Positions 1 to 64,000 of a stretch of DNA of 64,000 nt are shown in pieces. This DNA is from Rhodococcus sp. Leaf278. GTDB lineage: Bacteria; Actinomycetota; Actinomycetes; Mycobacteriales; Mycobacteriaceae. The notes under the pieces were generated by a model. That model did not search any database. It had not been told where the DNA came from and saw only the letters and a list, made by a program, of their open reading frames with translations. Made by a program: the position numbers and the translations under genes. Where the stretch lies: positions 307,879 to 371,878 of the forward strand of contig NZ_LMRR01000002.1 of the NCBI RefSeq assembly GCF_001426085.1. The letters are read 5' to 3'. Within the stretch, counting starts at the first letter, position 1. Each line of letters begins with the position of its first letter.

Positions 1-588
1 ATCCAGGTCCGATGAACGTCGTAGCAGGCGGCAATCTTGCGGAACGCATGCTGGTTTTCTGCCTGCGCAGCGGCGGTCAACGCCACCAACGACACGATCG
101 GTACAGCCATCCCCATTCACCCCCCGGTGACCCAAAACAAGAACGCATGTTCGAACAAGATGAACAGTAACCCGGACCACCGACAGGAACGGAAGTCCAG
201 GCTCACCAGGCCGAATTGACGAGTCCGACCAGGACCGATCAGCCGAGATCGGACTTCCTGCCGTGTCACTCGAACAGCTGAAGACCGAATCGAGGGCCGC
301 CTCGAGCAGGCTGGCCTGTAGTCGATACCTGTAGAACGAGCCGCATAGCGTCAGGATCCGTGGTCACCCGAAAGGCGACCGAGACCACTATCGTTCGGGC
401 CTCTGGATCGTGCAGCCGAGCTCGCTGTCGAATCGCTCCGAAGAGATGATGTCGGAGGCGCGCGCTTCGCTGCGACCGATGTTCACGACATCGGCGGGCT
501 GAGTACAGCCCGCCGGGCATCGAGCGGTCTCCTCGTGCAGCCACTACCAAGCTTGTCGAGTCACGATGATCTCGACAGGTCCGCAACG
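1..588. other. Left-edge region without a convincing gene
   Basis: No open frame here gives a recognisable protein. On the minus strand a 50-codon hydrophobic frame (GTG at 269, TGA at 117-119) is followed directly by an ATG at 116 whose frame (begins MGMAVPIVSLVALTAAAQ) leaves the window at base 1. The TGA-ATG junction and the hydrophobic residues would fit two coupled small membrane-protein genes, but codon choice is mixed (a rare TTA, several TGT) and I recognise no family. The stretch 270-490 has GC-rich third positions in more than one frame with no domain, as in decayed sequence. The right end holds the terminator of the response-regulator operon. Confidence 0.3.
492..515 (-). terminator. 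Hairpin after the two-component operon
   Basis: A perfect 10-bp inverted repeat (CGGCGGGCTG / CAGCCCGCCG, loop AGTA) lies about 75 bases past the stop codon of the response regulator. There is no T-run, so it is a stem-only terminator of the kind common in Actinobacteria. The position after the last gene of the operon supports this reading. Confidence 0.55.
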
Positions 589-1269
589 TCAGATCAACCC
601 CTGCTTACTCGCCGCGTACACCGCCTCGGCACGCCGAGACACTGCGAGTTTGCGCATGATGTTGCTGACGTGAAACTTGACGGTTGTCGCCGAGATGAAG
701 AGTCTGGTTCCGATCATGTTGTTGGACAGACCCGTTGCCAGCAGGCGGAGCACTTCGAGCTCGCGCTCGGTGAGGCGCTCGATGCTGCTCGGTGTGCCGT
801 TCAGAGAACGGACGACAGCCGATGCGCTGCGCGAATCGAAGGCGCTCTCCCCGCGCGAGACGGCCCGGATCGCACGAACCAACTCGGTGGTGTCGACGTC
901 CTTGACCACATATCCTCGTGCACCTGCGTGCACGGCCTCCACCACGAGCCGGTCGTCGAGGAACGTCGTCAACACCAACAGACCGATTCCATTGTGCGCC
1001 TTGGCCAGCTGCGCACACAAAGCGAGGCCCTCGTAGTCCGAACTGGCCGAGAGCTTCAGATCCATCAGCACGATATCGGGCTCGACCCGCGCAACGACGG
1101 CCAAACCCTCCTCCCGGGTGGACGCCTCCCCCACGATCGTCAGATCCGACTCGCGTTCGAGTACCGAGCGAAGCCCGTCCCGAAGAATTGCGTGATCGTC
1201 GACCAGCACGATGCGGACCGTGGGTGCCGAAACCTGCCCTGCGCCTGCGCGAACCGTCGGAACGCTCAC
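589..1269 (-). CDS. mnoR: NarL/FixJ-type response regulator, MnoR-like
   Basis: Cytoplasmic DNA-binding response regulator of 226 residues. The receiver domain (about 19-135) has the acidic pair D24-D25, phospho-acceptor D70 in the VLMDL strand and a conserved Lys in GYVVKD. A C-terminal LuxR-type helix-turn-helix (about 160-225) includes LTERELEVLRLLATG and the recognition helix TTVKFHVSNIMRKL. The GTG start overlaps the TGA of the kinase gene (GTGA), so translation is probably coupled. Gene order (regulator, kinase, iron ADH, VWA, MoxR, NDMA-type methanol dehydrogenase) matches what I recall of the mnoSR/mno methanol locus of Mycobacterium smegmatis, so the inferred role is activation of the alcohol oxidation genes. 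The family is certain; the mno assignment rests on context. Confidence 0.85.
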   Translation of the reverse strand: MSVPTVRAGAGQVSAPTVRIVLVDDHAILRDGLRSVLERESDLTIVGEASTREEGLAVVARVEPDIVLMDLKLSASSDYEGLALCAQLAKAHNGIGLLVLTTFLDDRLVVEAVHAGARGYVVKDVDTTELVRAIRAVSRGESAFDSRSASAVVRSLNGTPSSIERLTERELEVLRLLATGLSNNMIGTRLFISATTVKFHVSNIMRKLAVSRRAEAVYAASKQGLI

Positions 1270-2621
1270 TGTGTTTCGCCCTTCTCGGATTGGTTCTGGA
1301 ACGGAATGCGCACTGCAACTCGCACTCCACCGGTTCGGGCTCGGCGGATCTCGAGGACCCCGCCGTGTTCGCGGGTACGAGCCGCCATGTTCGCCAGTCC
1401 GCGGTGCCGGCCGTCGACATCGGTGGATTCGGCCAGGTGCAGCATCATGCGCAAGTGGGCCGGATCGCCGTCACCGTCGTCCGCAATGGACAGCTGCACC
1501 TGATCGGGCGAATAGGTCAGTCGCAGTATTGCCCGCGACGCGTGTGCATGGACCGCGGTGTTGAACAGTGCTTCTCCGGCTATGCGAAGCAGTGCGTGCT
1601 CACGCTCGCTGCTCAGCTCGACGGGAGTTCCCTCGACCCGCAGCGACACCTGTAGCTCGTCGGGCATGTGGACCACGGAAAGCTGTTCGAGCATTTCGGG
1701 AAGCGACGTGCGGTCGGCGTCCTGCGGGTGATTGAGCGAGTAGATCGCCGACCGCAGCTGATCCACCGCTCGACGCGTCAAATCCTTGGCCAGATCCAAC
1801 CTGTCGCTACGTTCTTCGGCCGAGATCTCGCTGCGACACACTTCGATCTGCATTCCCGCGGACAACACGGCCTGGGTCACGCTGTCGTGCAGTTCACGAG
1901 CGATGCGGTGACGTTCGTCGTCGAGCACCTGATGGCGATGCGCGGCACCCAGTTGTCGTTGTGTCAGCAACAGTTCGGCATTTCGGGCCGCGAGATCTGC
2001 CGCTGTTCGGTTTGCCTCGGCATAGGCACTCTCGGTGCGTTCGAGCAATTGCCGTCGGCTCTGGAACAGAGCCGAATTCTGCAGTGCCACCGCAGTTTGG
2101 CTGGCAAGAATGCTCAATACCGCGGCGTCGGTGGCGTCGAGTACCCGTTGCTCTCCCGTCCACGCCGCGAACGCACCGACAACGCGGCCGTCGAACGCGA
2201 TCGGTACGAATGCATGATGAGCGGAGATCACCGGAGTCAGCCCGTCGCCGCAGGTGGACGTCCGAATCGACTCGAGGCAGTCGACGACGTCGTCGGGCAA
2301 CGGTGGCCCCTCGACGTTGTCCACCAGAAACGGTGTGGCGTCGGGACCGAGTACCAGCCGACGAGGCCCCGCGTCCGGCAAGGCACCATCGGCGAGAGCG
2401 AAGACCACCCAGCGGGCACTCAGATGAGCGCGAGCCGCCTCGGCCACGGCGCACACCAGCGTTTCCGGACCGTCGACCGTGCGCACCAGCGCTCGTGAGA
2501 TGAGTTCCAGGGCGTAGACCACTCGTTCCAAACGTTCTGCGGCGCCGCGATACTGCGGGTAGAAGGTGTTCTTGCCCGATCGGAGTCCCGTCAACAGAGA
2601 CAGGTCGGGTCCGGAACTCAC
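1266..2621 (-). CDS. mnoS: GAF-domain sensor histidine kinase, MnoS-like
   Basis: Histidine kinase of about 451 residues with no membrane segment, so a cytoplasmic sensor. A GAF-type sensory domain fills the N-terminal half. It is followed by a short coiled coil, a HisKA_3 dimerisation box with the phospho-accepting His in RHRIARELHDSVTQAV, and a C-terminal HATPase domain (DDGDGDP, then HRGLANMAAR). I chose the GTG at 2621 because it overlaps the TGA of the upstream dehydrogenase gene as GTGA; an ATG at 2687 would put 70 bases inside that gene. It partners the response regulator immediately downstream. The ligand is unknown; neighbours suggest an alcohol or its aldehyde. Confidence 0.85.
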   Translation of the reverse strand: MSSGPDLSLLTGLRSGKNTFYPQYRGAAERLERVVYALELISRALVRTVDGPETLVCAVAEAARAHLSARWVVFALADGALPDAGPRRLVLGPDATPFLVDNVEGPPLPDDVVDCLESIRTSTCGDGLTPVISAHHAFVPIAFDGRVVGAFAAWTGEQRVLDATDAAVLSILASQTAVALQNSALFQSRRQLLERTESAYAEANRTAADLAARNAELLLTQRQLGAAHRHQVLDDERHRIARELHDSVTQAVLSAGMQIEVCRSEISAEERSDRLDLAKDLTRRAVDQLRSAIYSLNHPQDADRTSLPEMLEQLSVVHMPDELQVSLRVEGTPVELSSEREHALLRIAGEALFNTAVHAHASRAILRLTYSPDQVQLSIADDGDGDPAHLRMMLHLAESTDVDGRHRGLANMAARTREHGGVLEIRRARTGGVRVAVRIPFQNQSEKGETQ

Positions 2622-3841
2622 AGCGCGATCCTGAACAGGTCGACCATCTCGCGGTGTGTGGCCGAACGCGGATTCGTGGACATGCACGCATCACGTAATG
2701 CATTGGTTGCCAACACATCCAGATCGGATTCGCTCACACCGATCTCTGCCAGACCCGCAGGAACACCGACCTGACGCGCGAGGCGGTCGACGCGGTCGGC
2801 CACGGCCATAGCGGCCTCCTCCGGCCTGGCCCTCCCCTCGGGCAGTCCGAGGCTCGTGGCAATGGCCACGTACGGCAGCGGATCCTCTGCAGCGTTGAAG
2901 CGAATGACGTGTGGCAGCAGCACCCCGTTGATCACCCCGTGCGGGAGGTCGAGCAACCCTCCCACCTGATGACTCATGGCATGAGTGGCACCGAGTATCG
3001 CGTTCGTGAATGCCAGGCCTGCTTCCAGGCTTGCCTGCGCCATCGACCCGCGCGCCGTCATGTCGGTGGGCTCGTCGATGGTCCGAGCCAACTGTGACAT
3101 CACCATGGTGATCGCTCGAAGAGCATGATGGTCTGTGAGCTGGTTGTGACCCAGCGAGACGAATGCCTCGATCCCATGCGTCAGCGCATCCAAACCGGTT
3201 GCAGCGTTGAGCCATTCGGGCATCGTGGTCAGCAACATCGGATCGATCACGGTGATGTCCGGAACGAGCGCCCGGCCGAGGATGGTGATCTTGGTCGAGC
3301 GCGCGGTATCGGTGACGATGCAGAACTGCGAGACGTCTGCTCCGGTACCGGATGTCGTCGGCACCATCACCAGCGGTGGGATGGGCCGGGTGGCCTGATC
3401 GACGCCCTCGTAATCGAGGATTTTGCCGCCGTTGCCGGCGAGAACGGCGATCCCCTTGGCCGCGTCCATGACCGATCCCCCGCCGATGGCCACCAGCACA
3501 TCGCAGCCGAAATCGGAGTAGTACTCGTGCCCGGCCTCTATCTCGATATCTTTGGGATTGGGGGTCAACGCACTCCAGATCTGGGGCTCCAGTCCCTCTG
3601 CAACGAGAAGGTCGACCAGCTGCCCGGCCCAGCCACTCTCGATCAACCCCGAGTCCGTGACGAGCATCGGCCGTACCCCACCGAGCCGGCGCGTCGCGTG
3701 CGCGACCTCACCCAGCGAATCCGGACCGAACACGATTTCGGGTGCGTGGAACTTGAGAACTCGTGGCGTCTCGGTTCTGCTGCGCTGCGCATCGAGGTCG
3801 TGCAGCGCCTTACCGACATTTGCCGTAGCTGCCTGGTCCAC
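2618..3841 (-). CDS. Iron-containing alcohol dehydrogenase
   Basis: Group III (iron-dependent) alcohol dehydrogenase of 407 residues, the family of 1,3-propanediol dehydrogenase and lactaldehyde reductase. An N-terminal NAD(P)-binding domain contains IGGGSVMDAAKGIAV and TTSGTGADVS. The C-terminal helical domain has the usual metal ligands in LDALTHGIEAF and in the pair of histidines of THAMSHQVGGLLDLPHG. The GTG start has a GAGGG ribosome site 8-9 bases upstream. It is the first gene of the operon with the two-component system (GTGA overlap with the kinase) and probably oxidises a small alcohol. The substrate cannot be read from the sequence. Confidence 0.88.
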   Translation of the reverse strand: MDQAATANVGKALHDLDAQRSRTETPRVLKFHAPEIVFGPDSLGEVAHATRRLGGVRPMLVTDSGLIESGWAGQLVDLLVAEGLEPQIWSALTPNPKDIEIEAGHEYYSDFGCDVLVAIGGGSVMDAAKGIAVLAGNGGKILDYEGVDQATRPIPPLVMVPTTSGTGADVSQFCIVTDTARSTKITILGRALVPDITVIDPMLLTTMPEWLNAATGLDALTHGIEAFVSLGHNQLTDHHALRAITMVMSQLARTIDEPTDMTARGSMAQASLEAGLAFTNAILGATHAMSHQVGGLLDLPHGVINGVLLPHVIRFNAAEDPLPYVAIATSLGLPEGRARPEEAAMAVADRVDRLARQVGVPAGLAEIGVSESDLDVLATNALRDACMSTNPRSATHREMVDLFRIAL

Positions 3842-3948
3842 CGTTCACACCCTCACTGTCTTCGGTCCACACAATCCGGACCTGTGATTCAGGTTACAAC
3901 CTTACGATCGCAGAAGGTTCGATCCCACCAGCGCCGGGCCAGGTTCCG

Positions 3949-3968
3949 ACCTACCCGATTGGGTAGGT
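3949..3968. promoter_or_regulatory. Palindrome upstream of the ADH operon, candidate MnoR site
   Basis: Perfect 8-bp inverted repeat ACCTACCC-GATT-GGGTAGGT, about 110 bases before the start of the iron ADH. A close copy (CTACCC-GATC-GGGCAG) lies about 134 bases before the methanol dehydrogenase start at 7891. The shared core CTACCC-GATY-GGGYAG suggests an operator common to both promoters. A terminator for the VWA gene ending at 3985 is the alternative reading; no T-run follows on the minus strand. Confidence 0.5.
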
Positions 3969-3984
3969 AAGTGGCGCGATGAGG

Positions 3985-5502
3985 TCAGGACAGCGCATGC
4001 CCCAGTTCAGCCGCCTGCGCCGTCAACTGTTCGCCATCCCGCGCGACCACCACCCGGTCGCAGATCTGCTCGTAGTCCGCCATCGAGCATGCAGCCTGCG
4101 CCCAGTAACGCCGGGCCTCGGGAGTGATCCAGGCGATGCGGTGCACCTTCGAACGAATCTTCTCCAACGCGTCGAGTCCGGCCGGCCGGCCGTTGCATCG
4201 ACCGTCCCCCACGATGATCACGGCAGTGCGCTTGTTCAGCACATCCCCGTGCGAATCCAGGAGGTCGGTGAAGGTCTTGCCGTAATCGCTGCTGGCTTCG
4301 AGGTCCAGTCGCGCGTCCGCGAGTACGGCAGCCAGTGCGCCGTCGCCCGTACTACCGAGCAAGATGGTCGTGACGTCCACGGGCGCATCCACGAAGCCCA
4401 TCACCGTGCACCGATGCGCGCGCGAATGCATGGCCTGCGCGAGTCTCAGCGTGAATGCGGTGATGGGCCGAACCGAGAGCGAGACATCAGCCAGAACGAG
4501 CAGTCGTACCTTGTCTGGTACCGGCGTTTTCGTCACCAGACGGAAGGGAATCCCGTCGGTACCCAGACTCGACCGGACGGTACGTCGCATGTCGAGCGGG
4601 CCACGGGAATGCACGCGTGGCCGCGGCCGCGGAGTACCTCGCATATGCCGCAACACTTCGTGGCTCGCGCGCTCGATCTCGGCATGGCGGCCGATCGCCT
4701 GCACCGTGCCGTCGACGGGCATCGGCGACGACATCGTCCCGGTCACATCGCCCAGCGCCGCCACGAATGCCTCGACGGCATCGGTGATTCGATCCAGCAT
4801 TGCGGCACTCAGCTCGCCGGAATCACCGCCGTCACCGTAGACGCTGCTCGGGTCGTACGCGTCGAACCACGCCAGGATTCCGGCCGGGTCTTCCCAGTTC
4901 AGCTGTCCCGCAACCGCTCCACTGGTGCTCGACGCCAACTCCCCCGCCGCCGTCGAACCGGAACGCTCGAGGTCGACGGTATAGGTGACGCCCCGTCGGC
5001 CCATGTCACCGTCGGTGTCGATCGACAGGTCGTGATCCTCGGCTGAGAGACTGATGTCGTCGTCGTCCTTGTGCGGGTTGAAGCCCTTGTCTGCCTCGGG
5101 AGCGTCGAGCAGATCTCCGATCTCGACGGCACGCTCGTTGTACTCGGCGTATTTCGCCGCCTCCTGATCTGCGCCCACGTCCAAGTCGGTCGGCAGTCCG
5201 CCCGCAACCTGGGCACCGAGCATCGAACGACTCTCGTCCACAACATCTTCGGATGCGATCATGAACATCGACTCGAACGCGAGCTCGAAACCGTGCTGTT
5301 CGTGGTCGTACTTCGCACACGTCGCGCGTAGAGCCGCGCGCAGAACCGTCAGGTCACGGGCCCCGAGTAGACCGAGGACGCGTCGCACTTCGATGACCTC
5401 GGCCGGCGACGCGGCAACGCCGTAGCGCCGCAGGATTCGCCCGAACACCGCCGCCAATACGTCGAGCAGTGTCGACGGCGTGAACGGCTCGCCTGCAGTC
5501 AT
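3985..5502 (-). CDS. VWA-domain (CoxE-like) protein
   Basis: A 505-residue protein with a C-terminal von Willebrand factor A domain. The metal-ion-dependent adhesion site begins at LLVLADVSLSVRP (DxSxS) and continues with VIIVGDGRCNG. The N-terminal two thirds is helical and acidic, with a low-complexity stretch (HKDDDDISLSAEDHD). It has no signal peptide. Such proteins act with MoxR ATPases to assemble or activate metalloenzymes, as with CoxD/CoxE. Its ATG overlaps the stop of the moxR gene (ATGA), so the two are made together. The likely client is the methanol dehydrogenase at 6620-7891, an inference from position. Confidence 0.85.
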   Translation of the reverse strand: MTAGEPFTPSTLLDVLAAVFGRILRRYGVAASPAEVIEVRRVLGLLGARDLTVLRAALRATCAKYDHEQHGFELAFESMFMIASEDVVDESRSMLGAQVAGGLPTDLDVGADQEAAKYAEYNERAVEIGDLLDAPEADKGFNPHKDDDDISLSAEDHDLSIDTDGDMGRRGVTYTVDLERSGSTAAGELASSTSGAVAGQLNWEDPAGILAWFDAYDPSSVYGDGGDSGELSAAMLDRITDAVEAFVAALGDVTGTMSSPMPVDGTVQAIGRHAEIERASHEVLRHMRGTPRPRPRVHSRGPLDMRRTVRSSLGTDGIPFRLVTKTPVPDKVRLLVLADVSLSVRPITAFTLRLAQAMHSRAHRCTVMGFVDAPVDVTTILLGSTGDGALAAVLADARLDLEASSDYGKTFTDLLDSHGDVLNKRTAVIIVGDGRCNGRPAGLDALEKIRSKVHRIAWITPEARRYWAQAACSMADYEQICDRVVVARDGEQLTAQAAELGHALS

Positions 5503-6536
5503 CGCCGAATCCCGATGCCGCCCTTGTCACGTCCACCGTGCCCACGAAATGCCGTCGCGGTCGTGTTGACTGTCGCGCCCAGCGATGTTGCTGCCGAGGA
5601 CGTCTCCACTGCCGGCCCAGCCATCGCTATTTTCATGTCCGACGAGTATTTGACCAAGGCGGCGAGCAAGTATTTGCGCGTCTCGTCTGTGTGTCCGAGT
5701 ACCGATGCGATACGAGCCGCGTCGATCACTTCCGAGATCGATGGGCTCTTGCGAAGCGGCAACTCACGCAATTCGGTTGCCATTTCGACGATCTCCGCAA
5801 TGATCTGCGCGGGCACCTCGGGAGCGCGAGCGGTCACGATCTCTCGTTCGCGGGCAGCCGTCGGGTAGTCGAGGTGGAAATGCAGGCAGCGCCGCTTCAA
5901 AGCCGACGACAGTTCTCGAGTGTCGTTGGAGGTCAATATCACCCACGGATCGCTGCGTGCGGTGAACGTGCCGACCTCGGGAATGGTCACCTGCTTCTCG
6001 GCGAGCACTTCGAGCAGCAGGGCCTCCATGGACTCCTCGGTGCGATCGACCTCGTCGACGAGCAGAACCACCGGCTCCTCGGACAGCACCGACTCGAGCA
6101 GGGGCCGCACCGACAGGAACGGTTCGGAATACAGACCGAAGTCTTTGGCAGCGAGCATCTTCGAGGCGTCGTCGATATCGGTGACGTGCTGGGTGAGCGC
6201 ACCGATGTGTTCGCGCAGCATCTGCACGTGCAGCAGCTGCTTGGCGTAGTCCCACTCGTACAGGGCGCGGTTGTCGTCGAGACCCTCGTAACACTGCAGG
6301 CGCACGAGCTTGCGACCACTGGCGGCGGCAAGAGATTTCGCCAGCTCCGTCTTGCCCACGCCCGCAGGGCCTTCGAGCAGAAGCGGGCGATCGAGCGCCG
6401 TCGCCAGATGCACCACGGTGGCAAGGTCGTCGTCGGCGATGTAGTCCTGCTCCCCGAGCGCGCGCTGCAGATCGGCCGCGTCGGTGAACCGAACGGTGTC
6501 TGTGTCGTCGTTGCGCACTGTCGACAGCGAGGTCAT
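5499..6536 (-). CDS. moxR: MoxR-family AAA+ ATPase
   Basis: AAA+ ATPase of 345 residues. Walker A is EGPAGVGKTELAK (K62, T63), Walker B is VVLLVDEVDRTEES, sensor 1 is WVILTSNDTREL and an arginine finger lies in ALKRRCLHF. MoxR proteins work as chaperones that insert cofactors or metals, usually with a VWA partner, here the next gene. The C-terminus after residue 300 is a Gly/Ala/Thr-rich tail ending in GHGGRDKGGIGIRR. The ATG is preceded by a weak purine stretch (GAAGGGAAAC). A long perfect hairpin separates it from the methanol dehydrogenase gene, so it may be expressed at a lower level than that gene. Confidence 0.9.
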   Translation of the reverse strand: MTSLSTVRNDDTDTVRFTDAADLQRALGEQDYIADDDLATVVHLATALDRPLLLEGPAGVGKTELAKSLAAASGRKLVRLQCYEGLDDNRALYEWDYAKQLLHVQMLREHIGALTQHVTDIDDASKMLAAKDFGLYSEPFLSVRPLLESVLSEEPVVLLVDEVDRTEESMEALLLEVLAEKQVTIPEVGTFTARSDPWVILTSNDTRELSSALKRRCLHFHLDYPTAAREREIVTARAPEVPAQIIAEIVEMATELRELPLRKSPSISEVIDAARIASVLGHTDETRKYLLAALVKYSSDMKIAMAGPAVETSSAATSLGATVNTTATAFRGHGGRDKGGIGIRR

Positions 6537-6567
6537 ATGTTTCCCTTCGAAGAGCGGCTGCGCCGCA

Positions 6568-6611
6568 TGTGAACGGAACTTCGTACCCTGCTACGAAGTT
6601 CCGTTCACATG
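6568..6611 (-). terminator. 19-bp perfect hairpin between mno and moxR
   Basis: ATGTGAACGGAACTTCGTA (6568-6586), loop CCCTGC, then the exact complement (6593-6611). It sits 9 bases past the methanol dehydrogenase stop codon and about 30 bases before the moxR ATG, all on one strand. It can act as a partial terminator or a 3-prime stabiliser that gives strong mno and weaker moxR expression. Its GGAACTTCGTA arm recurs in the palindrome at 23140, so it may belong to a dispersed family. Confidence 0.6.
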
Positions 6612-6619
6612 GGTCGCGG

Positions 6620-7891
6620 TTAGTACGACTCGTTGATCGCGTGTGAGACGACGGGAATCATTGACTCGACGGTGACCTCACGCGGGTTGCCCGGGGTGCA
6701 CCAGTCTTCCTGGATGTGCTCGGAGATCTTCAGAACCGACTTCTCGTCGCCCTTGATCACGTCGCCCTTTCCGGCGTACTTGCCGGTGTTCATCCGGTTC
6801 TTGTCGTAGGTCGCCGAGCGAATCGATCCGAAGTTGTCGGGAATGCCGACGTCCTTGGCGAGGCGGATGGCGGCTTCGACGGCAGCGTCGGCGGCCTGAA
6901 CGGTGGTCATGTTCTTGGTGTCGACGCCCATGGCCACGGCGATCTCCGCATAGCGCTCGTAGCGTGAGGGCAGGTTGTACTCCCACACGCGCGGCAGAGC
7001 GATGGCGTTGTTGAGGCCGTGAGCACTGTCGTAGAACGCACTGATCGCGTGCGAGATCGAGTGAATGACGCCGAGTCCGCCGGAGTTGAAAGCCTGCGTG
7101 GCGATGTACTGAGCATTCATCATGCCCTCGCGAGCCTTCAGATTGCCCGGGTCGTACACGGCCTCGCGAAGGTGCTTGGACACCAGGCCGATCGAGTAGA
7201 TCGCGTTACCCAGCGACGGCGCAAAATCCAGACGCGAGACGTACGGCTCGGCCCCGTGAGCAAGAACGTCGAAGCCACAGAACGCGGTCCATTGCTGGGG
7301 GCAGGTGTAGTAGAGCAGCGGATCGTCCAGTGCCAGAGTGGGGGTGGACGCCTCGTCGAAGGCGAGCCACTTGTGCGGCTTTTCCATGTCCGAGGTGTCG
7401 GTGATGACGTAGGCCCAGGACGTCTCCGAACCTGTTCCGGCTGTTGTGGATACGGCGATATGGGGTGGGTTCTGCTTGTTCGTCGACTTGGAGAAGCCCT
7501 CGAACTCGTTGATGTTGCGACCGTCGTGCGCGACGACGACGCGGATACCCTTGGCTGCGTCGTGGCTCGAGCCACCACCGACGGAGATGACGCTGTCGCA
7601 CTTCTCCTTCTGGTAGAGCGCCGCACCATCCATGACGTTGTAGTCCTTGGGGTTCGACTCGACCTTGTCGTAGAGAACCACCTCGACGCCCTGATACTCG
7701 ATCTTGCCGATCAGTTCCTCGATGATGCCCGATCCGCGCAGACCGGTCGTGACGAGCAGTGATCGCTTGAACCCGAGTTCCTTGGCCTCGACACCGATCA
7801 TGTCGTGGGCACCGACTCCCAGCTTGGCGCGCGGTAGCGGGTGAAACTCCTTGATGGGAAATTCCCAGATCTGATTGAGCTCGATAACCAT
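6620..7891 (-). CDS. mno: NDMA-dependent methanol dehydrogenase
   Basis: Iron-type alcohol dehydrogenase superfamily member of 423 residues, colinear by my recall with the nicotinoprotein methanol:NDMA oxidoreductase of Amycolatopsis methanolica and Mdo of M. smegmatis (N-terminus MVIELNQIW, then FPIKEFHPLPRAKLGVGAHD). It keeps the NAD-binding GGGSSHDAAKG, STTAGTGSETSWAY and the metal site CGFDVLAHGAEPYVSRLDF with the later HSISHAISAFYDSAHGLNN. These enzymes hold NAD(H) tightly and pass electrons to an external carrier, shown genetically to be mycofactocin in M. smegmatis. No mft gene is in this window. A GAGGAG ribosome site precedes the ATG. It probably oxidises methanol and other short primary alcohols to aldehydes. 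Confidence 0.93.
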   Translation of the reverse strand: MVIELNQIWEFPIKEFHPLPRAKLGVGAHDMIGVEAKELGFKRSLLVTTGLRGSGIIEELIGKIEYQGVEVVLYDKVESNPKDYNVMDGAALYQKEKCDSVISVGGGSSHDAAKGIRVVVAHDGRNINEFEGFSKSTNKQNPPHIAVSTTAGTGSETSWAYVITDTSDMEKPHKWLAFDEASTPTLALDDPLLYYTCPQQWTAFCGFDVLAHGAEPYVSRLDFAPSLGNAIYSIGLVSKHLREAVYDPGNLKAREGMMNAQYIATQAFNSGGLGVIHSISHAISAFYDSAHGLNNAIALPRVWEYNLPSRYERYAEIAVAMGVDTKNMTTVQAADAAVEAAIRLAKDVGIPDNFGSIRSATYDKNRMNTGKYAGKGDVIKGDEKSVLKISEHIQEDWCTPGNPREVTVESMIPVVSHAINESY

Positions 7892-8023
7892 CGGTGTCTC
7901 CTCGGTGAGTGTGGGTCGAAGACGCCTGTCTCTGTGATCGGCGTCTCACTGAAGACCACACTGTCCCCCCGACGGCGCGATGGGAACACCCAGCACCTCG
8001 AACCCTGCCAACGATCCCGGCGA

Positions 8024-8041
8024 ACTACCCGATCGGGCAGG
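8024..8041. promoter_or_regulatory. Palindrome upstream of mno, candidate MnoR site
   Basis: ACTACCC-GATC-GGGCAGG, an imperfect copy of the inverted repeat at 3949-3968 with the same spacing and the same GAT-starting centre. It is about 134 bases before the methanol dehydrogenase start. One half-site differs by a single base. Confidence 0.45.
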
Positions 8042-8088
8042 CCTGCTCGCTCATCCTCGGTAGGGGTCGCTCGACCGAGATTGCTGCA

Positions 8089-9321
8089 CTAGCGATCTCG
8101 ACGCCGAGCCACCGAGAATCCGAGAACGGAGATCATCGCGAGCGCGATGACGAACGCCCCGTACACCTCCACCGTCGTGCTGAGTCCCAAGCGGTGGACT
8201 GCCAGTCCGGCGACCACCGCGGGCACACTGAACGCGAGATAGCTGATGACGAAGGTCGTGGCGAAGACTCCGCCGCGCTGTGCGGCGGGAACGAGGGCAC
8301 CCAGTGTGCGCATTGCACCGAGAAAGGTTGCTCCCCAGCCCGATCCAGCAATCACCGCCCCGACGAAGTACAACACGATCGAGCCGATCTGCACCGACAC
8401 CAGAGTGAGTGCGACGCCGACCGCCAGCACCGTCGCCCCGATCATCATCACCGAGCGAGGAAACCCGTTGCGCACCACAGCAGCTGCAATCGAACCGGAA
8501 CCGAACAGCGCGAAGATCTCCAACCCGCCCACGATGTGGTTGTCGATGCCGAAGACGGTGCCGATGATCGACGGACCGAGCGAGAGATGGAACCCGCCGA
8601 GCGACCAGGTCGCGAACAGAGCGGGAGCGATAAGGAGAAACGGTGCCCGGACGGACTTCGGAATCGACGCTCGCGGCAGCAGCGTCGACGCGAGGTGGCG
8701 ACGGGAATCGAAGCCACGCATCGCAGACGTCTCCGGTACGAACAACAGCGCCACCGCAAGGACGAGCGCCGCGCCGATCAACAGGGCGAACACGAGGATT
8801 TCCGGTGCCGGTGCCAACTGCACCAGCAACCCGGCACCGAGCGCCCCGGACGCCAGGCCGAACGACGGGGCAACGCTGTTGAGCAACGGACCGGTAGCTA
8901 CGTTGGGTTGCAGATCGATGATGGCCGCACTCATCGCGCCCGTCGCCGCGCCTGCTGCGATTCCTTGCACGACGCGTGCCGCGATGAGGAGCGGCACACT
9001 GTCGGCGACGATGAAGAGCACCAGGCTGACGACCAGCAACAGCAGCGACGCGACCAGAATCGGCTTGCGCCCGATGTGATCCGACAGGCTGCCGACGACG
9101 AGCAACGTGAGCAGCAGAGCCAGGGCATACACGGCGAAGATGACCGTGAGCGTGATCGCGCTGAATCTCCAGGACTGCTGGTAGACCGGATACAACGGGG
9201 ACGGTGCCGCGGAGGACGCCATCAGCACGATGAAGGCAACGCCGACAACCCAGAAGGCGTACCGATGCGGCATCCTCGCCGCAGCCTTTCCGGCACTACC
9301 CCGCACGTCCACGTCGACCAT
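8089..9321 (-). CDS. MFS transporter, 12 membrane segments
   Basis: Major facilitator superfamily permease of 410 residues with about twelve hydrophobic segments. The loop 2-3 signature is VVGSLSDHIGRKPILVAS (DxxGRK type). A conserved RVVQGIAAGAATGAMSA segment resembles motif C/E of drug exporters. I chose the ATG at 9321 because GGAGGG lies 8 bases upstream; the longer TTG frame from 9366 has no comparable site. Probably an export pump of unknown substrate. It stands alone, in the same direction as mno but about 200 bases upstream of it. Confidence 0.85.
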   Translation of the reverse strand: MVDVDVRGSAGKAAARMPHRYAFWVVGVAFIVLMASSAAPSPLYPVYQQSWRFSAITLTVIFAVYALALLLTLLVVGSLSDHIGRKPILVASLLLLVVSLVLFIVADSVPLLIAARVVQGIAAGAATGAMSAAIIDLQPNVATGPLLNSVAPSFGLASGALGAGLLVQLAPAPEILVFALLIGAALVLAVALLFVPETSAMRGFDSRRHLASTLLPRASIPKSVRAPFLLIAPALFATWSLGGFHLSLGPSIIGTVFGIDNHIVGGLEIFALFGSGSIAAAVVRNGFPRSVMMIGATVLAVGVALTLVSVQIGSIVLYFVGAVIAGSGWGATFLGAMRTLGALVPAAQRGGVFATTFVISYLAFSVPAVVAGLAVHRLGLSTTVEVYGAFVIALAMISVLGFSVARRRDR

Positions 9322-9396
9322 GTGTTGTCCCTCCACCGCAGTGATCGTTACTTCAGTGAAGGACAACGCGTAGGAGAGAGTGGCATTCCCGAGGAC

Positions 9397-10173
9397 TCAG
9401 AATCCGTGTACTGCTGCGCCGTCGATCAGCAGCTGTCCTTCGCGATAACGCAGAGCACTGTCGGGCAACTCACCCTCTACCCCACTGAGCCACACCGATA
9501 CGCGACCGGTTCCGGAAGTCGCCGAACCGACCTCGTCGACCCGTCGGACGGTCTGGTTGGCCACGGCCTCGGCGCTGTCGAACATCGTCACCTCGGAGGG
9601 CAACTGCCCCGCGATCTCGTCGAGTACCAGCGGATAGTGCGTGCAACCCAGCACGACCGATTGGACGTCGTCGGGGGTGGCTGCCACGGCGGCGGTGATG
9701 GCGGCACCGATCCCACGCGCGTCACCGCGATCGATCGAGTCCGCCAGACCGTGGCACGCCACGGTCGTGACCCGTCGGTGCGAGGCGAACTCCTCGATCA
9801 AACGCGCTTGATACGCGCTCGCGGTCGTTGCTGCCGTCGCCCAGATCGCAATCCGATCCGTTACCGCCGCAGCGGGTTTGATCGCCGGCACGGTCCCCAC
9901 CACCGGCACGGAATCGCCCAGCGCGGCGCGAACGTGGTTCAGTGCCGTCACGCTGGCGGTATTGCACGGCAGCACCACCACCTCGGCACCGAGGTCGACA
10001 GAGTGCTGGGCCGTACCGACCACCCGATCGATGACCCAGCTGTCCGGCTTCGGGCCCCACGGGGCGTTGTCGGGGTCCATCATGAGCACCAGATCGAGCT
10101 CGGGACGCAGGCTGCGCAGCCGCGCGGCCGTCGGGAGCATTCCCAGCCCCGAGTCGATCAGTGCGACGATCAT
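9397..10173 (-). CDS. Aspartate/glutamate racemase-family protein (MurI-like)
   Basis: A 258-residue protein of the Asp/Glu racemase superfamily. Both catalytic cysteines are present, in LPCNTASV and LGCTHYPLV. The N-terminal loop is IDSGLGML where MurI has DSGVGG, and the second substrate loop reads MDPDNAPWGPK in place of the usual PYG motif, so it is a divergent paralogue and its substrate may not be glutamate. Its ATG overlaps the metB stop codon (ATGA), which makes it the second gene of a metB operon. Whether it racemises an amino acid linked to methionine metabolism is unknown. Confidence 0.75.
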   Translation of the reverse strand: MIVALIDSGLGMLPTAARLRSLRPELDLVLMMDPDNAPWGPKPDSWVIDRVVGTAQHSVDLGAEVVVLPCNTASVTALNHVRAALGDSVPVVGTVPAIKPAAAVTDRIAIWATAATTASAYQARLIEEFASHRRVTTVACHGLADSIDRGDARGIGAAITAAVAATPDDVQSVVLGCTHYPLVLDEIAGQLPSEVTMFDSAEAVANQTVRRVDEVGSATSGTGRVSVWLSGVEGELPDSALRYREGQLLIDGAAVHGF

Positions 10174-11342
10174 GCCAGCGCTTGCTCGACGTCACCGACC
10201 AGATCGGCACCGTCCTCGATGCCGACCGACAGCCGCACCAGGTCGTCGGGCACCTCGAGCAGCGAACCGGCAGTCGATGCGTGAGTCATTGCTCCGGGGT
10301 GTTCGATCAACGATTCCACGCCACCGAGCGACTCGGCGAGGGTGAAGATCTCGGTCTTCGCGCAGAAGTCGAGTGCAGCCTGCTTGCCGCCGGCCAGACG
10401 AACCGAGACCATCCCGCCGAAGCGTCGCATCTGCTTGGCAGCGACCGCGTGAGACGGGTGCGATTCGAGTCCGGGGTAGATGACCTGCGAGACAGCCGGG
10501 TGCCCGTCGAGGAATTCGACGATCTTTTCGGCGTTGTCGCTGTGCCGTTCCATCCGGAGGGCGAGGGTCTTGATGCCGCGCAGGGTCAGGAACGCGTCGA
10601 ACGGTCCCGGAACTCCGCCCGCGCCGTTCTGCAGGAACGCGAATGCCGTATCGAGCTCTTCACTGTCGGTCACCAACGCGCCGCCGACGACATCGGAGTG
10701 TCCGCCGATGTATTTGGTGGTCGAATGCAGCACCACATCCGCACCGAGCGACAGGGGCTGCTGCAGATAGGGCGAGGCGAACGTGTTGTCGACGACGATC
10801 TTGGCCCCACCCTCGTGGGCAACACCCGCGAGGGCCTCGATGTCTCCGACGTTGAGCAACGGGTTGGTGGGCGTCTCGACCCAGACGAGCTTCGTGTTCG
10901 GACGCATCGCCGCGCGAACCTCGTCGACGTCCGACACCGCGGCCACCGAGTACTCGATGCCCCACTGGGTGAAGACCTTGTCGATCAAGCGATACGTGCC
11001 GCCGTAGGCATCGTTGGGGATGACGAGATGGTCACCGGGACGCAGCGCCGAACGCAGCAGGCAGTCCGTCGCCGCCATGCCCGAGGAAAATGCGCGGCCG
11101 TAAGTGCCGGATTCGATGGCCGCGAGGTTGGCTTCGAGCGGCCGACGCGTCGGGTTGCCGGTGCGTGCGTACTCGAATCCGCTGCGCATGCCGCCGACGC
11201 CGTCCTGCGCGAAGGTGGAGCTGGCATAGATCGGCACGTTCACTGCACCGGTCAGCGGATCCGGCTCGTAGCCGGCGTGGACCGCCTTGGTGGAAAAGCC
11301 CTGCCAGGAGGTGTTGTCTGCCTTGCTGCGCTGCTCACTCAT
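10170..11342 (-). CDS. metB: Cystathionine gamma-synthase
   Basis: PLP enzyme of the Cys/Met metabolism family, 390 residues, the usual MetB length. It has the cofactor-binding SSGMAATD, the VWVETPTNPLL segment and the Schiff-base lysine in LHSTTKYIGGHSDVVGG. The C-terminus has the substrate-binding ESLIEHPGAMTHAST. It joins an activated homoserine ester with cysteine, or runs gamma-lyase type reactions. I chose the internal ATG at 11342 because it gives a normal N-terminus (MSEQRSKADN); the open frame continues to 11402 without family similarity. It is divergent from the acyl-CoA dehydrogenase gene across 81 bases, and cbs lies nearby. As I recall, M. tuberculosis also has metB near cbs. Confidence 0.92.
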   Translation of the reverse strand: MSEQRSKADNTSWQGFSTKAVHAGYEPDPLTGAVNVPIYASSTFAQDGVGGMRSGFEYARTGNPTRRPLEANLAAIESGTYGRAFSSGMAATDCLLRSALRPGDHLVIPNDAYGGTYRLIDKVFTQWGIEYSVAAVSDVDEVRAAMRPNTKLVWVETPTNPLLNVGDIEALAGVAHEGGAKIVVDNTFASPYLQQPLSLGADVVLHSTTKYIGGHSDVVGGALVTDSEELDTAFAFLQNGAGGVPGPFDAFLTLRGIKTLALRMERHSDNAEKIVEFLDGHPAVSQVIYPGLESHPSHAVAAKQMRRFGGMVSVRLAGGKQAALDFCAKTEIFTLAESLGGVESLIEHPGAMTHASTAGSLLEVPDDLVRLSVGIEDGADLVGDVEQALA

Positions 11343-11423
11343 GGCCTCCACACTAATCGGCCTGCTGCGCCCGGCGGGGGCGTGGGTAACCTGCGAAGAC
11401 AACCCCCAGCGGAAAGAGGCACC

Positions 11424-12596
11424 GTGGCCAACTCCCAGAGCGTCGACGAACTGTTCGCGATCGATTCACTCCTCGACGACGAGGAACGCCAGATCCGGGA
11501 CACCGTGCGCAAGTTCGGCAACGAGCGCATCCGTCCGCACATCGCCGACTGGTTCGAAGAGGGCACGGTGCCGGCTCGTGAACTGGCCAAGGAACTGGGC
11601 TCGCTCGGCCTGCTCGGCATGCACCTCGAGGGCTACGGTTGCGCCGGAACATCCGCGACGGCATACGGCCTGGCCTGCCTCGAACTCGAAGCCATCGACT
11701 CCGGCATCCGCTCACTGGTGTCGGTGCAGGGCTCGTTGGCGATGTTCGCCATCTGGAAGTACGGCTCCGAAGAGCAGAAGCAGCAATGGCTCCCGGGAAT
11801 GGCCGAGGGGTCGCTGATCGGCTGCTTCGGACTCACCGAGGCCGACTACGGGTCCAACCCCGGCGGCATGCTCACTCGTGCCAAGCGCGACGGTGACGAC
11901 TGGATCCTCAACGGCAGCAAGATGTGGATCACCAACGGACCGGTCGCCGACGTCGCCGTCGTATGGGCCCAGACCGACGACAAGGTCCGGGGTTTCGTCG
12001 TACCGACCGACACGCCGGGATTCACCGCCAACACGGTCAAGAAGAAGCTCTCGCTGCGTGCCTCGGTCACGGGCGAGTTGGTGTTCGACGACACCCGACT
12101 CCCTGCCGACGCGATGCTGCCCGAGGCCCGCGGCCTGAGCGGGCCGTTGAGCTGCCTCAACGAGGCACGCTTCGGCATCATTTTCGGCGCGATGGGTGCC
12201 GCTCGCGACTGCCTGGAAGCCGCAGTCGAGTACTCGCAGACCCGAAACATCTTCGACAAGCCGTTGGCCGGTTATCAGCTGACGCAGGCGAAGATAGCGA
12301 ACATGGCGCTGGAACTGGGTAAGGGCGAGTTGCTCGCAATCCACCTCGGCCGGTTGAAGGATGCGGGCGAGTTGAAGCCCGAGCAGGTGAGCATCGGCAA
12401 GCTGAACAACGTCCGCGAAGCCATCGACATTGCCCGCGAATGCCGAACGATATTGGCAGCCAACGGAATCACCCTCGAATACCCGGCGCTGCGACACGCC
12501 AACAACCTCGAATCCGTGCTGACGTACGAGGGCACGTCCGAGGTCCACCAATTGATCGTCGGAAAGGCATTGACCGGAATCGACGCATTCCGCTAA
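11424..12596 (+). CDS. gcdH: Acyl-CoA dehydrogenase, glutaryl-CoA dehydrogenase type
   Basis: FAD-dependent acyl-CoA dehydrogenase of 390 residues. It follows glutaryl-CoA dehydrogenase more closely than general acyl-CoA dehydrogenases: LTEADYGSNPGG, GSKMWITNGPVADV, KLSLRASVTGELVFDD, ARFGIIFGAMGAARDCLE and the C-terminal TYEGTSEVHQLIVGKALTG with the catalytic base Glu. The expected reaction is glutaryl-CoA to crotonyl-CoA with CO2 release, in lysine and tryptophan breakdown. The GTG start has a perfect GGAAAGAGG site 5 bases upstream; the upstream open frame is the antisense of metB. No glutarate genes are beside it. Confidence 0.85.
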   Translation: MANSQSVDELFAIDSLLDDEERQIRDTVRKFGNERIRPHIADWFEEGTVPARELAKELGSLGLLGMHLEGYGCAGTSATAYGLACLELEAIDSGIRSLVSVQGSLAMFAIWKYGSEEQKQQWLPGMAEGSLIGCFGLTEADYGSNPGGMLTRAKRDGDDWILNGSKMWITNGPVADVAVVWAQTDDKVRGFVVPTDTPGFTANTVKKKLSLRASVTGELVFDDTRLPADAMLPEARGLSGPLSCLNEARFGIIFGAMGAARDCLEAAVEYSQTRNIFDKPLAGYQLTQAKIANMALELGKGELLAIHLGRLKDAGELKPEQVSIGKLNNVREAIDIARECRTILAANGITLEYPALRHANNLESVLTYEGTSEVHQLIVGKALTGIDAFR

Positions 12597-12605
12597 GGCA
12601 TCATT

Positions 12606-12651
12606 GTCGTGCGCGTTTTGCATTCTTCTGGGTACGCAAAACGCGCACGAC
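12606..12651. repeat. Intergenic palindrome, type A copy 1
   Basis: Perfect 16-bp arms GTCGTGCGCGTTTTGC (12606-12621) and the complement (12636-12651) around a 14-base loop, between the convergent gcdH and cbs genes. It may terminate both. A nearly identical palindrome occurs at 19139 between divergent genes, where termination is not expected, so a dispersed element is possible. Confidence 0.7.
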
Positions 12652-12653
12652 GG

Positions 12654-14039
12654 TCAGGCACCCTTGCTGAGAAACCCGAGCAGATCGTGGCGAGTGATGA
12701 CGCCGACGGGCTTGCCTTCTTCGACCACCATCAGCGCATCGGACTCACCGAGTGCCTTGGTGGCGTCGGAGACGGTTTCCCCGGCACCGATCAGGGGGAA
12801 CGGCTCACTCATGTGCTTGGCGACCGGATCGGCCAGCGCGGCGCGACCCTCGAAGACGGCGCTGAGCAGATCCCGCTCGGTGACGCTGCCGGCAACCTCG
12901 CCTGCCATGACGGGTGGCTCGGCTCCGACGACCGGCATCTGGGAAACGCCGTACTCGCGCAGGATCTCGATGGCGTCACGCACGGTCTCGGACGGGTGGG
13001 TGTGCACCAGATCCGGCAGGGCACCGGACTTTCCGCGCAACACTTCGCCGACCGACGTCTCGTGGGTCTTGCCGTCCAACCGCGAACGCAGGAATCCGTA
13101 CGACGACATCCACGAGTCGTTGAAGATCTTCGCCAGGTAGCCGCGGCCACCGTCGGGAAGCAACACGACGACCAAGGCGTCGGGACCTTCGCGCTCGGCA
13201 ACCTGGATTGCGGCAACGGCGGCCATACCGCACGAGCCGCCGACCAGCAGGCCTTCCTCGCGGGCGAGGCGACGGGTCATGTCGAAGGAGTCGTTGTCGG
13301 AGACGGCGATGATCTCGTCCGGGATGGACGGGTCGTAGGCCGTCGGCCAGAAGTCCTCGCCGACACCTTCGACGAGGTACGGACGCCCGGTTCCGCCGGA
13401 GTAGACCGAGCCCTCGGGGTCGACGCCAATGACCTTGACCTTGCCGCCGGAGACCTCCTTGAGGTACTTGCCGGTGCCGGAGATGGTGCCGCCGGTGCCG
13501 ACGCCTGCGACGAAGTGCGTGATCTTGCCGTCGGTGTCGGCCCAGATCTCGGGACCGGTGGTCTCGTAATGGCTGGCCGGGCCGGCCGGGTTGGCGTACT
13601 GGTTGGGCTTCCACGCTCCGTCGATCTCGCGAACGAGTCGATCGGAGACGCTGTAGTAGCTGTTGGGGTCCTCGGGCGCGACAGCCGTCGGGCAGACGAC
13701 GACCTCTGCTCCGTAGGCGCGCAGCACGTTGCGCTTGTCCTCACCGACCTTGTCGGGGCACACGAACACACACTTGTAGCCGCGCTGCTGTGCGACGAGC
13801 GCGAGACCGACGCCGGTGTTTCCGGACGTGGGCTCGACGATGGTGCCGCCGGGCTTCAATTCGCCGGACGCTTCGGCCGCGTCGATCATCTTCACGGCGA
13901 TGCGGTCCTTGGACGAACCACCCGGGTTGAGGTATTCGATCTTGGCCGCGACCGTGCCTGCCCCGTCGCCGATGACGGAGGACAACTTCACCAACGGGGT
14001 GTTGCCGATGAGTTCGGTGATGTGCTGTGCGATGCGCAT
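12654..14039 (-). CDS. cbs: Cystathionine beta-synthase
   Basis: PLP enzyme of 461 residues. The catalytic domain (about 1-320) has the PLP lysine in NPGGSSKDRIAVKM, EPTSGNTGVGLAL and the phosphate loop GVGTGGTISGTGKYL. Two C-terminal CBS repeats (about 340-460) include QMPVVGAEPPVMAGEV and GVITRHDLLGFL. It condenses serine with homocysteine to cystathionine in the transsulfuration route, and the CBS pair may bind S-adenosylmethionine or adenylates. It lacks the haem-binding N-terminal extension of the animal enzyme. With metB nearby, the cell can move sulfur in both directions. It is convergent with gcdH. Confidence 0.93.
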   Translation of the reverse strand: MRIAQHITELIGNTPLVKLSSVIGDGAGTVAAKIEYLNPGGSSKDRIAVKMIDAAEASGELKPGGTIVEPTSGNTGVGLALVAQQRGYKCVFVCPDKVGEDKRNVLRAYGAEVVVCPTAVAPEDPNSYYSVSDRLVREIDGAWKPNQYANPAGPASHYETTGPEIWADTDGKITHFVAGVGTGGTISGTGKYLKEVSGGKVKVIGVDPEGSVYSGGTGRPYLVEGVGEDFWPTAYDPSIPDEIIAVSDNDSFDMTRRLAREEGLLVGGSCGMAAVAAIQVAEREGPDALVVVLLPDGGRGYLAKIFNDSWMSSYGFLRSRLDGKTHETSVGEVLRGKSGALPDLVHTHPSETVRDAIEILREYGVSQMPVVGAEPPVMAGEVAGSVTERDLLSAVFEGRAALADPVAKHMSEPFPLIGAGETVSDATKALGESDALMVVEEGKPVGVITRHDLLGFLSKGA

Positions 14040-14134
14040 TGCACCATCTTCCCAGATGGAGCTATTCGACTCTCGGCCACCGCTACGGACACCCGCATAC
14101 GATGGTGTGAGGGCACGACGAGAGGGATCGATCT

Positions 14135-15148
14135 GTGACGGCGAGCGGATGGCGCACCGCTGCGAAAGCGAGCGCCGCGACGGTACTTGCGGGCTCCGGA
14201 GCAGGGACTGCGTCCTGGGCGGCCTATCGACATCTCATGGGGCAGGCCGCTGCGGCACGCGGCGTCATCGGCCGCAACATAGCCAAGCCGCCCGAGGCCG
14301 ACGGGGTCTACACCGCTGGTTGCGCGGCCCCCGAACGGTGGCGACTGGGAAGTTCAGCAGATATTCATCTGATGATCTTCGGCGACTCCACGGCCGCGGG
14401 CGTCGGCTGCACCGTCGCCGACGAGGTTCCCGGCGTTCTGCTGGCACGCGGTTTGGCCGACGAAACGGGACAGCGAATCCGATTGAGTACCAAGGCGATT
14501 GCGGGTGCCACCTCCAAGGGGCTCGAAGGTCAGGTCGACGCGATGTTCGTCGCCGGGCCACCGCCCGATGCCGCAGTGATCTTCATCGGCGCGAACGACG
14601 TGACCAAGAAATTCTCCGTTCCCGCATCGGCGGCCAGACTGGGCGACGCGGTCGAGCGGTTGACGGCCAAGGGCTGTGTGGTCGCAGTGGGCACGTGCCC
14701 CGATCTCGGTGTCGTGACGGCCATTCCTCAGCCGCTGCGCACCGTCGTCCGCAATTGGGGTCGCCGCCTGGCACACGCCCAGACGGCCAGGACGCTCGGT
14801 GCCGGTGGCCATCCCGTCGCGCTGGCAGACCTGCTCGCGCCGGAATTTCTCGCCGCCCCCGACACGATGTTCTCGGCGGACCGCTTTCACCCCTCGGCCG
14901 CGGGCTACGAACTCGCCGCCCAGCAGATTCTGCCGGTACTCGCGTCCGCGTTGGGCGTGTGGCACGGCGGTCCTCTGCCCGAGCTTCCGACGGTCTCGGC
15001 CGCCGCCGAGTCACGTAAGGCCATCCCCCGCGCCACGGCCGCACTCGACCGATTCCTGCGGAGAAGAACCGCCGAGCTCGATGCCGAGATAGTCACTGCG
15101 TCGGAGGATCTCGTACGTCGTGCCAACGTCGATTCGTCGGGGTTGTAG
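14135..15148 (+). CDS. Exported SGNH/GDSL-type hydrolase
   Basis: A 337-residue SGNH-family esterase. An N-terminal hydrophobic segment (about 10-35) looks like a signal or anchor. The catalytic blocks are LMIFGDSTAAGVG (Ser of GDS), the oxyanion Gly in AIAGATSKGL, IFIGANDVTKK (GxND) and the Asp/His pair in SADRFHPSAAGYELAA. The C-terminal 80 residues form a helical extension. The GTG start follows AGAGGGA. By recall, M. tuberculosis has an equivalent gene (Rv1075c) between fadA3 and cbs, the same neighbours as here. It probably cleaves a lipid or ester in the envelope. Confidence 0.85.
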   Translation: MTASGWRTAAKASAATVLAGSGAGTASWAAYRHLMGQAAAARGVIGRNIAKPPEADGVYTAGCAAPERWRLGSSADIHLMIFGDSTAAGVGCTVADEVPGVLLARGLADETGQRIRLSTKAIAGATSKGLEGQVDAMFVAGPPPDAAVIFIGANDVTKKFSVPASAARLGDAVERLTAKGCVVAVGTCPDLGVVTAIPQPLRTVVRNWGRRLAHAQTARTLGAGGHPVALADLLAPEFLAAPDTMFSADRFHPSAAGYELAAQQILPVLASALGVWHGGPLPELPTVSAAAESRKAIPRATAALDRFLRRRTAELDAEIVTASEDLVRRANVDSSGL

Positions 15149-15211
15149 GTTCGGTCAGGAGGCATCGCCTACTCGGCGGTAGCAGAGCAGATTCGATCAG
15201 AAGGAGATCAC

Positions 15212-16432
15212 ATGCCAGAGGCAGTCATCGTCGCCACCGCGCGCTCACCGATCGGCAGGGCGATGAAGGGGTCGCTCAAGGACATTCGTCCCGACGACCT
15301 CACCGCACAGATGGTCGCCGCTGCGCTGGCCAAGGTGCCCTCGCTCGACCCGAAGGACATCGACGACCTGCTCCTGGGCTGCGGTCTGCCCGGTGGCATG
15401 CAGGGCAACAACCTTGCCCGCATCGTCGCGGTTCAGCTCGGCTACGACTCACTGCCCGGTACGACGATCACGCGTTACTGCTCGTCTTCGCTGCAGACCA
15501 CCCGGATGGCCCTGCACGCGATCAAGGCAGGCGAGGGTGACGTGTTCATCTCCGCCGGTGTCGAGAGTGTGTCCAGCTTCATCCACGGCAGCTCCGACTC
15601 GCTGCCCGAGAGCCACAATCCGATCTTCGTCGACGCCGAAGCGCGTACCAAGAAGGCACAGGAAGAGGGCGCGGACAGCTGGACCGATCCCCGTGAGAAC
15701 GGCGAACTCCCCGACGCATACATCGCGATGGGACAGACCGCCGAGAACGTCGCGCTGCTCACCGGCATCACCCGTGAGGATCAGGACCACTGGGGCGTGC
15801 GCAGCCAGAACCGCGCCGAAGAGGCCATCAACGCCGGCTTCTTCGAGCGGGAGATCACCCCGGTGACCCTGCCCGACGGCACCGTCGTCAACACCGACGA
15901 CGGCCCTCGCGCCGGCACCACCTACGAGAAGATCAGCCAGCTCAAGCCGGTCTTCCGCCCCAACGGCACCATCACCGCGGGCAACGCCTGCCCGCTCAAC
16001 GACGGTGCCGCAGCGCTCGTCATCATGAGCGACACCAAGGCCAAGGAACTGGGCCTGACGCCGTTGGCTCGCATCGTCTCCACCGGAGTCACCGGCACGT
16101 CCCCCGAGATCATGGGTCTCGGACCCATCGAGGCCACCCGCAAGGCGCTGAAGATCGCGGGCATGTCGATCTCCGACATCGACCTGTTCGAGATCAACGA
16201 GGCCTTTGCTGTTCAGGTCCTCGGCTCGGCACGCGACCTCGGCATCGAGGAGGACAAGCTCAACGTCTCCGGCGGTGCCATCGCCATCGGCCACCCGTTC
16301 GGTATGACCGGTGCCCGCATCACCACCACGCTGCTGAACAACCTGACCACACAGGACAAGACGTTCGGCGTCGAGACCATGTGCGTCGGCGGCGGCATGG
16401 GCATGGCCATGGTGCTGGAACGCCTGAGCTGA
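15212..16432 (+). CDS. fadA: Acetyl-CoA acetyltransferase (thiolase)
   Basis: Thiolase of 406 residues. The nucleophile Cys is in ITRYCSSSLQTTRMA, the loop NEAFAVQVL carries the catalytic Asn-Glu, IAIGHPFGMTGARIT contains the active-site His, and the final Cys is in ETMCVGGGMGMAM. It cleaves 3-ketoacyl-CoA or condenses two acetyl-CoA. A strong AGAAGGAGA ribosome site precedes the ATG. It follows the GDSL hydrolase gene by 63 bases in the same direction. A bidirectional terminator closes the unit. Confidence 0.92.
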   Translation: MPEAVIVATARSPIGRAMKGSLKDIRPDDLTAQMVAAALAKVPSLDPKDIDDLLLGCGLPGGMQGNNLARIVAVQLGYDSLPGTTITRYCSSSLQTTRMALHAIKAGEGDVFISAGVESVSSFIHGSSDSLPESHNPIFVDAEARTKKAQEEGADSWTDPRENGELPDAYIAMGQTAENVALLTGITREDQDHWGVRSQNRAEEAINAGFFEREITPVTLPDGTVVNTDDGPRAGTTYEKISQLKPVFRPNGTITAGNACPLNDGAAALVIMSDTKAKELGLTPLARIVSTGVTGTSPEIMGLGPIEATRKALKIAGMSISDIDLFEINEAFAVQVLGSARDLGIEEDKLNVSGGAIAIGHPFGMTGARITTTLLNNLTTQDKTFGVETMCVGGGMGMAMVLERLS

Positions 16433-16445
16433 CCCCTGGCAACGA

Positions 16446-16483
16446 AAAAGCCCCGCCCTCCTCGAAGGAGTGGCGGGGCTTTT
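16446..16483. terminator. Bidirectional terminator between fadA and the Bax-inhibitor gene
   Basis: AAAAGCCCCGCC paired with GGCGGGGCTTTT around an inner CTCCT/AGGAG stem. A-run and T-run flanks make it a classical intrinsic terminator on both strands, between convergent genes. Confidence 0.9.
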
Positions 16484-16493
16484 CGCGTAGGTA

Positions 16494-17342
16494 CTAGTCG
16501 TTCTGGAAGTAGCTCAGCAGACGCAGGATCTCGACGTACAGCCAGACCAGGGTGATGGTCAGACCCAGGGCGACGCCCCAGGCTGCCTTCTCCGGTGCCT
16601 GCGCACGGATCAGCTGATCGGCCTGGTCGAAGTCCAACAGGAAGCTGAACGCCGCGATGCCGATGCAGACGAGGCTGAAGATGATGGCCAGCGGTCCGCC
16701 CGACCGAAGTCCGAAGCCGTCTTCCATGAAGAAGCTGGCAACGAGGTTGCCGAGCATGAGGACGACGACACCGATGAGTGCGCCGACGACCATGCGGGTC
16801 AGGCGCGGGGTGACACGAATCGCGCCGGTCTTGTAGACGATCAGCATGCCGAAGAACACGCCGAAGGTTCCGAGGACGGCCTGACCGATGAGGGCAGATC
16901 CACCGACCCCACCGAACTCGACACCGGTGAACATCAGTGACAGTGCGCCGAGGAACACGCCTTCGGCGGCGGCGTAGGCGAGGACGATTGCCTTGTTGTC
17001 CATCTTGCGACCGAAGGTCGCGAACATGACCAGGCCGAAGCCGATCAAGCCGCCGCCGATCACGAACGGGATGGCCAAGTCGGTGTTGTTGGAGACGAGG
17101 AGGTACGAGATGATCGCCGTCACGCTCAGCACACCGAGGGTGATGCCGGTCTTGGTGACGACGTCGTCGATCGTCATGGCCCGCTGTGCGGGCTGCGTGG
17201 TGTACGGATCGGCCTGCGTTCCGGGATGCTGGCCGAAGGTCGCGGCCTGCGAGGCTCCAGCCGTCGCAGATCCGAATGTGGCGTAGCCGCCGCCCTGCTG
17301 CTTGGGCAGGTTGCGGAACACCGGGTTGCTGGAGGTGCGCAC
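16494..17342 (-). CDS. Bax inhibitor-1/YccA family membrane protein
   Basis: A 282-residue integral membrane protein. A hydrophilic N-terminus of about 90 residues, rich in Gly, Gln and Thr, precedes seven hydrophobic segments with the family pattern (YAAAEGVFLGALSLMF; FDQADQLIRAQAPEKAAWG near the end). I chose the GTG at 17342 because GAAGGGAAGAG lies just upstream and the product then begins RTSSNPVFRNLP; longer frames to 17459 lack a ribosome site. Family members form pH-sensitive ion leaks or interact with proteases; the role in Actinobacteria is not established. It ends at the shared terminator with fadA. Confidence 0.88.
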   Translation of the reverse strand: MRTSSNPVFRNLPKQQGGGYATFGSATAGASQAATFGQHPGTQADPYTTQPAQRAMTIDDVVTKTGITLGVLSVTAIISYLLVSNNTDLAIPFVIGGGLIGFGLVMFATFGRKMDNKAIVLAYAAAEGVFLGALSLMFTGVEFGGVGGSALIGQAVLGTFGVFFGMLIVYKTGAIRVTPRLTRMVVGALIGVVVLMLGNLVASFFMEDGFGLRSGGPLAIIFSLVCIGIAAFSFLLDFDQADQLIRAQAPEKAAWGVALGLTITLVWLYVEILRLLSYFQND

Positions 17343-17540
17343 CGTGTCTCTTCCCTTCGTAAGTTCTGATCCCCATCCGGGGATCTCCCCGTCGGTCATC
17401 AGTAGAACGTCTGACATCCGGACAAAAGTTCCCGAGCGGGGAACTTCTACGACGGACAAAACGGACTCTACCGGCTACACCCTCGACACGCGGCGACGAC
17501 CGCGTGTGTGACACCGAATCGAAACGGGCACTATGAGGAA

Positions 17541-17966
17541 ATGGCAATCGAAGACGGACCCGACCAGACCTTGGACCCCAGTGAAAGCGTCGACTCCGAC
17601 GAGGTGCGCAACGACGACGGCGACACCGTGGTCGATCCCCCCGATCACTGGAGTGAGGCCAACAGCTTCGGCACCACCGCTCGCGAGGCCGCCGAGGGCG
17701 AGAGCCTGGACCTCAAGCTCAGCGAGGAAGAACCCGACATCGCGGTCGAAGAGGAGCTCGACCGCCCCATCACCGAGACCCCCGACGACGAGTTGACCGA
17801 GGAACTGGTCGATCACGTGATCGAGGAATCCGACGAGGATCCCGACATCGACTATGCGGAAGGCCAGCGTCAGGCCGAGATCGTCGAAGGCACTCTCGTC
17901 GAGGATCGTGGACGCAACCGCGGCCAGATCGACGGAACCCCCGAAGACGGCGGCCCGGTCACCTGA
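17541..17966 (+). CDS. Acidic DUF5709-type protein
   Basis: A 141-residue, very acidic soluble protein with no membrane segment (EELDRPITETPDDELTEELV). It resembles the actinobacterial DUF5709 family, whose function is unknown. The ATG at 17541 has TGAGGAA just upstream; the frame upstream to 17508 is probably untranslated. It is convergent with the methyltransferase gene, with only 3 bases between the stop codons and no hairpin. Confidence 0.75.
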   Translation: MAIEDGPDQTLDPSESVDSDEVRNDDGDTVVDPPDHWSEANSFGTTAREAAEGESLDLKLSEEEPDIAVEEELDRPITETPDDELTEELVDHVIEESDEDPDIDYAEGQRQAEIVEGTLVEDRGRNRGQIDGTPEDGGPVT

Positions 17967-17969
17967 TCG

Positions 17970-19097
17970 CTACCGTTGCTCGCTCGGACGTACCGAGCGG
18001 GCAACGGTGAATTTTCCGTTGCGTCCCATCAGATCGGTCGGCCCCACCGCATCGGCCAGTTCACGCCGATAGTTCAGGTGGGTGTTGAACACCGTCCACA
18101 TCTGCCCGCCCGGCCGGAGTACCCGCCCGGCTGCTGCGAAGAGCTTGCTCGCTCCGCCCGTGTGCACCGCGGCACCCTCGTGAAACGGCGGATTGCACAC
18201 CACCAGATCGACCGAATCAGGTTCGAAGGTGGACATCGCATCGTCCGCGATCACCGCCACCTGCGTCCCGTTCGCCTCCGCCGTTGCCGCTGCCGACGCG
18301 ATCGCTGCCGCCGAACGGTCGGTGGCGATCACCTCGAGATCGGGCCTCGTCCGAGCCAGCTCTGCTGCGAGAATTCCAGTGCCGCAACCCAAGTCGACGG
18401 CAGTGCGAGCTCGCGGCAACATCTTCGGGACGAACTCGAGCAGAAACCGGGTACCGATGTCCAGGCCTGCCCCCGCAAACACAGCGCCATGAGCCACGAC
18501 CGTCATGTCGATATCCGCGAGACGTTTGCTCACCGGGTAAGTCATGCCCGACGCCACCGCCCCGGTCGCGGTGAGCACTCGCGCTTTCTGCCGTCCGCGG
18601 CCGGCCGTGACGGTCGTGAAGGACCGTCGCAGCACGTCGTTCATGGCGGGGGTCATGTGTTTGTCTCGCCCACCTGCCAACACCACCACGTTCGCGGTGG
18701 CGTGCGCCGCGATGTGCTCGGCGATCTCGGTGAGCTCGGCCAGTCCTCGCGGCAGTTGCATCAGCACCGTGCCGACTCCGTCGAGTAGTTCGGCACCGAG
18801 TTCGTGCTGGGTGTACGAGCCGGTCATCGCAACCCGCGCAGCGTTCAGTTCGAGCGCCCGAACGCCGGTGACGGCGTCCTGATGGACCCGCACATCCGTG
18901 AAGCCAAGCGCCAAGGCACCCAAGGTGAGTGCACCGTAACGATCGCCGATCACCGCGATCGGTGCCGTTCTGTCGACTCCCGGACGCTCGTCGACGGTGT
19001 CGAGTACAAGGCGGTCCGCAGCGTCGACGGCATGGAGGTTGGGTGCCTCGGCGTCGGGCTCACGGCGCAAGGCGTCGAACAGTGTTTCATCGGGCAC
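17970..19097 (-). CDS. Class I methyltransferase, RsmC/RlmG type
   Basis: A 375-residue protein with two related domains, as in the RsmC/RlmG rRNA guanine-N2 methyltransferases. The N-terminal domain is degenerate. The C-terminal domain has the SAM loop VDLGCGTGILAAELA, the acidic ATDRSAAA after beta 2 and the target-base motif VVCNPPFHEGAAVH (NPPF). It probably modifies a guanine in 16S or 23S rRNA; which one cannot be decided here. I set the start at the GTG at 19097 (VPDETLFDALR). The open frame continues to 19178 but that part is the palindrome at 19139. Confidence 0.85.
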   Translation of the reverse strand: MPDETLFDALRREPDAEAPNLHAVDAADRLVLDTVDERPGVDRTAPIAVIGDRYGALTLGALALGFTDVRVHQDAVTGVRALELNAARVAMTGSYTQHELGAELLDGVGTVLMQLPRGLAELTEIAEHIAAHATANVVVLAGGRDKHMTPAMNDVLRRSFTTVTAGRGRQKARVLTATGAVASGMTYPVSKRLADIDMTVVAHGAVFAGAGLDIGTRFLLEFVPKMLPRARTAVDLGCGTGILAAELARTRPDLEVIATDRSAAAIASAAATAEANGTQVAVIADDAMSTFEPDSVDLVVCNPPFHEGAAVHTGGASKLFAAAGRVLRPGGQMWTVFNTHLNYRRELADAVGPTDLMGRNGKFTVARSVRPSEQR

Positions 19098-19138
19098 CCG
19101 AGGAGTATCCCACCGGCGTAGGCGCGCCCTGATTCCTT

Positions 19139-19178
19139 GTGCGCGTTTTGCGTAGCTGGAGGTACGCAAAACGCGCAC
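19139..19178. repeat. Intergenic palindrome, type A copy 2
   Basis: Perfect 16-bp arms GTGCGCGTTTTGCGTA (19139-19154) and complement (19163-19178), loop GCTGGAGG. The arms share GTGCGCGTTTTGC with the copy at 12606. It lies between the divergent methyltransferase gene and a small plus-strand gene, so it is upstream of both and cannot be their terminator. Confidence 0.7.
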
Positions 19179-19237
19179 GACCGGCCCTGTCCGCGCGGCG
19201 AGTGGCTATTGAGCTCGACTAGGGGCATGCTCGGGGA

Positions 19238-19360
19238 ATGGAACACAAGGACAAGAACGAGGCACTCTTCAGCCATCCCGACGATGCCTCGACCGACGCG
19301 CACGCCGAATCGTCCAAGCCTGCCGTCTACACCGCCCTGTTCAGCGGCACCAACGAGTAG
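19238..19360 (+). CDS. Small hydrophilic protein, 40 residues
   Basis: Short frame starting MEHKDKNEALFSH and ending TALFSGTNE, with GGGG 2-5 bases before the ATG. The composition is polar, without Cys or a membrane segment. It is convergent with the peroxiredoxin gene (15 bases between the stop codons). No family is recognised. Codons have high GC third positions, as in real genes here. Confidence 0.5.
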   Translation: MEHKDKNEALFSHPDDASTDAHAESSKPAVYTALFSGTNE

Positions 19361-19375
19361 CGACGCCCTTCGCAG

Positions 19376-19900
19376 TCACGACAGATAACGCAGGTATTCC
19401 AGGGCCTTGGTCGCATGCACGTGACCACGTTCGCTTTGCACGACCATCCGCACCACACGGTGCCGATCGATCACGAATGTCGTCCGCTTCACGGACAGCA
19501 ACTGCCGCAGATACCCACGGTCGGCCGCATGAGCCCGCCCGCGTTCGAGCTCACGAAGCCGACGCCGCCGGGTGAACCACCCACCTCGCCGCACTCCGAA
19601 CTGTTCGGCAACCCCGCCGTCGGAATCGGACAGCAAAGGAAAGTCGAACGATCTCTGCAGTGCGAAATGCTGATTCTTGTCGCGGGTGTCGGTGCTGATC
19701 CCGACTCGCTGCGCACCGAATCTGCTGAATTCTGTTCCGAGATCCCGGAAATGGCAGGCCTCGGCGGTGCAGATCGGACTGTTGGCCGCCGGATAGAAGA
19801 ACAGCACCACCGGGCCCGATGCCGTCAGCTCGGAGAGAGCACGGTGTTCACCCGAATGATCCGGAAGCTCGAAATCCGGTGCCGTCTGTCCGATTCGCAT
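19376..19900 (-). CDS. Peroxiredoxin, Bcp/PrxQ type
   Basis: AhpC/TSA thioredoxin-fold peroxidase of 174 residues. The active site FFYPAANSPICTAEAC has the peroxidatic Cys at 44 and a resolving Cys at 49 (C-x4-C), the PrxQ arrangement, with Ser in place of the usual Thr three residues before Cys44. An Arg-rich insertion at about 105-130 (GGWFTRRRRLRELERG) is unusual. It reduces hydroperoxides at the expense of thioredoxin. It is 17 bases downstream of the phosphatase gene on the same strand and may share its transcript. Confidence 0.85.
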   Translation of the reverse strand: MRIGQTAPDFELPDHSGEHRALSELTASGPVVLFFYPAANSPICTAEACHFRDLGTEFSRFGAQRVGISTDTRDKNQHFALQRSFDFPLLSDSDGGVAEQFGVRRGGWFTRRRRLRELERGRAHAADRGYLRQLLSVKRTTFVIDRHRVVRMVVQSERGHVHATKALEYLRYLS

Positions 19901-19917
19901 GACGGAGAGGGTACCGC

Positions 19918-20685
19918 TCAGTCCTGTACCAATTCGGCGACAAGTCGTCCTCGCAGGTGTTCGTCGATACCCAGGTGACTCAGATACCCCTCGAAAGACC
20001 CGTGACGGGACGTCACAGCCTGCATTCCGCGCTCCAGGTAGGACGCTCGGACTCCCAGCAACGCCGTCCCGGGCACGTCGGCGTCATCGATACCCGCCCA
20101 CGTCCGCCGCACATGGGCGAGCAACGGCTCCACTGCAGCATTGCTGGCGAGGTAATCAGCAAGGATCTCGTCCTCGCTCACTCCGACGGCCCGCAGCACA
20201 GTCGCGACCGTCCACCCGGCCCGATCCTTACCTGCGGCGCAGTGCACCAGAACCCCGCCCCGTCCGGCGGCAACAGCCTCGACCACATGCTTGATCGCGT
20301 GCGCTGCCCCGGGCAACACCGGATACGTTGCGTACGAGCGGTGCAGGTAGTCGACCTGACTCTGTTCGTCGTGGATAGGGGCCTCGTGCGGAGCGCGGTC
20401 ACCGGTGTCGTCGCGGAACGGCATCGAGATCGACTGCACGCCGTCCGGAACTCTGTCGACACCACTTCGTACGATCTCGGAATTACCGCGAAGGTCGAAC
20501 ACGGTGCGTATGCCCAGATCGAGGACGGCTCGTTGTCCACTCTCGGTGAGAGCACTCAATTCCGATGCGCGATAGAACTTTCCGGGCCGGATCTTCGAGC
20601 CGTCGACGGTACGGACACCGCCGAGGTCTCGAAAGTTCCAGGCCCCGTCGAGCGCGAACTGGTTGTGCACACGGGCGTCGGGCAT
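19918..20685 (-). CDS. PtpB-like protein-tyrosine/lipid phosphatase
   Basis: A 255-residue phosphatase related to mycobacterial PtpB. The N-terminus begins with the family pattern WNFRDLGGVRT. The P-loop HCAAGKDRAGW has nucleophile C149 and R155 (C-x5-R); the Lys-Asp inside the loop is typical of the PtpB group with broad phosphotyrosine and phosphoinositide activity. No signal peptide is present. PtpB of M. tuberculosis acts on host targets, but this environmental homologue may act on cell-internal substrates. The peroxiredoxin gene follows closely. Confidence 0.88.
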   Translation of the reverse strand: MPDARVHNQFALDGAWNFRDLGGVRTVDGSKIRPGKFYRASELSALTESGQRAVLDLGIRTVFDLRGNSEIVRSGVDRVPDGVQSISMPFRDDTGDRAPHEAPIHDEQSQVDYLHRSYATYPVLPGAAHAIKHVVEAVAAGRGGVLVHCAAGKDRAGWTVATVLRAVGVSEDEILADYLASNAAVEPLLAHVRRTWAGIDDADVPGTALLGVRASYLERGMQAVTSRHGSFEGYLSHLGIDEHLRGRLVAELVQD

Positions 20686-20731
20686 GATCTCGACTGTATA
20701 GAACGGAGGCTGCGAACAAACGTAGCTGGGC

Positions 20732-21304
20732 TCAAGCGCGGGGAACCAGCCACTTCCGCAGCCGGGAGGTGACGAACGGCATCACCACGTACACCATCAA
20801 CGGTGTGCACATCATCACCACGACCGCCGTTCGCAGGGCCACGTTCAACCCCGTCAAATGCGGAGTCAGGACGATGTTGACCAACAAGCTGACGGCATAG
20901 AACGCCACACCGATCGAGATCGCCTGCTTCCAGCGGGGCGGCGGACCACCGATCACTCGAACTGCGTCGGTCAGATTGGACTGCGGCTCGAACCATCCCT
21001 CCACGCCGGAAAGCCGATGTGTTGCAACGTCGTCGGCGATAGGGCGACCGCTGCTGAGCCAACTGCGTCGAGAGTCCGAGTGCAGCCACGCGTCGAGGTG
21101 GTCGTGGGTCTCGAACCGGTACACCACGTGGTAGTCGTTGGATCCGCCGGAACTGCGCAGCCAGCCACCACCGAGGAAGCCGGGGAAAGTGCGGACGAGA
21201 TCGATACCGCGATCGGTCCATTCGACGAAATCTGCTTCGTATCCCTCGCGAACGCACCGCGCGACCGAGGTGGTGACGTGATCGAGCGTGTCCGTCGTGG
21301 TCAT
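20732..21304 (-). CDS. ABM-domain membrane protein
   Basis: A 190-residue protein. The N-terminal half resembles the antibiotic-biosynthesis-monooxygenase (dimeric alpha-beta barrel) fold, with GFLGGGWLRSSGGSNDYHVVYRFET. Two hydrophobic segments (about 130-180) follow, so the domain is tethered to the membrane. Similar ABM-TM proteins are widespread and uncharacterised. I chose the ATG at 21304 (MTTTDTLDHV). It is divergent from the Lrp-type regulator, which may control it. Confidence 0.75.
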   Translation of the reverse strand: MTTTDTLDHVTTSVARCVREGYEADFVEWTDRGIDLVRTFPGFLGGGWLRSSGGSNDYHVVYRFETHDHLDAWLHSDSRRSWLSSGRPIADDVATHRLSGVEGWFEPQSNLTDAVRVIGGPPPRWKQAISIGVAFYAVSLLVNIVLTPHLTGLNVALRTAVVVMMCTPLMVYVVMPFVTSRLRKWLVPRA

Positions 21305-21400
21305 GCGGTACCCCTTCTGCACGTGTTCGTCTCGGCTTGTCTGTTCTACACAGAGTGCGGGTCAGTGGACCAGCTTTCAAATCAGAGACACAAATGTAGA

Positions 21401-21417
21401 TGTATGGCTCATATACA
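21401..21417. promoter_or_regulatory. AT-rich inverted repeat upstream of the Lrp gene
   Basis: TGTAT-N7-ATACA in an AT-rich patch, about 58-74 bases before the Lrp start and between divergent genes. Lrp/AsnC operators are often short AT-rich dyads, so autoregulation is plausible. It could also be a promoter element. Confidence 0.35.
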
Positions 21418-21474
21418 TGCCTCCTGTGGCATTCTGTCCATGAAGACCCCCCATGGACGACCTGGAGTGGACGG

Positions 21475-21981
21475 ATGGCAGAGACCGAGTACGAGCTCGA
21501 CGACGTGGATCGACGCATCGTCACCGAACTGAGCCGCGACGGCCGAATGTCCATGCGCGCCTTGGCCGAGGCAACCCACATCTCCCGTGCCCACGCCTAC
21601 GTGCGCGTCGACCGCCTCCTCGACGAGGGCGTCATCGAGGGGTTCACCGCACGCATCGACTACGAGAAGGCCGGAGTCGGCGCATCCGCCTATGTGGCTC
21701 TGTCCATTCGGCAGGATTCGTGGCGTGCCGTGGCCGACGACCTGAGTACCTATCCGTTCGTCGAGCACGTCAGCTTGATGGGTGGTGATTTCGATGCGCT
21801 CGTTCTGGTCCGCGCTCCCGACACATCGGCGCTCCGACATTTGGTGCTCGACAAGTTGCAGGGACTGGACGGGATACTGTCGACCCGAACCTGGCTGATC
21901 TTCGACGAGGCGGTCGGCCCCGGCGCTCAATGGACCTCCGAGCCGAAAATCAACCAGCCGAAGAACGGGAGAACTCGATGA
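21475..21981 (+). CDS. Lrp/AsnC-family regulator
   Basis: Transcription regulator of 168 residues. The N-terminal helix-turn-helix (MSMRALAEATHISRAHAYVRVDRLLDEGVI) is followed by a RAM ligand-binding domain (GGDFDALVLVRAPD). The ATG at 21475 has GGAGTGG upstream. Its TGA overlaps the ATG of the FAD dehydrogenase gene (ATGA), a strong sign that it senses the amino acid that enzyme uses. An extra polar tail (SEPKINQPKNGRTR) follows the RAM domain. Confidence 0.88.
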   Translation: MAETEYELDDVDRRIVTELSRDGRMSMRALAEATHISRAHAYVRVDRLLDEGVIEGFTARIDYEKAGVGASAYVALSIRQDSWRAVADDLSTYPFVEHVSLMGGDFDALVLVRAPDTSALRHLVLDKLQGLDGILSTRTWLIFDEAVGPGAQWTSEPKINQPKNGRTR

Positions 21982-23123
21982 GCACGTCTGCTCACGACAC
22001 GCCTACCACCGATGTACTGGTTGTCGGCGGCGGAATCGGGGGTGTCTCGCTCGGATACGAACTCGCGATCGATCACCGAGTCACCCTGCTCGAGCGCGAG
22101 GACACTCTGGCCTTCCATACCACCGGACGCTCGGCTGCTCTGTTTCTGGAAACCTACGGCAACAACACGATTCGCGCTCTCACGACGGCCAGCCGTGACT
22201 TCCTGGAGAATCCGCCGGAGCACTTTCGATCCGAACTGCTCGCCCCGCGCCCCCTGCTGCAGTTCGCGTCCACCGGACGAGGCGACGCAATCGAGGCGAT
22301 GTACGCCGACGTCAGCCGATTGACACCCGACGCACAACTGGTCTCACCTACTGACGCGCGCACGTTCTTTCCGCCGCTGCGCCCCGAACTGATCGATTGC
22401 GCTCTGTACGAGCCGCATTCGATGGAAGTCGACGTGCATGCACTGCATCAGGGCTACGTGCGGGGACTCCGCGATCGAGGTGGGCGTGTCCACACCGGGA
22501 CCGAGGTGAGGTCGCTGAGGCGCATCGACGGCCTGTGGCACGCGCACACCACCGACGGGTCTGTCCACACTGCTCCACTCGTCGTCGACGCCGCGGGCGC
22601 ATGGGCGGATGTCCTCGGAGCGATGGCGGGTGCCGAGCCCATCGGACTCGTGCCGATGCGTCGTTCGGTGTTCATGGTGGCTGCACCGGACGGTCTCGAT
22701 ACCGCGCACCTGGCGACCTTGAGCGACATCGACGAGAAGTTCTACATCAAACCTGAAGGCGCACAACTGTTGTGCTCGCCTGCGGACGAGACGCCCACCG
22801 AGCCGAGCGATGCCCGCCCGGACGAGTTGGAGATCGCCCGGGCGTTCGACGACATTGCCGAGGCGACCACGTTGACCGCCCGGCACGTGCGGTCGTCCTG
22901 GGCCGGCTTGCGCAGCTTCGTGCCCGACCGAACGCCGGTCGTCGGATTCGATCCGAACATCGAGGGTTTCTTCTGGTGCGCCGGTCAGGGTGGGTACGGA
23001 ATTCAGACGTGCGCGGCACTGGCCCGAGTGGGGGCTGCACTGCTTCGTCGAGAACCTCTGCCGGTCGATGTGACCGAGCGCGGACTACGGGCAGCCGACC
23101 TGGATCCGCAGCGCTTCCGGTGA
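21978..23123 (+). CDS. FAD-dependent amino acid dehydrogenase, DAO family
   Basis: A 381-residue flavoprotein of the D-amino-acid oxidase/glycine oxidase superfamily. The dinucleotide site is VLVVGGGIGGVSLGYELA. The C-terminal block IEGFFWCAGQGGYGIQTCAA closely resembles the FAD-proximal loop of D-arginine dehydrogenase (DauA), so oxidation of a D-amino acid, perhaps a basic one, to the 2-oxo acid is the best guess. Translation is coupled to the Lrp-type regulator upstream. It ends before the palindrome at 23140. Confidence 0.8.
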   Translation: MSTSAHDTPTTDVLVVGGGIGGVSLGYELAIDHRVTLLEREDTLAFHTTGRSAALFLETYGNNTIRALTTASRDFLENPPEHFRSELLAPRPLLQFASTGRGDAIEAMYADVSRLTPDAQLVSPTDARTFFPPLRPELIDCALYEPHSMEVDVHALHQGYVRGLRDRGGRVHTGTEVRSLRRIDGLWHAHTTDGSVHTAPLVVDAAGAWADVLGAMAGAEPIGLVPMRRSVFMVAAPDGLDTAHLATLSDIDEKFYIKPEGAQLLCSPADETPTEPSDARPDELEIARAFDDIAEATTLTARHVRSSWAGLRSFVPDRTPVVGFDPNIEGFFWCAGQGGYGIQTCAALARVGAALLRREPLPVDVTERGLRAADLDPQRFR

Positions 23124-23139
23124 GAGGCGCTGCGGGCCA

Positions 23140-23181
23140 CGTGCACGAAAACTCGACCGGTACTACGAAGTTCCACGCACG
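23140..23181. repeat. Imperfect intergenic palindrome, type C
   Basis: CGTGCACGAAAACT on the left pairs imperfectly with AGTTCCACGCACG on the right; the TACGAAGTTCC section equals the right arm of the hairpin at 6568, and the CGCACGACC end equals that of the palindrome at 19139. It lies between the convergent FAD dehydrogenase and TetR genes and may terminate both. Confidence 0.5.
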
Positions 23182-23190
23182 ACCAGCGGC

Positions 23191-23808
23191 TCAGCCGGAG
23201 ACGACACGTCGCAGATCGTTCACCGTGGTTCGGTAGATGTCCACCAGGTCGGCGTCCTGCCCGCCGTCGACGCGCTCGGCCCAGTCGTCGAACGCGATTC
23301 GCATGGCCATCCCGGACCCCTCGACCAGCAGCCTTGCGTAAGAACGTGATTCGTGGCCACCGATCTTGGCGGCCACAGAATCGGTGACGCGGCACAGAGT
23401 CATGGCGTCGGCCGCGAATGCGGCGGCCCGCAGATGGTCGTCGCGACCGATCAACCGCCGGGTACGCAGGAGACGATCCCTCGCCTCGTAGGGTGCAGCG
23501 GAAAATCGTTCGACGGATCGCTCGTACAGTGCTTCGATCGCGGTGAGGGTGACGCCTTCCGGTGCCGTCGACGCCAGCCAGGCGTCGAAGTCGAGCTCGA
23601 ACTCGGGAGCGAGGCCGAGAACGGATTCCTCCTTGGACGCAAAACTACGAAAGAACGTGCTCGGCGATACACCGGCCCGGCGTGCGATCTGGTCGACTGT
23701 CGTCGCAGCGCAGCCCTGTGTCTCGAACAGATCGAGCGCGGCACGGGTGATCTCGAGAAGGGTTTCGCGACGACGTCGCTCTCGCAGATCCGGTACTCGA
23801 TCGCTCAT
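23191..23808 (-). CDS. TetR-family repressor
   Basis: A 205-residue regulator with an N-terminal TetR helix-turn-helix (CAATTVDQIARRAGVSPSTFFRSFASKEE) and an all-helical C-terminal ligand domain. The ATG at 23808 has GGAGGACG directly upstream, better than the ATG at 23829. It is divergent from the 14-segment drug exporter gene across about 145 bases that hold a perfect palindrome, the standard layout for a ligand-released repressor of an efflux pump. Confidence 0.9.
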   Translation of the reverse strand: MSDRVPDLRERRRRETLLEITRAALDLFETQGCAATTVDQIARRAGVSPSTFFRSFASKEESVLGLAPEFELDFDAWLASTAPEGVTLTAIEALYERSVERFSAAPYEARDRLLRTRRLIGRDDHLRAAAFAADAMTLCRVTDSVAAKIGGHESRSYARLLVEGSGMAMRIAFDDWAERVDGGQDADLVDIYRTTVNDLRRVVSG

Positions 23809-23868
23809 CGTCCTCCGTTCATCGGTCACTCGCCCATTCCGCTGTCAACATACCAGTGATTTTCAAGT

Positions 23869-23883
23869 TGACAGTCACTGTCA
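23869..23883. promoter_or_regulatory. Palindromic operator between tetR and MFS
   Basis: Perfect palindrome TGACAGT-C-ACTGTCA in the divergent promoter region. On the plus strand the sequence TTGACA (23868-23873) overlaps it and could serve as a -35 element. A TetR dimer bound here would block the exporter promoter and possibly its own. Confidence 0.6.
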
Positions 23884-23953
23884 GAATGGTTCAAGCTGTC
23901 TTGGTAAGAGTCAGCTCCACAATTAGCACCCATAACCCGAAAGTTCTCGCCAC

Positions 23954-25423
23954 ATGACCACATCTGACATCGACCGGAAACCCGACGCGCAACTCGCTCC
24001 GGGCAGCAAGTTACTGATCGGCATCCTTGTCATCGCGGCGTTCGTCATGATCCTCAACGAAACGATCATGAGCGTGGCGCTGCCCACCCTGATGGTCGAC
24101 CTGAACATCTCAGCGACGACGGCGCAGTGGCTCACCACCGGATTTCTGCTGACGATGGCGGTCGTCATCCCCGTCACCGGCTTCCTGTTCCAGCGCTTCA
24201 CTCTGCGTCAGGTGTTCGTAGCGGCCATGACGCTGTTCACCGTCGGCACTCTGCTCGCTGCTTCAGCGCCGGGCTTCGAGATGCTCCTGCTCGGACGCAT
24301 CACCCAGGCCAGCGGCACGGCGATCATGTTGCCGCTGTTGATGACCACCGTCCTCACTGTGGTTCCAGCGCACAAGCGCGGCGCGATGATGGGTGTGATC
24401 TCCATCGTCATCGCTGTGGCACCCGCGATCGGTCCGACGATCTCGGGAGTCATCCTCGATTCGCTGGACTGGCGTTGGATGTTCTGGCTCGTACTTCCGA
24501 TCGCACTCATCGCGTTCGCCATCGGAACCACTCTGGTGAAGAACGTGACCGAGACAAGTCGGCCGTCGTTCGATCCAGCCTCGGTCGTATTGTCCGCGTT
24601 GGCTTTCGGCGGCATCGTCTACGGCTTGAGCAGCCTCGGCCACTCGGCCGAGGAGTCCGTGGTGCCGGTATGGCTGCCGCTGATCGTCGGCATCGTCGCA
24701 TTGGTGGTGTTCGTTCTCCGGCAGGTCTCGCGTCAGGAGCGGGGTGGCGCGTTGCTGGATATGCGTCCGTTCCGCACTCCCACCTTCAGTATCGGGCTCG
24801 GCATGATCGCGATTTCGATGATGGCCTTGTTCGGAGCACTGATCCTGCTACCGATGTATCTGCAGAACGTCCGCGGACTCGACACTCTCGACACCGGACT
24901 GATGCTGCTCCCCGGCGGACTGCTCATGGGGCTGCTCGCACCGTTCGTCGGGCGCATCTTCGATCGAATCGGGCCGCGTCCCTTGGTCATTCCCGGTGCA
25001 ATGGTGGTGAGCGGCGCACTGTGGTCGATGACCGTGCTGGACGCGCAGACTGCATTGCCGCTCGTGATCGGTATCCACATGTTGCTCTCGGCGGGCCTGG
25101 CTCTCATCATGACGCCGCTCATGACCTCGTCGCTGGGATCGCTACCCACCCAGCTGTACTCGCACGGCAGTGCCATCTTCAGCACGGTTCAGCAGCTGGC
25201 CGGTGCTGCCGGTACCGCACTGTTCGTCACCGTGATGTCCAACACGGCGGCAGCCGAAATCGCCGACGGCGCAACCACTGCGAGTGGCTCGGAGGCCGGT
25301 ATCCACACTGCCTTCCTCTACGGCGGGGCAGTATCACTGGTGGCAGTCGCCGCGTCGTTCTTCATCCGGGCACCGGCACGCAGCGACAGCGATGCGCCCA
25401 TCCCCGCACAATCGGTTCACTAG
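23954..25423 (+). CDS. MFS drug exporter, DHA2 (EmrB/QacA) type
   Basis: Permease of 489 residues with about 14 hydrophobic segments. It has the family start LNETIMSVALPTLMVDL, antiporter motif C around APAIGPTISGVILD, and a proline- and glycine-rich middle typical of DHA2 proton-driven exporters. It likely expels hydrophobic cations or antibiotics. It is divergent from its probable TetR repressor. Its stop lies 1 base from the stop of the fused E1 gene on the other strand, with no terminator hairpin seen between. Confidence 0.9.
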   Translation: MTTSDIDRKPDAQLAPGSKLLIGILVIAAFVMILNETIMSVALPTLMVDLNISATTAQWLTTGFLLTMAVVIPVTGFLFQRFTLRQVFVAAMTLFTVGTLLAASAPGFEMLLLGRITQASGTAIMLPLLMTTVLTVVPAHKRGAMMGVISIVIAVAPAIGPTISGVILDSLDWRWMFWLVLPIALIAFAIGTTLVKNVTETSRPSFDPASVVLSALAFGGIVYGLSSLGHSAEESVVPVWLPLIVGIVALVVFVLRQVSRQERGGALLDMRPFRTPTFSIGLGMIAISMMALFGALILLPMYLQNVRGLDTLDTGLMLLPGGLLMGLLAPFVGRIFDRIGPRPLVIPGAMVVSGALWSMTVLDAQTALPLVIGIHMLLSAGLALIMTPLMTSSLGSLPTQLYSHGSAIFSTVQQLAGAAGTALFVTVMSNTAAAEIADGATTASGSEAGIHTAFLYGGAVSLVAVAASFFIRAPARSDSDAPIPAQSVH

Positions 25424-25424
25424 G

Positions 25425-27572
25425 TCAACCGACGTCCATCATCCGCACGGCCGCAGCGACGATCTCGTCCTCCGACAGGAGGACGAGATCGGCCGCACCG
25501 CCGAGAGGGACGAACGAATTCGCGCTCGACACTCGGGTGATGGCACCGTCATAGCCACCCTCTACGAGAGCGGTCACGACGCCCTCCCCCACTCCCCCGT
25601 CGTGCCGGGTCTCGTCGGCGATCAGCACTCGATCGAAACGTGCAAGCCGGTGCAACAAATCCTCGGCCGGAAGGGGAACTATCCAACGTAGGTCCACGAC
25701 CGTCACCGCAATCCCGCGTTCGCGCAACGTCGACGCCGCGCATCGGCTCATCACCACTCCGTTGCCGAACGTGACGATGGCCAGATCATCTCCGTCGAGA
25801 TGGCTTGCGGCGGTGCCGAAATTAACCGATGCTTCGTCGATGCAGCGCAGTGCGCCGTCGCCGTCGAGCAGATCAGTGCGGTGATAGAGCGCAATGGGCT
25901 CCAGAAATACGCACACTCGCCCCTCCTCAACGGCCAGTGCCACACAGGTTCTCAGAAGACCGGCGGCCTCGGCCGCCGAACTCGGAACCGCAACCACGAT
26001 GCCCGGAATGTCGCGTAGAACGGCGACCGCGTTGTCGTTGTGGAAGTGCCCACCGAAACCGCGTTGATACGCCAGACCGGCGACACGCACGACCATCCCG
26101 TTGGTGAACTGCGCATCCGAGAAGAACTTGAGCGACGCGGCCTCACCGCGCAATTGGTCCTCGGCATTGTGCAGGTACGCCAAATACTGTATCTCCGGTA
26201 TCGGGACGAAGCCGGCGAGCGCAGCACCCAGGGCGGTGCCGAGCACCGTCTGCTCGTCGAGTAGCGTGTCGAAAACTCGTGCTGCGCCGAACTTCTTGCG
26301 CAAACCCTTCGTGACGCCGTAGACGCCACCTTTGACGGCCACGTCCTCGCCGAACACGAGCACGTCCGGTCGCGCCGTCATGATGTCGGTGAGGGTCCTA
26401 TTGATCATGGCGGCGAGTGTCAGACGGTCCCCGACCACTGCAGGTCGAAGGCTCTGTTCGGTGGCGGTTACAGCAGTCGGTCGCCGATCGGTGAGCGGAG
26501 CCATCACGGCCTCTGCGGTCGACAGTCGCGTCGATTCGCCGGAGCGCAGGGAGTCGGCCGTCGCCTCGGCCTCGCTCATCACGGTCTCGCGCATCGTCTG
26601 GTAGCGGCCCTCGACGTCGGCGACGGTCAGGATCCCGGCGTCGACCAACGCACGAGCACTGGCCAGCAACGGATCTCGCTCGTAGTCACCGATGATGTCC
26701 GCACTCGAGCGGTAGGCGAGTTCGGCATCCGAGCCGGCGTGTCCCATCAGCCGCACCGTCTCGAGGTGGAGGACTACCGGACGCCGCCTCGCCCGTACCG
26801 TTGCAACCGCGTCGTCGACGGTGCGCATCAGTGCTACCGGATCGTCGCCGTCGGCCCGCACGTACTCGATGGACGCAAATCGGCTGAGCGACTGAGCGAT
26901 CCATCCCCGCGGCGATCGGGTACTGATGCCGATCCCGTTGTCCTCGCAGACGAACAGGATCGGCATCGGAACGGACTGATGCGCACAGTAGGCAGCCGAA
27001 TTGAGCGCACCCACCGTCGTCGAATGGTTGGCCGAAGCGTCACCGAAGCTGCACACCACAACGGCGTTCTCGGGCCATGGAGTTCGGTGACGCAGCGCCT
27101 TCGCCCGACCGAGCGCGAACGCCAGGCCGACCGCGCGCGGCACCTGGGACCCGATCGTCGACGTCTGCGGGACGATGCCCAGAGCCGGATGTCCGAACAC
27201 CTTGTGGCGACCGCCGGACATGGGGTCGCGAGTCGAGGCGACCAGACTCGCCAGCACGTCCCGAATGGGGGTCGAATCCGAGTACTGTTGTGCACGTGCG
27301 GCATAGAAGCCACCGGAGCGGTAGTGCAGTAACGCCGGGTCGGTGACCTCGGTTGCTGCCCCGACGGCTGCGTTGGCTTCGTGGCCGGACGATCCGATGG
27401 TGTAGTAACCGAAGCCCTCGGATTGCAACCACCGGGCCGCGAAGTCGAGATGCCGGCTGGCGAGCTGCGCATCGAAGTACCGGAGCAGACGATCCGGGTC
27501 GGCGACGACGGACCCACCGGACCGGGCGGACCGAACCTGCTTCAGGAAGTACTCGTCGATCGCCTCGGCCAC
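25425..27572 (-). CDS. Fused 2-oxoacid dehydrogenase E1 alpha-beta
   Basis: A 715-residue ThDP enzyme joining both E1 chains. Residues 1 to about 370 are E1 alpha-like, with the ThDP loop CSFGDASANHSTTVGALN; here GDA replaces the common GDG. Residues from about 385 are E1 beta-like (VFGEDVAVKGGVYGVTKGL, EIQYLAYLHNAEDQLRG, VVDLRWIVPLPAEDL). The start is GTG at 27572. It lies 52 bases downstream of the E2 gene on the same strand, so it is a second E1 beside the split E1 alpha/E1 beta. It may use the same E2 with another 2-oxoacid, or replace the split form under other conditions. No E3 gene is present. Confidence 0.85.
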   Translation of the reverse strand: MAEAIDEYFLKQVRSARSGGSVVADPDRLLRYFDAQLASRHLDFAARWLQSEGFGYYTIGSSGHEANAAVGAATEVTDPALLHYRSGGFYAARAQQYSDSTPIRDVLASLVASTRDPMSGGRHKVFGHPALGIVPQTSTIGSQVPRAVGLAFALGRAKALRHRTPWPENAVVVCSFGDASANHSTTVGALNSAAYCAHQSVPMPILFVCEDNGIGISTRSPRGWIAQSLSRFASIEYVRADGDDPVALMRTVDDAVATVRARRRPVVLHLETVRLMGHAGSDAELAYRSSADIIGDYERDPLLASARALVDAGILTVADVEGRYQTMRETVMSEAEATADSLRSGESTRLSTAEAVMAPLTDRRPTAVTATEQSLRPAVVGDRLTLAAMINRTLTDIMTARPDVLVFGEDVAVKGGVYGVTKGLRKKFGAARVFDTLLDEQTVLGTALGAALAGFVPIPEIQYLAYLHNAEDQLRGEAASLKFFSDAQFTNGMVVRVAGLAYQRGFGGHFHNDNAVAVLRDIPGIVVAVPSSAAEAAGLLRTCVALAVEEGRVCVFLEPIALYHRTDLLDGDGALRCIDEASVNFGTAASHLDGDDLAIVTFGNGVVMSRCAASTLRERGIAVTVVDLRWIVPLPAEDLLHRLARFDRVLIADETRHDGGVGEGVVTALVEGGYDGAITRVSSANSFVPLGGAADLVLLSEDEIVAAAVRMMDVG

Positions 27573-27624
27573 TCTCGCACCCTTGTCTCTGTCGAGCTGT
27601 CTCCAGCGAGCCGAGCTGCCTGCA

Positions 27625-28905
27625 TCAGCTCAGGGCGATCATATCCATCGGACTACTGAGCAACCGACCGACGAGCGCAAGGAACTGCGATCCCTGCTGA
27701 CCGTCGACGAGACGGTGATCGAACGACAGGGACAGCGTCGTCACCGAACGCAGAGCGATGGCACCCTCATGTTCCCACGGCATTCGGCGAATCGAACCGA
27801 AGCACAGGATGGCCGCTTCGCCGGGATTGAGAATGGGCGTCCCGGCGTCGACTCCGAACACGCCGACGTTGGTGATCGTGATCGTGCCGTCGGCGAGGTC
27901 GGCCGGACTGCTCTTACCTTCCTTCGCGGTACGCGTCAGATCTGCCAGTGCACGCGCGATGTCCACCAACGAGAGCTCGTGTGCGTCCTTGATGTTCGGC
28001 ACCATCAGGCCGCGTGGAGTCGCCGCGGCGATGCCCAGGTTGACGTAGTGCTTGGTGACGATCTCCTGAGCCGCCTCGTCCCAGGACGAGTTGAGGGACG
28101 GATTCGATTTCAGGGCAACGAGAACTGCCTTGGACACCAGCGCCAGCGGTGTCAGGCGCACATCCGTGAAGTGGTCGGACGCTCGCAGCGAATCCAGCAG
28201 TTCCAGAGTCTCGGTGACGTCCACCGTGACGAACTCGGTGACGTGCGGGGCCGTGAACGCACTGCGCACCATCGCATCCGCCGTGTGCTTGCGCACGCCC
28301 TTGATCGGGGTGCGCTCTTCGCGGCCGCGCCTCTGAGGGACCTGCTCGGCGGCTGTGGGTTCGCCCTGCAGGTACGACTCGACGTCCTCGCGGGTGACGT
28401 CGCCGCGAGCTCCGGTCGCGGGTACCTCGGCAAGGTCGACGGCGTTGTCCTTGGCCATCTTTCGGACCGGCGGTGCGGCGAGCGGCTTTCCGTTCTGCCC
28501 GTTCGGTGACGCAGTGACCGGTGGTGTTCCCCGGCCTCCGCGTCGACTCGAGCCTTCCTTCGCCACGCCGTAGCCGACGAGAACCGGGACGCGTTCGTCA
28601 CTGTCTTCGGCCGGGCTTGCTTCCTCCACACCTGGTACAGCTGTGTCATCTTCACTGTCGCCGCCGACTCGGATGTCGATGATCGGTACCCCGACCTCGA
28701 CGGTGTCGCCCTCCGAGACATGCAGCGCGACAACCACCCCCGCGAACGGTGAGGGAAGTTCGACGGCGGCTTTGGCCGTTTCGACCTCGGCGATGTTCTG
28801 GTTCAACTCGATCGTGTCACCGACGGCGACGAGCCAGGTCAACAGGTCGGCCTCGGTGAGGCCCTCCCCGAGGTCGGGCAACGGAAAACTCTGGATGGTG
28901 GGCAT
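27625..28905 (-). CDS. bkdC: 2-oxoacid dehydrogenase E2, branched-chain type
   Basis: Dihydrolipoamide acyltransferase of 426 residues. A single lipoyl domain carries the lipoyl lysine K45 in EVETAKAAVELP. A Ser/Pro/Gly-rich linker leads to a peripheral-subunit-binding domain (VRKMAKDNAVDLAEV). The C-terminal catalytic domain ends with LSLSFDHRLVDGQQG (His-x3-Asp). The ATG at 28905 gives a normal lipoyl N-terminus (PDLGEGLTEAD). It accepts the acyl group from E1 and passes it to CoA, giving isobutyryl-, isovaleryl- or 2-methylbutyryl-CoA. It is 44 bases downstream of E1 beta. Confidence 0.92.
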   Translation of the reverse strand: MPTIQSFPLPDLGEGLTEADLLTWLVAVGDTIELNQNIAEVETAKAAVELPSPFAGVVVALHVSEGDTVEVGVPIIDIRVGGDSEDDTAVPGVEEASPAEDSDERVPVLVGYGVAKEGSSRRGGRGTPPVTASPNGQNGKPLAAPPVRKMAKDNAVDLAEVPATGARGDVTREDVESYLQGEPTAAEQVPQRRGREERTPIKGVRKHTADAMVRSAFTAPHVTEFVTVDVTETLELLDSLRASDHFTDVRLTPLALVSKAVLVALKSNPSLNSSWDEAAQEIVTKHYVNLGIAAATPRGLMVPNIKDAHELSLVDIARALADLTRTAKEGKSSPADLADGTITITNVGVFGVDAGTPILNPGEAAILCFGSIRRMPWEHEGAIALRSVTTLSLSFDHRLVDGQQGSQFLALVGRLLSSPMDMIALS

Positions 28906-28949
28906 CGTCGAATCCTGTTCGGTGTCTGTCGGCGGCAGCGAGCGGAAGG

Positions 28950-29954
28950 TCAGTGGGAGCGGCAGCGGTCGACCGCGTCGAGAATCCGGTCGACGTCGGG
29001 CAGATAGAACTTCTCGAGCTTCGACGCGGGGTACGGGGTCCCGAAGCCGCCGACGCGCAGTACCGGTGCCTCCAGGTTGTAGAAGCAGCGTTCGGAGATC
29101 CGTGCGGCGATCTCGGAGCCGATACCCATGAAGACCGGTGCCTCGTGTGTGACGACCAGACGTCCGGTCTTGCGCACCGAGGCTTCGATGGTTTCGAAGT
29201 CGATCGGGGAGAGCGAGCGCAGATCGACGACCTCGATGGAGATTCCCTCGTGGGCAGCAACTTCGGCGGCCTTGCGGGCGGTGGCGACAAGCGGGCCGTA
29301 AGCGATGAGGGTTACGTCCGTGCCCTCGGTGACCACCCGGGCCTGGTGCAGCGGGTACGACGCGTCGAGGTCGGTGGAGTCCAGGTCGATCGCGCTCTTC
29401 TCCCAGTATCGCCGCTTCGGCTCGAAGAACAACACGGGGTCGTCGCTGGCAATGGCCTGCTGGATCATCGAGTAACCATCCGCGGAATTGCTGCAGGTGA
29501 CGACGCGAAGGCCCGCGGTCTGCGCGAAGTAGCCCTCGGGAGACTCCGAGTGATGTTCGACCGCACCGATTCCGCCGCCGTAGGGCACGCGAATCGTCAT
29601 CGGAATCTTGACGTTGCCACTCGTTCGGTAGTGCAGTTTGGCGACCTGCGAGACGATCTGGTCGAAGGCCGGGTAGATGAAGCCGTCGAACTGGATCTCG
29701 CACACCGGCCGAAATCCCCGCATCGCGAGTCCGACTGCGGTGCCGACGATTCCCGATTCCGCCAGCGGCATGTCGAGTACTCGACCGGGTCCGAAGTCCT
29801 TCTGCAGTCCGTCGGTGACGCGGAAGACGCCGCCGAGCTTGCCGATGTCCTCACCCATCAGCAGGACTTTCGGGTCGTTCTCCATCGCTCGTCGCAGACC
29901 TGCATTGATGGCCTTGCCCAACGGAAGACTGGTGGGCCGTTCCAGGGTGGTCAT
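28950..29954 (-). CDS. bkdB: 2-oxoacid dehydrogenase E1 beta
   Basis: E1 beta subunit of 334 residues. Family blocks are VLLMGEDIGKLGGVFRVTDGLQ, the active-site loop RVPYGGGIGAVEHHSESPEGYF and the C-terminal VVDLRSLSPIDFETIEASVRKTGRLVV region. It forms the heterotetramer with E1 alpha and shapes the 2-oxoacid pocket. The ATG has GAAGGAG upstream and overlaps the TGA of the E1 alpha gene (ATGA). Branched-chain specificity is inferred from the neighbouring valine dehydrogenase and from resemblance to Bkd proteins. Confidence 0.92.
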   Translation of the reverse strand: MTTLERPTSLPLGKAINAGLRRAMENDPKVLLMGEDIGKLGGVFRVTDGLQKDFGPGRVLDMPLAESGIVGTAVGLAMRGFRPVCEIQFDGFIYPAFDQIVSQVAKLHYRTSGNVKIPMTIRVPYGGGIGAVEHHSESPEGYFAQTAGLRVVTCSNSADGYSMIQQAIASDDPVLFFEPKRRYWEKSAIDLDSTDLDASYPLHQARVVTEGTDVTLIAYGPLVATARKAAEVAAHEGISIEVVDLRSLSPIDFETIEASVRKTGRLVVTHEAPVFMGIGSEIAARISERCFYNLEAPVLRVGGFGTPYPASKLEKFYLPDVDRILDAVDRCRSH

Positions 29955-31033
29955 GACGTAGCTCCTTCGAATCCGGCTTGGTACGAGGCGAATTGGGCCC
30001 GCTCATCGTCAAGGAGGGGGTGTGGATCGGCGTAGACGTTGTCGAACACCGACATCGCTTCCGGCTCGACGGTCTCGAGGCACCCACGGCGAAGTTCCGC
30101 AGCGACGTCGTCGGCGGTGCGCTTCACCGACGCGGCGAACGCGTCGTCGAACACGCCGATTCGCTTGAGCAGCTTCTCGATTCGGTCGATCGGATCCTTG
30201 GCGCGCCATTCGTCGTCGGTGGCACCGGAGCGGTATCGCGTCGGATCGTCGGACGTGGTGTGCGGGCCCATTCGGTAGGTGACGGCCTCGATGAGCGTCG
30301 GGCCGCTGCCCTCTCGGGCTCGAGCGAGGGCGGCTCTGGTCACGGCCAGGACGGCGAGAACGTCGTTGCCGTCGACACGTACCGACGGGATTCCGTATCC
30401 CTCGCCGCGGGCGGCGATCGTCGTCTTGGTCTGTACCGTCACCGGTTCGGAGATCGCCCACTGGTTGTTCTGACAGAAGAACACCACCGGCGCATGGAAA
30501 CTGGCGGCGAAACCGAGTGCCTCGGAGATGTCGCCCTGGCTGGTTGCACCGTCACCGAAGTAGGTGATGGCCGCGCCTTCGGCTCCTTCGAGTTGCATGC
30601 CGATGGCGTATCCGGTTGCGTGCAAGCCCTGAGATCCGACGATGATCGCCGGCGTGGTCATGCGGTATTCGTACGGGTCCCAGCCGGACAGCGTCGATCC
30701 GCGCCAGAACCGGAGCATCTGGGTGGGGTCCACTCCGCGGCAGTAGGCGACGCCGTGCTCGCGGTAGCTCGCGAACACGAAGTCCTCGGAGTCGAGCGCA
30801 CGAGCGGATCCCACCTGCGCCGCTTCCTGACCGAGCAACGGCGCCCACAGACCCAGTTCGCCCTGCCGCTGCAGCGCGGTGGCCTCGGCATCGATGCGCC
30901 GGACGACGACGAGATCGCGGTACATCTCCATCATCGCGGCCGTGTCGATATCGGCGACGAGAGGCGAGTAGGTCTCGTTCCGCACCACTGTTCCCGATTC
31001 TTTGATCAGCTGAACCAGCGAGTTGGTGTTCAT
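29951..31033 (-). CDS. bkdA: 2-oxoacid dehydrogenase E1 alpha
   Basis: ThDP-dependent E1 alpha of 360 residues. The ThDP/Mg motif is YFGDGATSQGDISEALGFAA, the phosphorylatable-loop equivalent is YRMGPHTTSDDPTRYR, and the entry block is QGELGLWAPLLGQEAAQVG. It decarboxylates the 2-oxo acids of Val, Leu and Ile. I took the ATG at 31033 (MNTNSLVQLIKESG); longer frames enter the divergent promoter region. It is the first gene of bkdA-bkdB-bkdC-fused E1 and is divergent from an Lrp-type regulator. Confidence 0.92.
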   Translation of the reverse strand: MNTNSLVQLIKESGTVVRNETYSPLVADIDTAAMMEMYRDLVVVRRIDAEATALQRQGELGLWAPLLGQEAAQVGSARALDSEDFVFASYREHGVAYCRGVDPTQMLRFWRGSTLSGWDPYEYRMTTPAIIVGSQGLHATGYAIGMQLEGAEGAAITYFGDGATSQGDISEALGFAASFHAPVVFFCQNNQWAISEPVTVQTKTTIAARGEGYGIPSVRVDGNDVLAVLAVTRAALARAREGSGPTLIEAVTYRMGPHTTSDDPTRYRSGATDDEWRAKDPIDRIEKLLKRIGVFDDAFAASVKRTADDVAAELRRGCLETVEPEAMSVFDNVYADPHPLLDDERAQFASYQAGFEGATS

Positions 31034-31167
31034 GGTCCTGGCACTCTCCGTCCTGATGTGATGTCCTTCACAAGGACACCACCGACATCCAGAGTGCACA
31101 AGTGATGACTTCGAGACTGAGCAGCGTGCACAATATTGCGAGTCGACGGAGCTACAGGAAGTGCGCA
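31034..31167. promoter_or_regulatory. Divergent bkd / lrp promoter region
   Basis: 134 bases between E1 alpha and the Lrp gene. GTGCACAA occurs twice in the same orientation (about 31095 and 31126), the second followed by TATTGC to give a dyad around CAATATTG. These are plausible binding sites for the adjacent Lrp regulator. Confidence 0.4.
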
Positions 31168-31647
31168 ATGACCGATTTGGACAAGACCGACGCCAAGCTT
31201 CTCCTCGCCCTCTGCTCGAAGCCTCGCGCCACCGGGGTCGAACTCGCCACGACACTGGGCTTGTCGCGCAACACCGTCCAGGCGCGTCTCGGTCGATGGG
31301 ACGACAAGGGCTCACTCACCCCGATCGATCACCGCATCCCACCGAAGTCGCTGGGGCGACCCCTGCAGGCGTTCGTCACCGCACGGGTCAATCAGCACAT
31401 GCTGGCCGCGGTCACCGAGAATCTCCGCACCATCCCCGAGGTACTCGAGGTGTTCGGACTGTCCGGAGCTGCAGATATGCACATCCGCATCGCCGCCGTC
31501 GACGCCGACGACCTGTATCGCATAGCCGGCTTGATTCTCGAGATACCCGGAGTCGAGCGCACCAACATGTCCATCGCCATGTCGGAATTGATCCAATACC
31601 GCACCAAGCCGTTGCTCGAACAGCTCGCCGAAGACGGCCGACGCTGA
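31168..31647 (+). CDS. Lrp/AsnC-family regulator of the bkd genes
   Basis: Regulator of 159 residues: N-terminal helix-turn-helix (GVELATTLGLSRNTVQARLGRWDDKG) and RAM domain (VFGLSGAADMHIRIAAVDADDLY). The ATG at 31168 has an AGGAAG site; the frame upstream to 31102 lies in the promoter region. It is divergent from bkdA and upstream of valine dehydrogenase in the same direction. Lrp-type activators that respond to branched-chain amino acids control bkd operons elsewhere (BkdR of Pseudomonas), which supports that role here. Confidence 0.88.
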   Translation: MTDLDKTDAKLLLALCSKPRATGVELATTLGLSRNTVQARLGRWDDKGSLTPIDHRIPPKSLGRPLQAFVTARVNQHMLAAVTENLRTIPEVLEVFGLSGAADMHIRIAAVDADDLYRIAGLILEIPGVERTNMSIAMSELIQYRTKPLLEQLAEDGRR

Positions 31648-31813
31648 GCAGGCAGACCAGCTCTGCCAGACCGATTCGCTCGCCACCGTGCAAGATGCAT
31701 GATCTCGGCAACGGCGGTTGACCAGCGTGCACGTTCACGGCAGCCTACGACGGACATGATCCCGGATACCACCCATTTCCGGTACCGCCGCCTCACCACC
31801 GAAAGAGACGCCT

Positions 31814-32923
31814 GTGTCCGTCGTTGCCGACCGCCCCGCCGCCGTGACCACCCCGCCCGACCACCTGCAGTCAGGTGTCTTCGATCGTTCCGACATGCCG
31901 CGCGACTCCGCGCACGAGCGTGTCGTGTTCTGCCAGGATCGCGACACCGGGCTGCGCGCGATCATCGCGGTGCATTCCACGACCCTGGGACCGGCGCTCG
32001 GTGGAACGCGCTTCTACCCCTACGCATCCGAGCAGGATGCGCTGACCGATGTACTGCGGCTCTCCCGCGGAATGACGTACAAGGCAGCCGTCGCGGGCGT
32101 CGATCTCGGCGGCGGAAAAGCCGTGATCCTCGGTGATCCCAACGCCATCAAGACCCCGACGCTGTTGAACGCATACGGTCGATTCGTCGAGTCCCTCGGC
32201 GGAACCTACGTCACCGCAGGCGATGTGGGCACCAACAGCAACGATCTCGACATCATCGCCGAAGAGACGGCGCACGTCGTCGGCAAGAACACCACCGCGG
32301 GCGGCACCGGAGACAGCGGTCCGCAGACCGCACTCGGAGTCTTCCTGTCACTCCGGGCGGCAGCCGAATCGGTCTGGGGCTCCGACGATCTGACCGGCAA
32401 GCGCGTCGGCGTCGAGGGGGCAGGCAAGGTGGGGTACAACCTCGTGGCCCTGCTTCGTGACGCCGATGCCGAGGTGATCGTCAGTGACTCCTACCCACCC
32501 GCCCTCGATCGCATCGCCCTGGATTTCCCCGGGGTCACCATCGGTTCCGACATCATCGGTGCGGATGTCGACGTCTACGCACCGTGCGCCATGGGCGCCA
32601 CCCTCGACGCCTCCTCGGTAGCCCGATTGACGGCGTCCATCGTCTGCGGCGCGGCCAACAACCAGCTGCTCACACCCGACGTCGAAGCGATGCTGGCGGC
32701 GCGCGGAATCGTGTGGGTACCGGACTACGTCGCCAACGCCGGCGGCCTGATCCAGGTGGAAGGCGAACTGCGCGGCAAGGATTCGGCCCAGGTGATGGCC
32801 ACGATCGGGAAGATCCGCGACACCGTCTCCGGCATCTTCGCCATCGCGCGTGCCGAGGGCATTCTGCTGGGAGCCGCAGCCGATCGTCTGGCCGAAGACC
32901 GGATCGCCGCCGCGCAGGGCTGA
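31814..32923 (+). CDS. vdh: Valine (leucine/phenylalanine-type) dehydrogenase
   Basis: NAD-dependent amino acid dehydrogenase of 369 residues, the Glu/Leu/Phe/Val family. The catalytic region has GPALGGTRFYPY, LSRGMTYKAAVAGVDLGGGKAV with the active-site Lys, and TAGDVGTNSNDLDII. The Rossmann loop is VGVEGAGKVGYNLV. It deaminates valine, leucine or isoleucine to the 2-oxo acids that the divergent Bkd complex oxidises. The GTG start follows GAAAGAG. In actinomycetes the enzyme in this context is valine dehydrogenase; exact substrate preference is inferred. Confidence 0.9.
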   Translation: MSVVADRPAAVTTPPDHLQSGVFDRSDMPRDSAHERVVFCQDRDTGLRAIIAVHSTTLGPALGGTRFYPYASEQDALTDVLRLSRGMTYKAAVAGVDLGGGKAVILGDPNAIKTPTLLNAYGRFVESLGGTYVTAGDVGTNSNDLDIIAEETAHVVGKNTTAGGTGDSGPQTALGVFLSLRAAAESVWGSDDLTGKRVGVEGAGKVGYNLVALLRDADAEVIVSDSYPPALDRIALDFPGVTIGSDIIGADVDVYAPCAMGATLDASSVARLTASIVCGAANNQLLTPDVEAMLAARGIVWVPDYVANAGGLIQVEGELRGKDSAQVMATIGKIRDTVSGIFAIARAEGILLGAAADRLAEDRIAAAQG

Positions 32924-32929
32924 GAGCGG

Positions 32930-33013
32930 GCCGGCACGTGTCGCTCCACTCTGGGCCGTCGATCGGGGTTTTCCGCACGGACGGTCGCAGAGTGGAGCGC
33001 TACGTGCACCGGC
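32930..33013. repeat. Long imperfect palindrome between vdh and gabD
   Basis: CGCTCCACTCTG (32942-32953) pairs exactly with CAGAGTGGAGCG (32988-32999). Outer arms GCCGGCACGTGT and TACGTGCACCGGC extend the pairing with bulges, and the loop is 34 bases. It lies between convergent genes and can act as a bidirectional terminator. Its outer GCACGTG recalls the other palindromes but the inner arms differ. Confidence 0.5.
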
Positions 33014-34464
33014 TACTGCAGCGCGATGTACTTGGTCTCGAGGTATTCCTCGATGCCCTCCGACCCGCCTTCGCGCCCGAAGCCCGATTCCTTGACGCCA
33101 CCGAACGGGGCAGCCGCGTCCGAGATCGCACCGCGATTGACCCCGACCATGCCGGTGTCCAGAGCCTCCGACACCCGGAGGGCGCGGTCGAGGTTCTCGG
33201 TGTAGAAGTACGCCACCAACCCGTAACGGGTGTCGTTGGCGGCCCCCACCGCCTCGTCCTCGGTGTCGAATCCGATCACGGCCGCGACGGGTCCGAAGAT
33301 CTCGTCCTGCAACAGATTCGCATCCGCCGGGATACTGTCGAGAACCGTCGGCGTGTAGAAGAATCCAGGTCCGTCCGGCACCGTGCCGCCCGTGCGCACC
33401 CGAGCACCCTTCGCGACGGCATCGTCGACCAAGGCTGCGACCGTTCTACGCTGTTTGTCGTTGATGAGCGGCCCGATGTCGGTGCCCTCTCGGTCACCCG
33501 CACCGACCGTCAAGGCCTCGATTCGCGCCGTCAATTTCGTGGTGAATTCCTCCCGCACCGAGTTCGCGACATACAGGCGGTTGGCTGCCGTGCAGGCCTC
33601 GCCGCCGTTGCGCATCTTCGCGAGCATTGCCCCGTCCACGGCCGCGTCGATATCCGCGTCGTCGAACACGATGAAGGGGGCATTGCCACCGAGCTCCATC
33701 GACGTCCGCAGCAAACGGTCGGCTGCGCTGCGTACCAACAGCTTTCCGACTCCGGTCGATCCGGTGAACGTGACCTTCCTCAGTCTCGGGTCGTCCATCA
33801 GCGGTCCGGTGACCGCCGCAGCGTCGGAGGCCGGAAGTATCGAGAGCACCCCGCTGGGCAACCCCGCATCGGCGAACACCTGCCCGAGAAGGAGCATCGT
33901 GAGCGGAGTGTCCTCGGCCGGCTTGACGATGACGGTGCATCCGGCAGCCAGGGCGGGCCCGATCTTGCGCGTTCCCATGGCCAACGGAAAGTTCCACGGG
34001 GTGATGGCCAGCACCGGGCCGACGGGCATCTTGGTCACCAGAATTCGGCCGTTGCCTGCCGGCGCAGGGGTGTACCGTCCGCCGATCCGAACGGCTTCCT
34101 CGCTGAACCAGCGTAGGAATTCGCCGCCGTAGTTCACTTCACCGCGGCTCTCCGCCAACGACTTCCCCATTTCGAGGGTCATCAACAAAGCGAAATCGGC
34201 GGCGCGCGCCTGCAGCAGGTCGAAGGCACGCCGCAGAATCTCCGCCCGCTCCCGGGCCGGAGTTGCCGCCCACGCTCCCTGTGCCGCAGCCGCCAGATCG
34301 AGCGCGGTGATCCCGTCGGCCGCCGTGGCGTCGGCGACGGTGGTCAACTCCTCGCCGGTCGCCGGGTTCAGTACCGAGAATCGGGCACCCGACGCCGACG
34401 GAGACTGGGCTCCGCCGAGCCAGAGATCGGTGGGCAGCGAGGCGATCAAATCCTGAGCCGACAT
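33013..34464 (-). CDS. gabD: Succinate-semialdehyde dehydrogenase
   Basis: Aldehyde dehydrogenase of 483 residues. It has ITPWNFPLAMGTRKIGPALAAG, the general base Glu in TSMELGGNAPFIVF, and the catalytic Cys in NGGEACTAANRLYV. The C-terminus FGGVKESGFGREGGSEGIEEYLETKY is typical of GabD. It oxidises succinic semialdehyde to succinate, and may also take glutarate semialdehyde. The ATG at 34464 lies 1 base after the gabT stop codon, so the two are one operon. It completes GABA breakdown. Confidence 0.92.
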   Translation of the reverse strand: MSAQDLIASLPTDLWLGGAQSPSASGARFSVLNPATGEELTTVADATAADGITALDLAAAAQGAWAATPARERAEILRRAFDLLQARAADFALLMTLEMGKSLAESRGEVNYGGEFLRWFSEEAVRIGGRYTPAPAGNGRILVTKMPVGPVLAITPWNFPLAMGTRKIGPALAAGCTVIVKPAEDTPLTMLLLGQVFADAGLPSGVLSILPASDAAAVTGPLMDDPRLRKVTFTGSTGVGKLLVRSAADRLLRTSMELGGNAPFIVFDDADIDAAVDGAMLAKMRNGGEACTAANRLYVANSVREEFTTKLTARIEALTVGAGDREGTDIGPLINDKQRRTVAALVDDAVAKGARVRTGGTVPDGPGFFYTPTVLDSIPADANLLQDEIFGPVAAVIGFDTEDEAVGAANDTRYGLVAYFYTENLDRALRVSEALDTGMVGVNRGAISDAAAPFGGVKESGFGREGGSEGIEEYLETKYIALQ

Positions 34465-34465
34465 G

Positions 34466-35830
34466 TCAGTTCCCCTGTGCCACAGAGCGAAGCGCACCTT
34501 CGAGGACGGTGAGCGCGTCGTCCAACAGCTCGTCGGACATCACCAGGGGCGGCAGCAAGCGGATGACGTTGCCGTAGGTACCGCACGTCAACACGATCAC
34601 CCCGGCCTCGAGTGCCGCAGCCGCAACGGCTTTGGTGGCCTCGGGGTTGGGCTCGCGTCCACCGGGCACAACCAGCTCGACGGCCAGCATGGCGCCGCGT
34701 CCGCGAATGTCACCGATGATGGAGACGTCCGGAGTCAACGCATGCAGTCGGTCGAGCACGATGCGTTCGATCTCGCGGGCGCGGGCATTGAGGTCGAGCG
34801 TCTCCATCTGCTCGATGGACGCCAGTGCGGCAGCGCACGCGACAGGATTGCCGCCGTACGTCCCGCCGAGTCCGCCGGGGTGCACGGCGTCGATCAGGTC
34901 GGCGCGGCCCGTGACCGCAGCCAGCGGCATTCCGCCCGCGATGCCCTTCGCCATGGTGATCAGGTCCGGCACGACGCCCTCGTGCTCACTGGCGAACCAG
35001 GCACCGGTTCGGGTGAATCCGGATTGCACCTCGTCGGCGATGAAGACGACGTCGTTCTCGCGCGCCCAGTTCACCAGTGCAGGCAGGAAACCCTCGGCCG
35101 GTACGACGAAGCCGCCCTCACCCTGAATCGGCTCGATGAGGATGGCCGCGAGATTGGCTGCGCCCACCTGCTTCTCGATGACCGAGATCGCTCGTGCGGC
35201 AGCCTGCGCGCCGGTGACCGTAGAACCGTCGGCGTTGAGTCCTTCCCGGAAGGGGTAGGACATCGGGGCCCGATAGACCTCGGGAGCGAACGGCCCGAAA
35301 CCGCTCTTGTACGGCATCGACTTCGAGGTCAGTGCCATCGTCAGGTTGGTGCGGCCGTGGTAGGCGTGGTCGAACACGGCGACCGCTGTGCGTCCGGTGG
35401 CGTGCCGGGCGATCTTGACCGCATTCTCGACTGCCTCGGCACCGCTGTTGAACAGGACCGTGCGCTTGTCGTGATCTCCGGGGGTGAGCTCGGCCAACTT
35501 CTCGGCAACGGCGATGTAGCCCTCGTACGGCGCGATCATGAAGCAGGTGTGAGTGAAGTGCGCGACCTGATCCTGCACGGCGGCAACGACAGCCGGGTTC
35601 GAGGCACCGACGGTCGTCACGGCGATTCCGGCACCGAGATCGATCAGCGAGTTTCCGTCCACATCGACGACGACGCCGCCGTCCGCGTCCGCCACATAAA
35701 CCGGCAGCGTCGACGCAACGCCTGCACCGACGACGGCCTTGCGGCGCTCCGCCAATGCCGACGACTTGGGTCCGGGGAACGCGGTGACAATGTTGCGCTC
35801 TTGCGGAAGTCGGTACTCGATCGAGGCCAT
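34466..35830 (-). CDS. gabT: 4-aminobutyrate aminotransferase
   Basis: Class III PLP aminotransferase of 454 residues. The cofactor region is NSGAEAVENAVKIAR, FIADEVQSGFTRTGAWF and the Schiff-base Lys in LITMAKGIAGGMPLAA. It transfers the amino group of GABA, or 5-aminovalerate, to 2-oxoglutarate. The ATG at 35830 has GAAAGGTG upstream; longer frames run into the divergent promoter. It is the first gene of gabT-gabD and is divergent from a PucR-type regulator. Confidence 0.92.
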   Translation of the reverse strand: MASIEYRLPQERNIVTAFPGPKSSALAERRKAVVGAGVASTLPVYVADADGGVVVDVDGNSLIDLGAGIAVTTVGASNPAVVAAVQDQVAHFTHTCFMIAPYEGYIAVAEKLAELTPGDHDKRTVLFNSGAEAVENAVKIARHATGRTAVAVFDHAYHGRTNLTMALTSKSMPYKSGFGPFAPEVYRAPMSYPFREGLNADGSTVTGAQAAARAISVIEKQVGAANLAAILIEPIQGEGGFVVPAEGFLPALVNWARENDVVFIADEVQSGFTRTGAWFASEHEGVVPDLITMAKGIAGGMPLAAVTGRADLIDAVHPGGLGGTYGGNPVACAAALASIEQMETLDLNARAREIERIVLDRLHALTPDVSIIGDIRGRGAMLAVELVVPGGREPNPEATKAVAAAALEAGVIVLTCGTYGNVIRLLPPLVMSDELLDDALTVLEGALRSVAQGN

Positions 35831-35950
35831 GGTCGCACCTTTCATCTGGGCTGGTCCAGCAAGTATGCGGCTGTTCGATCGCCCGGTCGGCTGCCATTTC
35901 GTCCATCTCATAGGCGGATCACACTCCGTTTCGTCGACCCTGGGATTACA

Positions 35951-37444
35951 GTGCGAGATGTGAGCGTGCAGATGTCCTGGCTGCTGAGGCAGCGACACCT
36001 TCGACTGAGTCATCGCGGCGGGCCCGAGCGCAGTTCTGAGTCCATCACCTTCGCGCAAGCAACCGAACTGATCGACCCCAGCCCCTGGCTATCGGGTGGC
36101 GAGCTGATTCTGACGACCGGGCTGGGCTTCGACTCCGACGGTCCCGCGCTCGACACCTACGTTCGCACCCTGTCGACCGCGGGTGTCGCGTGCCTCGGAT
36201 TCGGAACCGGTCTGTCCCACAGCACTATTCCCCAACATATTCTCGACGCCGCAGACGACGTGGGCCTGCCGGTCGTGGAAGTTCCGTACGACACTCCGTT
36301 CGCTGCCGTCATACGGGCGGTCATGAAGCGAATCTCCGAGCAGGAGTACGAGCAGGTCGTTCGCGCTGCGTCGGTGCAGAACCGCATCACCCGGGCAGCT
36401 CTGCACGGCGGCGTCGACGCGATCGTCCGGGAACTCGCCGTTGCGACATCGACATCGGTGGCATTGATCGGCCGGCGCACCGAATCGTTTCATCCGACAG
36501 ACGCGTCGAACCTCGTCGACCAGGCTCGTGACATCGCTCGCAGCATCCGTCCGTCGGCGTCGCCCGCCACGGTCTCGGTGAGCGAACCGGGTCGAACGGT
36601 GAGTCTGCATTCTGTCCCGATCACCGGCAGCGCTTCGACTTTCCTGGCCATCCGCACCACTGGACCGATGACCGGCGTCGAGCAAATCCTGCTCGGGCAT
36701 GCCGTGTCACTGGTGACGCTCGAACTCGAGAAGCCGGCGCGCCTGCGCGCCGAACAGTCCAGGCTCAACACCCTGGCGCTCGGACTGCTCCTCGACGGAC
36801 ACCTGACCACGGACGTTCCCAGCTACCTCACCGATGCCGCCGACGAGGACTCTCTCATCAGGGTGGCAGTGGTTCGCGGACCATCCGAACGCATCGTCGA
36901 CGCGATCGATGCCGAGTGTCGGCTCCGGGGGCGGCCCACCTTCGCCCGAACCACCGACACCGGCTGCGCGCTTCTGCTCCGCGGCTCCGACGACATCACA
37001 TTCGTTGCGCGCCTACTGGATTCGTTACCCCGATCGACGTGCGCCGGCCTCAGCGCCCGCCTGCACATCACCGAGTCCCCCGCAGCGCTCCGACAAGCCT
37101 CGCTCGCCTGCGCGGCTGCCGGATCCCACGATCGCGTCGTCGAATTCACCGGATCGATGTTGTTGGCCTCCGAACCGGTGCAGGAGTCGTTGCGTGCCAT
37201 GGCCGCGGTGACCATCGCCGTGCTGGCCGAGTACGACCGCGTCCACACCGCCGATCTGGTGGCGTCACTTCGGGCCTTCCTCGAGGCCAACGGGCACTGG
37301 GAGACCGCGGCCGCGCAATTGTCCGTTCACCGGCACACGCTCCGTAACCGCATCACGCGCTGCGAGGAACTACTCGCGGTGGATCTGACATCCGCGCGGG
37401 TGCGCGCGGAGTTGTTGCTCTCACTGCTTGCCACGACGGCGTGA
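35951..37444 (+). CDS. PucR-family regulator, GabR-like
   Basis: Regulator of about 497 residues. The N-terminal domain (VRDVSVQMSWLL through DPSPWLSGGELILTTGL) is the PucR ligand domain, the middle is GGDEF-like and degenerate, and the C-terminal helix-turn-helix is AAAQLSVHRHTLRNRITRCEELL. I set the start at the GTG at 35951, which gives the family N-terminus VRD; GTG at 35960, GTG at 35966 and ATG at 35972 are alternatives. A PucR-type GabR activates gabTDP in Corynebacterium glutamicum, so control of the divergent gabTD operon is likely. Confidence 0.85.
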   Translation: MRDVSVQMSWLLRQRHLRLSHRGGPERSSESITFAQATELIDPSPWLSGGELILTTGLGFDSDGPALDTYVRTLSTAGVACLGFGTGLSHSTIPQHILDAADDVGLPVVEVPYDTPFAAVIRAVMKRISEQEYEQVVRAASVQNRITRAALHGGVDAIVRELAVATSTSVALIGRRTESFHPTDASNLVDQARDIARSIRPSASPATVSVSEPGRTVSLHSVPITGSASTFLAIRTTGPMTGVEQILLGHAVSLVTLELEKPARLRAEQSRLNTLALGLLLDGHLTTDVPSYLTDAADEDSLIRVAVVRGPSERIVDAIDAECRLRGRPTFARTTDTGCALLLRGSDDITFVARLLDSLPRSTCAGLSARLHITESPAALRQASLACAAAGSHDRVVEFTGSMLLASEPVQESLRAMAAVTIAVLAEYDRVHTADLVASLRAFLEANGHWETAAAQLSVHRHTLRNRITRCEELLAVDLTSARVRAELLLSLLATTA

Positions 37445-37472
37445 CCGTCGGCAATCGTGTCAGGATCTGTCG

Positions 37473-38183
37473 ATGACCACGCCTCGTCCTGAACCCCACA
37501 TCGCTGTCGCTACCGCGAAGTCGGTTCGACTCGGGGTACTCCTGGCCGCAGTCGGGGGGTTTCTCGACGCCTACACCTACGTCACTCGCGGCGGTGTGTT
37601 CGCAGGTGCGCAGACCGGAAACGTGGTCCTTCTCGGCGTCGACGTCGCCGGCGGTCGGTGGGTCGAAGCGCTGGCGTTCCTACCCCCGTTGACGGCATTC
37701 GTACTCGGCGTTGCGACCGCGGAGTTCATCGCCTTACCCGCGGTGGCAAAGATCGTGCGACGGCCGGTGCGCGCGGTGCTGGTGTTCGAGATCCTGGTGG
37801 TCCTGATCGTCGGCTTTCTCCAGGCCACCGTGCCCGACGCCGTGGTCGCGGTCATCCTCGCGCACGTGGCGGGCGTGCAGGTGACCACCTTCCGTGTGTT
37901 GGTGGATTCGCCGTTCAACACCACGATGACTACCGGAAACCTCCGCAGCATGGCGATGGCGGCATTCCATCGGGTCGTCGACCACGATCGCGAGGCCGGC
38001 ACGCGGGCACGACGGTTCGGCGCGGTGATCTCCGGGTTTCTCGGCGGGGCGATGGTGGGCGCAGCTGCGGTAGAACTGTTCGGGCTACGAGCGATCTGGG
38101 TCGTAGCCCTGATGTTGACGATCGCGTTGGCACTGTTCGTGTTCGACGAGCGAGCACCGCGGTCGCTGCCGCCGAAGGGCTAG
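37473..38183 (+). CDS. DUF1275 (YoaK-type) membrane protein
   Basis: Membrane protein of 236 residues with about six hydrophobic segments. It has the DUF1275 signature VGGFLDAYTYVTRGGVFAGAQTGN and a second TTFRVLVDSPFNTTMTTGN block. The family has been proposed to transport small metabolites, without firm assignment. It follows the PucR gene by 28 bases in the same direction. Its stop codon overlaps that of the monooxygenase gene on the other strand (CTAG). Confidence 0.85.
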   Translation: MTTPRPEPHIAVATAKSVRLGVLLAAVGGFLDAYTYVTRGGVFAGAQTGNVVLLGVDVAGGRWVEALAFLPPLTAFVLGVATAEFIALPAVAKIVRRPVRAVLVFEILVVLIVGFLQATVPDAVVAVILAHVAGVQVTTFRVLVDSPFNTTMTTGNLRSMAMAAFHRVVDHDREAGTRARRFGAVISGFLGGAMVGAAAVELFGLRAIWVVALMLTIALALFVFDERAPRSLPPKG

Positions 38184-39865
38184 TCGCCCAATCGAAGTGG
38201 CGCAATGGCCTCGAATACGTCGCCCGGTCCCGGATTACCCTCGGCCGAAGAACCGCCCAGATGATGCACGACGCCCCACACCGCGTTCAGGGCCGTATGA
38301 ATTGCACCTTCCGCCCAGCCCGCGGTCCACGAGATGTCGTCGCCGGCCAGGAATATCCCTCGGTGTCGGGGGTCGAGCTCGTCCTGCACGAAGTGGGTGA
38401 ACAGTCTCTCCTGATAGCGGTAGTGACCCGGCAAGTTCGCCTTGAAGGCCCCCATGAAATCGCGTTCGGTTTCCCAGGACAGCGTCACCGGCGTCGAGAT
38501 GATGTGGCTGCGGAAATCGACGCCGGGATAGATCTCCTCGAGCGAGCGCAGCATGATGTTCATCCGCTCGGTCGGGTCGAGGGCGAGGAGCTTGAGCGAA
38601 TCGTCGGACCAGGTGTAGGACAGGCAGATCAGCCCGGGCTTGCCCTCGCCTTGTTCGAGCAGGTAGGTGCCGCGGCTCATTCGGTCGGTCAGCGTCATGC
38701 TGACCAGGTCTCGCCCGGTGACCGGATCCTTGTCCTTCCAGAACGGCCGATCGACGAGTGCGAACACTTTGGTCGACCCCATGTAGTGGGTGCGTTCGAT
38801 GGCGGTCCAGTGATCGATGGGGAACAGATCGTCGTCACATCTGATGTTGCTGAGCAACATCCAGCTCTGCGCAGTCACAACGGCAGCGGCATAGGTTCGG
38901 ATGTTGCCGCGGTCGTCGTGGATCGTGGTGCCGCCGTCGGTGCGCCTGATCTCGGTGACCCGCGACATCGTGGTGCCGCCGTTCAGGGAGGACACCGACG
39001 TACCCGCGGGCCAGTGCGCCATGTTCGTGGGCGAGTCGGTCCACAACCGCATCGGCAGTTGCTGTGAACCGCCGACGATTCCGCGATGGTGATCGTCCGC
39101 TGCCGTGATGACGACGCGAAGGATCTCGAGAATCGAGTTGGGATAATCGGTGTCCCAACCACCCGTTCCGAAACCCACCTGCCCGAACAACTCTCGCATC
39201 CGGAACGACGAAAAGTGCTCGGACGCAGCGAGGAAGCCGTAGAAGGTCTGATCGTCGAACTTCACGATCAGCTCGTTCCATATTCGCTTGATCTCGGCGA
39301 CGTCCCGCTTGCGAATGGCACGCTGGAGCGGAATCAGTTCGGCATGGTCCTCGAGCGTCCGGTTCCACGCGTCGGCAACCTCGGCGAACATCGGCGGAAG
39401 GTCGTCGAGCTTGCGGGCATAATGGCTCTCCCCCTTGAGGTCGATCACCGTACTGGGAGTCACCTCGGCCAGCGGGTTCGGAAACGGTGTCGTCTCGAGC
39501 CCGACGGCGTCGAGATAGTGGAACAGCGTGGTCGACGACGGCGGAAACCGCATCGCACCCATCTCGGCCACCACACCGGGGTGCCCCTCGAACGGTACCG
39601 AGCGCATGCGCCCACCGATCCGATCCGACTCGTACACCACCGGTTCGAGACCGAGCGCGAGCAACTCGCGCGCGACGACCATCCCCGCGAGTCCGCCGCC
39701 GATCACCGCGACCTGGGTACCGAGGGCCGACTCCGGAATGCTCCCGAGACCGGCCGGATGCGCGAGGTAGTCGTCGTACGCGAACGGGAAATCCGGGCCG
39801 AACATGGTGAGCGGCTGATCGTTCTCGACTTCGATCGAACTGTCCGGGGTGACGGGTGTGGTCAT
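38180..39865 (-). CDS. Tryptophan/arginine/lysine 2-monooxygenase-like flavoenzyme
   Basis: Flavin amine oxidase-fold protein of 561 residues. The FAD loop is VAVIGGGLAGMVVAREL (G56-G61), followed by YESDRIGGRM. It shows the marks of the amino acid 2-monooxygenase group (tryptophan 2-monooxygenase IaaM, lysine 2-monooxygenase DavB) and differs from simple amine oxidases: AEMGAMRFPPSSTTLFHYLD, CLSYTWSDDSLKLLAL, MGAFKANLPGHYRYQERLF and FLAGDDISWTAGWAEGAIHTALN. Such enzymes turn an L-amino acid into the amide one carbon shorter plus CO2. The next gene of the operon encodes the amidase for that amide (ATGA overlap). Arginine is the favoured substrate because of the adjacent ureohydrolase; lysine is the alternative. 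Confidence 0.88.
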   Translation of the reverse strand: MTTPVTPDSSIEVENDQPLTMFGPDFPFAYDDYLAHPAGLGSIPESALGTQVAVIGGGLAGMVVARELLALGLEPVVYESDRIGGRMRSVPFEGHPGVVAEMGAMRFPPSSTTLFHYLDAVGLETTPFPNPLAEVTPSTVIDLKGESHYARKLDDLPPMFAEVADAWNRTLEDHAELIPLQRAIRKRDVAEIKRIWNELIVKFDDQTFYGFLAASEHFSSFRMRELFGQVGFGTGGWDTDYPNSILEILRVVITAADDHHRGIVGGSQQLPMRLWTDSPTNMAHWPAGTSVSSLNGGTTMSRVTEIRRTDGGTTIHDDRGNIRTYAAAVVTAQSWMLLSNIRCDDDLFPIDHWTAIERTHYMGSTKVFALVDRPFWKDKDPVTGRDLVSMTLTDRMSRGTYLLEQGEGKPGLICLSYTWSDDSLKLLALDPTERMNIMLRSLEEIYPGVDFRSHIISTPVTLSWETERDFMGAFKANLPGHYRYQERLFTHFVQDELDPRHRGIFLAGDDISWTAGWAEGAIHTALNAVWGVVHHLGGSSAEGNPGPGDVFEAIAPLRLGD

Positions 39866-40683
39866 CGGTCGGTCTCCTGCTCGGCCCGCGAGGGTCCTGT
39901 CGGGTAGAGGTCGCTACGGCGATCGGCCAGGTGGGTATTGACGGCGCGTGATCGTTGGAGTTCGGACGGATCCAGATCCACCGTCAACAGCTGTTCGTGC
40001 ACGCCTGCACGCGCGATGTCGGTGCCGTCCGGTGCAACGGCGCACGTGAGTCCGCAGTACGTCAGACTCGCCTCGAATCCGCAGCGGTTCACGTAGGTGA
40101 TGAACAGTTGACTCTCGTACGCCCGCGTCGGGACCACGTGGGTTGCGATGATCTCGAACGGCGTCATCAAACCGGTCGGGACGATCAACCAGTGCGTTCC
40201 GGCATCGGCGTGGGCACGCACCGTCTCCGGGAATTCGACGTCGTAGCAGGTGAGCAGGCCGCAGCGCAGACCTCCGAAGTCGAACTGCACCAACAGTTCC
40301 GGCCCGGGAGTGAAATGCGTGCGATCGAGATCACCGAACAAATGGGTCTTGCGGTACCGCGCGATCGAGCGCCCGGAAGAATCCACCACCTGCACCGAAT
40401 TGAACACGGAATCACCGCTGCTCTCGGGATACCCGTACACGATCGCAACAGTTCTCGATCGCGCGATCGCGGCGATGCGCTCGAAGATCGGACCGTCGAA
40501 CGGTTCGGCGCGCTCGCTCACGAGATCCCCGATGTCGTAGCCACTGGCCGACATCTCCGGCGTGACCAGAATGGATGCCCCTGCTGCGGACGCGCTCGCC
40601 GCGGCAGCGTCGATCGCCGAGAGGTTGCTCTCGACATCGCCGGAGAACTCCGGACCCTGGAACAGCGCTGCGGTGACGCTCAC
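39862..40683 (-). CDS. Carbon-nitrogen hydrolase (amidase), DavA-like
   Basis: Nitrilase-superfamily amidase of 273 residues with the Glu-Lys-Cys triad: Glu in VTPEMSASGYDIG, Lys in RYRKTHLFGDLDR and Cys in LLTCYDVEFPE. The RKTHLFGDLDR and IVYGYPES blocks match 5-aminovaleramidase (DavA) and guanidinobutyramidase-type proteins. I set the start at the GTG at 40683 because it overlaps the TGA of the regulator gene (GTGA); the upstream 16 residues have no family match. It would hydrolyse the amide made by the 2-monooxygenase, giving 4-guanidinobutyrate or 5-aminovalerate plus ammonia. Confidence 0.88.
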   Translation of the reverse strand: MSVTAALFQGPEFSGDVESNLSAIDAAAASASAAGASILVTPEMSASGYDIGDLVSERAEPFDGPIFERIAAIARSRTVAIVYGYPESSGDSVFNSVQVVDSSGRSIARYRKTHLFGDLDRTHFTPGPELLVQFDFGGLRCGLLTCYDVEFPETVRAHADAGTHWLIVPTGLMTPFEIIATHVVPTRAYESQLFITYVNRCGFEASLTYCGLTCAVAPDGTDIARAGVHEQLLTVDLDPSELQRSRAVNTHLADRRSDLYPTGPSRAEQETDR

Positions 40684-41300
40684 GAGGAAGGACCCTGTGT
40701 CGTCTCGGGTAACGCCGGGGCCAGAACCCACAACACCTGTGCGCCACCGCCGCCCTCGCTGCGAAAACTGTGCGGTCGCCTGGGCGAGAAGGTGAACGCG
40801 TCGCCCGCACCGAGCAGAACATCGTCACCGCCGAAGGTGCCGTCGGGGTCCGCCTCGAAGGTCACCCGCACCTGGCCGGACAAGACGTGCACGAAGGTGA
40901 CGTCCAACGGCAGGGTGTATGCCTCCGCGCCGCTGCCGCCGCCCTCCTCGATATCGCCCAGCAGTACCTGCACACGCCGCTCCCCCGCCGGAGTCAACAG
41001 ATATTCCGTCATCGCCTCACCACCGAACACGATGCGCGGCAACGACTGTGCTCGAACGACGTCACCCGCCGGGGCATCGTCGAACAGCGAGCCGACCGGT
41101 ACGTCGAGCGCAGCACAGACCCGCACCAACGACGCGACCGACGCATTCACCTGATCACGCTCGAGCTTGGAGAGGTACCCCTTGGTCACCCCGCACGTAT
41201 CGGCGAGCGCGTCCAGGGTCAACCGTTTCTTCTGCCGTGCCTCCTTGAGCCGCGCGCCGATACGCGGTGCGTCGTTCTCGACCGAAGCAGCAACCGACAC
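40680..41300 (-). CDS. XRE-cupin transcription regulator
   Basis: A 206-residue regulator. An N-terminal XRE helix-turn-helix ([28 protein letters not shown]) is joined to a C-terminal cupin ([16 protein letters not shown], then [20 protein letters not shown]) that probably binds the pathway substrate or an intermediate. The GTG start has GAGAGGCG upstream. It is first in the operon with the amidase and monooxygenase and divergent from the ureohydrolase gene, so one regulator sits between both arms of the pathway. Members of this type often repress amine and amino acid catabolism genes. Confidence 0.87.
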
Positions 41301-41415
41301 CGTTATCGCCTCTCAGGAAACTCGTGTTGACAAGATCGAGTATCAGAGTAACGCTTGCCGGGCGAACTGGTCGACCTTCGTCACCGGAGCCCTCGAAATT
41401 CGAAAGGAATTCTCG

Positions 41416-42375
41416 ATGAACCTGAGCAATCCCGAGCACCCACCGATCGGTCCGGTCGACGCCACCAAGGTCCCCCGCTACGCCGAGCCGACCACCTTCG
41501 CGCGTCTGCCCCGTCTCGACGAGGTGTCCAGGGCCGACGTGACCATCCTCGGCGTCCCGTTCGATTCCGGCGTGAGTTACCGCCCGGGAGCGCGTTTCGG
41601 CCCGGGTCACATCCGAGCGGCCTCCAAACTGTTGCGGCCCTACAACCCTGCGCTGAAAGTGTCACCCTTCGCCCGTCAACAGGTGGCGGACTTCGGCGAC
41701 ATCGGGGTCAATCCGTTCGACATCAGCGAGGCCCTGACCACGGTGCACGACGCGGTGACGGACTTGCGCGCGGACGGCTCGTCGGTTCTCACCCTCGGCG
41801 GCGACCACACCATCGCTCTGCCGATCCTGCGATCGCTCGCACGCGATCACGGGCCGATAGCGGTGCTGCACTTCGATGCTCACCTCGACACGTGGGACAC
41901 GTACTTCGGCGCGCCCTACACACACGGGACGCCGTTCCGGCGAGCCAGCGAGGAAGGGCTCATCGACCTCGAACGCTCGCAGCACATCGGCATTCGCGGC
42001 CCTCTCTACAGTGAGCAGGACCTCGAGGACGACCGGGTGCTCGGCTTCCAGGTGATCCGCTCCGACGACTACGAGGTCGACGGCGTGGCGAGCATCGTGG
42101 AGCGGATGCGTCGCCGCCTCGACGGTGGCCCGGTGTATGTCTCGGTCGACATCGACGTACTCGACCCGGCACACGCTCCGGGCACCGGTACTCCCGAAGC
42201 CGGAGGAATGACCTCTCGCGAACTGCTGAACACACTGCGTGGACTCGTCGGACTGAATGTGGTCGGTGCCGACATCGTCGAGGTCGCTCCCGCGTACGAC
42301 CACGCCGAGATCACCGGAATAGCGGCGGCCCACGTTGCGTACGAACTGCTTTCGGTGCTGGCCCTCAACCGATAG
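41416..42375 (+). CDS. Agmatinase / guanidinobutyrase-type ureohydrolase
   Basis: Ureohydrolase (arginase fold) of 319 residues with a binuclear metal site: [21 protein letters not shown] and [17 protein letters not shown]. The family includes agmatinase, guanidinobutyrase and proclavaminate amidinohydrolase; chain length and motifs fit guanidinobutyrase or agmatinase equally. It releases urea from a guanidino compound. No arginine decarboxylase is nearby, but a 2-monooxygenase and an amidase are, so 4-guanidinobutyrate to GABA is the best reading, and gabTD lie 6 kb away. The ATG at 41416 has GAAAGGAAT upstream. Confidence 0.88.
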
Positions 42376-42379
42376 AACG

Positions 42380-43279
42380 TCATCGCCGGGGCAACACCAG
42401 GATCGGCACCGGCGAATGGCGGATGATCTTGGTCGCCCGCGAACCGAGGAACACCCGAGCGATGGGCCCCAACGGTCCGGACGATCCGATGGTCAGTACT
42501 TCGCCGTCCTGCCAGTGCACTTCGTCGAGGGCTTCGCGCCAGCTGCCGGCCGAGGCCAGCTCCGTTGTCACCTGTTCGGCCGGAAGTCCCACCGCAACAG
42601 CGTCGTCCACCGCCGCGGTGAGTGCCTCGCTCAGCCCCCGGGCGAGTTCGGCGGCAACATCGTCCTCGGCACGCAGTCCGATCTCGGGTGGGTACATCGT
42701 CGCCCCGCGCACGACGAACGACGCCAATCGCAGTGCAATGCCCGCATCCCTGGCCAGTTCCGCGGTCGGTCCCACCACGCGCGAGGCCTCGCTGTCACCG
42801 GAGAACGCACAGGTGATCCGTGTCAACGTCGCACGTTCACGCATGCGATATCCGCGCGGAGCGAGCGCCACCGTCACCGGCGAGGAGTGCAGCAACTTGT
42901 CTGCGGTCGACCCGACGACCACCTGCCCGAGCGCCCCGTCGCCCGAGGAACCGAGAACCAGAACCGAAGCGGAGAGGTTCAGTGATGCTTCGGTCAACGC
43001 GGTCGACACCGAGCGATGCGCCAGACGATGGAACGATGCCGTGATGTCCGGGGCCCGGTCTTCGAGGTAGTGCCGGGCCTTCGCCTCGGACTCGGCGGCC
43101 GTCACCGCCGCCCAATCCGCGAACTCGGCATCGACGCGAGCCATGGACGGCGTGGACCACGGCTTGGGCACCACCGTCGCAACGTCGATATCGGTACCCG
43201 AAGACCGCGCGAGTTGGGCACCGAGGTCGAGGGCACCGACACTGCCCTTTCCCGGCGCGAAGGCGATCAGAACGCTCAT
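42380..43279 (-). CDS. Tandem universal stress protein
   Basis: Two UspA domains in 299 residues. Each ends with an ATP-loop-like segment: LVLGSSGDGALGQVVVGSTADKLL in the first and LTIGSSGPLGPIARVFLGSRATKII in the second (GxxG-x9-GS type), so nucleotide binding is likely. The ATG at 43279 overlaps the stop of the permease gene (ATGA). Usp proteins coupled to a transporter gene sometimes modulate it. It is convergent with the ureohydrolase gene with 4 bases between the stop codons. Confidence 0.88.
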   Translation of the reverse strand: MSVLIAFAPGKGSVGALDLGAQLARSSGTDIDVATVVPKPWSTPSMARVDAEFADWAAVTAAESEAKARHYLEDRAPDITASFHRLAHRSVSTALTEASLNLSASVLVLGSSGDGALGQVVVGSTADKLLHSSPVTVALAPRGYRMRERATLTRITCAFSGDSEASRVVGPTAELARDAGIALRLASFVVRGATMYPPEIGLRAEDDVAAELARGLSEALTAAVDDAVAVGLPAEQVTTELASAGSWREALDEVHWQDGEVLTIGSSGPLGPIARVFLGSRATKIIRHSPVPILVLPRR

Positions 43280-44718
43280 TCCGCGTCCTTTCCAACCGAT
43301 CGAAGCGCCGAATGATGTCGACCCCACAGGAAGTAGAACGCGAGAACCACGGCGAGCCAGAGCCCGAACCAGAACCAGGTGGTCCACCGCAGACCCGAGA
43401 GGATGTACACGCATGCAGCAACCGACAACACCGGCGTCACCGGGTAGCCCGGCACCTTGAACGGGCGCTCCAGCTCCGGCATCGTCCGACGAAGCACGAC
43501 AACCCCGATCGCCACGACGATGAACGCGACGAGCGTTCCTATCGAGACCAGATCGGCCAGCTTGTCCAGCGGAATGAACGCAGCGAGTATCGAGATGATC
43601 ACTGCGACCACGATCGTGTTGTTGACCGGGGTGTGCGTGCGCGGACTGACTTTGGCAAACGCCTTCGGCAACATGCCGTCTCGGCCCATGGCAAACAGAA
43701 TGCGTGTCTGCCCGTACATCGTCACCAGGGTCACCGAGAAGATCGAGATGACTGCGCCGGCCGCCAGAATCGTTGCCGGCCAGGCCTGCCCGGTGACGTT
43801 GCGGAGAATCTCGGCCAAGCCCGCTTCCTCCTGACCGGCGAAGGCGGTCCACGGCTGAGTCCCCAGAGCCGACACCGCGACCACGAGGTAGAAGACGATG
43901 ACGACGATGAGCGCCGCAATGATGGCCCGCGGCATGGTCTTCTGCGGATTCTTCACCTCGTCGCCCGCGGTGGACACCGCGTCGAGTCCGATGAACGAGA
44001 AGAAGATGGTGCCTGCGGCTGCCGTGACACCGGCAGTACCCAAGGGCATGAAATCGGAGAAGTTCCCCGAATCGAAGGCGGAGAATCCGACGACCGCGAA
44101 CAGTGCGAGCACACCGAGTTTGATGACGACCATGACCGCATTGACTGCAGCGGATTCACTGGCACCGCGAATGAGGAGCACTGCGCACAACACGATCAGC
44201 ACCACAGCAGGCAGGTTCATCACTCCCGGATCGGCGTCACCCGGTGCAGCGGACAACGCATGCGGGATGGTGAAACCGAAGAGATTGTTGAGCAGTTCGT
44301 TGAGATACCCGCTCCACCCCACCGCTACGGCGGCACTCGACACCCCGTACTCGAGCAGCAGACAGGCAGCGACCCCCATCGCGACCACCTCGCCCATCGT
44401 CACGTACGCGTACGAGTAGGTAGAGCCGGAAACCGGCACTGCCGACGCCATTTCGGCGTAACAGATAGCGGCGAGACCGGCCGCGATACCGGCCGCCAGG
44501 AACGAGAGCACCACCGCCGGACCGGCTTCCGGGACGGCGAGCGAGAGCACGAAGAAAATACCGGTGCCGATGGTGGCCCCGACTCCGAACATCGTCAGTT
44601 GGAACGTGCCGATGGTGCGTTCGAGCCCCCCGCTGCCCTGCTGATCGGGGTCCACGATCGGCTTCTTGCGGAGCAACTGTGATCGCAGCCCCGATGCGGG
44701 TCTCTTCGACGAAGTCAT
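43276..44718 (-). CDS. APC-family amino acid permease, CAT type
   Basis: Transporter of 480 residues with 12 or more hydrophobic segments. The APC signature MFGVGATIGTGIFFVLS and CYAEMASAVPVSGSTYSYAY identify it, and the general pattern is that of cationic amino acid transporters. The ATG at 44718 has GGGAGAG 8 bases upstream, better than the ATG at 44733. It is divergent from a PucR-type regulator and coupled to the Usp gene. In this context arginine, lysine or a related amine is the likely substrate. Confidence 0.88.
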   Translation of the reverse strand: MTSSKRPASGLRSQLLRKKPIVDPDQQGSGGLERTIGTFQLTMFGVGATIGTGIFFVLSLAVPEAGPAVVLSFLAAGIAAGLAAICYAEMASAVPVSGSTYSYAYVTMGEVVAMGVAACLLLEYGVSSAAVAVGWSGYLNELLNNLFGFTIPHALSAAPGDADPGVMNLPAVVLIVLCAVLLIRGASESAAVNAVMVVIKLGVLALFAVVGFSAFDSGNFSDFMPLGTAGVTAAAGTIFFSFIGLDAVSTAGDEVKNPQKTMPRAIIAALIVVIVFYLVVAVSALGTQPWTAFAGQEEAGLAEILRNVTGQAWPATILAAGAVISIFSVTLVTMYGQTRILFAMGRDGMLPKAFAKVSPRTHTPVNNTIVVAVIISILAAFIPLDKLADLVSIGTLVAFIVVAIGVVVLRRTMPELERPFKVPGYPVTPVLSVAACVYILSGLRWTTWFWFGLWLAVVLAFYFLWGRHHSALRSVGKDAE

Positions 44719-44893
44719 GGTCGGCTCTCCCACCGTGGAGGCGAACGTGCGGATCGGCTGATTGTGCTCCCGGATGGTGCCTGTCGCATATCGAACACGC
44801 CGCGAAAGGCTCGATTCACGCAGCGACTCGTTTCGGGACTGCCACCGCGATGCCTACGATTGAGCTTCGATCGGATGGAGGACGGGCGAACAC

Positions 44894-46108
44894 ATGGCCA
44901 CACAGGATGGCGGGGCACGGCTCGATACGGTCGCAGGGCTGGCCGCGTCGGACGCCGGCGGCCTCGACGTCGTGTTCCTCGGCAACTTTCTCGACGTCCT
45001 CACCGATGCGGTGAACGCGGGTGTTCCGCTCAGACGACAGCAGCTCAGAGCGTTCCGGGCACAGGGTGATGCTGCTGCGCGTGCCGGAGTCGCATTGCGC
45101 GCACTGCTCGACCTGTATCTGTCCTCGGCATGGCGGTTGTGGCGAGAACTGCCCGCAGTGACGGCAGCCGCCGACAATCCCGCCGGCGTCGTGACGGCAG
45201 GCGAGGTGATGCTGCGGGCCGTCGACGACGCAGTGGCCGAACTCGCCGAGGGCTTTCAACTCGCCCGTCGCACGCTCGTTCGTGCCGAGGTACTCGCCCG
45301 CCGCGAGTTCGTCGACGATCTGCTGTCCGGAACATCCGACGTCGCCGGGGTACTCGGACGCGCCCAGACGTTCGGACTGGATCTGTCGAGTCCGCACGCG
45401 GTAGCGGTGGTCACGTCGAGCAAGCCGTTCACCGACGCGAGTTCGGCGATCGGGCTCGTCGAGCGCAGCGTGCAGGGCAGCAAGGGTGACGCCGAGTTGC
45501 TCGTCGCAACCAAACAGGGCCGGTTGATTCTGGTATTCCCGGCACCTGACCGCGAGGCCGTCGAGTACGTGCTCACCAGAGCGGGACGTGTGCTCGGTAC
45601 GTCTGCACGGACCCCGACCGACTCCGTCGACCTCCGTCGCGACGGCGAGTACGGAAGGACGCAGATCGGAGTCGGTCGCCCACGCGGAGGAGCAGCGGGC
45701 GTCGCCGCGTCGTACCGGGAGGCGCTCGACGCTCTCGAACTCGCCGCCGCGCTCGGGCTCGATACGCCGGTGGTCGACGCCCGAGATCTACTCGTCTACC
45801 GAGTTCTCATCAGTGACCGAGCCGCCATCGCCGATCTGGTCGACACGTTGCTGACGCCGCTTCTGGTCGCCCGCGGTGGTGCGGGTCCGTTGCTGGAAAC
45901 GTTGCAGGTGTACTTCGACACCGGCGCGAACTCCGCATCCACCGCGCGGCGCATGCACTTGTCGGTGAGAGCGGTCACGTACAGATTGTCACGAATACAT
46001 GATTTGACCGGCCAGGATGTGGGCAACCCCGTCGAGGCATTTGCGCTGCATACAGCCGTGCTCGGTGCCAGGTTGCTCGATTGGCCCGGCGGTCGCGTGC
46101 CGTCATGA
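44894..46108 (+). CDS. PucR/CdaR-type regulator
   Basis: Regulator of 404 residues with a C-terminal PucR helix-turn-helix (ARRMHLSVRAVTYRLSRIHDLTG), a degenerate GGDEF-like middle (LVATKQGRLILVFPAP) and a helical N-terminus in place of the classical PucR ligand domain. It is divergent from the permease gene, so it probably controls uptake of the substrate of the catabolic island. The ATG at 44894 has a weak GGAGGA site about 16 bases upstream. Confidence 0.82.
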   Translation: MATQDGGARLDTVAGLAASDAGGLDVVFLGNFLDVLTDAVNAGVPLRRQQLRAFRAQGDAAARAGVALRALLDLYLSSAWRLWRELPAVTAAADNPAGVVTAGEVMLRAVDDAVAELAEGFQLARRTLVRAEVLARREFVDDLLSGTSDVAGVLGRAQTFGLDLSSPHAVAVVTSSKPFTDASSAIGLVERSVQGSKGDAELLVATKQGRLILVFPAPDREAVEYVLTRAGRVLGTSARTPTDSVDLRRDGEYGRTQIGVGRPRGGAAGVAASYREALDALELAAALGLDTPVVDARDLLVYRVLISDRAAIADLVDTLLTPLLVARGGAGPLLETLQVYFDTGANSASTARRMHLSVRAVTYRLSRIHDLTGQDVGNPVEAFALHTAVLGARLLDWPGGRVPS

Positions 46109-46333
46109 CGGGTTGAGTCGAACAAATTGCCGGGTTCCGGCAATCAAACCCGACGAAACATGTCCGCAAAACAACCCTGCCTGCTTGAAACTGAACAGTC
46201 ACACTGGAGTAGTCGCGGTCGCACCCACCAAGCGTGGGGCCCTGCGGAAGGACCCACGATTCCCGTCGAGCAGAACGCTCGGCCGGAACGCCACCGGATC
46301 AGCAGAACGAGAACGTGAAGGAGCATGTGACAG
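46109..46333 (+). promoter_or_regulatory. Leader region upstream of the small ORF and terC
   Basis: About 225 bases without a recognisable protein. Imperfect stems can be drawn (GCCGGG/CCGGC near 46132; GTGGG/CCCAC near 46240; GAGCAGAACGCTC at 46268-46280). A GGAGTAGTCGCG stretch near 46205 recalls the GGGGAGUAGC box of the manganese-sensing yybP-ykoY riboswitch that often precedes TerC-type exporters. The second conserved box is not clear, so this is only a suggestion. Confidence 0.25.
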
Positions 46334-46489
46334 ATGTCGTCATTGGTACAGAAGTTGACCTCATTCGCTCGCAGCCCACAGGGCAAGAAGATGGTCGATC
46401 AGGCACGTAGATACGCAACCAAGCCGGAGAATCAGGCGAAGTTGAAGCAGCTCGGCAGCAAGTTCACCGGTAAGGGTGGTCGTTCATGA
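46334..46489 (+). CDS. Small basic protein coupled to terC
   Basis: A 51-residue, Lys/Arg/Gln-rich frame starting MSSLVQKLTSFARSPQGKK and ending GSKFTGKGGRS. Its TGA overlaps the ATG of terC (ATGA), and GAAGGAG lies about 10 bases upstream. The spacing, codon use and coupling argue for a real gene. No family is known to me; amphipathic helices are likely. It may regulate or assist the exporter. Confidence 0.7.
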   Translation: MSSLVQKLTSFARSPQGKKMVDQARRYATKPENQAKLKQLGSKFTGKGGRS

Positions 46490-47556
46490 ACGTCGTTCCA
46501 TGGTGGGCGTGGGCGGCTTTCGGTGCCGTCGTCCTCATCCTGCTGGCAATCGACCTGCTGGCGCACCGCGGTGCCCACATCATCGGCTTCAAGGAGGCCG
46601 CATGGTGGAGTGCCCTGTGGGTCGGCGTGGCCATCATCTTCGGCATCGTCGTGTTCTTCACGCTCGGCACGACGGCCGGCGTCGAATACACCACGGCATG
46701 GTTGTTGGAGAAGAGTCTGTCCGTCGACAACCTCTTCGTTTTCGCGCTGATCTTCGGTTACTTCAAGGTTCCCCGTGAGTATCAGCACCGCGTGTTGTTC
46801 TTCGGTGTCATCGGTGCCCTGGTCTTCCGTGGCATCTTCCTGGCCGCCGGTGTGGCCATCGTCAGCAAGTTCGCTGCCGTTCTGTTCGTATTCGCAGCCA
46901 TCCTGCTGTACAGCGCATGGAAGCTGATGAAGGACGAGGACGACTCGTACGACCCCGGTACCTCCATCGCAGTCCGCTTGCTCAAGAAGATCGTCCCCGT
47001 TCAGGACGAGTACGCCGGTACCAAGTTCTTCGTCAAGGAAGCGGGTAAGCGGGTGGCCACGCCGCTGCTCGCCGTCGTAGTGGCGATCGAGGCCGCCGAC
47101 CTGGTGTTCGCAGTCGACAGCGTTCCTGCTGTTCTGGCCGTGACCGACGACCCGTTCATCGTGTACTCCTCGAACGCGTTCGCCATCCTCGGACTGCGTG
47201 CCCTGTACTTCTTGCTCGCAGGGTTGCTCGAGAAATTCCACTACCTGTCCAAGGGTTTGGCGATCATCCTGGCCTTCATCGGCGTCAAACTGATGCTGCA
47301 GGCCGGACACAAGGTGATCAGCACGTCGATCCCCGAGATTCCCTCCCTGGTCAGCCTGGTGGTCATCATCGTGGTCCTGACAGGCTCGATCATCCTGAGC
47401 CTGAAGAATCCCCCGCCCGAAGACGACAGCGCAGACGCCGTCGACAAGGTCGCGGCCGACAGTCCGATCGTCGATCCGACGGATGGAACATCCGCCGCCG
47501 GCAGCTCTACGACGACAACGTCGGGTACGGATTCACCGAGACTCGACAAGTCCTAG
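46486..47556 (+). CDS. terC: TerC/Alx-family membrane protein
   Basis: Integral membrane protein of 356 residues with about nine hydrophobic segments. TerC signatures are EKSLSVDNLFVFALIFGYFKVP and AIEAADLVFAVDSVPAVLAV, with acidic residues in the membrane as expected for metal handling. The family exports manganese or other divalent ions (Alx, MeeF/MeeY) or gives tellurite resistance. A Ser/Thr/Asp-rich cytoplasmic tail ends the protein. It is coupled to the small ORF upstream and followed by an intrinsic terminator. Confidence 0.9.
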   Translation: MNVVPWWAWAAFGAVVLILLAIDLLAHRGAHIIGFKEAAWWSALWVGVAIIFGIVVFFTLGTTAGVEYTTAWLLEKSLSVDNLFVFALIFGYFKVPREYQHRVLFFGVIGALVFRGIFLAAGVAIVSKFAAVLFVFAAILLYSAWKLMKDEDDSYDPGTSIAVRLLKKIVPVQDEYAGTKFFVKEAGKRVATPLLAVVVAIEAADLVFAVDSVPAVLAVTDDPFIVYSSNAFAILGLRALYFLLAGLLEKFHYLSKGLAIILAFIGVKLMLQAGHKVISTSIPEIPSLVSLVVIIVVLTGSIILSLKNPPPEDDSADAVDKVAADSPIVDPTDGTSAAGSSTTTTSGTDSPRLDKS

Positions 47557-47567
47557 CACCGCACCGC

Positions 47568-47603
47568 ACATGCCCCGCCGATCAGTTCGGCGGGGCATGT
47601 TTG
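47568..47603 (+). terminator. Intrinsic terminator after terC
   Basis: ACATGCCCCGCCG and CGGCGGGGCATGT form a 13-bp stem with a 7-base loop, followed by TTTGTG. It is 11 bases past the terC stop codon. Confidence 0.85.
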
Positions 47604-47633
47604 TGTTCCGGGGCGTTGGGGCAAACACTGATC

Positions 47634-48182
47634 ATGGCTGAAAAGAACTCGTACACCGTTCCCGGACTCACCTCGGAAAAGGGCGCGCGCGTCGCCGAAA
47701 TCTTGCAAGATCGACTGAACGCGTACAACGACCTACATCTGACGCTCAAGCACATCCACTGGAATGTCGTCGGACCCAACTTCATCTCGGTGCACGAGAT
47801 GCTCGACCCGCAGGTCGAGGCGGTTCGCGGTTTCGCCGACGACGTTGCGGAGCGCATCGCAACCCTCGGCGCATCGGCCAAGGGCACGCCCGGCACCATC
47901 GTCTCCGAACGTAGCTGGGACGACTACTCGATCGGACGCGCGACGGCCATCGAGCACCTCGGCGCTCTCGATCTCGTCTACACCGGCGTCATCGAGACCA
48001 CGCGCAAGAACATCGAAGAGGTCGGCGACATCGACCCCATCACCGAAGACATGCTCATCGGCCAGAGCGCCCAGCTCGAACTGTTCCACTGGTTCGTCCG
48101 CGCGCACCTGGAGAACTCCGGCGGGCAGCTGTCCACCGCGAGCGCAACCACCGAGGTCGACGCAGCAATTCAAGCAGGCTAG
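47634..48182 (+). CDS. dps: Dps-family DNA-protecting ferritin
   Basis: Dps/bacterioferritin-like protein of 182 residues. The ferroxidase ligands are spread over KHIHWNVVGPNFISVHEMLD and the following HxxxD/E helix. Dps forms a dodecamer that oxidises iron with hydrogen peroxide and can bind DNA. The Lys residues near the N-terminus (MAEKNSYTVPG) are few. The ATG at 47634 lies in the short gap after the terC terminator. Expression in stationary phase or oxidative stress is expected for the family. Confidence 0.92.
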   Translation: MAEKNSYTVPGLTSEKGARVAEILQDRLNAYNDLHLTLKHIHWNVVGPNFISVHEMLDPQVEAVRGFADDVAERIATLGASAKGTPGTIVSERSWDDYSIGRATAIEHLGALDLVYTGVIETTRKNIEEVGDIDPITEDMLIGQSAQLELFHWFVRAHLENSGGQLSTASATTEVDAAIQAG

Positions 48183-48194
48183 ACCCTCTCCACC

Positions 48195-48235
48195 ACAACA
48201 CCGCCCCCGCCGATACCGGCGGGGGCGGTGTTGTT
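48195..48235 (+). terminator. Intrinsic terminator after dps
   Basis: ACAACACCGCCCCCGCCG pairs with CGGCGGGGGCGGTGTTGT across a 4-base loop, followed by TTCG. It separates dps from the convergent gene ending at 48249. Confidence 0.88.
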
Positions 48236-48248
48236 CGTCCGGACGTCG

Positions 48249-48710
48249 TCAGTCGGTCGGTCTTGCCTCGTGCCCGCGGCGGCCGTGCGTACGACGCTGC
48301 TCCTTCATTTCTGCCTCGAAGACGTGACGGCGACCGTCGAGCAGTTCGTCTCGCACCGCCCGTTCATGTTCGCGTAAAGGACTCCAGTAGCCGTCGTCGA
48401 ATTCCTCGACGAGCTGGAACGTCCAGCGGCCCGGCGCGATGTTCCTGCCGATCATGTCGTCGCCGATTCTCTCCGCGAGCGCATCGTGGTCTGCGTCGGC
48501 GAGTTCCTCGACCGCTTCTCCGAGAAGGAGATCGGAATGCCCCATCAATTGGTGGAACGAATAGAGGTGCCCGCGGGCCCGCTCGACGCATTCGAGCGCC
48601 TCGGACAACTTGCCTACTGCGGCCACAGTTGCGTCGTTCACACCGCTCGGACGCCGATGCTCCGGAGACGGCGTTTCGTGGGCGGGGAGGGCGTCGCTGT
48701 CTGAGTTCAT
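48249..48710 (-). CDS. Conserved actinobacterial protein of unknown function
   Basis: A 153-residue soluble protein with a conserved-looking core KLSEALECVERARGHLYSFH, QLMGHSDLLLGEAVEELADA and PGRWTFQLVEEFDDGYW. The core is probably all-alpha. It resembles uncharacterised proteins of mycobacteria and rhodococci, but I know of no assigned role. The N-terminal 25 residues and the Arg-rich C-terminus are poorly conserved-looking. It is divergent from csbD, which may point to a stress role. Confidence 0.75.
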   Translation of the reverse strand: MNSDSDALPAHETPSPEHRRPSGVNDATVAAVGKLSEALECVERARGHLYSFHQLMGHSDLLLGEAVEELADADHDALAERIGDDMIGRNIAPGRWTFQLVEEFDDGYWSPLREHERAVRDELLDGRRHVFEAEMKEQRRTHGRRGHEARPTD

Positions 48711-48827
48711 GGTCGACGGTTACCCGGATCGCATCCGTACAACCGCACCCAGAACGGGGATTACCGCGTCCGATCGTGGGTATAGCTCTTCGAGAACGAG
48801 TAGGACAATCTATTTCGAGGAGTTCAC

Positions 48828-49025
48828 ATGGCTGATTTCATCGACAAGGCAAAGCACAAGGCCGAAGAGCTGGTGGGCGAAGCCAAGGAGAAGATCGGTC
48901 AGAAGACCGACAACGACGATCTTGCCGCCGAAGGCGCAAAGGATCAGGCCTCGGGCAAGACCAAGCAGGTCGGCGACGATGTCTCCGACGCTGCAGGCAA
49001 CATCAAGGACAAGTTCAAGAACTGA
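48828..49025 (+). CDS. CsbD-family stress protein
   Basis: A 65-residue highly charged protein with the CsbD pattern FIDKAKHKAEELVGEAKEKIG and later KDQASGKTKQVGDDVSDAAGN. The family is induced in general stress (sigma-B regulon in Bacillus) and is largely disordered; its molecular role is unknown. The ATG has a strong GAGGAG site. An intrinsic terminator follows. Confidence 0.92.
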   Translation: MADFIDKAKHKAEELVGEAKEKIGQKTDNDDLAAEGAKDQASGKTKQVGDDVSDAAGNIKDKFKN

Positions 49026-49044
49026 TCCTTACGATCGCACTCGA

Positions 49045-49079
49045 CCCCGCACCTCGAACTGTTCGAGGTGCGGGGTTTT
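49045..49079 (+). terminator. Intrinsic terminator after csbD
   Basis: CCCCGCACCTCGAAC pairs fully with GTTCGAGGTGCGGGG around one central base, followed by TTTT. It lies 20 bases past the csbD stop codon. Confidence 0.9.
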
Positions 49080-49102
49080 GTCGTCGGTGCACGATGTCCG
49101 CG

Positions 49103-49831
49103 TCACATCGGCGGATTCGGGAGCGGCATCGGACGGCCGAACAGCCAGCCCTGCCCCAGGGTCGCGCCCAATGCCCTGGCACGTCGAAGATGCCGACGAG
49201 TCTCGATTCCTTCCGCCAGCAAAGTAGCGTCGCTCGTGGCCAAGTAATTTTGCACCTGCCGCATCGCGGTACGTGATCGGTACGGCGACCGGACGATCGA
49301 CGCGTCGAGTTTGACGATGTCCGGCCTCACCGACGCGAGCAGACCGAGCGTCGCCGGGGTGGCACCGACGTCGTCCATCGCCACCGACATTCCGCGAGCG
49401 CGAGCACCCCGAACCAGCGCCATCAGCATCGGTACGTTTCGATCGAGATCTCGCTCGGTGATTTCGAGAACCACATCGAGGTCGTTGCCGATTGCATCGA
49501 GGTGGGTGTCGACGTCACGTTCGTCGACGAAGCAGCCCGGCTCGATGTTCAAGAAGAATCGCACTCTGCGCGAGTACGCGCGCTCGCGAGCCGCCCGCAG
49601 CGCAGCCGCCCGGCATGCGACGTCGACACGGCCCACCATGCCGCGCTCGCGGGCCAGTGCGAACACGGCCTCGGGTACAGCCAGGCTGGGCGAGGGCCAC
49701 CTGGCTAGCGCCTCGTAGCCGACGACCGCCCCGGTCGACAGCTCGACGACGGGTTGGAACATCGCGGCCACCGACTCGACCGAGTCGAGGGCCGCCGATG
49801 CTGCTAGTACCGCGCCGTCCGACACGGTCAC
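49103..49831 (-). CDS. EAL-domain c-di-GMP phosphodiesterase
   Basis: Stand-alone EAL domain of 242 residues. Catalytic motifs look intact: YEALARWP (the EAL Glu), NIEPG (N-x-x-P), EITERD, AMDDVGA (paired Asp), VKLD, LAEGIET and GQGWLFGRP. It would cleave cyclic di-GMP to pGpG. Its ATG overlaps the stop of the PucR-type regulator gene (ATGA), so both are made together. No GGDEF partner is present in the window. Confidence 0.88.
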   Translation of the reverse strand: MTVSDGAVLAASAALDSVESVAAMFQPVVELSTGAVVGYEALARWPSPSLAVPEAVFALARERGMVGRVDVACRAAALRAARERAYSRRVRFFLNIEPGCFVDERDVDTHLDAIGNDLDVVLEITERDLDRNVPMLMALVRGARARGMSVAMDDVGATPATLGLLASVRPDIVKLDASIVRSPYRSRTAMRQVQNYLATSDATLLAEGIETRRHLRRARALGATLGQGWLFGRPMPLPNPPM

Positions 49832-51084
49832 GATATTCGCTCGTCGACCGGAGCGCGCCGGGCCTCGAGGCGGTCGGCAATCAGTGCCGCGTGCAGTCGA
49901 CGCAGTCCCGACGGCTTCATCGGATCCAGTCCGGTGAGCTGCTCGACGCGCTTGAGTCGGTAGTCGACCGTGTTGGGGTGCACCGTCAGCCAGGTAGCCG
50001 TCTTCTTTCGGTTGGAGTCCGATTCGACGAAGGCCTGCAGCGTCGGCAACAGATCGACCGAATCACGCAGTGGATCGATCAACGTCACGAGATGCTTGCG
50101 TCCCAGACCTGGCCTGCTCACCTGATACTCGAACACGAGATCCGCGATCCGATACGTTCCCGGCGAGTATCGCAGCCGACGAACGAGACTCAGCAGCTCG
50201 TACAGATGCGGCGCAGTAGCAGCGATGTCGTCGATCGCTGCCGATGCAGTGGTTGCGGTCACGGCTATCTGCCCGCCGTCTGCGAAACGCCCGACCAGTT
50301 CGTCGACGTCGACGCCGGGTATGTCGGGCAACAGAATGGTGCCGCCGGTAGCGCTGACGGATGCGATCGGCGCACAATCCGCGTCCAGCGTGGCCAGGGC
50401 AGCGTGGATTCTTCGCAGCTTTCGGGCCGCCATCATGCCGGCGTCGCCCCTGCGGGCACCTTCGTCGGCGTGGTTCGGAAAGTGCAGGGCCACCACGTGA
50501 TAATCCTCGGCGAGCAGTGCGCCCATTCGGTCCGCGATCTTGCGAGCCGTGCCGTCGCCGGTCAGCAGTGCGTCGAGCAGTTCCGCGTCGTGCCGGGGAC
50601 CGTTCTGCGTCAGCGTGCGAAATTCTGTGAGGTACGCATCGGAGACGGATTCGGTGACGGCGTCGAGTAGCTCCATGATCAACACGGTGCCGTCGACCAT
50701 CGGAGCATCGGCATTGTCGTCGGCCACGCGTGGGGCAGTGCGCAGTCCCAGTGCGCAGCCCTCGTTTATCGCGTGCTGAATCCGACCGAGCGGGACACCG
50801 TCGCGGGCCCACCTGGTTGCGGCGTCACGAAAGATGTCCATGGCACCAGCTATAGGCAGTCGGCCGGATTCCAGGACCCCCGTTGCCAGTTCGCAACAGG
50901 TGGTCGTCATGTCGTCGAGCTCACCGCGAGCACAGTCCCGGGGCGGTGGAGTGTCTTCCGGTTCCCCGATGTCCTGATCCAACATCCGGGCTACCGTCTC
51001 CCGCGGCGTCCGCAGGCGATCGGATGCACGTCGCCCGCCCACGTATTCCTCCTGTGACACGTGCACGCTCTCTGTCGTGGTCAC
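49828..51084 (-). CDS. PucR-type regulator coupled to an EAL protein
   Basis: Regulator of about 418 residues. The C-terminal helix-turn-helix is ATWLTVHPNTVDYRLKRVEQLTGLDP, the middle is a degenerate GGDEF-like domain (GGTILLPDIPGVDVDELVGRF), and the N-terminus is helical. I chose the GTG at 51084 because GGAG precedes it; a frame to 51150 is possible. Overlap with the phosphodiesterase gene suggests the pair works together, for example with the regulator setting enzyme amount. The ligand is unknown. Confidence 0.8.
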   Translation of the reverse strand: MTTTESVHVSQEEYVGGRRASDRLRTPRETVARMLDQDIGEPEDTPPPRDCARGELDDMTTTCCELATGVLESGRLPIAGAMDIFRDAATRWARDGVPLGRIQHAINEGCALGLRTAPRVADDNADAPMVDGTVLIMELLDAVTESVSDAYLTEFRTLTQNGPRHDAELLDALLTGDGTARKIADRMGALLAEDYHVVALHFPNHADEGARRGDAGMMAARKLRRIHAALATLDADCAPIASVSATGGTILLPDIPGVDVDELVGRFADGGQIAVTATTASAAIDDIAATAPHLYELLSLVRRLRYSPGTYRIADLVFEYQVSRPGLGRKHLVTLIDPLRDSVDLLPTLQAFVESDSNRKKTATWLTVHPNTVDYRLKRVEQLTGLDPMKPSGLRRLHAALIADRLEARRAPVDERIS

Positions 51085-51441
51085 CCGACTCCACCCCTCG
51101 CACTCGAAACCTGTAACAGGTTTGTCTGTCGTATCGGCTCGGCACCCCACTGCTGCGGCATCGACCTCGTGCGTCGCTCTCTACTGAGCCCGCGCAGGTA
51201 TACCGAGCGGCGAAGCGAACACACGAACCGTAGAACAAAAATCAAACCTACGGATTGTTTTGGTCAATATATCCGGCAACCCATCTTGAATAGAGGTGGC
51301 CCAACTCACTTGTGACGCCATCTCACAAATGACGCAGTGGTTACGGGCAGATTCCAAACGCCATGCCGGAGGCCGTATTCGACCGAAATCCGCGCCTACT
51401 GTTCCGGCTTGTCCATCAACCCTCGTCGAAAGTCAGGCTCC
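51085..51441. promoter_or_regulatory. Divergent region between the PucR-EAL operon and the lipase
   Basis: About 357 bases with no convincing gene. An AT-rich patch (51231-51295) may hold promoters. TTGTGA (51310-51315) and TCACAA (51323-51328) form a dyad like Crp/GlxR sites, but the 7-base gap is one base longer than the normal spacing. The repeated TGACGC beside each half adds weak support for a regulator site. Confidence 0.35.
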
Positions 51442-52629
51442 ATGACCACTTCTCGGTCCACTTTCCGCGCAACGCGGAAAGCCACCACGGTGCGCGCTGC
51501 GATGATCGCGGCAATGGCGTGCTCGCTTGCCCTCGGTACCGGTGTTGCAGCACATGCGCAGCCCACTACCGCTCCCGCTCCGCCCGCCACCGTGCAGGGC
51601 GACGACGTCATCCCGCCCGCACCGACCGAGGCGTCTCCCAAGGCCTCCGACCAGGGCATCGTTCCCCCGAGTCTTGATTCTGCTCTCCCCGCGACCAGCA
51701 CCTACGATCCGAAGACCGAGACGAAGGGAACCGGCCCGGTATTCACCAACTTCATCGCCGGCTTCCTGTACAGCGTCGTCAACCCGGACATCGCGCCGCA
51801 GGGTGCCAACGACTGGAACTGCAAGCCATCTGCAGCGCATCCACGACCGGTTGTCCTGCTGCACGGCACCTGGGAGAACGCATTCAACAACTTCGCTCGG
51901 ATGTCACCTGCGCTGAAGAAGGAAGGCTACTGTGTCTTCGCGCTGAACTACGGTGACACGGACGCCAGCATCGCCGGTCACCTCAAGTCGCTGCGCGGCA
52001 CCGACTCCGTCGCCTCGAGCGCCAAGGAAATCGCTACCTACATCGACGCTGTACGCACCGCCACCGGCTCCGCGCAGGTCGACATCGTCGGTCACTCCCA
52101 GGGTGGTCTCGTCACCCGCCAGTACCTCCGCTTCGAAGGTGGCGCGAACCCGGCCGATCCCACCAAGAACAAGGTGAACACCGTTGTCAGCGTCGCCGGC
52201 TCGAACCACGGCACCACGCTGGTCGGAATCGGCACGCTCGGTCGCACCATCAACAACATCGGCCTGAACGTGCTCGGCGTCGTGGGTGCAATTGCCGGTC
52301 CCGCGGCCTCCGACCAGGTCATCGACTCCCCACTGGTCAAGGCACTGGCCGTGGGCGGTGACACCGACCCCGGAATCAAGTACACCGTGATCGGCACCAA
52401 GTACGACGAGGTGGTCACCCCCTACAAGACGACGTTCCTCACCGCAGGCCCCGGCGCCACGGTCAACAACGTCACCCTGCAGGACGGCTGCGGAATCGAC
52501 CTGTCCGACCACCTGTCGATCTCGGTCTCGCAGCGCGCGATCGGAATCGTGAAGAACGCACTGGATCCGAAGGGCTTCCCCACGAAGTCGATCCCGTGTG
52601 CGTACAACTCCCCCATCACCGGCGGATAG
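51442..52629 (+). CDS. Secreted lipase, class 2 type
   Basis: Exported esterase of 395 residues. A signal peptide (MTTSRSTFRATRKATTVRAA, then a hydrophobic core ending AHAQ) implies cleavage near residue 40, followed by an Ala/Pro-rich linker. The alpha/beta-hydrolase core has VVLLHGTWENAFN (oxyanion), nucleophile Ser in IVGHSQGGLV, acid Asp probably in KYDEVVTP, and His in DLSDHLSIS. This is the pattern of Streptomyces/Rhodococcus class 2 lipases. It probably hydrolyses extracellular lipids. It stands alone and ends at a palindromic terminator. Confidence 0.9.
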   Translation: MTTSRSTFRATRKATTVRAAMIAAMACSLALGTGVAAHAQPTTAPAPPATVQGDDVIPPAPTEASPKASDQGIVPPSLDSALPATSTYDPKTETKGTGPVFTNFIAGFLYSVVNPDIAPQGANDWNCKPSAAHPRPVVLLHGTWENAFNNFARMSPALKKEGYCVFALNYGDTDASIAGHLKSLRGTDSVASSAKEIATYIDAVRTATGSAQVDIVGHSQGGLVTRQYLRFEGGANPADPTKNKVNTVVSVAGSNHGTTLVGIGTLGRTINNIGLNVLGVVGAIAGPAASDQVIDSPLVKALAVGGDTDPGIKYTVIGTKYDEVVTPYKTTFLTAGPGATVNNVTLQDGCGIDLSDHLSISVSQRAIGIVKNALDPKGFPTKSIPCAYNSPITGG

Positions 52630-52651
52630 TCACCCGCTCGGCACTACGTCG

Positions 52652-52687
52652 ATGAGGACGATCGACCGTACGGTCGGTCGTCCTCAT
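52652..52687. terminator. Bidirectional palindromic terminator
   Basis: A 36-base palindrome from ATGAGGACGATCGACCGT to ACGGTCGGTCGTCCTCAT with one mismatched pair. It lies between the convergent lipase and luciferase-like genes and includes the last 4 bases of the latter. Confidence 0.75.
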
Positions 52688-53706
52688 TGCGCTGCAGGGC
52701 TCCACCCCAGGGCCGGACCCAGCTCGAGCGCCATGTCGGTGAGGATCTGCACGTAGTCCTCGTGGTCGAAGCTGAACGGCAATGCGAACGCCACCTCGTC
52801 CACCGCGCAGAACGACTTGTTGGCATACAACTGCTCGGCAATCCGATCCGAGGTACCGACGAGGTCGGGTGCGAACGTCATGCGCGCCGGGCCCTGCGGC
52901 TCGTGCGTACGTACCGATCGACCCCGCGCATACTCCTCGTACTTGGCGATCTGAGTGGCACTGGCGCTGTCGGTCGGAATCACGACCAGTCCCTGCGACA
53001 CCCTCGCATTGGGCCCTGCCGGGTGGAACTGCCGGAACCTGTCGATGTGCGAGAGCTGAATCTCATCGAAATCGATCGACTCCTCGGCACGTACCACGCT
53101 GCTCACCAGGAGATTCATCTCGTTTTCACCGGCCCACTGCGCCGAGCGAAGGCTTGCGCCGCCGTACCACATGCGATGGCGCAAGCCGGGCGAATGCGGT
53201 TGCACACGATCGGAATACGATTCGATTCCTTCGGTTCCCGCCCACGTCGACGCCGGCTCACCGGCAACGAAACCGAGCAACCTCGATACGCGTCCGTACC
53301 CGAAATCCTCGTCGTTCGCGGTGTCCGGATACAGCGAGTCCTTGACGCGCTCGAACTGCATCGGTGGACCGACACTGACGCCGGGATTGATCCGTCCACC
53401 CGAGAGCACATCGACCGTCGCGAGATCCTCGGCCAAGCGCAGTGGGTTCTCCCAACCCAGCGGGGTGACCGCCGTGCCGAGCGCTATCCGATGGGTCCGC
53501 TGCGACGCCGCAGCCATCACCGCAACCGGCGACGAAATTCCGTACTGCAAATGTCGGTGTCGAAGCCACGCGCTGTCGAAGCCAAGCCGTTCGCCGAGTT
53601 CGATGATGCTCAACGTCGATTCGTGCCCTCGCGCGGGATCGGCTTCGTCGAACAACCCGATCGTGAGGAAGCCGAGCGAACGCAGCGGCTGAGAAGGCTG
53701 GGGCAC
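52684..53706 (-). CDS. Luciferase-like (LLM) flavin-dependent oxidoreductase
   Basis: TIM-barrel monooxygenase of 340 residues. LLM features are LGFDSAWLRHRHLQYG, IALGTAVTPLGWENPLRLAEDLATVDVLSGGR and the C-terminal FALPFSFDHEDYVQIL. It uses FMNH2 or reduced F420; the choice is not decidable here, and F420 use is common in Rhodococcus. It follows the glycosyltransferase gene on the same strand after 33 bases and could be read with that cluster, but its family has no glycan role. Confidence 0.85.
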   Translation of the reverse strand: MPQPSQPLRSLGFLTIGLFDEADPARGHESTLSIIELGERLGFDSAWLRHRHLQYGISSPVAVMAAASQRTHRIALGTAVTPLGWENPLRLAEDLATVDVLSGGRINPGVSVGPPMQFERVKDSLYPDTANDEDFGYGRVSRLLGFVAGEPASTWAGTEGIESYSDRVQPHSPGLRHRMWYGGASLRSAQWAGENEMNLLVSSVVRAEESIDFDEIQLSHIDRFRQFHPAGPNARVSQGLVVIPTDSASATQIAKYEEYARGRSVRTHEPQGPARMTFAPDLVGTSDRIAEQLYANKSFCAVDEVAFALPFSFDHEDYVQILTDMALELGPALGWSPAAQ

Positions 53707-53739
53707 TGGCTTACTCCTCGGTGCGAATGTTCGACCAGC

Positions 53740-54570
53740 CTAAGCGACGTGACCGGAGGTGCGCCGAATCCCGGAGTTGCCGAACTCGATGAGACCGCGG
53801 GCCGCGAACGCATCGAGCCAACCGACCATCGGCCACCGACCCCACCGATCGAAAAATCGGCGCGCGTTGGCAACGATGTCGTCGAGATGCTCCACCGGTG
53901 GATCGGAGACCGGATGCCACTGGTGATACGCATGCGCTCCACCCACCCACCGCAACCCGATGCCCGACGCCACCGCCGTGGCAGCAAAATCGGTGTCCTC
54001 GCCGCCGTAGCCGGTGTAGTCCTCGCAGAAACCACCCAGTTCGGTCCAGGTCTGCGTGGTGACGGCGAAGGACAGTGACCAGAAGAGATCGAAGTTGTCC
54101 CCGTGCTCGACGGTTCCGACCGGCGGATTCGGGCGGGCCGGATGCGGCGCAGTCAGTGCCGCCAACGCCGGACCCTCGGTACCGACGTCGCGTTCCTTCA
54201 GATAGGTCACCGGACCGCACAGCAGGGATCGCTCGTTGCCGGGAGTTGTTGCCGCACAACGGTATCGCTCCAGCAAGTCCGGCCCCGGGATGCAGTCGAC
54301 GTCGAGGAACACCAACAACTCCGCGCCGCGCTCGACTGCAGCCGCCGCGCCGAGATTACGAGCACGTGCGAGCGGCAGCGCCGCGTCGGCGGGCATCTCG
54401 ATACACCTGGCGGCGGAACCGGTCCGGGTCAGCACGTCGGCAATTGCGTCGTCGCCCATGGACACGACGATGTGGTCGACCGGTCCCACTGTGGTCCGCC
54501 GCAGACCGCGCACCTGAGCGCCCAGGTGCTCGTGTCGACCGGCCACCACGGTGACGACCGCGATGTTCAC
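53740..54570 (-). CDS. GT2-type glycosyltransferase
   Basis: GT-A fold glycosyltransferase of 276 residues. The donor site is FLDVDCIPGPDLL (DxD), and the C-terminal GYGGEDTDFAATAVASG is the acceptor/catalytic block of the galactosyltransferase-like GT2/GT7 group. The GTG at 54570 overlaps the TGA of the MurG-like gene upstream (GTGA). It is related to the C-terminal half of the large protein at 58866, which has the same GYGGEDxDF block. No membrane segment is present. Confidence 0.85.
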   Translation of the reverse strand: MNIAVVTVVAGRHEHLGAQVRGLRRTTVGPVDHIVVSMGDDAIADVLTRTGSAARCIEMPADAALPLARARNLGAAAAVERGAELLVFLDVDCIPGPDLLERYRCAATTPGNERSLLCGPVTYLKERDVGTEGPALAALTAPHPARPNPPVGTVEHGDNFDLFWSLSFAVTTQTWTELGGFCEDYTGYGGEDTDFAATAVASGIGLRWVGGAHAYHQWHPVSDPPVEHLDDIVANARRFFDRWGRWPMVGWLDAFAARGLIEFGNSGIRRTSGHVA

Positions 54571-55571
54571 TGCCGACTCCGTCGAGCTACGGATTGTTCG
54601 ATGGCCCGGGCGGCTCGCGCGGGCGCACCGTCGGTGTGCAGTGCCGACCACCGGGCACCCCCGAGATCGAGCGCGCGATCCGCCGTGCCATGCCACCGGG
54701 CTACGGACGGCCACGTATCGAGCACCTCGGCGATCGACCCGTCGGCCAGGGCCCGGGCGGTGGCCGACTGTTCGCCGAAAGGCCGGGCCTGTGGGACGAC
54801 GATGGCCGGCGCGCCCGAGGCGGCGACGTCCGCGACGGCGTTCTGACCGGCGTGCGTGACGACAAGAGCAGCCGAACACAGCACCGGCCAGACATCGTCG
54901 ATCCATTCGCCGCCGGCGACGCCAAGGGTGCGAAACTCGAAGCGGGCATCTACCGCGGACCACGAGTCCACCAGATCGCGGGTGAGCGACGTACCGCCTG
55001 CCGCACCCAGCACCACCACCGTCGGAACAGCAGAAGGCGAGGTTCGCTCACGTCCGGCGAATCGGCTGATCGAGCCCGAGAACGTCGTCTTGTCCGCGAA
55101 GGGCAACAGCCAGATCGGGTCGTAGACCTCGCGTGACCATGGCGCGACGATGTGTGTCGCGGCCCGGTAGGCCAGACCGTGGATCGGATCCGTGCGCTCC
55201 CCCGGAATCGCCATCACGATCACCCGAACTCCCATGAGACGCAGGAACGTCGCCACTTCCACCGACACGTCCACCACTACCGCCGACGGCTTCTCACGCG
55301 CCACCCACTGCGCGATGATCGCCATCCGCTCGGTCAGCCCGTCCACGTCGTGCGGTGCCCAATGCAGCACTCCTCCCGCCGAACTGTCCTGCGCCACTGA
55401 ATCTGTGGAGTCGTCCACATCGAGCGGCAGCGAGATCCATTCCGCCGCCGCGTGCGCGGGAGGTCGAGTTCTCGAGGACAAGACGGTCATCGGTTCCGAC
55501 ATCGAGCGTGCAATGGCGTCGGCGCGGGTGACGTGACCGACCCCGTGATGGTGCGCGTAGTAGCCGATCAT
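54567..55571 (-). CDS. MurG/GT28-like glycosyltransferase
   Basis: GT-B fold protein of 334 residues. It starts YYAHHHGVGHVTRADAIA, has VVVLGAAGGTSLTRDLVDSW between the domains and a nucleotide-sugar-binding C-terminal block VVTHAGQNAVADVAASGAPA, VVPQARPFGEQ. It is shorter than MurG and probably transfers a hexose to a soluble or lipid acceptor. The ATG at 55571 overlaps the stop of the preceding GT4 gene (ATGA). Confidence 0.82.
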   Translation of the reverse strand: MIGYYAHHHGVGHVTRADAIARSMSEPMTVLSSRTRPPAHAAAEWISLPLDVDDSTDSVAQDSSAGGVLHWAPHDVDGLTERMAIIAQWVAREKPSAVVVDVSVEVATFLRLMGVRVIVMAIPGERTDPIHGLAYRAATHIVAPWSREVYDPIWLLPFADKTTFSGSISRFAGRERTSPSAVPTVVVLGAAGGTSLTRDLVDSWSAVDARFEFRTLGVAGGEWIDDVWPVLCSAALVVTHAGQNAVADVAASGAPAIVVPQARPFGEQSATARALADGSIAEVLDTWPSVARWHGTADRALDLGGARWSALHTDGAPARAARAIEQSVARRSRQ

Positions 55572-56677
55572 GCGATCGCGAGCCGATCGTCGACCGAGTC
55601 CTCGACTGCACGGAGCGTCGAGCGGTACAGCGCCTCGTACTCGTCCACCATCCGATCCATCGAGCACACCGCTTCTGCGCGCGCCCTGACGTCGCTTCTC
55701 TTCAGGGCCGCTGCTCGTGGGATCGCAGCGGCGAGGCCCTGCACATCATCGGCCGGTACGAGAACGCCCGACGATGCATCGACGATCTCCGGAATGCCGC
55801 CACGCGCGAACGCGGCGACGGGAGTGCCGCAGGCCAGAGCCTCCGCCACCACGAGTCCGTACGGCTCGGACCACACCGGCGACACCAGCGCGACCTCGGC
55901 ACCGGCCACCAAGGCCGCCAACGCCGGCTGATCGAGGTGACCGACGTAACGAATGTCGTCGTCGAGCAGCGGTTCGACGACGTCGTGAAAATAGTCGAGA
56001 TTACTCAGTGGACCCGCGATGCGAAGTGAGCGTCCTGCCAACCTCGCGGCGGCGATGGCCAGGTGCAGTCCCTTCTCGGGAACGACCCTGCCGGACCACA
56101 CCACGTAGTCACCACCGCTGCCGAAGGGCCACTCCTCCAACGAGATTCCATTACGAATGACGACGGTGCCGGTAGTGACATCGGCCCATTGCGAGGCCGC
56201 GAACTCACTGACCGCGGCGAAAGTATTCGCTCCGGCAGGGGCCAGCGCCACAGCCGACTCCAACCATGCGAACGGCGGTGTGTGCAGGGTCGTCACCATC
56301 GGCACCGACAACGTCGAAGACATGGCCAGCGGCAGGTAATGCAGACTGTGGTTGTGCACGATGTCGAAGGACTCGCACAACGTCCCGGCCAGTTCCATCA
56401 TGACCGCGAGATACGCGTGGTGCTCGCGAATGGCGGTCGGCGTGATCGCGACGTCGGCAATCGATATCGGCGTCAGATCCAATGTTCGGACCGGCAGCAG
56501 CGTCGCGTCCAGATCGACGCTCGAGCCGTCCGCTGCGAACAAACTCACTCGGTGCCCGCGCTCGGTGAGTGCACGCACCAGGTTGTAGACGTGTGCCTCC
56601 AGACCGCCCGCGAAAGGCTGAGCCACCGGAAAACTCGATGACGCCAGCACCGCGATGCGAAGTGGGTTCTCGTTCAA
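55568..56677 (-). CDS. GT4-family glycosyltransferase
   Basis: GT-B glycosyltransferase of 369 residues. The N-terminus AVLASSSFPVAQPFAGGLEAHVYNLVRAL is the GT4 pattern, and the C-terminal VWSEPYGLVVAEALACGTPV contains the E-x7-E donor site. The start is TTG at 56677, which overlaps the TGA of the upstream gene (TTGA); no other start fits as well. A retaining enzyme with a nucleotide-sugar donor is likely, as for related GT4 enzymes of actinobacterial glycolipid pathways. Confidence 0.87.
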   Translation of the reverse strand: MNENPLRIAVLASSSFPVAQPFAGGLEAHVYNLVRALTERGHRVSLFAADGSSVDLDATLLPVRTLDLTPISIADVAITPTAIREHHAYLAVMMELAGTLCESFDIVHNHSLHYLPLAMSSTLSVPMVTTLHTPPFAWLESAVALAPAGANTFAAVSEFAASQWADVTTGTVVIRNGISLEEWPFGSGGDYVVWSGRVVPEKGLHLAIAAARLAGRSLRIAGPLSNLDYFHDVVEPLLDDDIRYVGHLDQPALAALVAGAEVALVSPVWSEPYGLVVAEALACGTPVAAFARGGIPEIVDASSGVLVPADDVQGLAAAIPRAAALKRSDVRARAEAVCSMDRMVDEYEALYRSTLRAVEDSVDDRLAIA

Positions 56678-57753
56678 CGCATCTCCTTTGTCACTGCTGA
56701 ATAGATTGCTGCATGGGTTTCTGCGATCGTTCGTCTCTGCTTCGCTCGGCAGTCGGGATCGAGTGCGGGCGTTCGATCGTCGTGTGCTGCCTGCACGGCC
56801 GCAACGAGGCCGACCGCGTCGAAAGAGTCGATTCCCATTCGGAAACTGTGCACCGGGGCCTGATCCGAATAGAAGCCGCAATCCGACGCGACCACGGTCG
56901 TCCCCAGATCGCGGCATGCTTCCAGCCAGCCCGAGTGGGTGCCGAATCTGTACGGCAACAACGACACGTCGATCTCGGTGAGATAGTCCCAGAGCTCGCC
57001 GTCGTCGAACCGCTGATGGACCCGCACATCGACGTCGGGAAACGTATTGTAATCCAACAGTTTTGCGCCGATAGTGGGGCTGTACCAGTGGCTCGAGCTC
57101 TCGAAGACATCCTGGTCGATGTCCAACCGAACCGTCGCATCCGGCAGCGATCTCGCTGCCTCGACCACCGCGTCCATCACCGTCAGCGGGTCCATGTTGG
57201 ATCGGAGATTCTTGGCGTGAACACCGATGACGAACGAGTTCGACCGGAGTCGGGCGCGTTTCATTCGCTCGAGCGGCACCACGTGCGGATGCTCCACTAC
57301 CGTCGCGCGTACCCCCCATCGATCGTGGATCCACGCGGCTGCGCCCTCGGTCAGGGTGATCACCGCATCGGCTCCTGGAACCAGAACGTCCAGTTGCCGA
57401 AGATGATCGGCGTTGTCGGCGACGTGGGGATTGTGCAGATCGTGAACGGTCAGAACGAACGCCTGCCGGTTGGCGCGTAGATGTTCGACGGTGCGAGCGA
57501 GCTCCTCGGGGCCGAACGTCTCGAACCCGAAATGTACGTGCAGAACGTCGAACTGGACGTCGGTCTGCTCGGCGAGCCACCGAGCGTCGAGAAGCCGCGG
57601 CGGCCACCACTGCCCTGGGACATCCACGCGGACGGGAGGAGGGTCAGGCAGCAACACGACGGGCTCCGAGGTTGACGCCGTACCGTCGCCGAGCACTGGC
57701 TGCAGATGCTGAACGTAGACGTGCGAGGACGGAACCGAGGCAACACGAATCAT
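56674..57753 (-). CDS. GT4-like glycosyltransferase
   Basis: A 359-residue GT-B protein. N-terminal features are VHVHFGFETFGPEELARTVEHL and VLTVHDLHNPH; the C-terminal domain has IDVSLLPYRFGTHSGWLEACRDLGTTVVASD where the E-x7-E motif is degenerate. The ATG at 57753 has GAAGGAAG upstream. It is the first gene of the four-gene minus-strand arm and lies opposite WcbI across about 170 bases that must hold the divergent promoters. Confidence 0.82.
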   Translation of the reverse strand: MIRVASVPSSHVYVQHLQPVLGDGTASTSEPVVLLPDPPPVRVDVPGQWWPPRLLDARWLAEQTDVQFDVLHVHFGFETFGPEELARTVEHLRANRQAFVLTVHDLHNPHVADNADHLRQLDVLVPGADAVITLTEGAAAWIHDRWGVRATVVEHPHVVPLERMKRARLRSNSFVIGVHAKNLRSNMDPLTVMDAVVEAARSLPDATVRLDIDQDVFESSSHWYSPTIGAKLLDYNTFPDVDVRVHQRFDDGELWDYLTEIDVSLLPYRFGTHSGWLEACRDLGTTVVASDCGFYSDQAPVHSFRMGIDSFDAVGLVAAVQAAHDDRTPALDPDCRAKQRRTIAETHAAIYSAVTKEMR

Positions 57754-57921
57754 GACTTCCTTCGGGTACAGGCAGGGCAATCGTGCCTGGTCCCGACACG
57801 CGATACGAGTCCTGTACCCACTTTTGCCCGGGTTCAATCGGGGTTGGCGCAGCAGGTCGTGCGGGGTTACCTTGACGAGGAAATGGTCCACTACGAACGA
57901 GCACACGACGTCGGGGCAAGC

Positions 57922-58869
57922 ATGGACGGGCGCACCCGCCACTACGGCGAATTCTACGAACTGGCCGAACGAGCACAGGGCAGTCACGCCCTGGAACAGG
58001 ACGACCGGCCGCTCCTTCTGGTCTGGGGAAATTGTCAGGCCGAGGCACTGCGCATTCTCCTCGATTCCGATCCGGCCATGCCGCTGCGGACGGTGCGGAT
58101 ACCGCCCGTCCACGAGCTCGAGTCCTCGGACTTGCCCTACGTCGACCGGCTCGTGGGCCGAGCGTCGGTCCTTCTCACCCAACCGGTTCGAGCTGGCTAT
58201 CGTTCGTTACCGCTCGGGGTACCCGATCTGACCGAGACCTTGCCACGCGGCGCCACCGTCGTGCGATGGCCGGTGCTCAGATATGCAGGGCTGCATCCCT
58301 TTCAGGTCATCGTTCGACATCCGAGCGATCCTGCCGCCGTTCCGAGCCTGGTTCCGTACCACGACCTGCGCACAATACTTGCCGCCGACAGCGGACTCGG
58401 CGAAAACGACGACTGGGACCGCTCTGTCTCCGGCGACGGTCTGCGGCACGCCGCCGAGGCGAGCCTCGGCGAATTACGTCGACGCGAGAGCCGAGATACC
58501 GACATTGCAGCATCCGACCTGTTCGCCGATGCCGGGCGCGCTGCCACCCACACGATCAATCATGCAACCAATGTGGTGCTGACTGCGCTGGCCCAGCGAG
58601 TACTCGACCAGCTCGGAACCGGCTGCACCGCCGCGGATCCGGGCCGCGAATTGCTCGGTGGTGTTCGGGCACCGGTCGAGCAACGAGTCCTCGACGCACT
58701 CGATCTCGACGGCGATTCACGGCCCGAGTGGTCGGTGGACGGCACGCCGCATTCACCGAGTTCGGTGCACCGCGCCCATCTGCGATGGTACGCAGCTCAT
58801 CCAGAATTCGTCGATGCGGCACTGGAGCGGCATGCGGAACTGATTCGCATCCTGGGGCTCGTGCCGTGA
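57922..58869 (+). CDS. WcbI-type polysaccharide biosynthesis protein (putative acyltransferase)
   Basis: Protein of 315 residues with the WcbI signature PLLLVWGNCQAEALRILLDS near the N-terminus and SVLLTQPVRAGYRSLPLG later. WcbI from Burkholderia capsule clusters binds CoA and is a putative acetyltransferase; GNCQxE is its active-site-like motif. I set the ATG at 57922 because the product then begins MDGRTRHYGEFYE, as in relatives; ATG 57883 is possible. Its TGA overlaps the GTG of the next gene (GTGA). A role in acylating the sugar made by the adjacent transferases is inferred. Confidence 0.82.
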   Translation: MDGRTRHYGEFYELAERAQGSHALEQDDRPLLLVWGNCQAEALRILLDSDPAMPLRTVRIPPVHELESSDLPYVDRLVGRASVLLTQPVRAGYRSLPLGVPDLTETLPRGATVVRWPVLRYAGLHPFQVIVRHPSDPAAVPSLVPYHDLRTILAADSGLGENDDWDRSVSGDGLRHAAEASLGELRRRESRDTDIAASDLFADAGRAATHTINHATNVVLTALAQRVLDQLGTGCTAADPGRELLGGVRAPVEQRVLDALDLDGDSRPEWSVDGTPHSPSSVHRAHLRWYAAHPEFVDAALERHAELIRILGLVP

Positions 58870-61187
58870 CGCAGGCTGTGCACCATCTCGTCGTGGGCCC
58901 TCCTGAGCATGGAGTGATTCGCTGCGCACGCGAACTCGCCTTTGCGACAGCCAGTCCGGTTATCTCGGACTTCGAAGATCTGCCCATCGACATTCCGATA
59001 CACGTCCACTTCACCGACCGGCTGTTCGGCCGAACCGCCACCGAGGCCGCGGATGCCTTCGTCTCCATTGTGGAGCGGCACCGAGCCCCGGTGACCGTCA
59101 CGCTGCACGACATCCCTCAGGCATCGGACGGAACCGCCTTCGAAGCGCGAACGACATGCTATCGGCGGGTGATGGGCTGTGTATCCGCAGTCGTCGTCTC
59201 GAGCATGCACGAACGACTACTGCTCGACGACATAGCGAACCGCCCCATCGATGTTCGCGTCGTTCCGCTCCCTATCCACAGTGCGACGCCGCGACCCGGA
59301 CAGCGCGCTGCCATGCGCAACGTTGTCGGTGTACTGGGGTTCGTGTACCCGGGCAAAGGCCACGAAGAAGTACTGGAGGCCATGAGACCTCTCGACAATG
59401 CCGTCGACCTACTGTCGATCGGATCCGCATCGCCGGGCCACGAGACCATGATCGACGAACTCACCGGTGCTGCCGAAAAACTCGGCCGATCATTCGACTC
59501 CACCGGCTTCGTTCCCGACGCCGACCTCGACGAACTTCTTCGATCGATCTCAATACCCGTCGCCTTTCACCGGCACCTGTCGGCATCCGGTTCGATCAAC
59601 TCCTGGATCGCGGCAGGCCGTCGACCGTTGGTCCCCCGTGGTCGGTACGTGGAGGAGATCGAGGCCAATTCTCCAGGCACACTGTGGATCCACGAGAACT
59701 CCGTCGACGGCCTCGCTGCGGCCATGACCGAAGCGCTCGATCATCCCGACAGGACCTGGCAACAACCCGGCGTCGTTCCCTACCCGACACTTCACCAGGC
59801 AGCGGCACTGTATTCCGCACTGTTTCGAGAACGGTGCGAGCGGACAATTCAGGAGCTGCCCGATGGACGCTGGGTGATACCGGGCAATCGGTGGGACCTG
59901 GTGCCACCTGTCGACCGGAACCCGTCGGTGTCGGTGGTGATCCCGTACTTCGAGCAACAACGCCAGTTGGAGTTGGTTCTGACCGCGCTGACCGTACAGT
60001 CGTATCCGGGCTCCCGCATTCAGGTGATCGTGGCCGACGACGGTTCCGCCATCGCGCCCGACGTGGATGCCTTTCGTTCCACGCTCGACGTCACCGTCGT
60101 ACGACAGTCCGACCTGGGGTTTCGTGCAGCAGCTGCCCGCAATCTCGGCGCGTCGGCCGCCCACGGTGAGATCCTGTTTTTTCTCGACGCGGATACCGTT
60201 CCCGAGCCCGGGTACATCGCGGAATCGGCCCGGCTGCTCGCGGCCCTGCCCGACGCCCTCGCCGTCGGACGTCGACGCCATGCCGATATGGCGGGCTGGA
60301 CCTCGAGCGATGTGGCGGAGTGGCTCGGCGGACGATCGGCCGGACCGCCTGAGTTGAAGGAACCGCGGTGGCTCCGAGACGGATACGCAGGCTCGCGCGA
60401 CTTGCTCGACGCCGATCGACGCTCGTACCGGTACATCATCAGCGCGGTCATGTCCTGTACTCGGCAGCTCTTCACGGAGATCGGCGGGTTCGACGAGAGC
60501 ATCGTCGGATACGGCGGAGAGGACTGGGATTTCGCGCACCGCGCCTACGACTCCGGAGCCGTCCTGGCACACCTTCCGCGCGCGGTCGCTTGGCACGACG
60601 GGCCGGAATGGGCCGAGCGGACGGGCGGAGACCGCGAACGAAAGAACCTCGAGGCGATGACGCTGGCGTCACGGATCACCGACCCGGCGGCGCGTACCCA
60701 CGGTCTGATCTACGCCGTGCCCGAGATCGTCGTGGTCGTGAATTCCGCGGGGCACAGCTCGGCGTCTCTGCTTCGCACCGTCGGATCCGTTCTTCGCGGA
60801 AGCGATTGCGAGTTATGGCTTCAGGGTCCCGACGCAGCCGAGTTGCGACGGCCGTGGGGGGACGTCGATCCGCGGGTGAAGCACGGGCAGCCGAACGACA
60901 CCGGCCGCAGCCACGCTGTTGTGCAGGTGCACGGCCCGGTGCTCTTCGGCAAGTACGCCCTGCGCCGAATGCTCGCCACCGGGGCCGATCGGATGATCGT
61001 GGACGTCGGGGGTACGGGAGTCGTCGAATTGAGCACATCTCGGGCCAATGCACGTGCGGCGCGGTGGGCAGCGGCTCTGGGGCGCACACCGGAGGACGTC
61101 GCCGACGATATGTTCGGCCGTATGCACCGCACCGGTGTCGAATTCGGGCTCTCGATCGGCGAGCAGCAGCCGAATCTGGCCTGGTGA
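58866..61187 (+). CDS. Two-domain glycosyltransferase (GT4-like plus GT2)
   Basis: A 773-residue fusion. Residues 1 to about 340 are GT-B/GT4-like (VHFTDRLFGRTATE, VTLHDIPQASDG, VGVLGFVYPGKGHEEVLEAM). From about 355 follows a GT2 domain: VSVVIPYFEQQRQLELVL, VIVADDGSAIAPD, FLDADTVPEPGYIA (DxD) and VGYGGEDWDFAHRAYDSG. The last 170 residues are another region without a recognised motif. It is coupled to WcbI (GTGA). Both domains could add different sugars. No membrane segment is seen. Confidence 0.85.
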   Translation: MTQAVHHLVVGPPEHGVIRCARELAFATASPVISDFEDLPIDIPIHVHFTDRLFGRTATEAADAFVSIVERHRAPVTVTLHDIPQASDGTAFEARTTCYRRVMGCVSAVVVSSMHERLLLDDIANRPIDVRVVPLPIHSATPRPGQRAAMRNVVGVLGFVYPGKGHEEVLEAMRPLDNAVDLLSIGSASPGHETMIDELTGAAEKLGRSFDSTGFVPDADLDELLRSISIPVAFHRHLSASGSINSWIAAGRRPLVPRGRYVEEIEANSPGTLWIHENSVDGLAAAMTEALDHPDRTWQQPGVVPYPTLHQAAALYSALFRERCERTIQELPDGRWVIPGNRWDLVPPVDRNPSVSVVIPYFEQQRQLELVLTALTVQSYPGSRIQVIVADDGSAIAPDVDAFRSTLDVTVVRQSDLGFRAAAARNLGASAAHGEILFFLDADTVPEPGYIAESARLLAALPDALAVGRRRHADMAGWTSSDVAEWLGGRSAGPPELKEPRWLRDGYAGSRDLLDADRRSYRYIISAVMSCTRQLFTEIGGFDESIVGYGGEDWDFAHRAYDSGAVLAHLPRAVAWHDGPEWAERTGGDRERKNLEAMTLASRITDPAARTHGLIYAVPEIVVVVNSAGHSSASLLRTVGSVLRGSDCELWLQGPDAAELRRPWGDVDPRVKHGQPNDTGRSHAVVQVHGPVLFGKYALRRMLATGADRMIVDVGGTGVVELSTSRANARAARWAAALGRTPEDVADDMFGRMHRTGVEFGLSIGEQQPNLAW

Positions 61188-61282
61188 CGAGCAATACCGT
61201 GTCGAGCAAACGATTCAACGAAGGCCTGGGACGTATACGTGTCGAGGCTCGTCGGGACGAAGTGAAGAGCAAGGTCGGATGA
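61184..61282 (+). CDS. Tiny basic ORF after the glycosyltransferase fusion
   Basis: A 32-residue frame (VTSNTVSSKRFNEGLGRIRV, then a Lys/Arg/Glu tail ending KSKVG). Its GTG overlaps the stop of the fusion gene (GTGA), and its own TGA overlaps the ATG of the next small gene (ATGA). The chain of overlaps suggests that it is translated, but a linker role for re-initiation is equally possible. Confidence 0.45.
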   Translation: MTSNTVSSKRFNEGLGRIRVEARRDEVKSKVG

Positions 61283-61515
61283 AGATGAACAGAACGCTGT
61301 ATTCGATGATCTGCATGATGGCAATCATCGCTTTTGTCGCATTGCTATGGGGCACAGTCGGTTACGTCTATGCAGATTCCCACCCGTTACGCCGCGCGGC
61401 GTTCGTCGGTGGCGGAGTGCTGGTCTCGGGATGGCTGATCGTGCTCGTTGCCGCAGGCGTCAAGATCTCTCGGTTGAAGGCCCGCAGACGAGAGAGCAAC
61501 TCCGACAGCGATTGA
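61279..61515 (+). CDS. Small two-segment membrane protein
   Basis: A 78-residue protein with two hydrophobic segments (about 8-28 and 41-61) and a basic end (SRLKARRRESNSDSD), so both ends are probably inside. It begins MKMNRTLYSMICMMAIIAF. It is coupled to the tiny ORF upstream (ATGA) and so to the glycan cluster. No family is recognised; it may anchor one of the soluble glycosyltransferases. Confidence 0.7.
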   Translation: MKMNRTLYSMICMMAIIAFVALLWGTVGYVYADSHPLRRAAFVGGGVLVSGWLIVLVAAGVKISRLKARRRESNSDSD

Positions 61516-61612
61516 GAACGTCGGCGACGGGTATTCGGTTCCGAAGTCTCGACGCGCACCGTCCTGCTCGGCGCTCGGCCGAGTTCCCAGCAACACCGAG
61601 CAAGGATCGTCG

Positions 61613-62326
61613 ATGGTCAGTCAGCACAGTGTGTCCGGTCAGCGGAATTCCGCGAGTCACCCGGCGACTCGCGACGAATACCTGGCGACCTGGTCGACGC
61701 TGCACAACAGCATCGATCCGTCGTCGTCGGTGTTGGTCAAATGGTGGCTCCGGGTGGTCTACGCACTGAGTGCGCCGCTGGTTCGCGCATCCGTGTCCGC
61801 CCATGCCGTCACCTTCACCGCTGTTGTCGTGGCCGGCGCGGCAGTCGCTCTGTCTCGGCCCGGCACCTCGGCACCTCTGCTCGCGGCAGTGCTCATCGCT
61901 CTTTCGGGCCTGCTCGACAGCATCGACGGCGGCGTCGCGATGATCGGCAGATCCCAGTCACAATGGGGTTATCTCCTGGATACGGTGGCAGATCGCTGCA
62001 GCGATCTGCTGTTGCTCGCGAGCGGCTTCGCGTTGGGAGCCCCGATGCCTCTGGTCGTCGCGGTCGGGGTGACGACTCTCCTGCACGAGATGGCGCGAGC
62101 CCGGGCCGTCGGTGCCGGCATACCCGACGTCGGATTTCTGACGGTATGGGAGCGCCCTTCCCGAGTTATCGCTGCTGCAGTCACTGCCACCGTTGCCGGT
62201 GCCGCTCCGGCGAGTGCCGGTTCATCGGCGACCATCGGTATTTCCGTGACGTGCACACTGGCCGTTGTCGGCTTCACTCAGTTGATGTTCGGGCTGCATC
62301 GTCGGGCCGATCGAACTCCGCGGTGA
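61613..62326 (+). CDS. CDP-alcohol phosphatidyltransferase-family protein
   Basis: A 237-residue membrane protein with about five hydrophobic segments. The family motif D-x2-D-G-x2-A-R-x8-G-x3-D-x3-D appears as LDSIDGGVAMIGRSQSQWGYLLDTVAD, where Met replaces the Arg. The four Asp metal ligands are kept. Such enzymes join a CDP-linked alcohol to glycerol, inositol or related acceptors; the missing Arg makes the substrate uncertain. Its 3-prime end overlaps the convergent YihY gene by 53 bases. Confidence 0.8.
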   Translation: MVSQHSVSGQRNSASHPATRDEYLATWSTLHNSIDPSSSVLVKWWLRVVYALSAPLVRASVSAHAVTFTAVVVAGAAVALSRPGTSAPLLAAVLIALSGLLDSIDGGVAMIGRSQSQWGYLLDTVADRCSDLLLLASGFALGAPMPLVVAVGVTTLLHEMARARAVGAGIPDVGFLTVWERPSRVIAAAVTATVAGAAPASAGSSATIGISVTCTLAVVGFTQLMFGLHRRADRTPR

Positions 62327-63110
62327 CCAGCCAACCTGCGAGCGCCAAGATGTGGAACACGAACATCCACAGCATGATTGCCACGCCCCCGCCGATCGCG
62401 GTGAGACCGCCGAACGGCGCGCCGAGATCCACCGGAATGGCCAGAAACAGAATGAAGCCGTGTACGAACCCGGTGACGATGGACGAGGTGACCAGCGATC
62501 CGACGATCAACGCTCGCCAACCCACCGCCCGTGGAGCAATCACTCGGTAGGTCCACGCGAGAGGAACCGACAGAATCAGCCATAGACAGTTGAACCCGAG
62601 GAACACGCGCAACGTCATCGCACCGATCCCGCCGTCGCCAGTTGTCGCCCCCAGTAGCCGCGCAACACACAACACGCCGGCCAGCAGGACCGGGGCGGCC
62701 GCGAAGAACGGGACCATCGCCAGTCGGCCACGCCATCCGGTGAACGACTCGCGGGTCGGCGAGAACCGCACGATCGCTCTGCGCAGCCCCTCTCCGTAGA
62801 AGGTGGCCGGAAAGATCGATATCAGAACCCCGATCGGGCTCAGCTCGATCCCGGCGGTAGCCAGCCCGTCCACTGCGGCGCGCGCATCCAGCGCGTCGGG
62901 CAGCAGCGCCGCCACCGCATCGAACCCGGACCTGACCCACTCCGCCGATACCAGTAGAGCAGTCGCGCGAATGGTGAGTAGCAGCAACGGAACGACAGCG
63001 ATGACGGCGTAGAACGTGAGTCCACCTGCGATCAGCGTGGTGTCCTCGCGAGCGAACCCCGCTTTGATGGCACCCAGGCTTCGACTCGCTCGCCTACGAA
63101 TTGTTGTCAC
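62274..63110 (-). CDS. YihY/BrkB-family membrane protein
   Basis: A 278-residue integral membrane protein with about six hydrophobic segments and the YihY/BrkB pattern AGGLTFYAVIAVVPLLLL near the N-terminus and later FGGLTAIGGGVAIMLWMFVF. The function of this family is not established; early assignment to RNase BN was withdrawn. I set the GTG at 63110 as start (VTTIRRRASRSLGAIKAGF), with only a weak ribosome site. Its last 53 bases overlap the CDP-alcohol phosphatidyltransferase gene on the other strand. Confidence 0.83.
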   Translation of the reverse strand: MTTIRRRASRSLGAIKAGFAREDTTLIAGGLTFYAVIAVVPLLLLTIRATALLVSAEWVRSGFDAVAALLPDALDARAAVDGLATAGIELSPIGVLISIFPATFYGEGLRRAIVRFSPTRESFTGWRGRLAMVPFFAAAPVLLAGVLCVARLLGATTGDGGIGAMTLRVFLGFNCLWLILSVPLAWTYRVIAPRAVGWRALIVGSLVTSSIVTGFVHGFILFLAIPVDLGAPFGGLTAIGGGVAIMLWMFVFHILALAGWLVTAEFDRPDDAARTSTE

Positions 63111-63144
63111 GGCTGGAAATGTGTCACAGAATGCCGGTGCAACG

Positions 63145-63537
63145 TCATTCGAGGGTGACATCCACTCCGTCGATGGCCTTGAGGAACGGGCAGATCGATG
63201 TCGCCTGAGCCAACACCGCTTCCGGATCGTCCGTGCCGGGCAGGGATACCGAGAGCGCGAACTTCGCGTCGTATCCGGATGCGTCGGAGTCGGTGAGAAC
63301 CACTGTGCCCGTAACCGCCAGTTCGTCGACGCTGCCGCCGACTGTTCCCAGAGCGATGCGCAGCGATTCGACCAGGCAGCTCGACAACGCTGCGGCCATG
63401 AGCTGCTCAGGATTGGTTGCTTCGCCGGGGCCACCGAGTTGTTTGGGCTCTCGCACACCGAGTGACAGGACGCCGTCGTCGGACGTGACGCCGGTCGCGC
63501 TGGCGGAAACGGTTGCGGTGTATAGCTCGGTGTTCAT
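63145..63537 (-). CDS. OsmC/Ohr-family peroxide reductase
   Basis: A 130-residue OsmC-fold protein. The two redox cysteines are in AALSSCLVESL and ATSICPFLKAI, the Ohr/OsmC arrangement, and GGPGEATNPEQLMAAA is the conserved entry. It reduces organic hydroperoxides using lipoyl or thiol donors. It lies 34 bases upstream of the YihY gene on the same strand. No MarR-type OhrR gene is adjacent. Confidence 0.9.
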   Translation of the reverse strand: MNTELYTATVSASATGVTSDDGVLSLGVREPKQLGGPGEATNPEQLMAAALSSCLVESLRIALGTVGGSVDELAVTGTVVLTDSDASGYDAKFALSVSLPGTDDPEAVLAQATSICPFLKAIDGVDVTLE

Positions 63538-63749
63538 CCACGAAGAATGTCCACTCCATCTGCGATCGAAACCGGGGCATGTCGCGAACGACCCGTCCGT
63601 CCCACCGGCACGTGTCGCTCTTCACACATCCGCGACTCCTGTTTGACCGAACCTACTCACGGGTAATGACCCAGACAGGGCCGGGCATCTCGCTGTCACG
63701 CACAGGCATCGGCCGCACGATATCGACCATCAACCGAAAGGGGAGCACC

Positions 63750-64000
63750 ATGAGCACATCCACTTTGATCGCCCAGTTGCGCGTCGCGCTGCAGCTGACG
63801 AACACGGAAATCCAGATCGCGGAAACTCGCGTCGTTCAGGCGCGCACCGAGGCGGTTCGTCGAGAACTTGCACAGAACGCCGCGAACGGTCGCGATCGCG
63901 CCGCAGCCATCGAAGAGGCCCTCCGCGGTCTCGGCGGCCTACCCGATCTCGTATCGCCGTTCCTGGGACGCACACTCGCTGCTGTCAAGGCCGTCGCCGA
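63750..64000 (+). CDS. Helical protein, cut by the right edge
   Basis: A frame from ATG 63750 (after AAAGGGGAG, a strong ribosome site) stays open to the window end, 83 codons seen. It begins MSTSTLIAQLRVALQLTNTE and continues Arg/Ala/Glu-rich and helical (ETRVVQARTEAVRRELAQNA), then GLGGLPDLVSPFLGRTLAAV. The pattern recalls ferritin-like or other four-helix stress proteins, but the family is not certain from the fragment. The 212 bases before it hold no gene. Confidence 0.7.
   Translation, partial: MSTSTLIAQLRVALQLTNTEIQIAETRVVQARTEAVRRELAQNAANGRDRAAAIEEALRGLGGLPDLVSPFLGRTLAAVKAVA

What the first reader, a model, noticed from the sequence alone, without database searches (positions are those of the whole stretch)
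33013..46108. Contiguous genes for an amino acid 2-monooxygenase pathway ending in succinate
One 13-kb stretch holds a tryptophan/lysine/arginine 2-monooxygenase-like flavoenzyme (38180), a DavA-like amidase (39862), an agmatinase/guanidinobutyrase-type ureohydrolase (41416), GabT and GabD (34466, 33013), an APC permease (43276) and three regulators (PucR, XRE-cupin, PucR). In order they fit arginine to 4-guanidinobutyramide, 4-guanidinobutyrate, GABA, succinic semialdehyde and succinate. No arginine decarboxylase, succinyltransferase or deiminase is present. Lysine via 5-aminovalerate is a rival reading for the monooxygenase, amidase and GabTD part, but leaves the ureohydrolase unexplained.
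Basis: partly seen in the sequence, partly recalled or inferred. Interest (0 to 1): 0.72.

Follow-up and report, generated by a model that had tools for sequence, protein, structure and literature searches.

The report
Arginine-to-succinate oxidation gene cluster
This Rhodococcus-family genome carries a cluster of neighbouring genes that is predicted to break arginine down to succinate by an oxygen-using route, and relatives share a DNA box in front of the genes for its first three steps that likely switches them together, which would help tell arginine enzymes from look-alikes labelled as lysine or tryptophan enzymes.

Summary
In detail: all named genes are there. The arginine reading is supported but untested at the bench. 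The flavoenzyme (38180-39865) is a basic-amino-acid 2-monooxygenase relative; its nearest solved kin is a Pseudomonas lysine/ornithine/arginine enzyme, but its pocket reads A256/H260/G516 where that clade reads C/Q/A. Among 65 monooxygenase genomes (394 sampled), the H-T-G-W pocket comes with the ureohydrolase in 60 of 60, other pockets in 0 of 5. One C/Q/A locus (L147) has glutaryl-CoA dehydrogenase and a CoA-transferase beside it, as a lysine route would. The ureohydrolase is the genome's only arginase-family protein and keeps the arginine that caps guanidinobutyrate's carboxylate. New: a box, GGAAACNNNNGTTGACA, between xre and the ureohydrolase, found (up to one mismatch) in 32 of 34 loci that keep xre and 0 of 48 without it; in 11 relatives a second copy precedes the permease or amidase gene that leads to the monooxygenase. 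Likely one XRE regulon. Against: curated models call the ureohydrolase agmatinase, and chain-length and lysine/ornithine preference remain open. GabT/GabD sit with their own PucR regulator. The pathway is long known; the catabolic gene set, regulon and pocket rule seem new.

The parts
33013..34464 (-). gabD-type succinate semialdehyde dehydrogenase (start chosen by me; mechanical ORF starts at 34497)
   Evidence: SSADH model 544 bits, below its cut-off of 646
34466..35830 (-). gabT, GABA transaminase (start at ATG 35830 chosen by me; mechanical ORF starts at 36058)
   Evidence: 795 bits, over cut-off 639; sequence of start region
35951..37444 (+). PucR-type regulator divergent from gabTD, GabR-like by domains and place (start uncertain)
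   Evidence: PucR and HTH_30 domains, no GGDEF-like domain listed; GabR of C. glutamicum is divergent from gabT (PMC7652997 passages)
37428..38183 (+). DUF1275 protein, probably a passenger
   Evidence: PF06912; found in only 7 of 80 related loci, the seven closest
38180..39865 (-). amino acid 2-monooxygenase, predicted arginine 2-monooxygenase
   Evidence: 727 bits to 3we0; pocket residues; tree
39862..40731 (-). nitrilase-superfamily amidase, predicted 4-guanidinobutyramidase (start uncertain)
   Evidence: PF00795; Glu59, Lys128, Cys162 in 153 of 153 homologues; overlaps the monooxygenase start in ATGA
40680..41300 (-). XRE-cupin regulator, predicted to bind the box
   Evidence: HTH_3 and Cupin_2; box occurs only where xre occurs at up to one mismatch
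41315..41332 (+). operator-like box AGGAAACTCGTGTTGACA between xre and the ureohydrolase gene
   Evidence: only match without mismatch in the genome; conserved in relatives
41416..42375 (+). ureohydrolase, predicted 4-guanidinobutyrase
   Evidence: PF00491, only one in genome; 281 bits to 3-guanidinopropionase, 271 to guanidinobutyrase; R74
42380..43258 (-). universal stress protein, link to the pathway unclear (start uncertain)
   Evidence: PF00582
43276..44733 (-). amino-acid permease, possible arginine importer
   Evidence: AA_permease_2; no NCBIfam transporter model over its cut-off
44894..46108 (+). PucR/CdaR-type regulator divergent from the permease
   Evidence: GGDEF_2 and HTH_30

Best explanation
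This is a gene cluster that likely lets the bacterium use arginine by oxidative decarboxylation: a flavin monooxygenase would turn arginine into 4-guanidinobutyramide, an amidase would make 4-guanidinobutyrate, a ureohydrolase would release urea and GABA, and GabT and GabD would carry GABA to succinate. Shown: the genes and their families, the overlap of amidase and monooxygenase, the pocket residues, the tree, the co-occurrence with the ureohydrolase, the box and where it occurs, and a urease gene elsewhere in the genome. Inferred: the substrates of all enzymes, that XRE binds the box, that it represses (the box holds a -35-like TTGACA) and is released by arginine or a product, that the permease imports arginine, and that the first PucR-type protein activates gabTD as GabR does in Corynebacterium glutamicum.
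For: Pocket: W237, D240, Y417, W419, F474, W517 of the Pseudomonas enzyme kept, A256/H260/G516 changed. Pocket type H-T-G-W with ureohydrolase in 60 of 60 genomes (10 of 10 genus codes), other types 0 of 5 (5 genus codes). C/Q/A rows form one clade without the window. The C/Q/A locus L147 has glutaryl-CoA dehydrogenase and CoA-transferase neighbours. L140, with the same G516, sits with ureohydrolase, ligase, acyltransferase and PKS parts as in clusters that use arginine monooxygenase. On a Tsukamurella plasmid ureohydrolase, permease, amidase and monooxygenase are four consecutive genes, the first three overlapping. Box: 43 of 44 sites upstream of pathway genes, 32 of 34 xre loci, 0 of 48 others. 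R74 equals GbuA R72. Other arginine routes searched are missing; urease present.
Against: No activity data. The characterised relative prefers ornithine and lysine over arginine (kcat/Km 200, 74, 24). NCBIfam agmatinase models pass their cut-offs for the ureohydrolase, the best solved match is 3-guanidinopropionase, and Tyr163 matches that enzyme, though also the butyrate-specific A. niger enzyme. In most sampled genomes with both genes the ureohydrolase lies far from the monooxygenase. Rows with A/H/G are not shown to be one clade. 38 of the 65 monooxygenase genomes share one genus code. gabT and the window's permease lack the box.
Confidence: 0.84

Rival explanations
1. Lysine route: the monooxygenase is a lysine 2-monooxygenase, the amidase a 5-aminovaleramidase, GabT and GabD act on 5-aminovalerate and glutarate semialdehyde, and the ureohydrolase is a neighbour with another job.
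For: Nearest solved enzyme acts on lysine; GabT/GabD-type proteins are shared by both routes; some relatives are named lysine 2-monooxygenase in source databases.
Against: C/Q/A pocket absent; the box ties ureohydrolase and monooxygenase genes; 60 of 60 co-occurrence; no glutarate genes among the cluster genes scanned.
Confidence: 0.07
2. Ornithine route: the monooxygenase makes 4-aminobutyramide from ornithine and the amidase gives GABA directly, the ureohydrolase serving another guanidino acid.
For: The Pseudomonas relative has its highest kcat/Km with ornithine (200 against 74 and 24); GABA would feed GabT/GabD.
Against: Leaves the strict pairing and shared box of the ureohydrolase unexplained; G516 widens rather than narrows the pocket by the reasoning of PMC5832979.
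Confidence: 0.05
3. Agmatine route: the ureohydrolase is an agmatinase making putrescine, unrelated to the monooxygenase.
For: Two NCBIfam agmatinase models pass their cut-offs (306 of 302; 233 of 174); the plasmid relative is annotated speB agmatinase.
Against: No arginine decarboxylase of three families; R74 is Arg as in guanidino-acid hydrolases, where the two agmatinases shown have Ala and Trp by my reading of the alignments; the human enzyme of that name does not split agmatine.
Confidence: 0.03
4. Tryptophan 2-monooxygenase with indole-3-acetamide hydrolase, making auxin.
For: Several source databases name relatives tryptophan 2-monooxygenase; close relatives include Rhodococcoides fascians.
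Against: 207 bits to the solved tryptophan enzyme against 727; W237 and D240 kept where that enzyme has Phe and Val.
Confidence: 0.01

Closest known systems
Arginine 2-monooxygenase (decarboxy-oxidation) pathway (EC 1.13.12.1, recalled), and the arginine monooxygenase of Streptomyces violaceusniger used for azalomycin (Hong et al. 2013, seen only as cited in PMC5082578, PMC4737276, PMC10322714)
   Same: Monooxygenase, then amide hydrolase giving 4-guanidinobutyrate
   Different: There the acid is activated to a CoA ester for a polyketide; here a ureohydrolase, GabT and GabD are predicted to degrade it. The S. violaceusniger sequence itself was not compared.
L-amino acid oxidase/monooxygenase of Pseudomonas sp. 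AIU 813 (3we0), lysine 2-monooxygenase
   Same: Same family, 727 bits, charged-end binding Asp and aromatic cage kept
   Different: C254, Q258, A515 are A256, H260, G516; C/Q/A rows form their own clade; a C/Q/A locus lies beside glutarate genes
Guanidinobutyrase GbuA and 3-guanidinopropionase GpuA of Pseudomonas aeruginosa
   Same: Same family, metal-site motifs and the carboxylate-facing Arg (R72 of GbuA)
   Different: Loop residue is Tyr as in GpuA and the A. niger enzyme, not Met as in GbuA; different gene neighbours and regulator (P. aeruginosa context recalled)
gabTDP with GabR of Corynebacterium glutamicum (PMC7652997)
   Different: No permease directly after gabD; here next to the arginine-type genes

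Membership tests
Arginine 2-monooxygenase pathway | Flavin monooxygenase of the basic-amino-acid group with the acidic residue for the charged end | tested here: met
   727 bits to 3we0, D240 kept
Arginine 2-monooxygenase pathway | Activity on arginine giving 4-guanidinobutyramide | not testable with these tools
   needs enzyme assay
Arginine 2-monooxygenase pathway | Amidase linked to the monooxygenase | tested here: met
   ATGA overlap; amidase in 77 of 80 related loci
Arginine 2-monooxygenase pathway | Ureohydrolase for 4-guanidinobutyrate linked to the monooxygenase | tested here: met
   linkage and box; substrate itself untested
Arginine 2-monooxygenase pathway | GABA transaminase and succinate semialdehyde dehydrogenase at hand | tested here: met
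   GabT over its cut-off; GabD best match SSADH but under the cut-off
Lysine 2-monooxygenase (DavB type) | Membership of the clade of the Pseudomonas enzyme with C/Q/A pocket | tested here: not met
   A256/H260/G516; outside the clade
Lysine 2-monooxygenase (DavB type) | Glutarate genes nearby | tested here: not met
   none among the genes of 33-46 kb; present in L147; genome-wide not searched
Tryptophan 2-monooxygenase (IaaM) | Phe and Val at the pocket positions of W235 and D238 | tested here: not met
   W237 and D240
Guanidinobutyrase (GbuA) | Arg facing the substrate carboxylate (R72) | tested here: met
   R74; 61 of 61 homologues held, some loci overlapping
Guanidinobutyrase (GbuA) | Loop residue that sets chain length (Met161) | tested here: inconclusive
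   Tyr163, as in GpuA Y157 and the butyrate-specific A. niger Y218
Agmatinase route | Arginine decarboxylase in the genome | tested here: not met
   three decarboxylase families; only LysA found
GabR-type control of gabTD | Divergent PucR-type regulator without GGDEF-like domain | tested here: met
   binding not testable

The most novel reading that the evidence does not exclude
Actinobacterial arginine 2-monooxygenases can be told from lysine 2-monooxygenases by three pocket residues (A/H/G for C/Q/A), and in several genera they form, with a guanidinobutyrase, an amidase and often a permease, a compact arginine regulon governed by one XRE-cupin regulator through the box GGAAACNNNNGTTGACA: a whole catabolic route and its switch hidden under the labels tryptophan 2-monooxygenase, lysine 2-monooxygenase and agmatinase.
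Probability: 0.62. Interest if true: 0.6.

Novelty: new member of a known kind. Interest (0 to 1): 0.5.

Why it matters
The arginine monooxygenase pathway has long been known biochemically (recalled), but in the open papers I searched (listings, with passages of some papers) I saw its genes treated only in polyketide biosynthesis, not as a catabolic gene set with a regulator. The pocket rule would correct names of many sequences, the box makes the regulon searchable, and since the other arginine routes searched are missing here, the cluster would be this genome's main way to use arginine.

Tried and rejected
Tryptophan reading: rejected on score and pocket. Agmatine reading: disfavoured by missing decarboxylases and R74. 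Riboswitch in 31-47 kb: none at Rfam gathering scores. tRNA as a sign of an island: none in the window; G+C of 2-kb steps runs only from 0.61 to 0.68. Box before gabT or the window's permease: no further site up to 3 mismatches in the window (about 0.9 such sites are expected by chance), so these were not put in the XRE regulon.

Limits: neighbourhoods of Pseudomonas davB could not be reached (plasmid search gave no Pseudomonas). The lysine contrast rests on L147 and L148 and, for pocket and missing nearby ureohydrolase, on three alphaproteobacterial plasmid loci; only L147 shows glutarate genes, and of L148 only three proteins were scanned. The tree used 61 of 177 aligned rows, picked by me for spread; L153 has a very long branch and L154/L155 were the outgroup. 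The 235 rows overlap in content (proteins and loci of the same kin) and include one partial row and the five plasmid loci. The box was read from the same loci in which it was counted; the loci without xre, the reversed pattern and shuffled motifs are the controls. Co-occurrence uses the best monooxygenase per genome and E 1e-60 for the ureohydrolase, and is not corrected for kinship beyond the genus count. No structure prediction was run. Agmatine deiminase and arginine dehydrogenase or transaminase routes were not searched.
Full report
WHAT IS THERE. The window lies in a 5.72-Mb assembly of 45 contigs. The closest named loci by the monooxygenase are seven Rhodococcus / Rhodococcoides genomes at 94-97% identity. 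They form three head-to-head pairs: a PucR-type regulator against gabT-gabD; the ureohydrolase against xre-amidase-monooxygenase; a second PucR-type regulator against the permease and a universal stress protein. The amidase stop and the monooxygenase start overlap in ATGA and the amidase frame overlaps the end of xre, so these three look like one transcript (inferred). DUF1275 stands there only in the seven closest of 80 loci.

MONOOXYGENASE. The nearest solved protein is the L-amino acid oxidase/monooxygenase of Pseudomonas sp. AIU 813 (727 bits); the tryptophan enzyme follows at 207. A paper on its ligand complexes (PMC5832979; outline and passages) names the residues around the substrate. 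By my mapping through the alignment, R106, W237, D240, Y417, W419, F474 and W517 are kept. Asp238 of that enzyme, here D240, meets the charged end of Lys, Orn and Arg. Three neighbours differ: C254 is A256, Q258 is H260, A515 is G516. The paper ascribes wider pockets of the Trp and Phe enzymes to two changes, one of them Ala515 to Gly; the other (Trp235 to Phe) is absent here. A 227, H 231, G 231 of 235 rows on the window's side, against C 119, Q 120, A 119 of 120 rows found from the Pseudomonas enzyme. The three Q/A rows among the 235 are alphaproteobacterial plasmid loci (L088-L090). In a tree of 61 picked rows the 13 C/Q/A rows are one clade (SH-aLRT 100) without the window; the 41 A/H/G rows fall in two places and are not shown to be one clade. 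The characterised enzyme takes Lys, Orn and Arg (monooxygenase kcat/Km 74, 200, 24), so residues alone do not settle preference. C254I abolished monooxygenase activity there; what A256 does to the oxidase/monooxygenase balance is unknown.

TWO CONTRASTS. L147 and L148 are actinobacterial genomes whose enzyme carries C/Q/S/A and which have no ureohydrolase hit at E 1e-60. Around the monooxygenase of L147 lie the amidase, a GabT-like transaminase, a glutaryl-CoA dehydrogenase (508 bits to 3sf6), a LysR regulator, a class III CoA-transferase (305 bits to an unspecified family member, 269 to 9br7, succinate-hydroxymethylglutarate CoA-transferase, which I recall acts on glutarate) and a permease. 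That is what a lysine-to-glutarate route would need. L148 has amidase, GabT-like and aldehyde dehydrogenase genes nearby. L140 carries an A/Q/T/G/F enzyme with a ureohydrolase, an AMP-ligase, an acyltransferase, a PKS end with KR, carrier and thioesterase domains, and also an Orn/Lys/Arg-type decarboxylase; no amidase was found in it. This resembles marginolactone clusters, where arginine is converted to 4-guanidinobutyramide, 4-guanidinobutyrate and its CoA ester (PMC5082578 passages; PMC4737276 outline, part of a section and passages; PMC10322714 passages).

CO-OCCURRENCE. In 394 genomes of the class, 65 have the monooxygenase and 127 the ureohydrolase; 60 have both (Fisher p 4.8e-29, kinship not corrected; 38 of the 65 share one genus code). 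By pocket of the best copy: D-A-H-T-G-W 59 of 59 and D-L-H-T-G-W 1 of 1 with ureohydrolase; D-C-Q-S-A-W 0 of 2; types with F at 517 0 of 3. By genus code (read) this is 10 of 10 against 0 of 5. Distance is another matter: by my reading of the two tables the best copies lie within about 11 kb of each other in only 5 of the 60. Among the 80 named loci, 77 have the amidase, 36 the ureohydrolase, 13 a GabT at 69% identity or more. On a Tsukamurella plasmid ureohydrolase, permease, amidase and monooxygenase follow one another, the first three overlapping by four bases. L139, from another family, holds monooxygenase, amidase, xre, ureohydrolase, GabT and GabD matches together at 34-64% identity.

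UREOHYDROLASE. It is the only PF00491 protein of the genome. Best solved matches: 3-guanidinopropionase 281 bits, guanidinobutyrase 271, proclavaminate amidinohydrolase 245, agmatinases 211 and 191. GbuA R72 caps the neighbouring subunit's active site where it could meet the carboxylate (PMC9772407 passages). The window has R74 there, as do 61 of 61 homologues held, some from overlapping loci; I read Arg in GpuA, His in the proclavaminate enzyme, Ala and Trp in the two agmatinases shown. The loop residue is Tyr163 (61 of 61): Met161 in GbuA, Tyr157 in GpuA, Tyr218 in the butyrate-specific A. niger enzyme (PMC10833137 passages), so chain length stays open. NCBIfam agmatinase models pass their cut-offs; the human enzyme of that name did not split agmatine.

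THE SWITCH. The stretch between xre and the ureohydrolase (41301-41415) holds AGGAAACTCGTGTTGACA at 41315-41332. Genome-wide it is the only match without mismatch; three more have two, and the reversed control gives three hits at that level. In 82 loci (window, 80 named relatives, one plasmid) GGAAACNNNNGTTGACA with up to one mismatch occurs 44 times in the 34 loci with xre (0.72 Mb): 43 lie within 300 bases upstream of ureohydrolase, xre, permease, amidase or monooxygenase, in 32 of the 34 loci. It occurs 0 times in the 48 loci without xre (0.99 Mb) and 0 times reversed; of 200 shuffled motifs none marked more than one locus. At two mismatches the counts are 56 hits with 47 upstream in 33 loci, against 3 with 1 upstream without xre. 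The misses at one mismatch are L026 (none) and L032 (two mismatches). Eleven loci have two sites: the second is upstream of the permease (8) or the amidase (3) that leads to the monooxygenase. Five loci with ureohydrolase but no xre (L014, L019, L020, L021, L041) have no site at one mismatch. So ureohydrolase, amidase and monooxygenase are likely one regulon. As the box holds TTGACA I expect repression lifted by arginine or a product; untested. [quoted passage not shown] glutamicum (PMC7652997 passages).

REST OF THE GENOME. Arginine deiminase, AstA, OKR and pyruvoyl arginine decarboxylases were not found; the one PF02784 protein is LysA. Urease alpha is present, 889 bits over a cut-off of 680, so the urea would be usable.

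KNOWN AND NEW. The pathway is old knowledge (recalled), and its first enzyme is known from polyketide producers. My searches of open papers listed no catabolic gene cluster or regulator for it; papers outside that library were not seen, and supplements could not be read. I file it as a new member of a known kind, with the regulon and the pocket rule as the new parts.

Noticed in passing
   Followed up: no
L149, L150, L153: Monooxygenases with Phe in place of the cage Trp (W517), in genomes without a ureohydrolase hit; L150 has a LuxR-type regulator and an AMP-ligase nearby, L149 a penicillin-amidase-type gene.
   Followed up: partly
window 41416-42375 and related loci: The ureohydrolase is more conserved than its neighbours, for example 94-97% against 80-84% for the monooxygenase in L011-L013 and L016-L018.
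   Followed up: no
L014, L019, L020: Relatives without xre have a 67-69% relative of the window's second PucR-type regulator next to the ureohydrolase instead, as if the regulator had been exchanged.
   Followed up: no
G118, G266 and listed same-family genomes: Both sampled same-genus genomes and 18 listed same-family genomes lack the monooxygenase, so the cluster is patchy in the family.
   Followed up: no
window 27625-32923: Next to gabD lie genes that look by eye like a branched-chain keto-acid dehydrogenase (E2, E1 beta, E1 alpha), an Lrp/AsnC regulator and a leucine-dehydrogenase-like protein.
   Followed up: no
L147: An actinobacterial lysine-type locus with monooxygenase, amidase, transaminase, glutaryl-CoA dehydrogenase and CoA-transferase: a likely complete lysine-to-glutaryl-CoA cluster.
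   Followed up: partly
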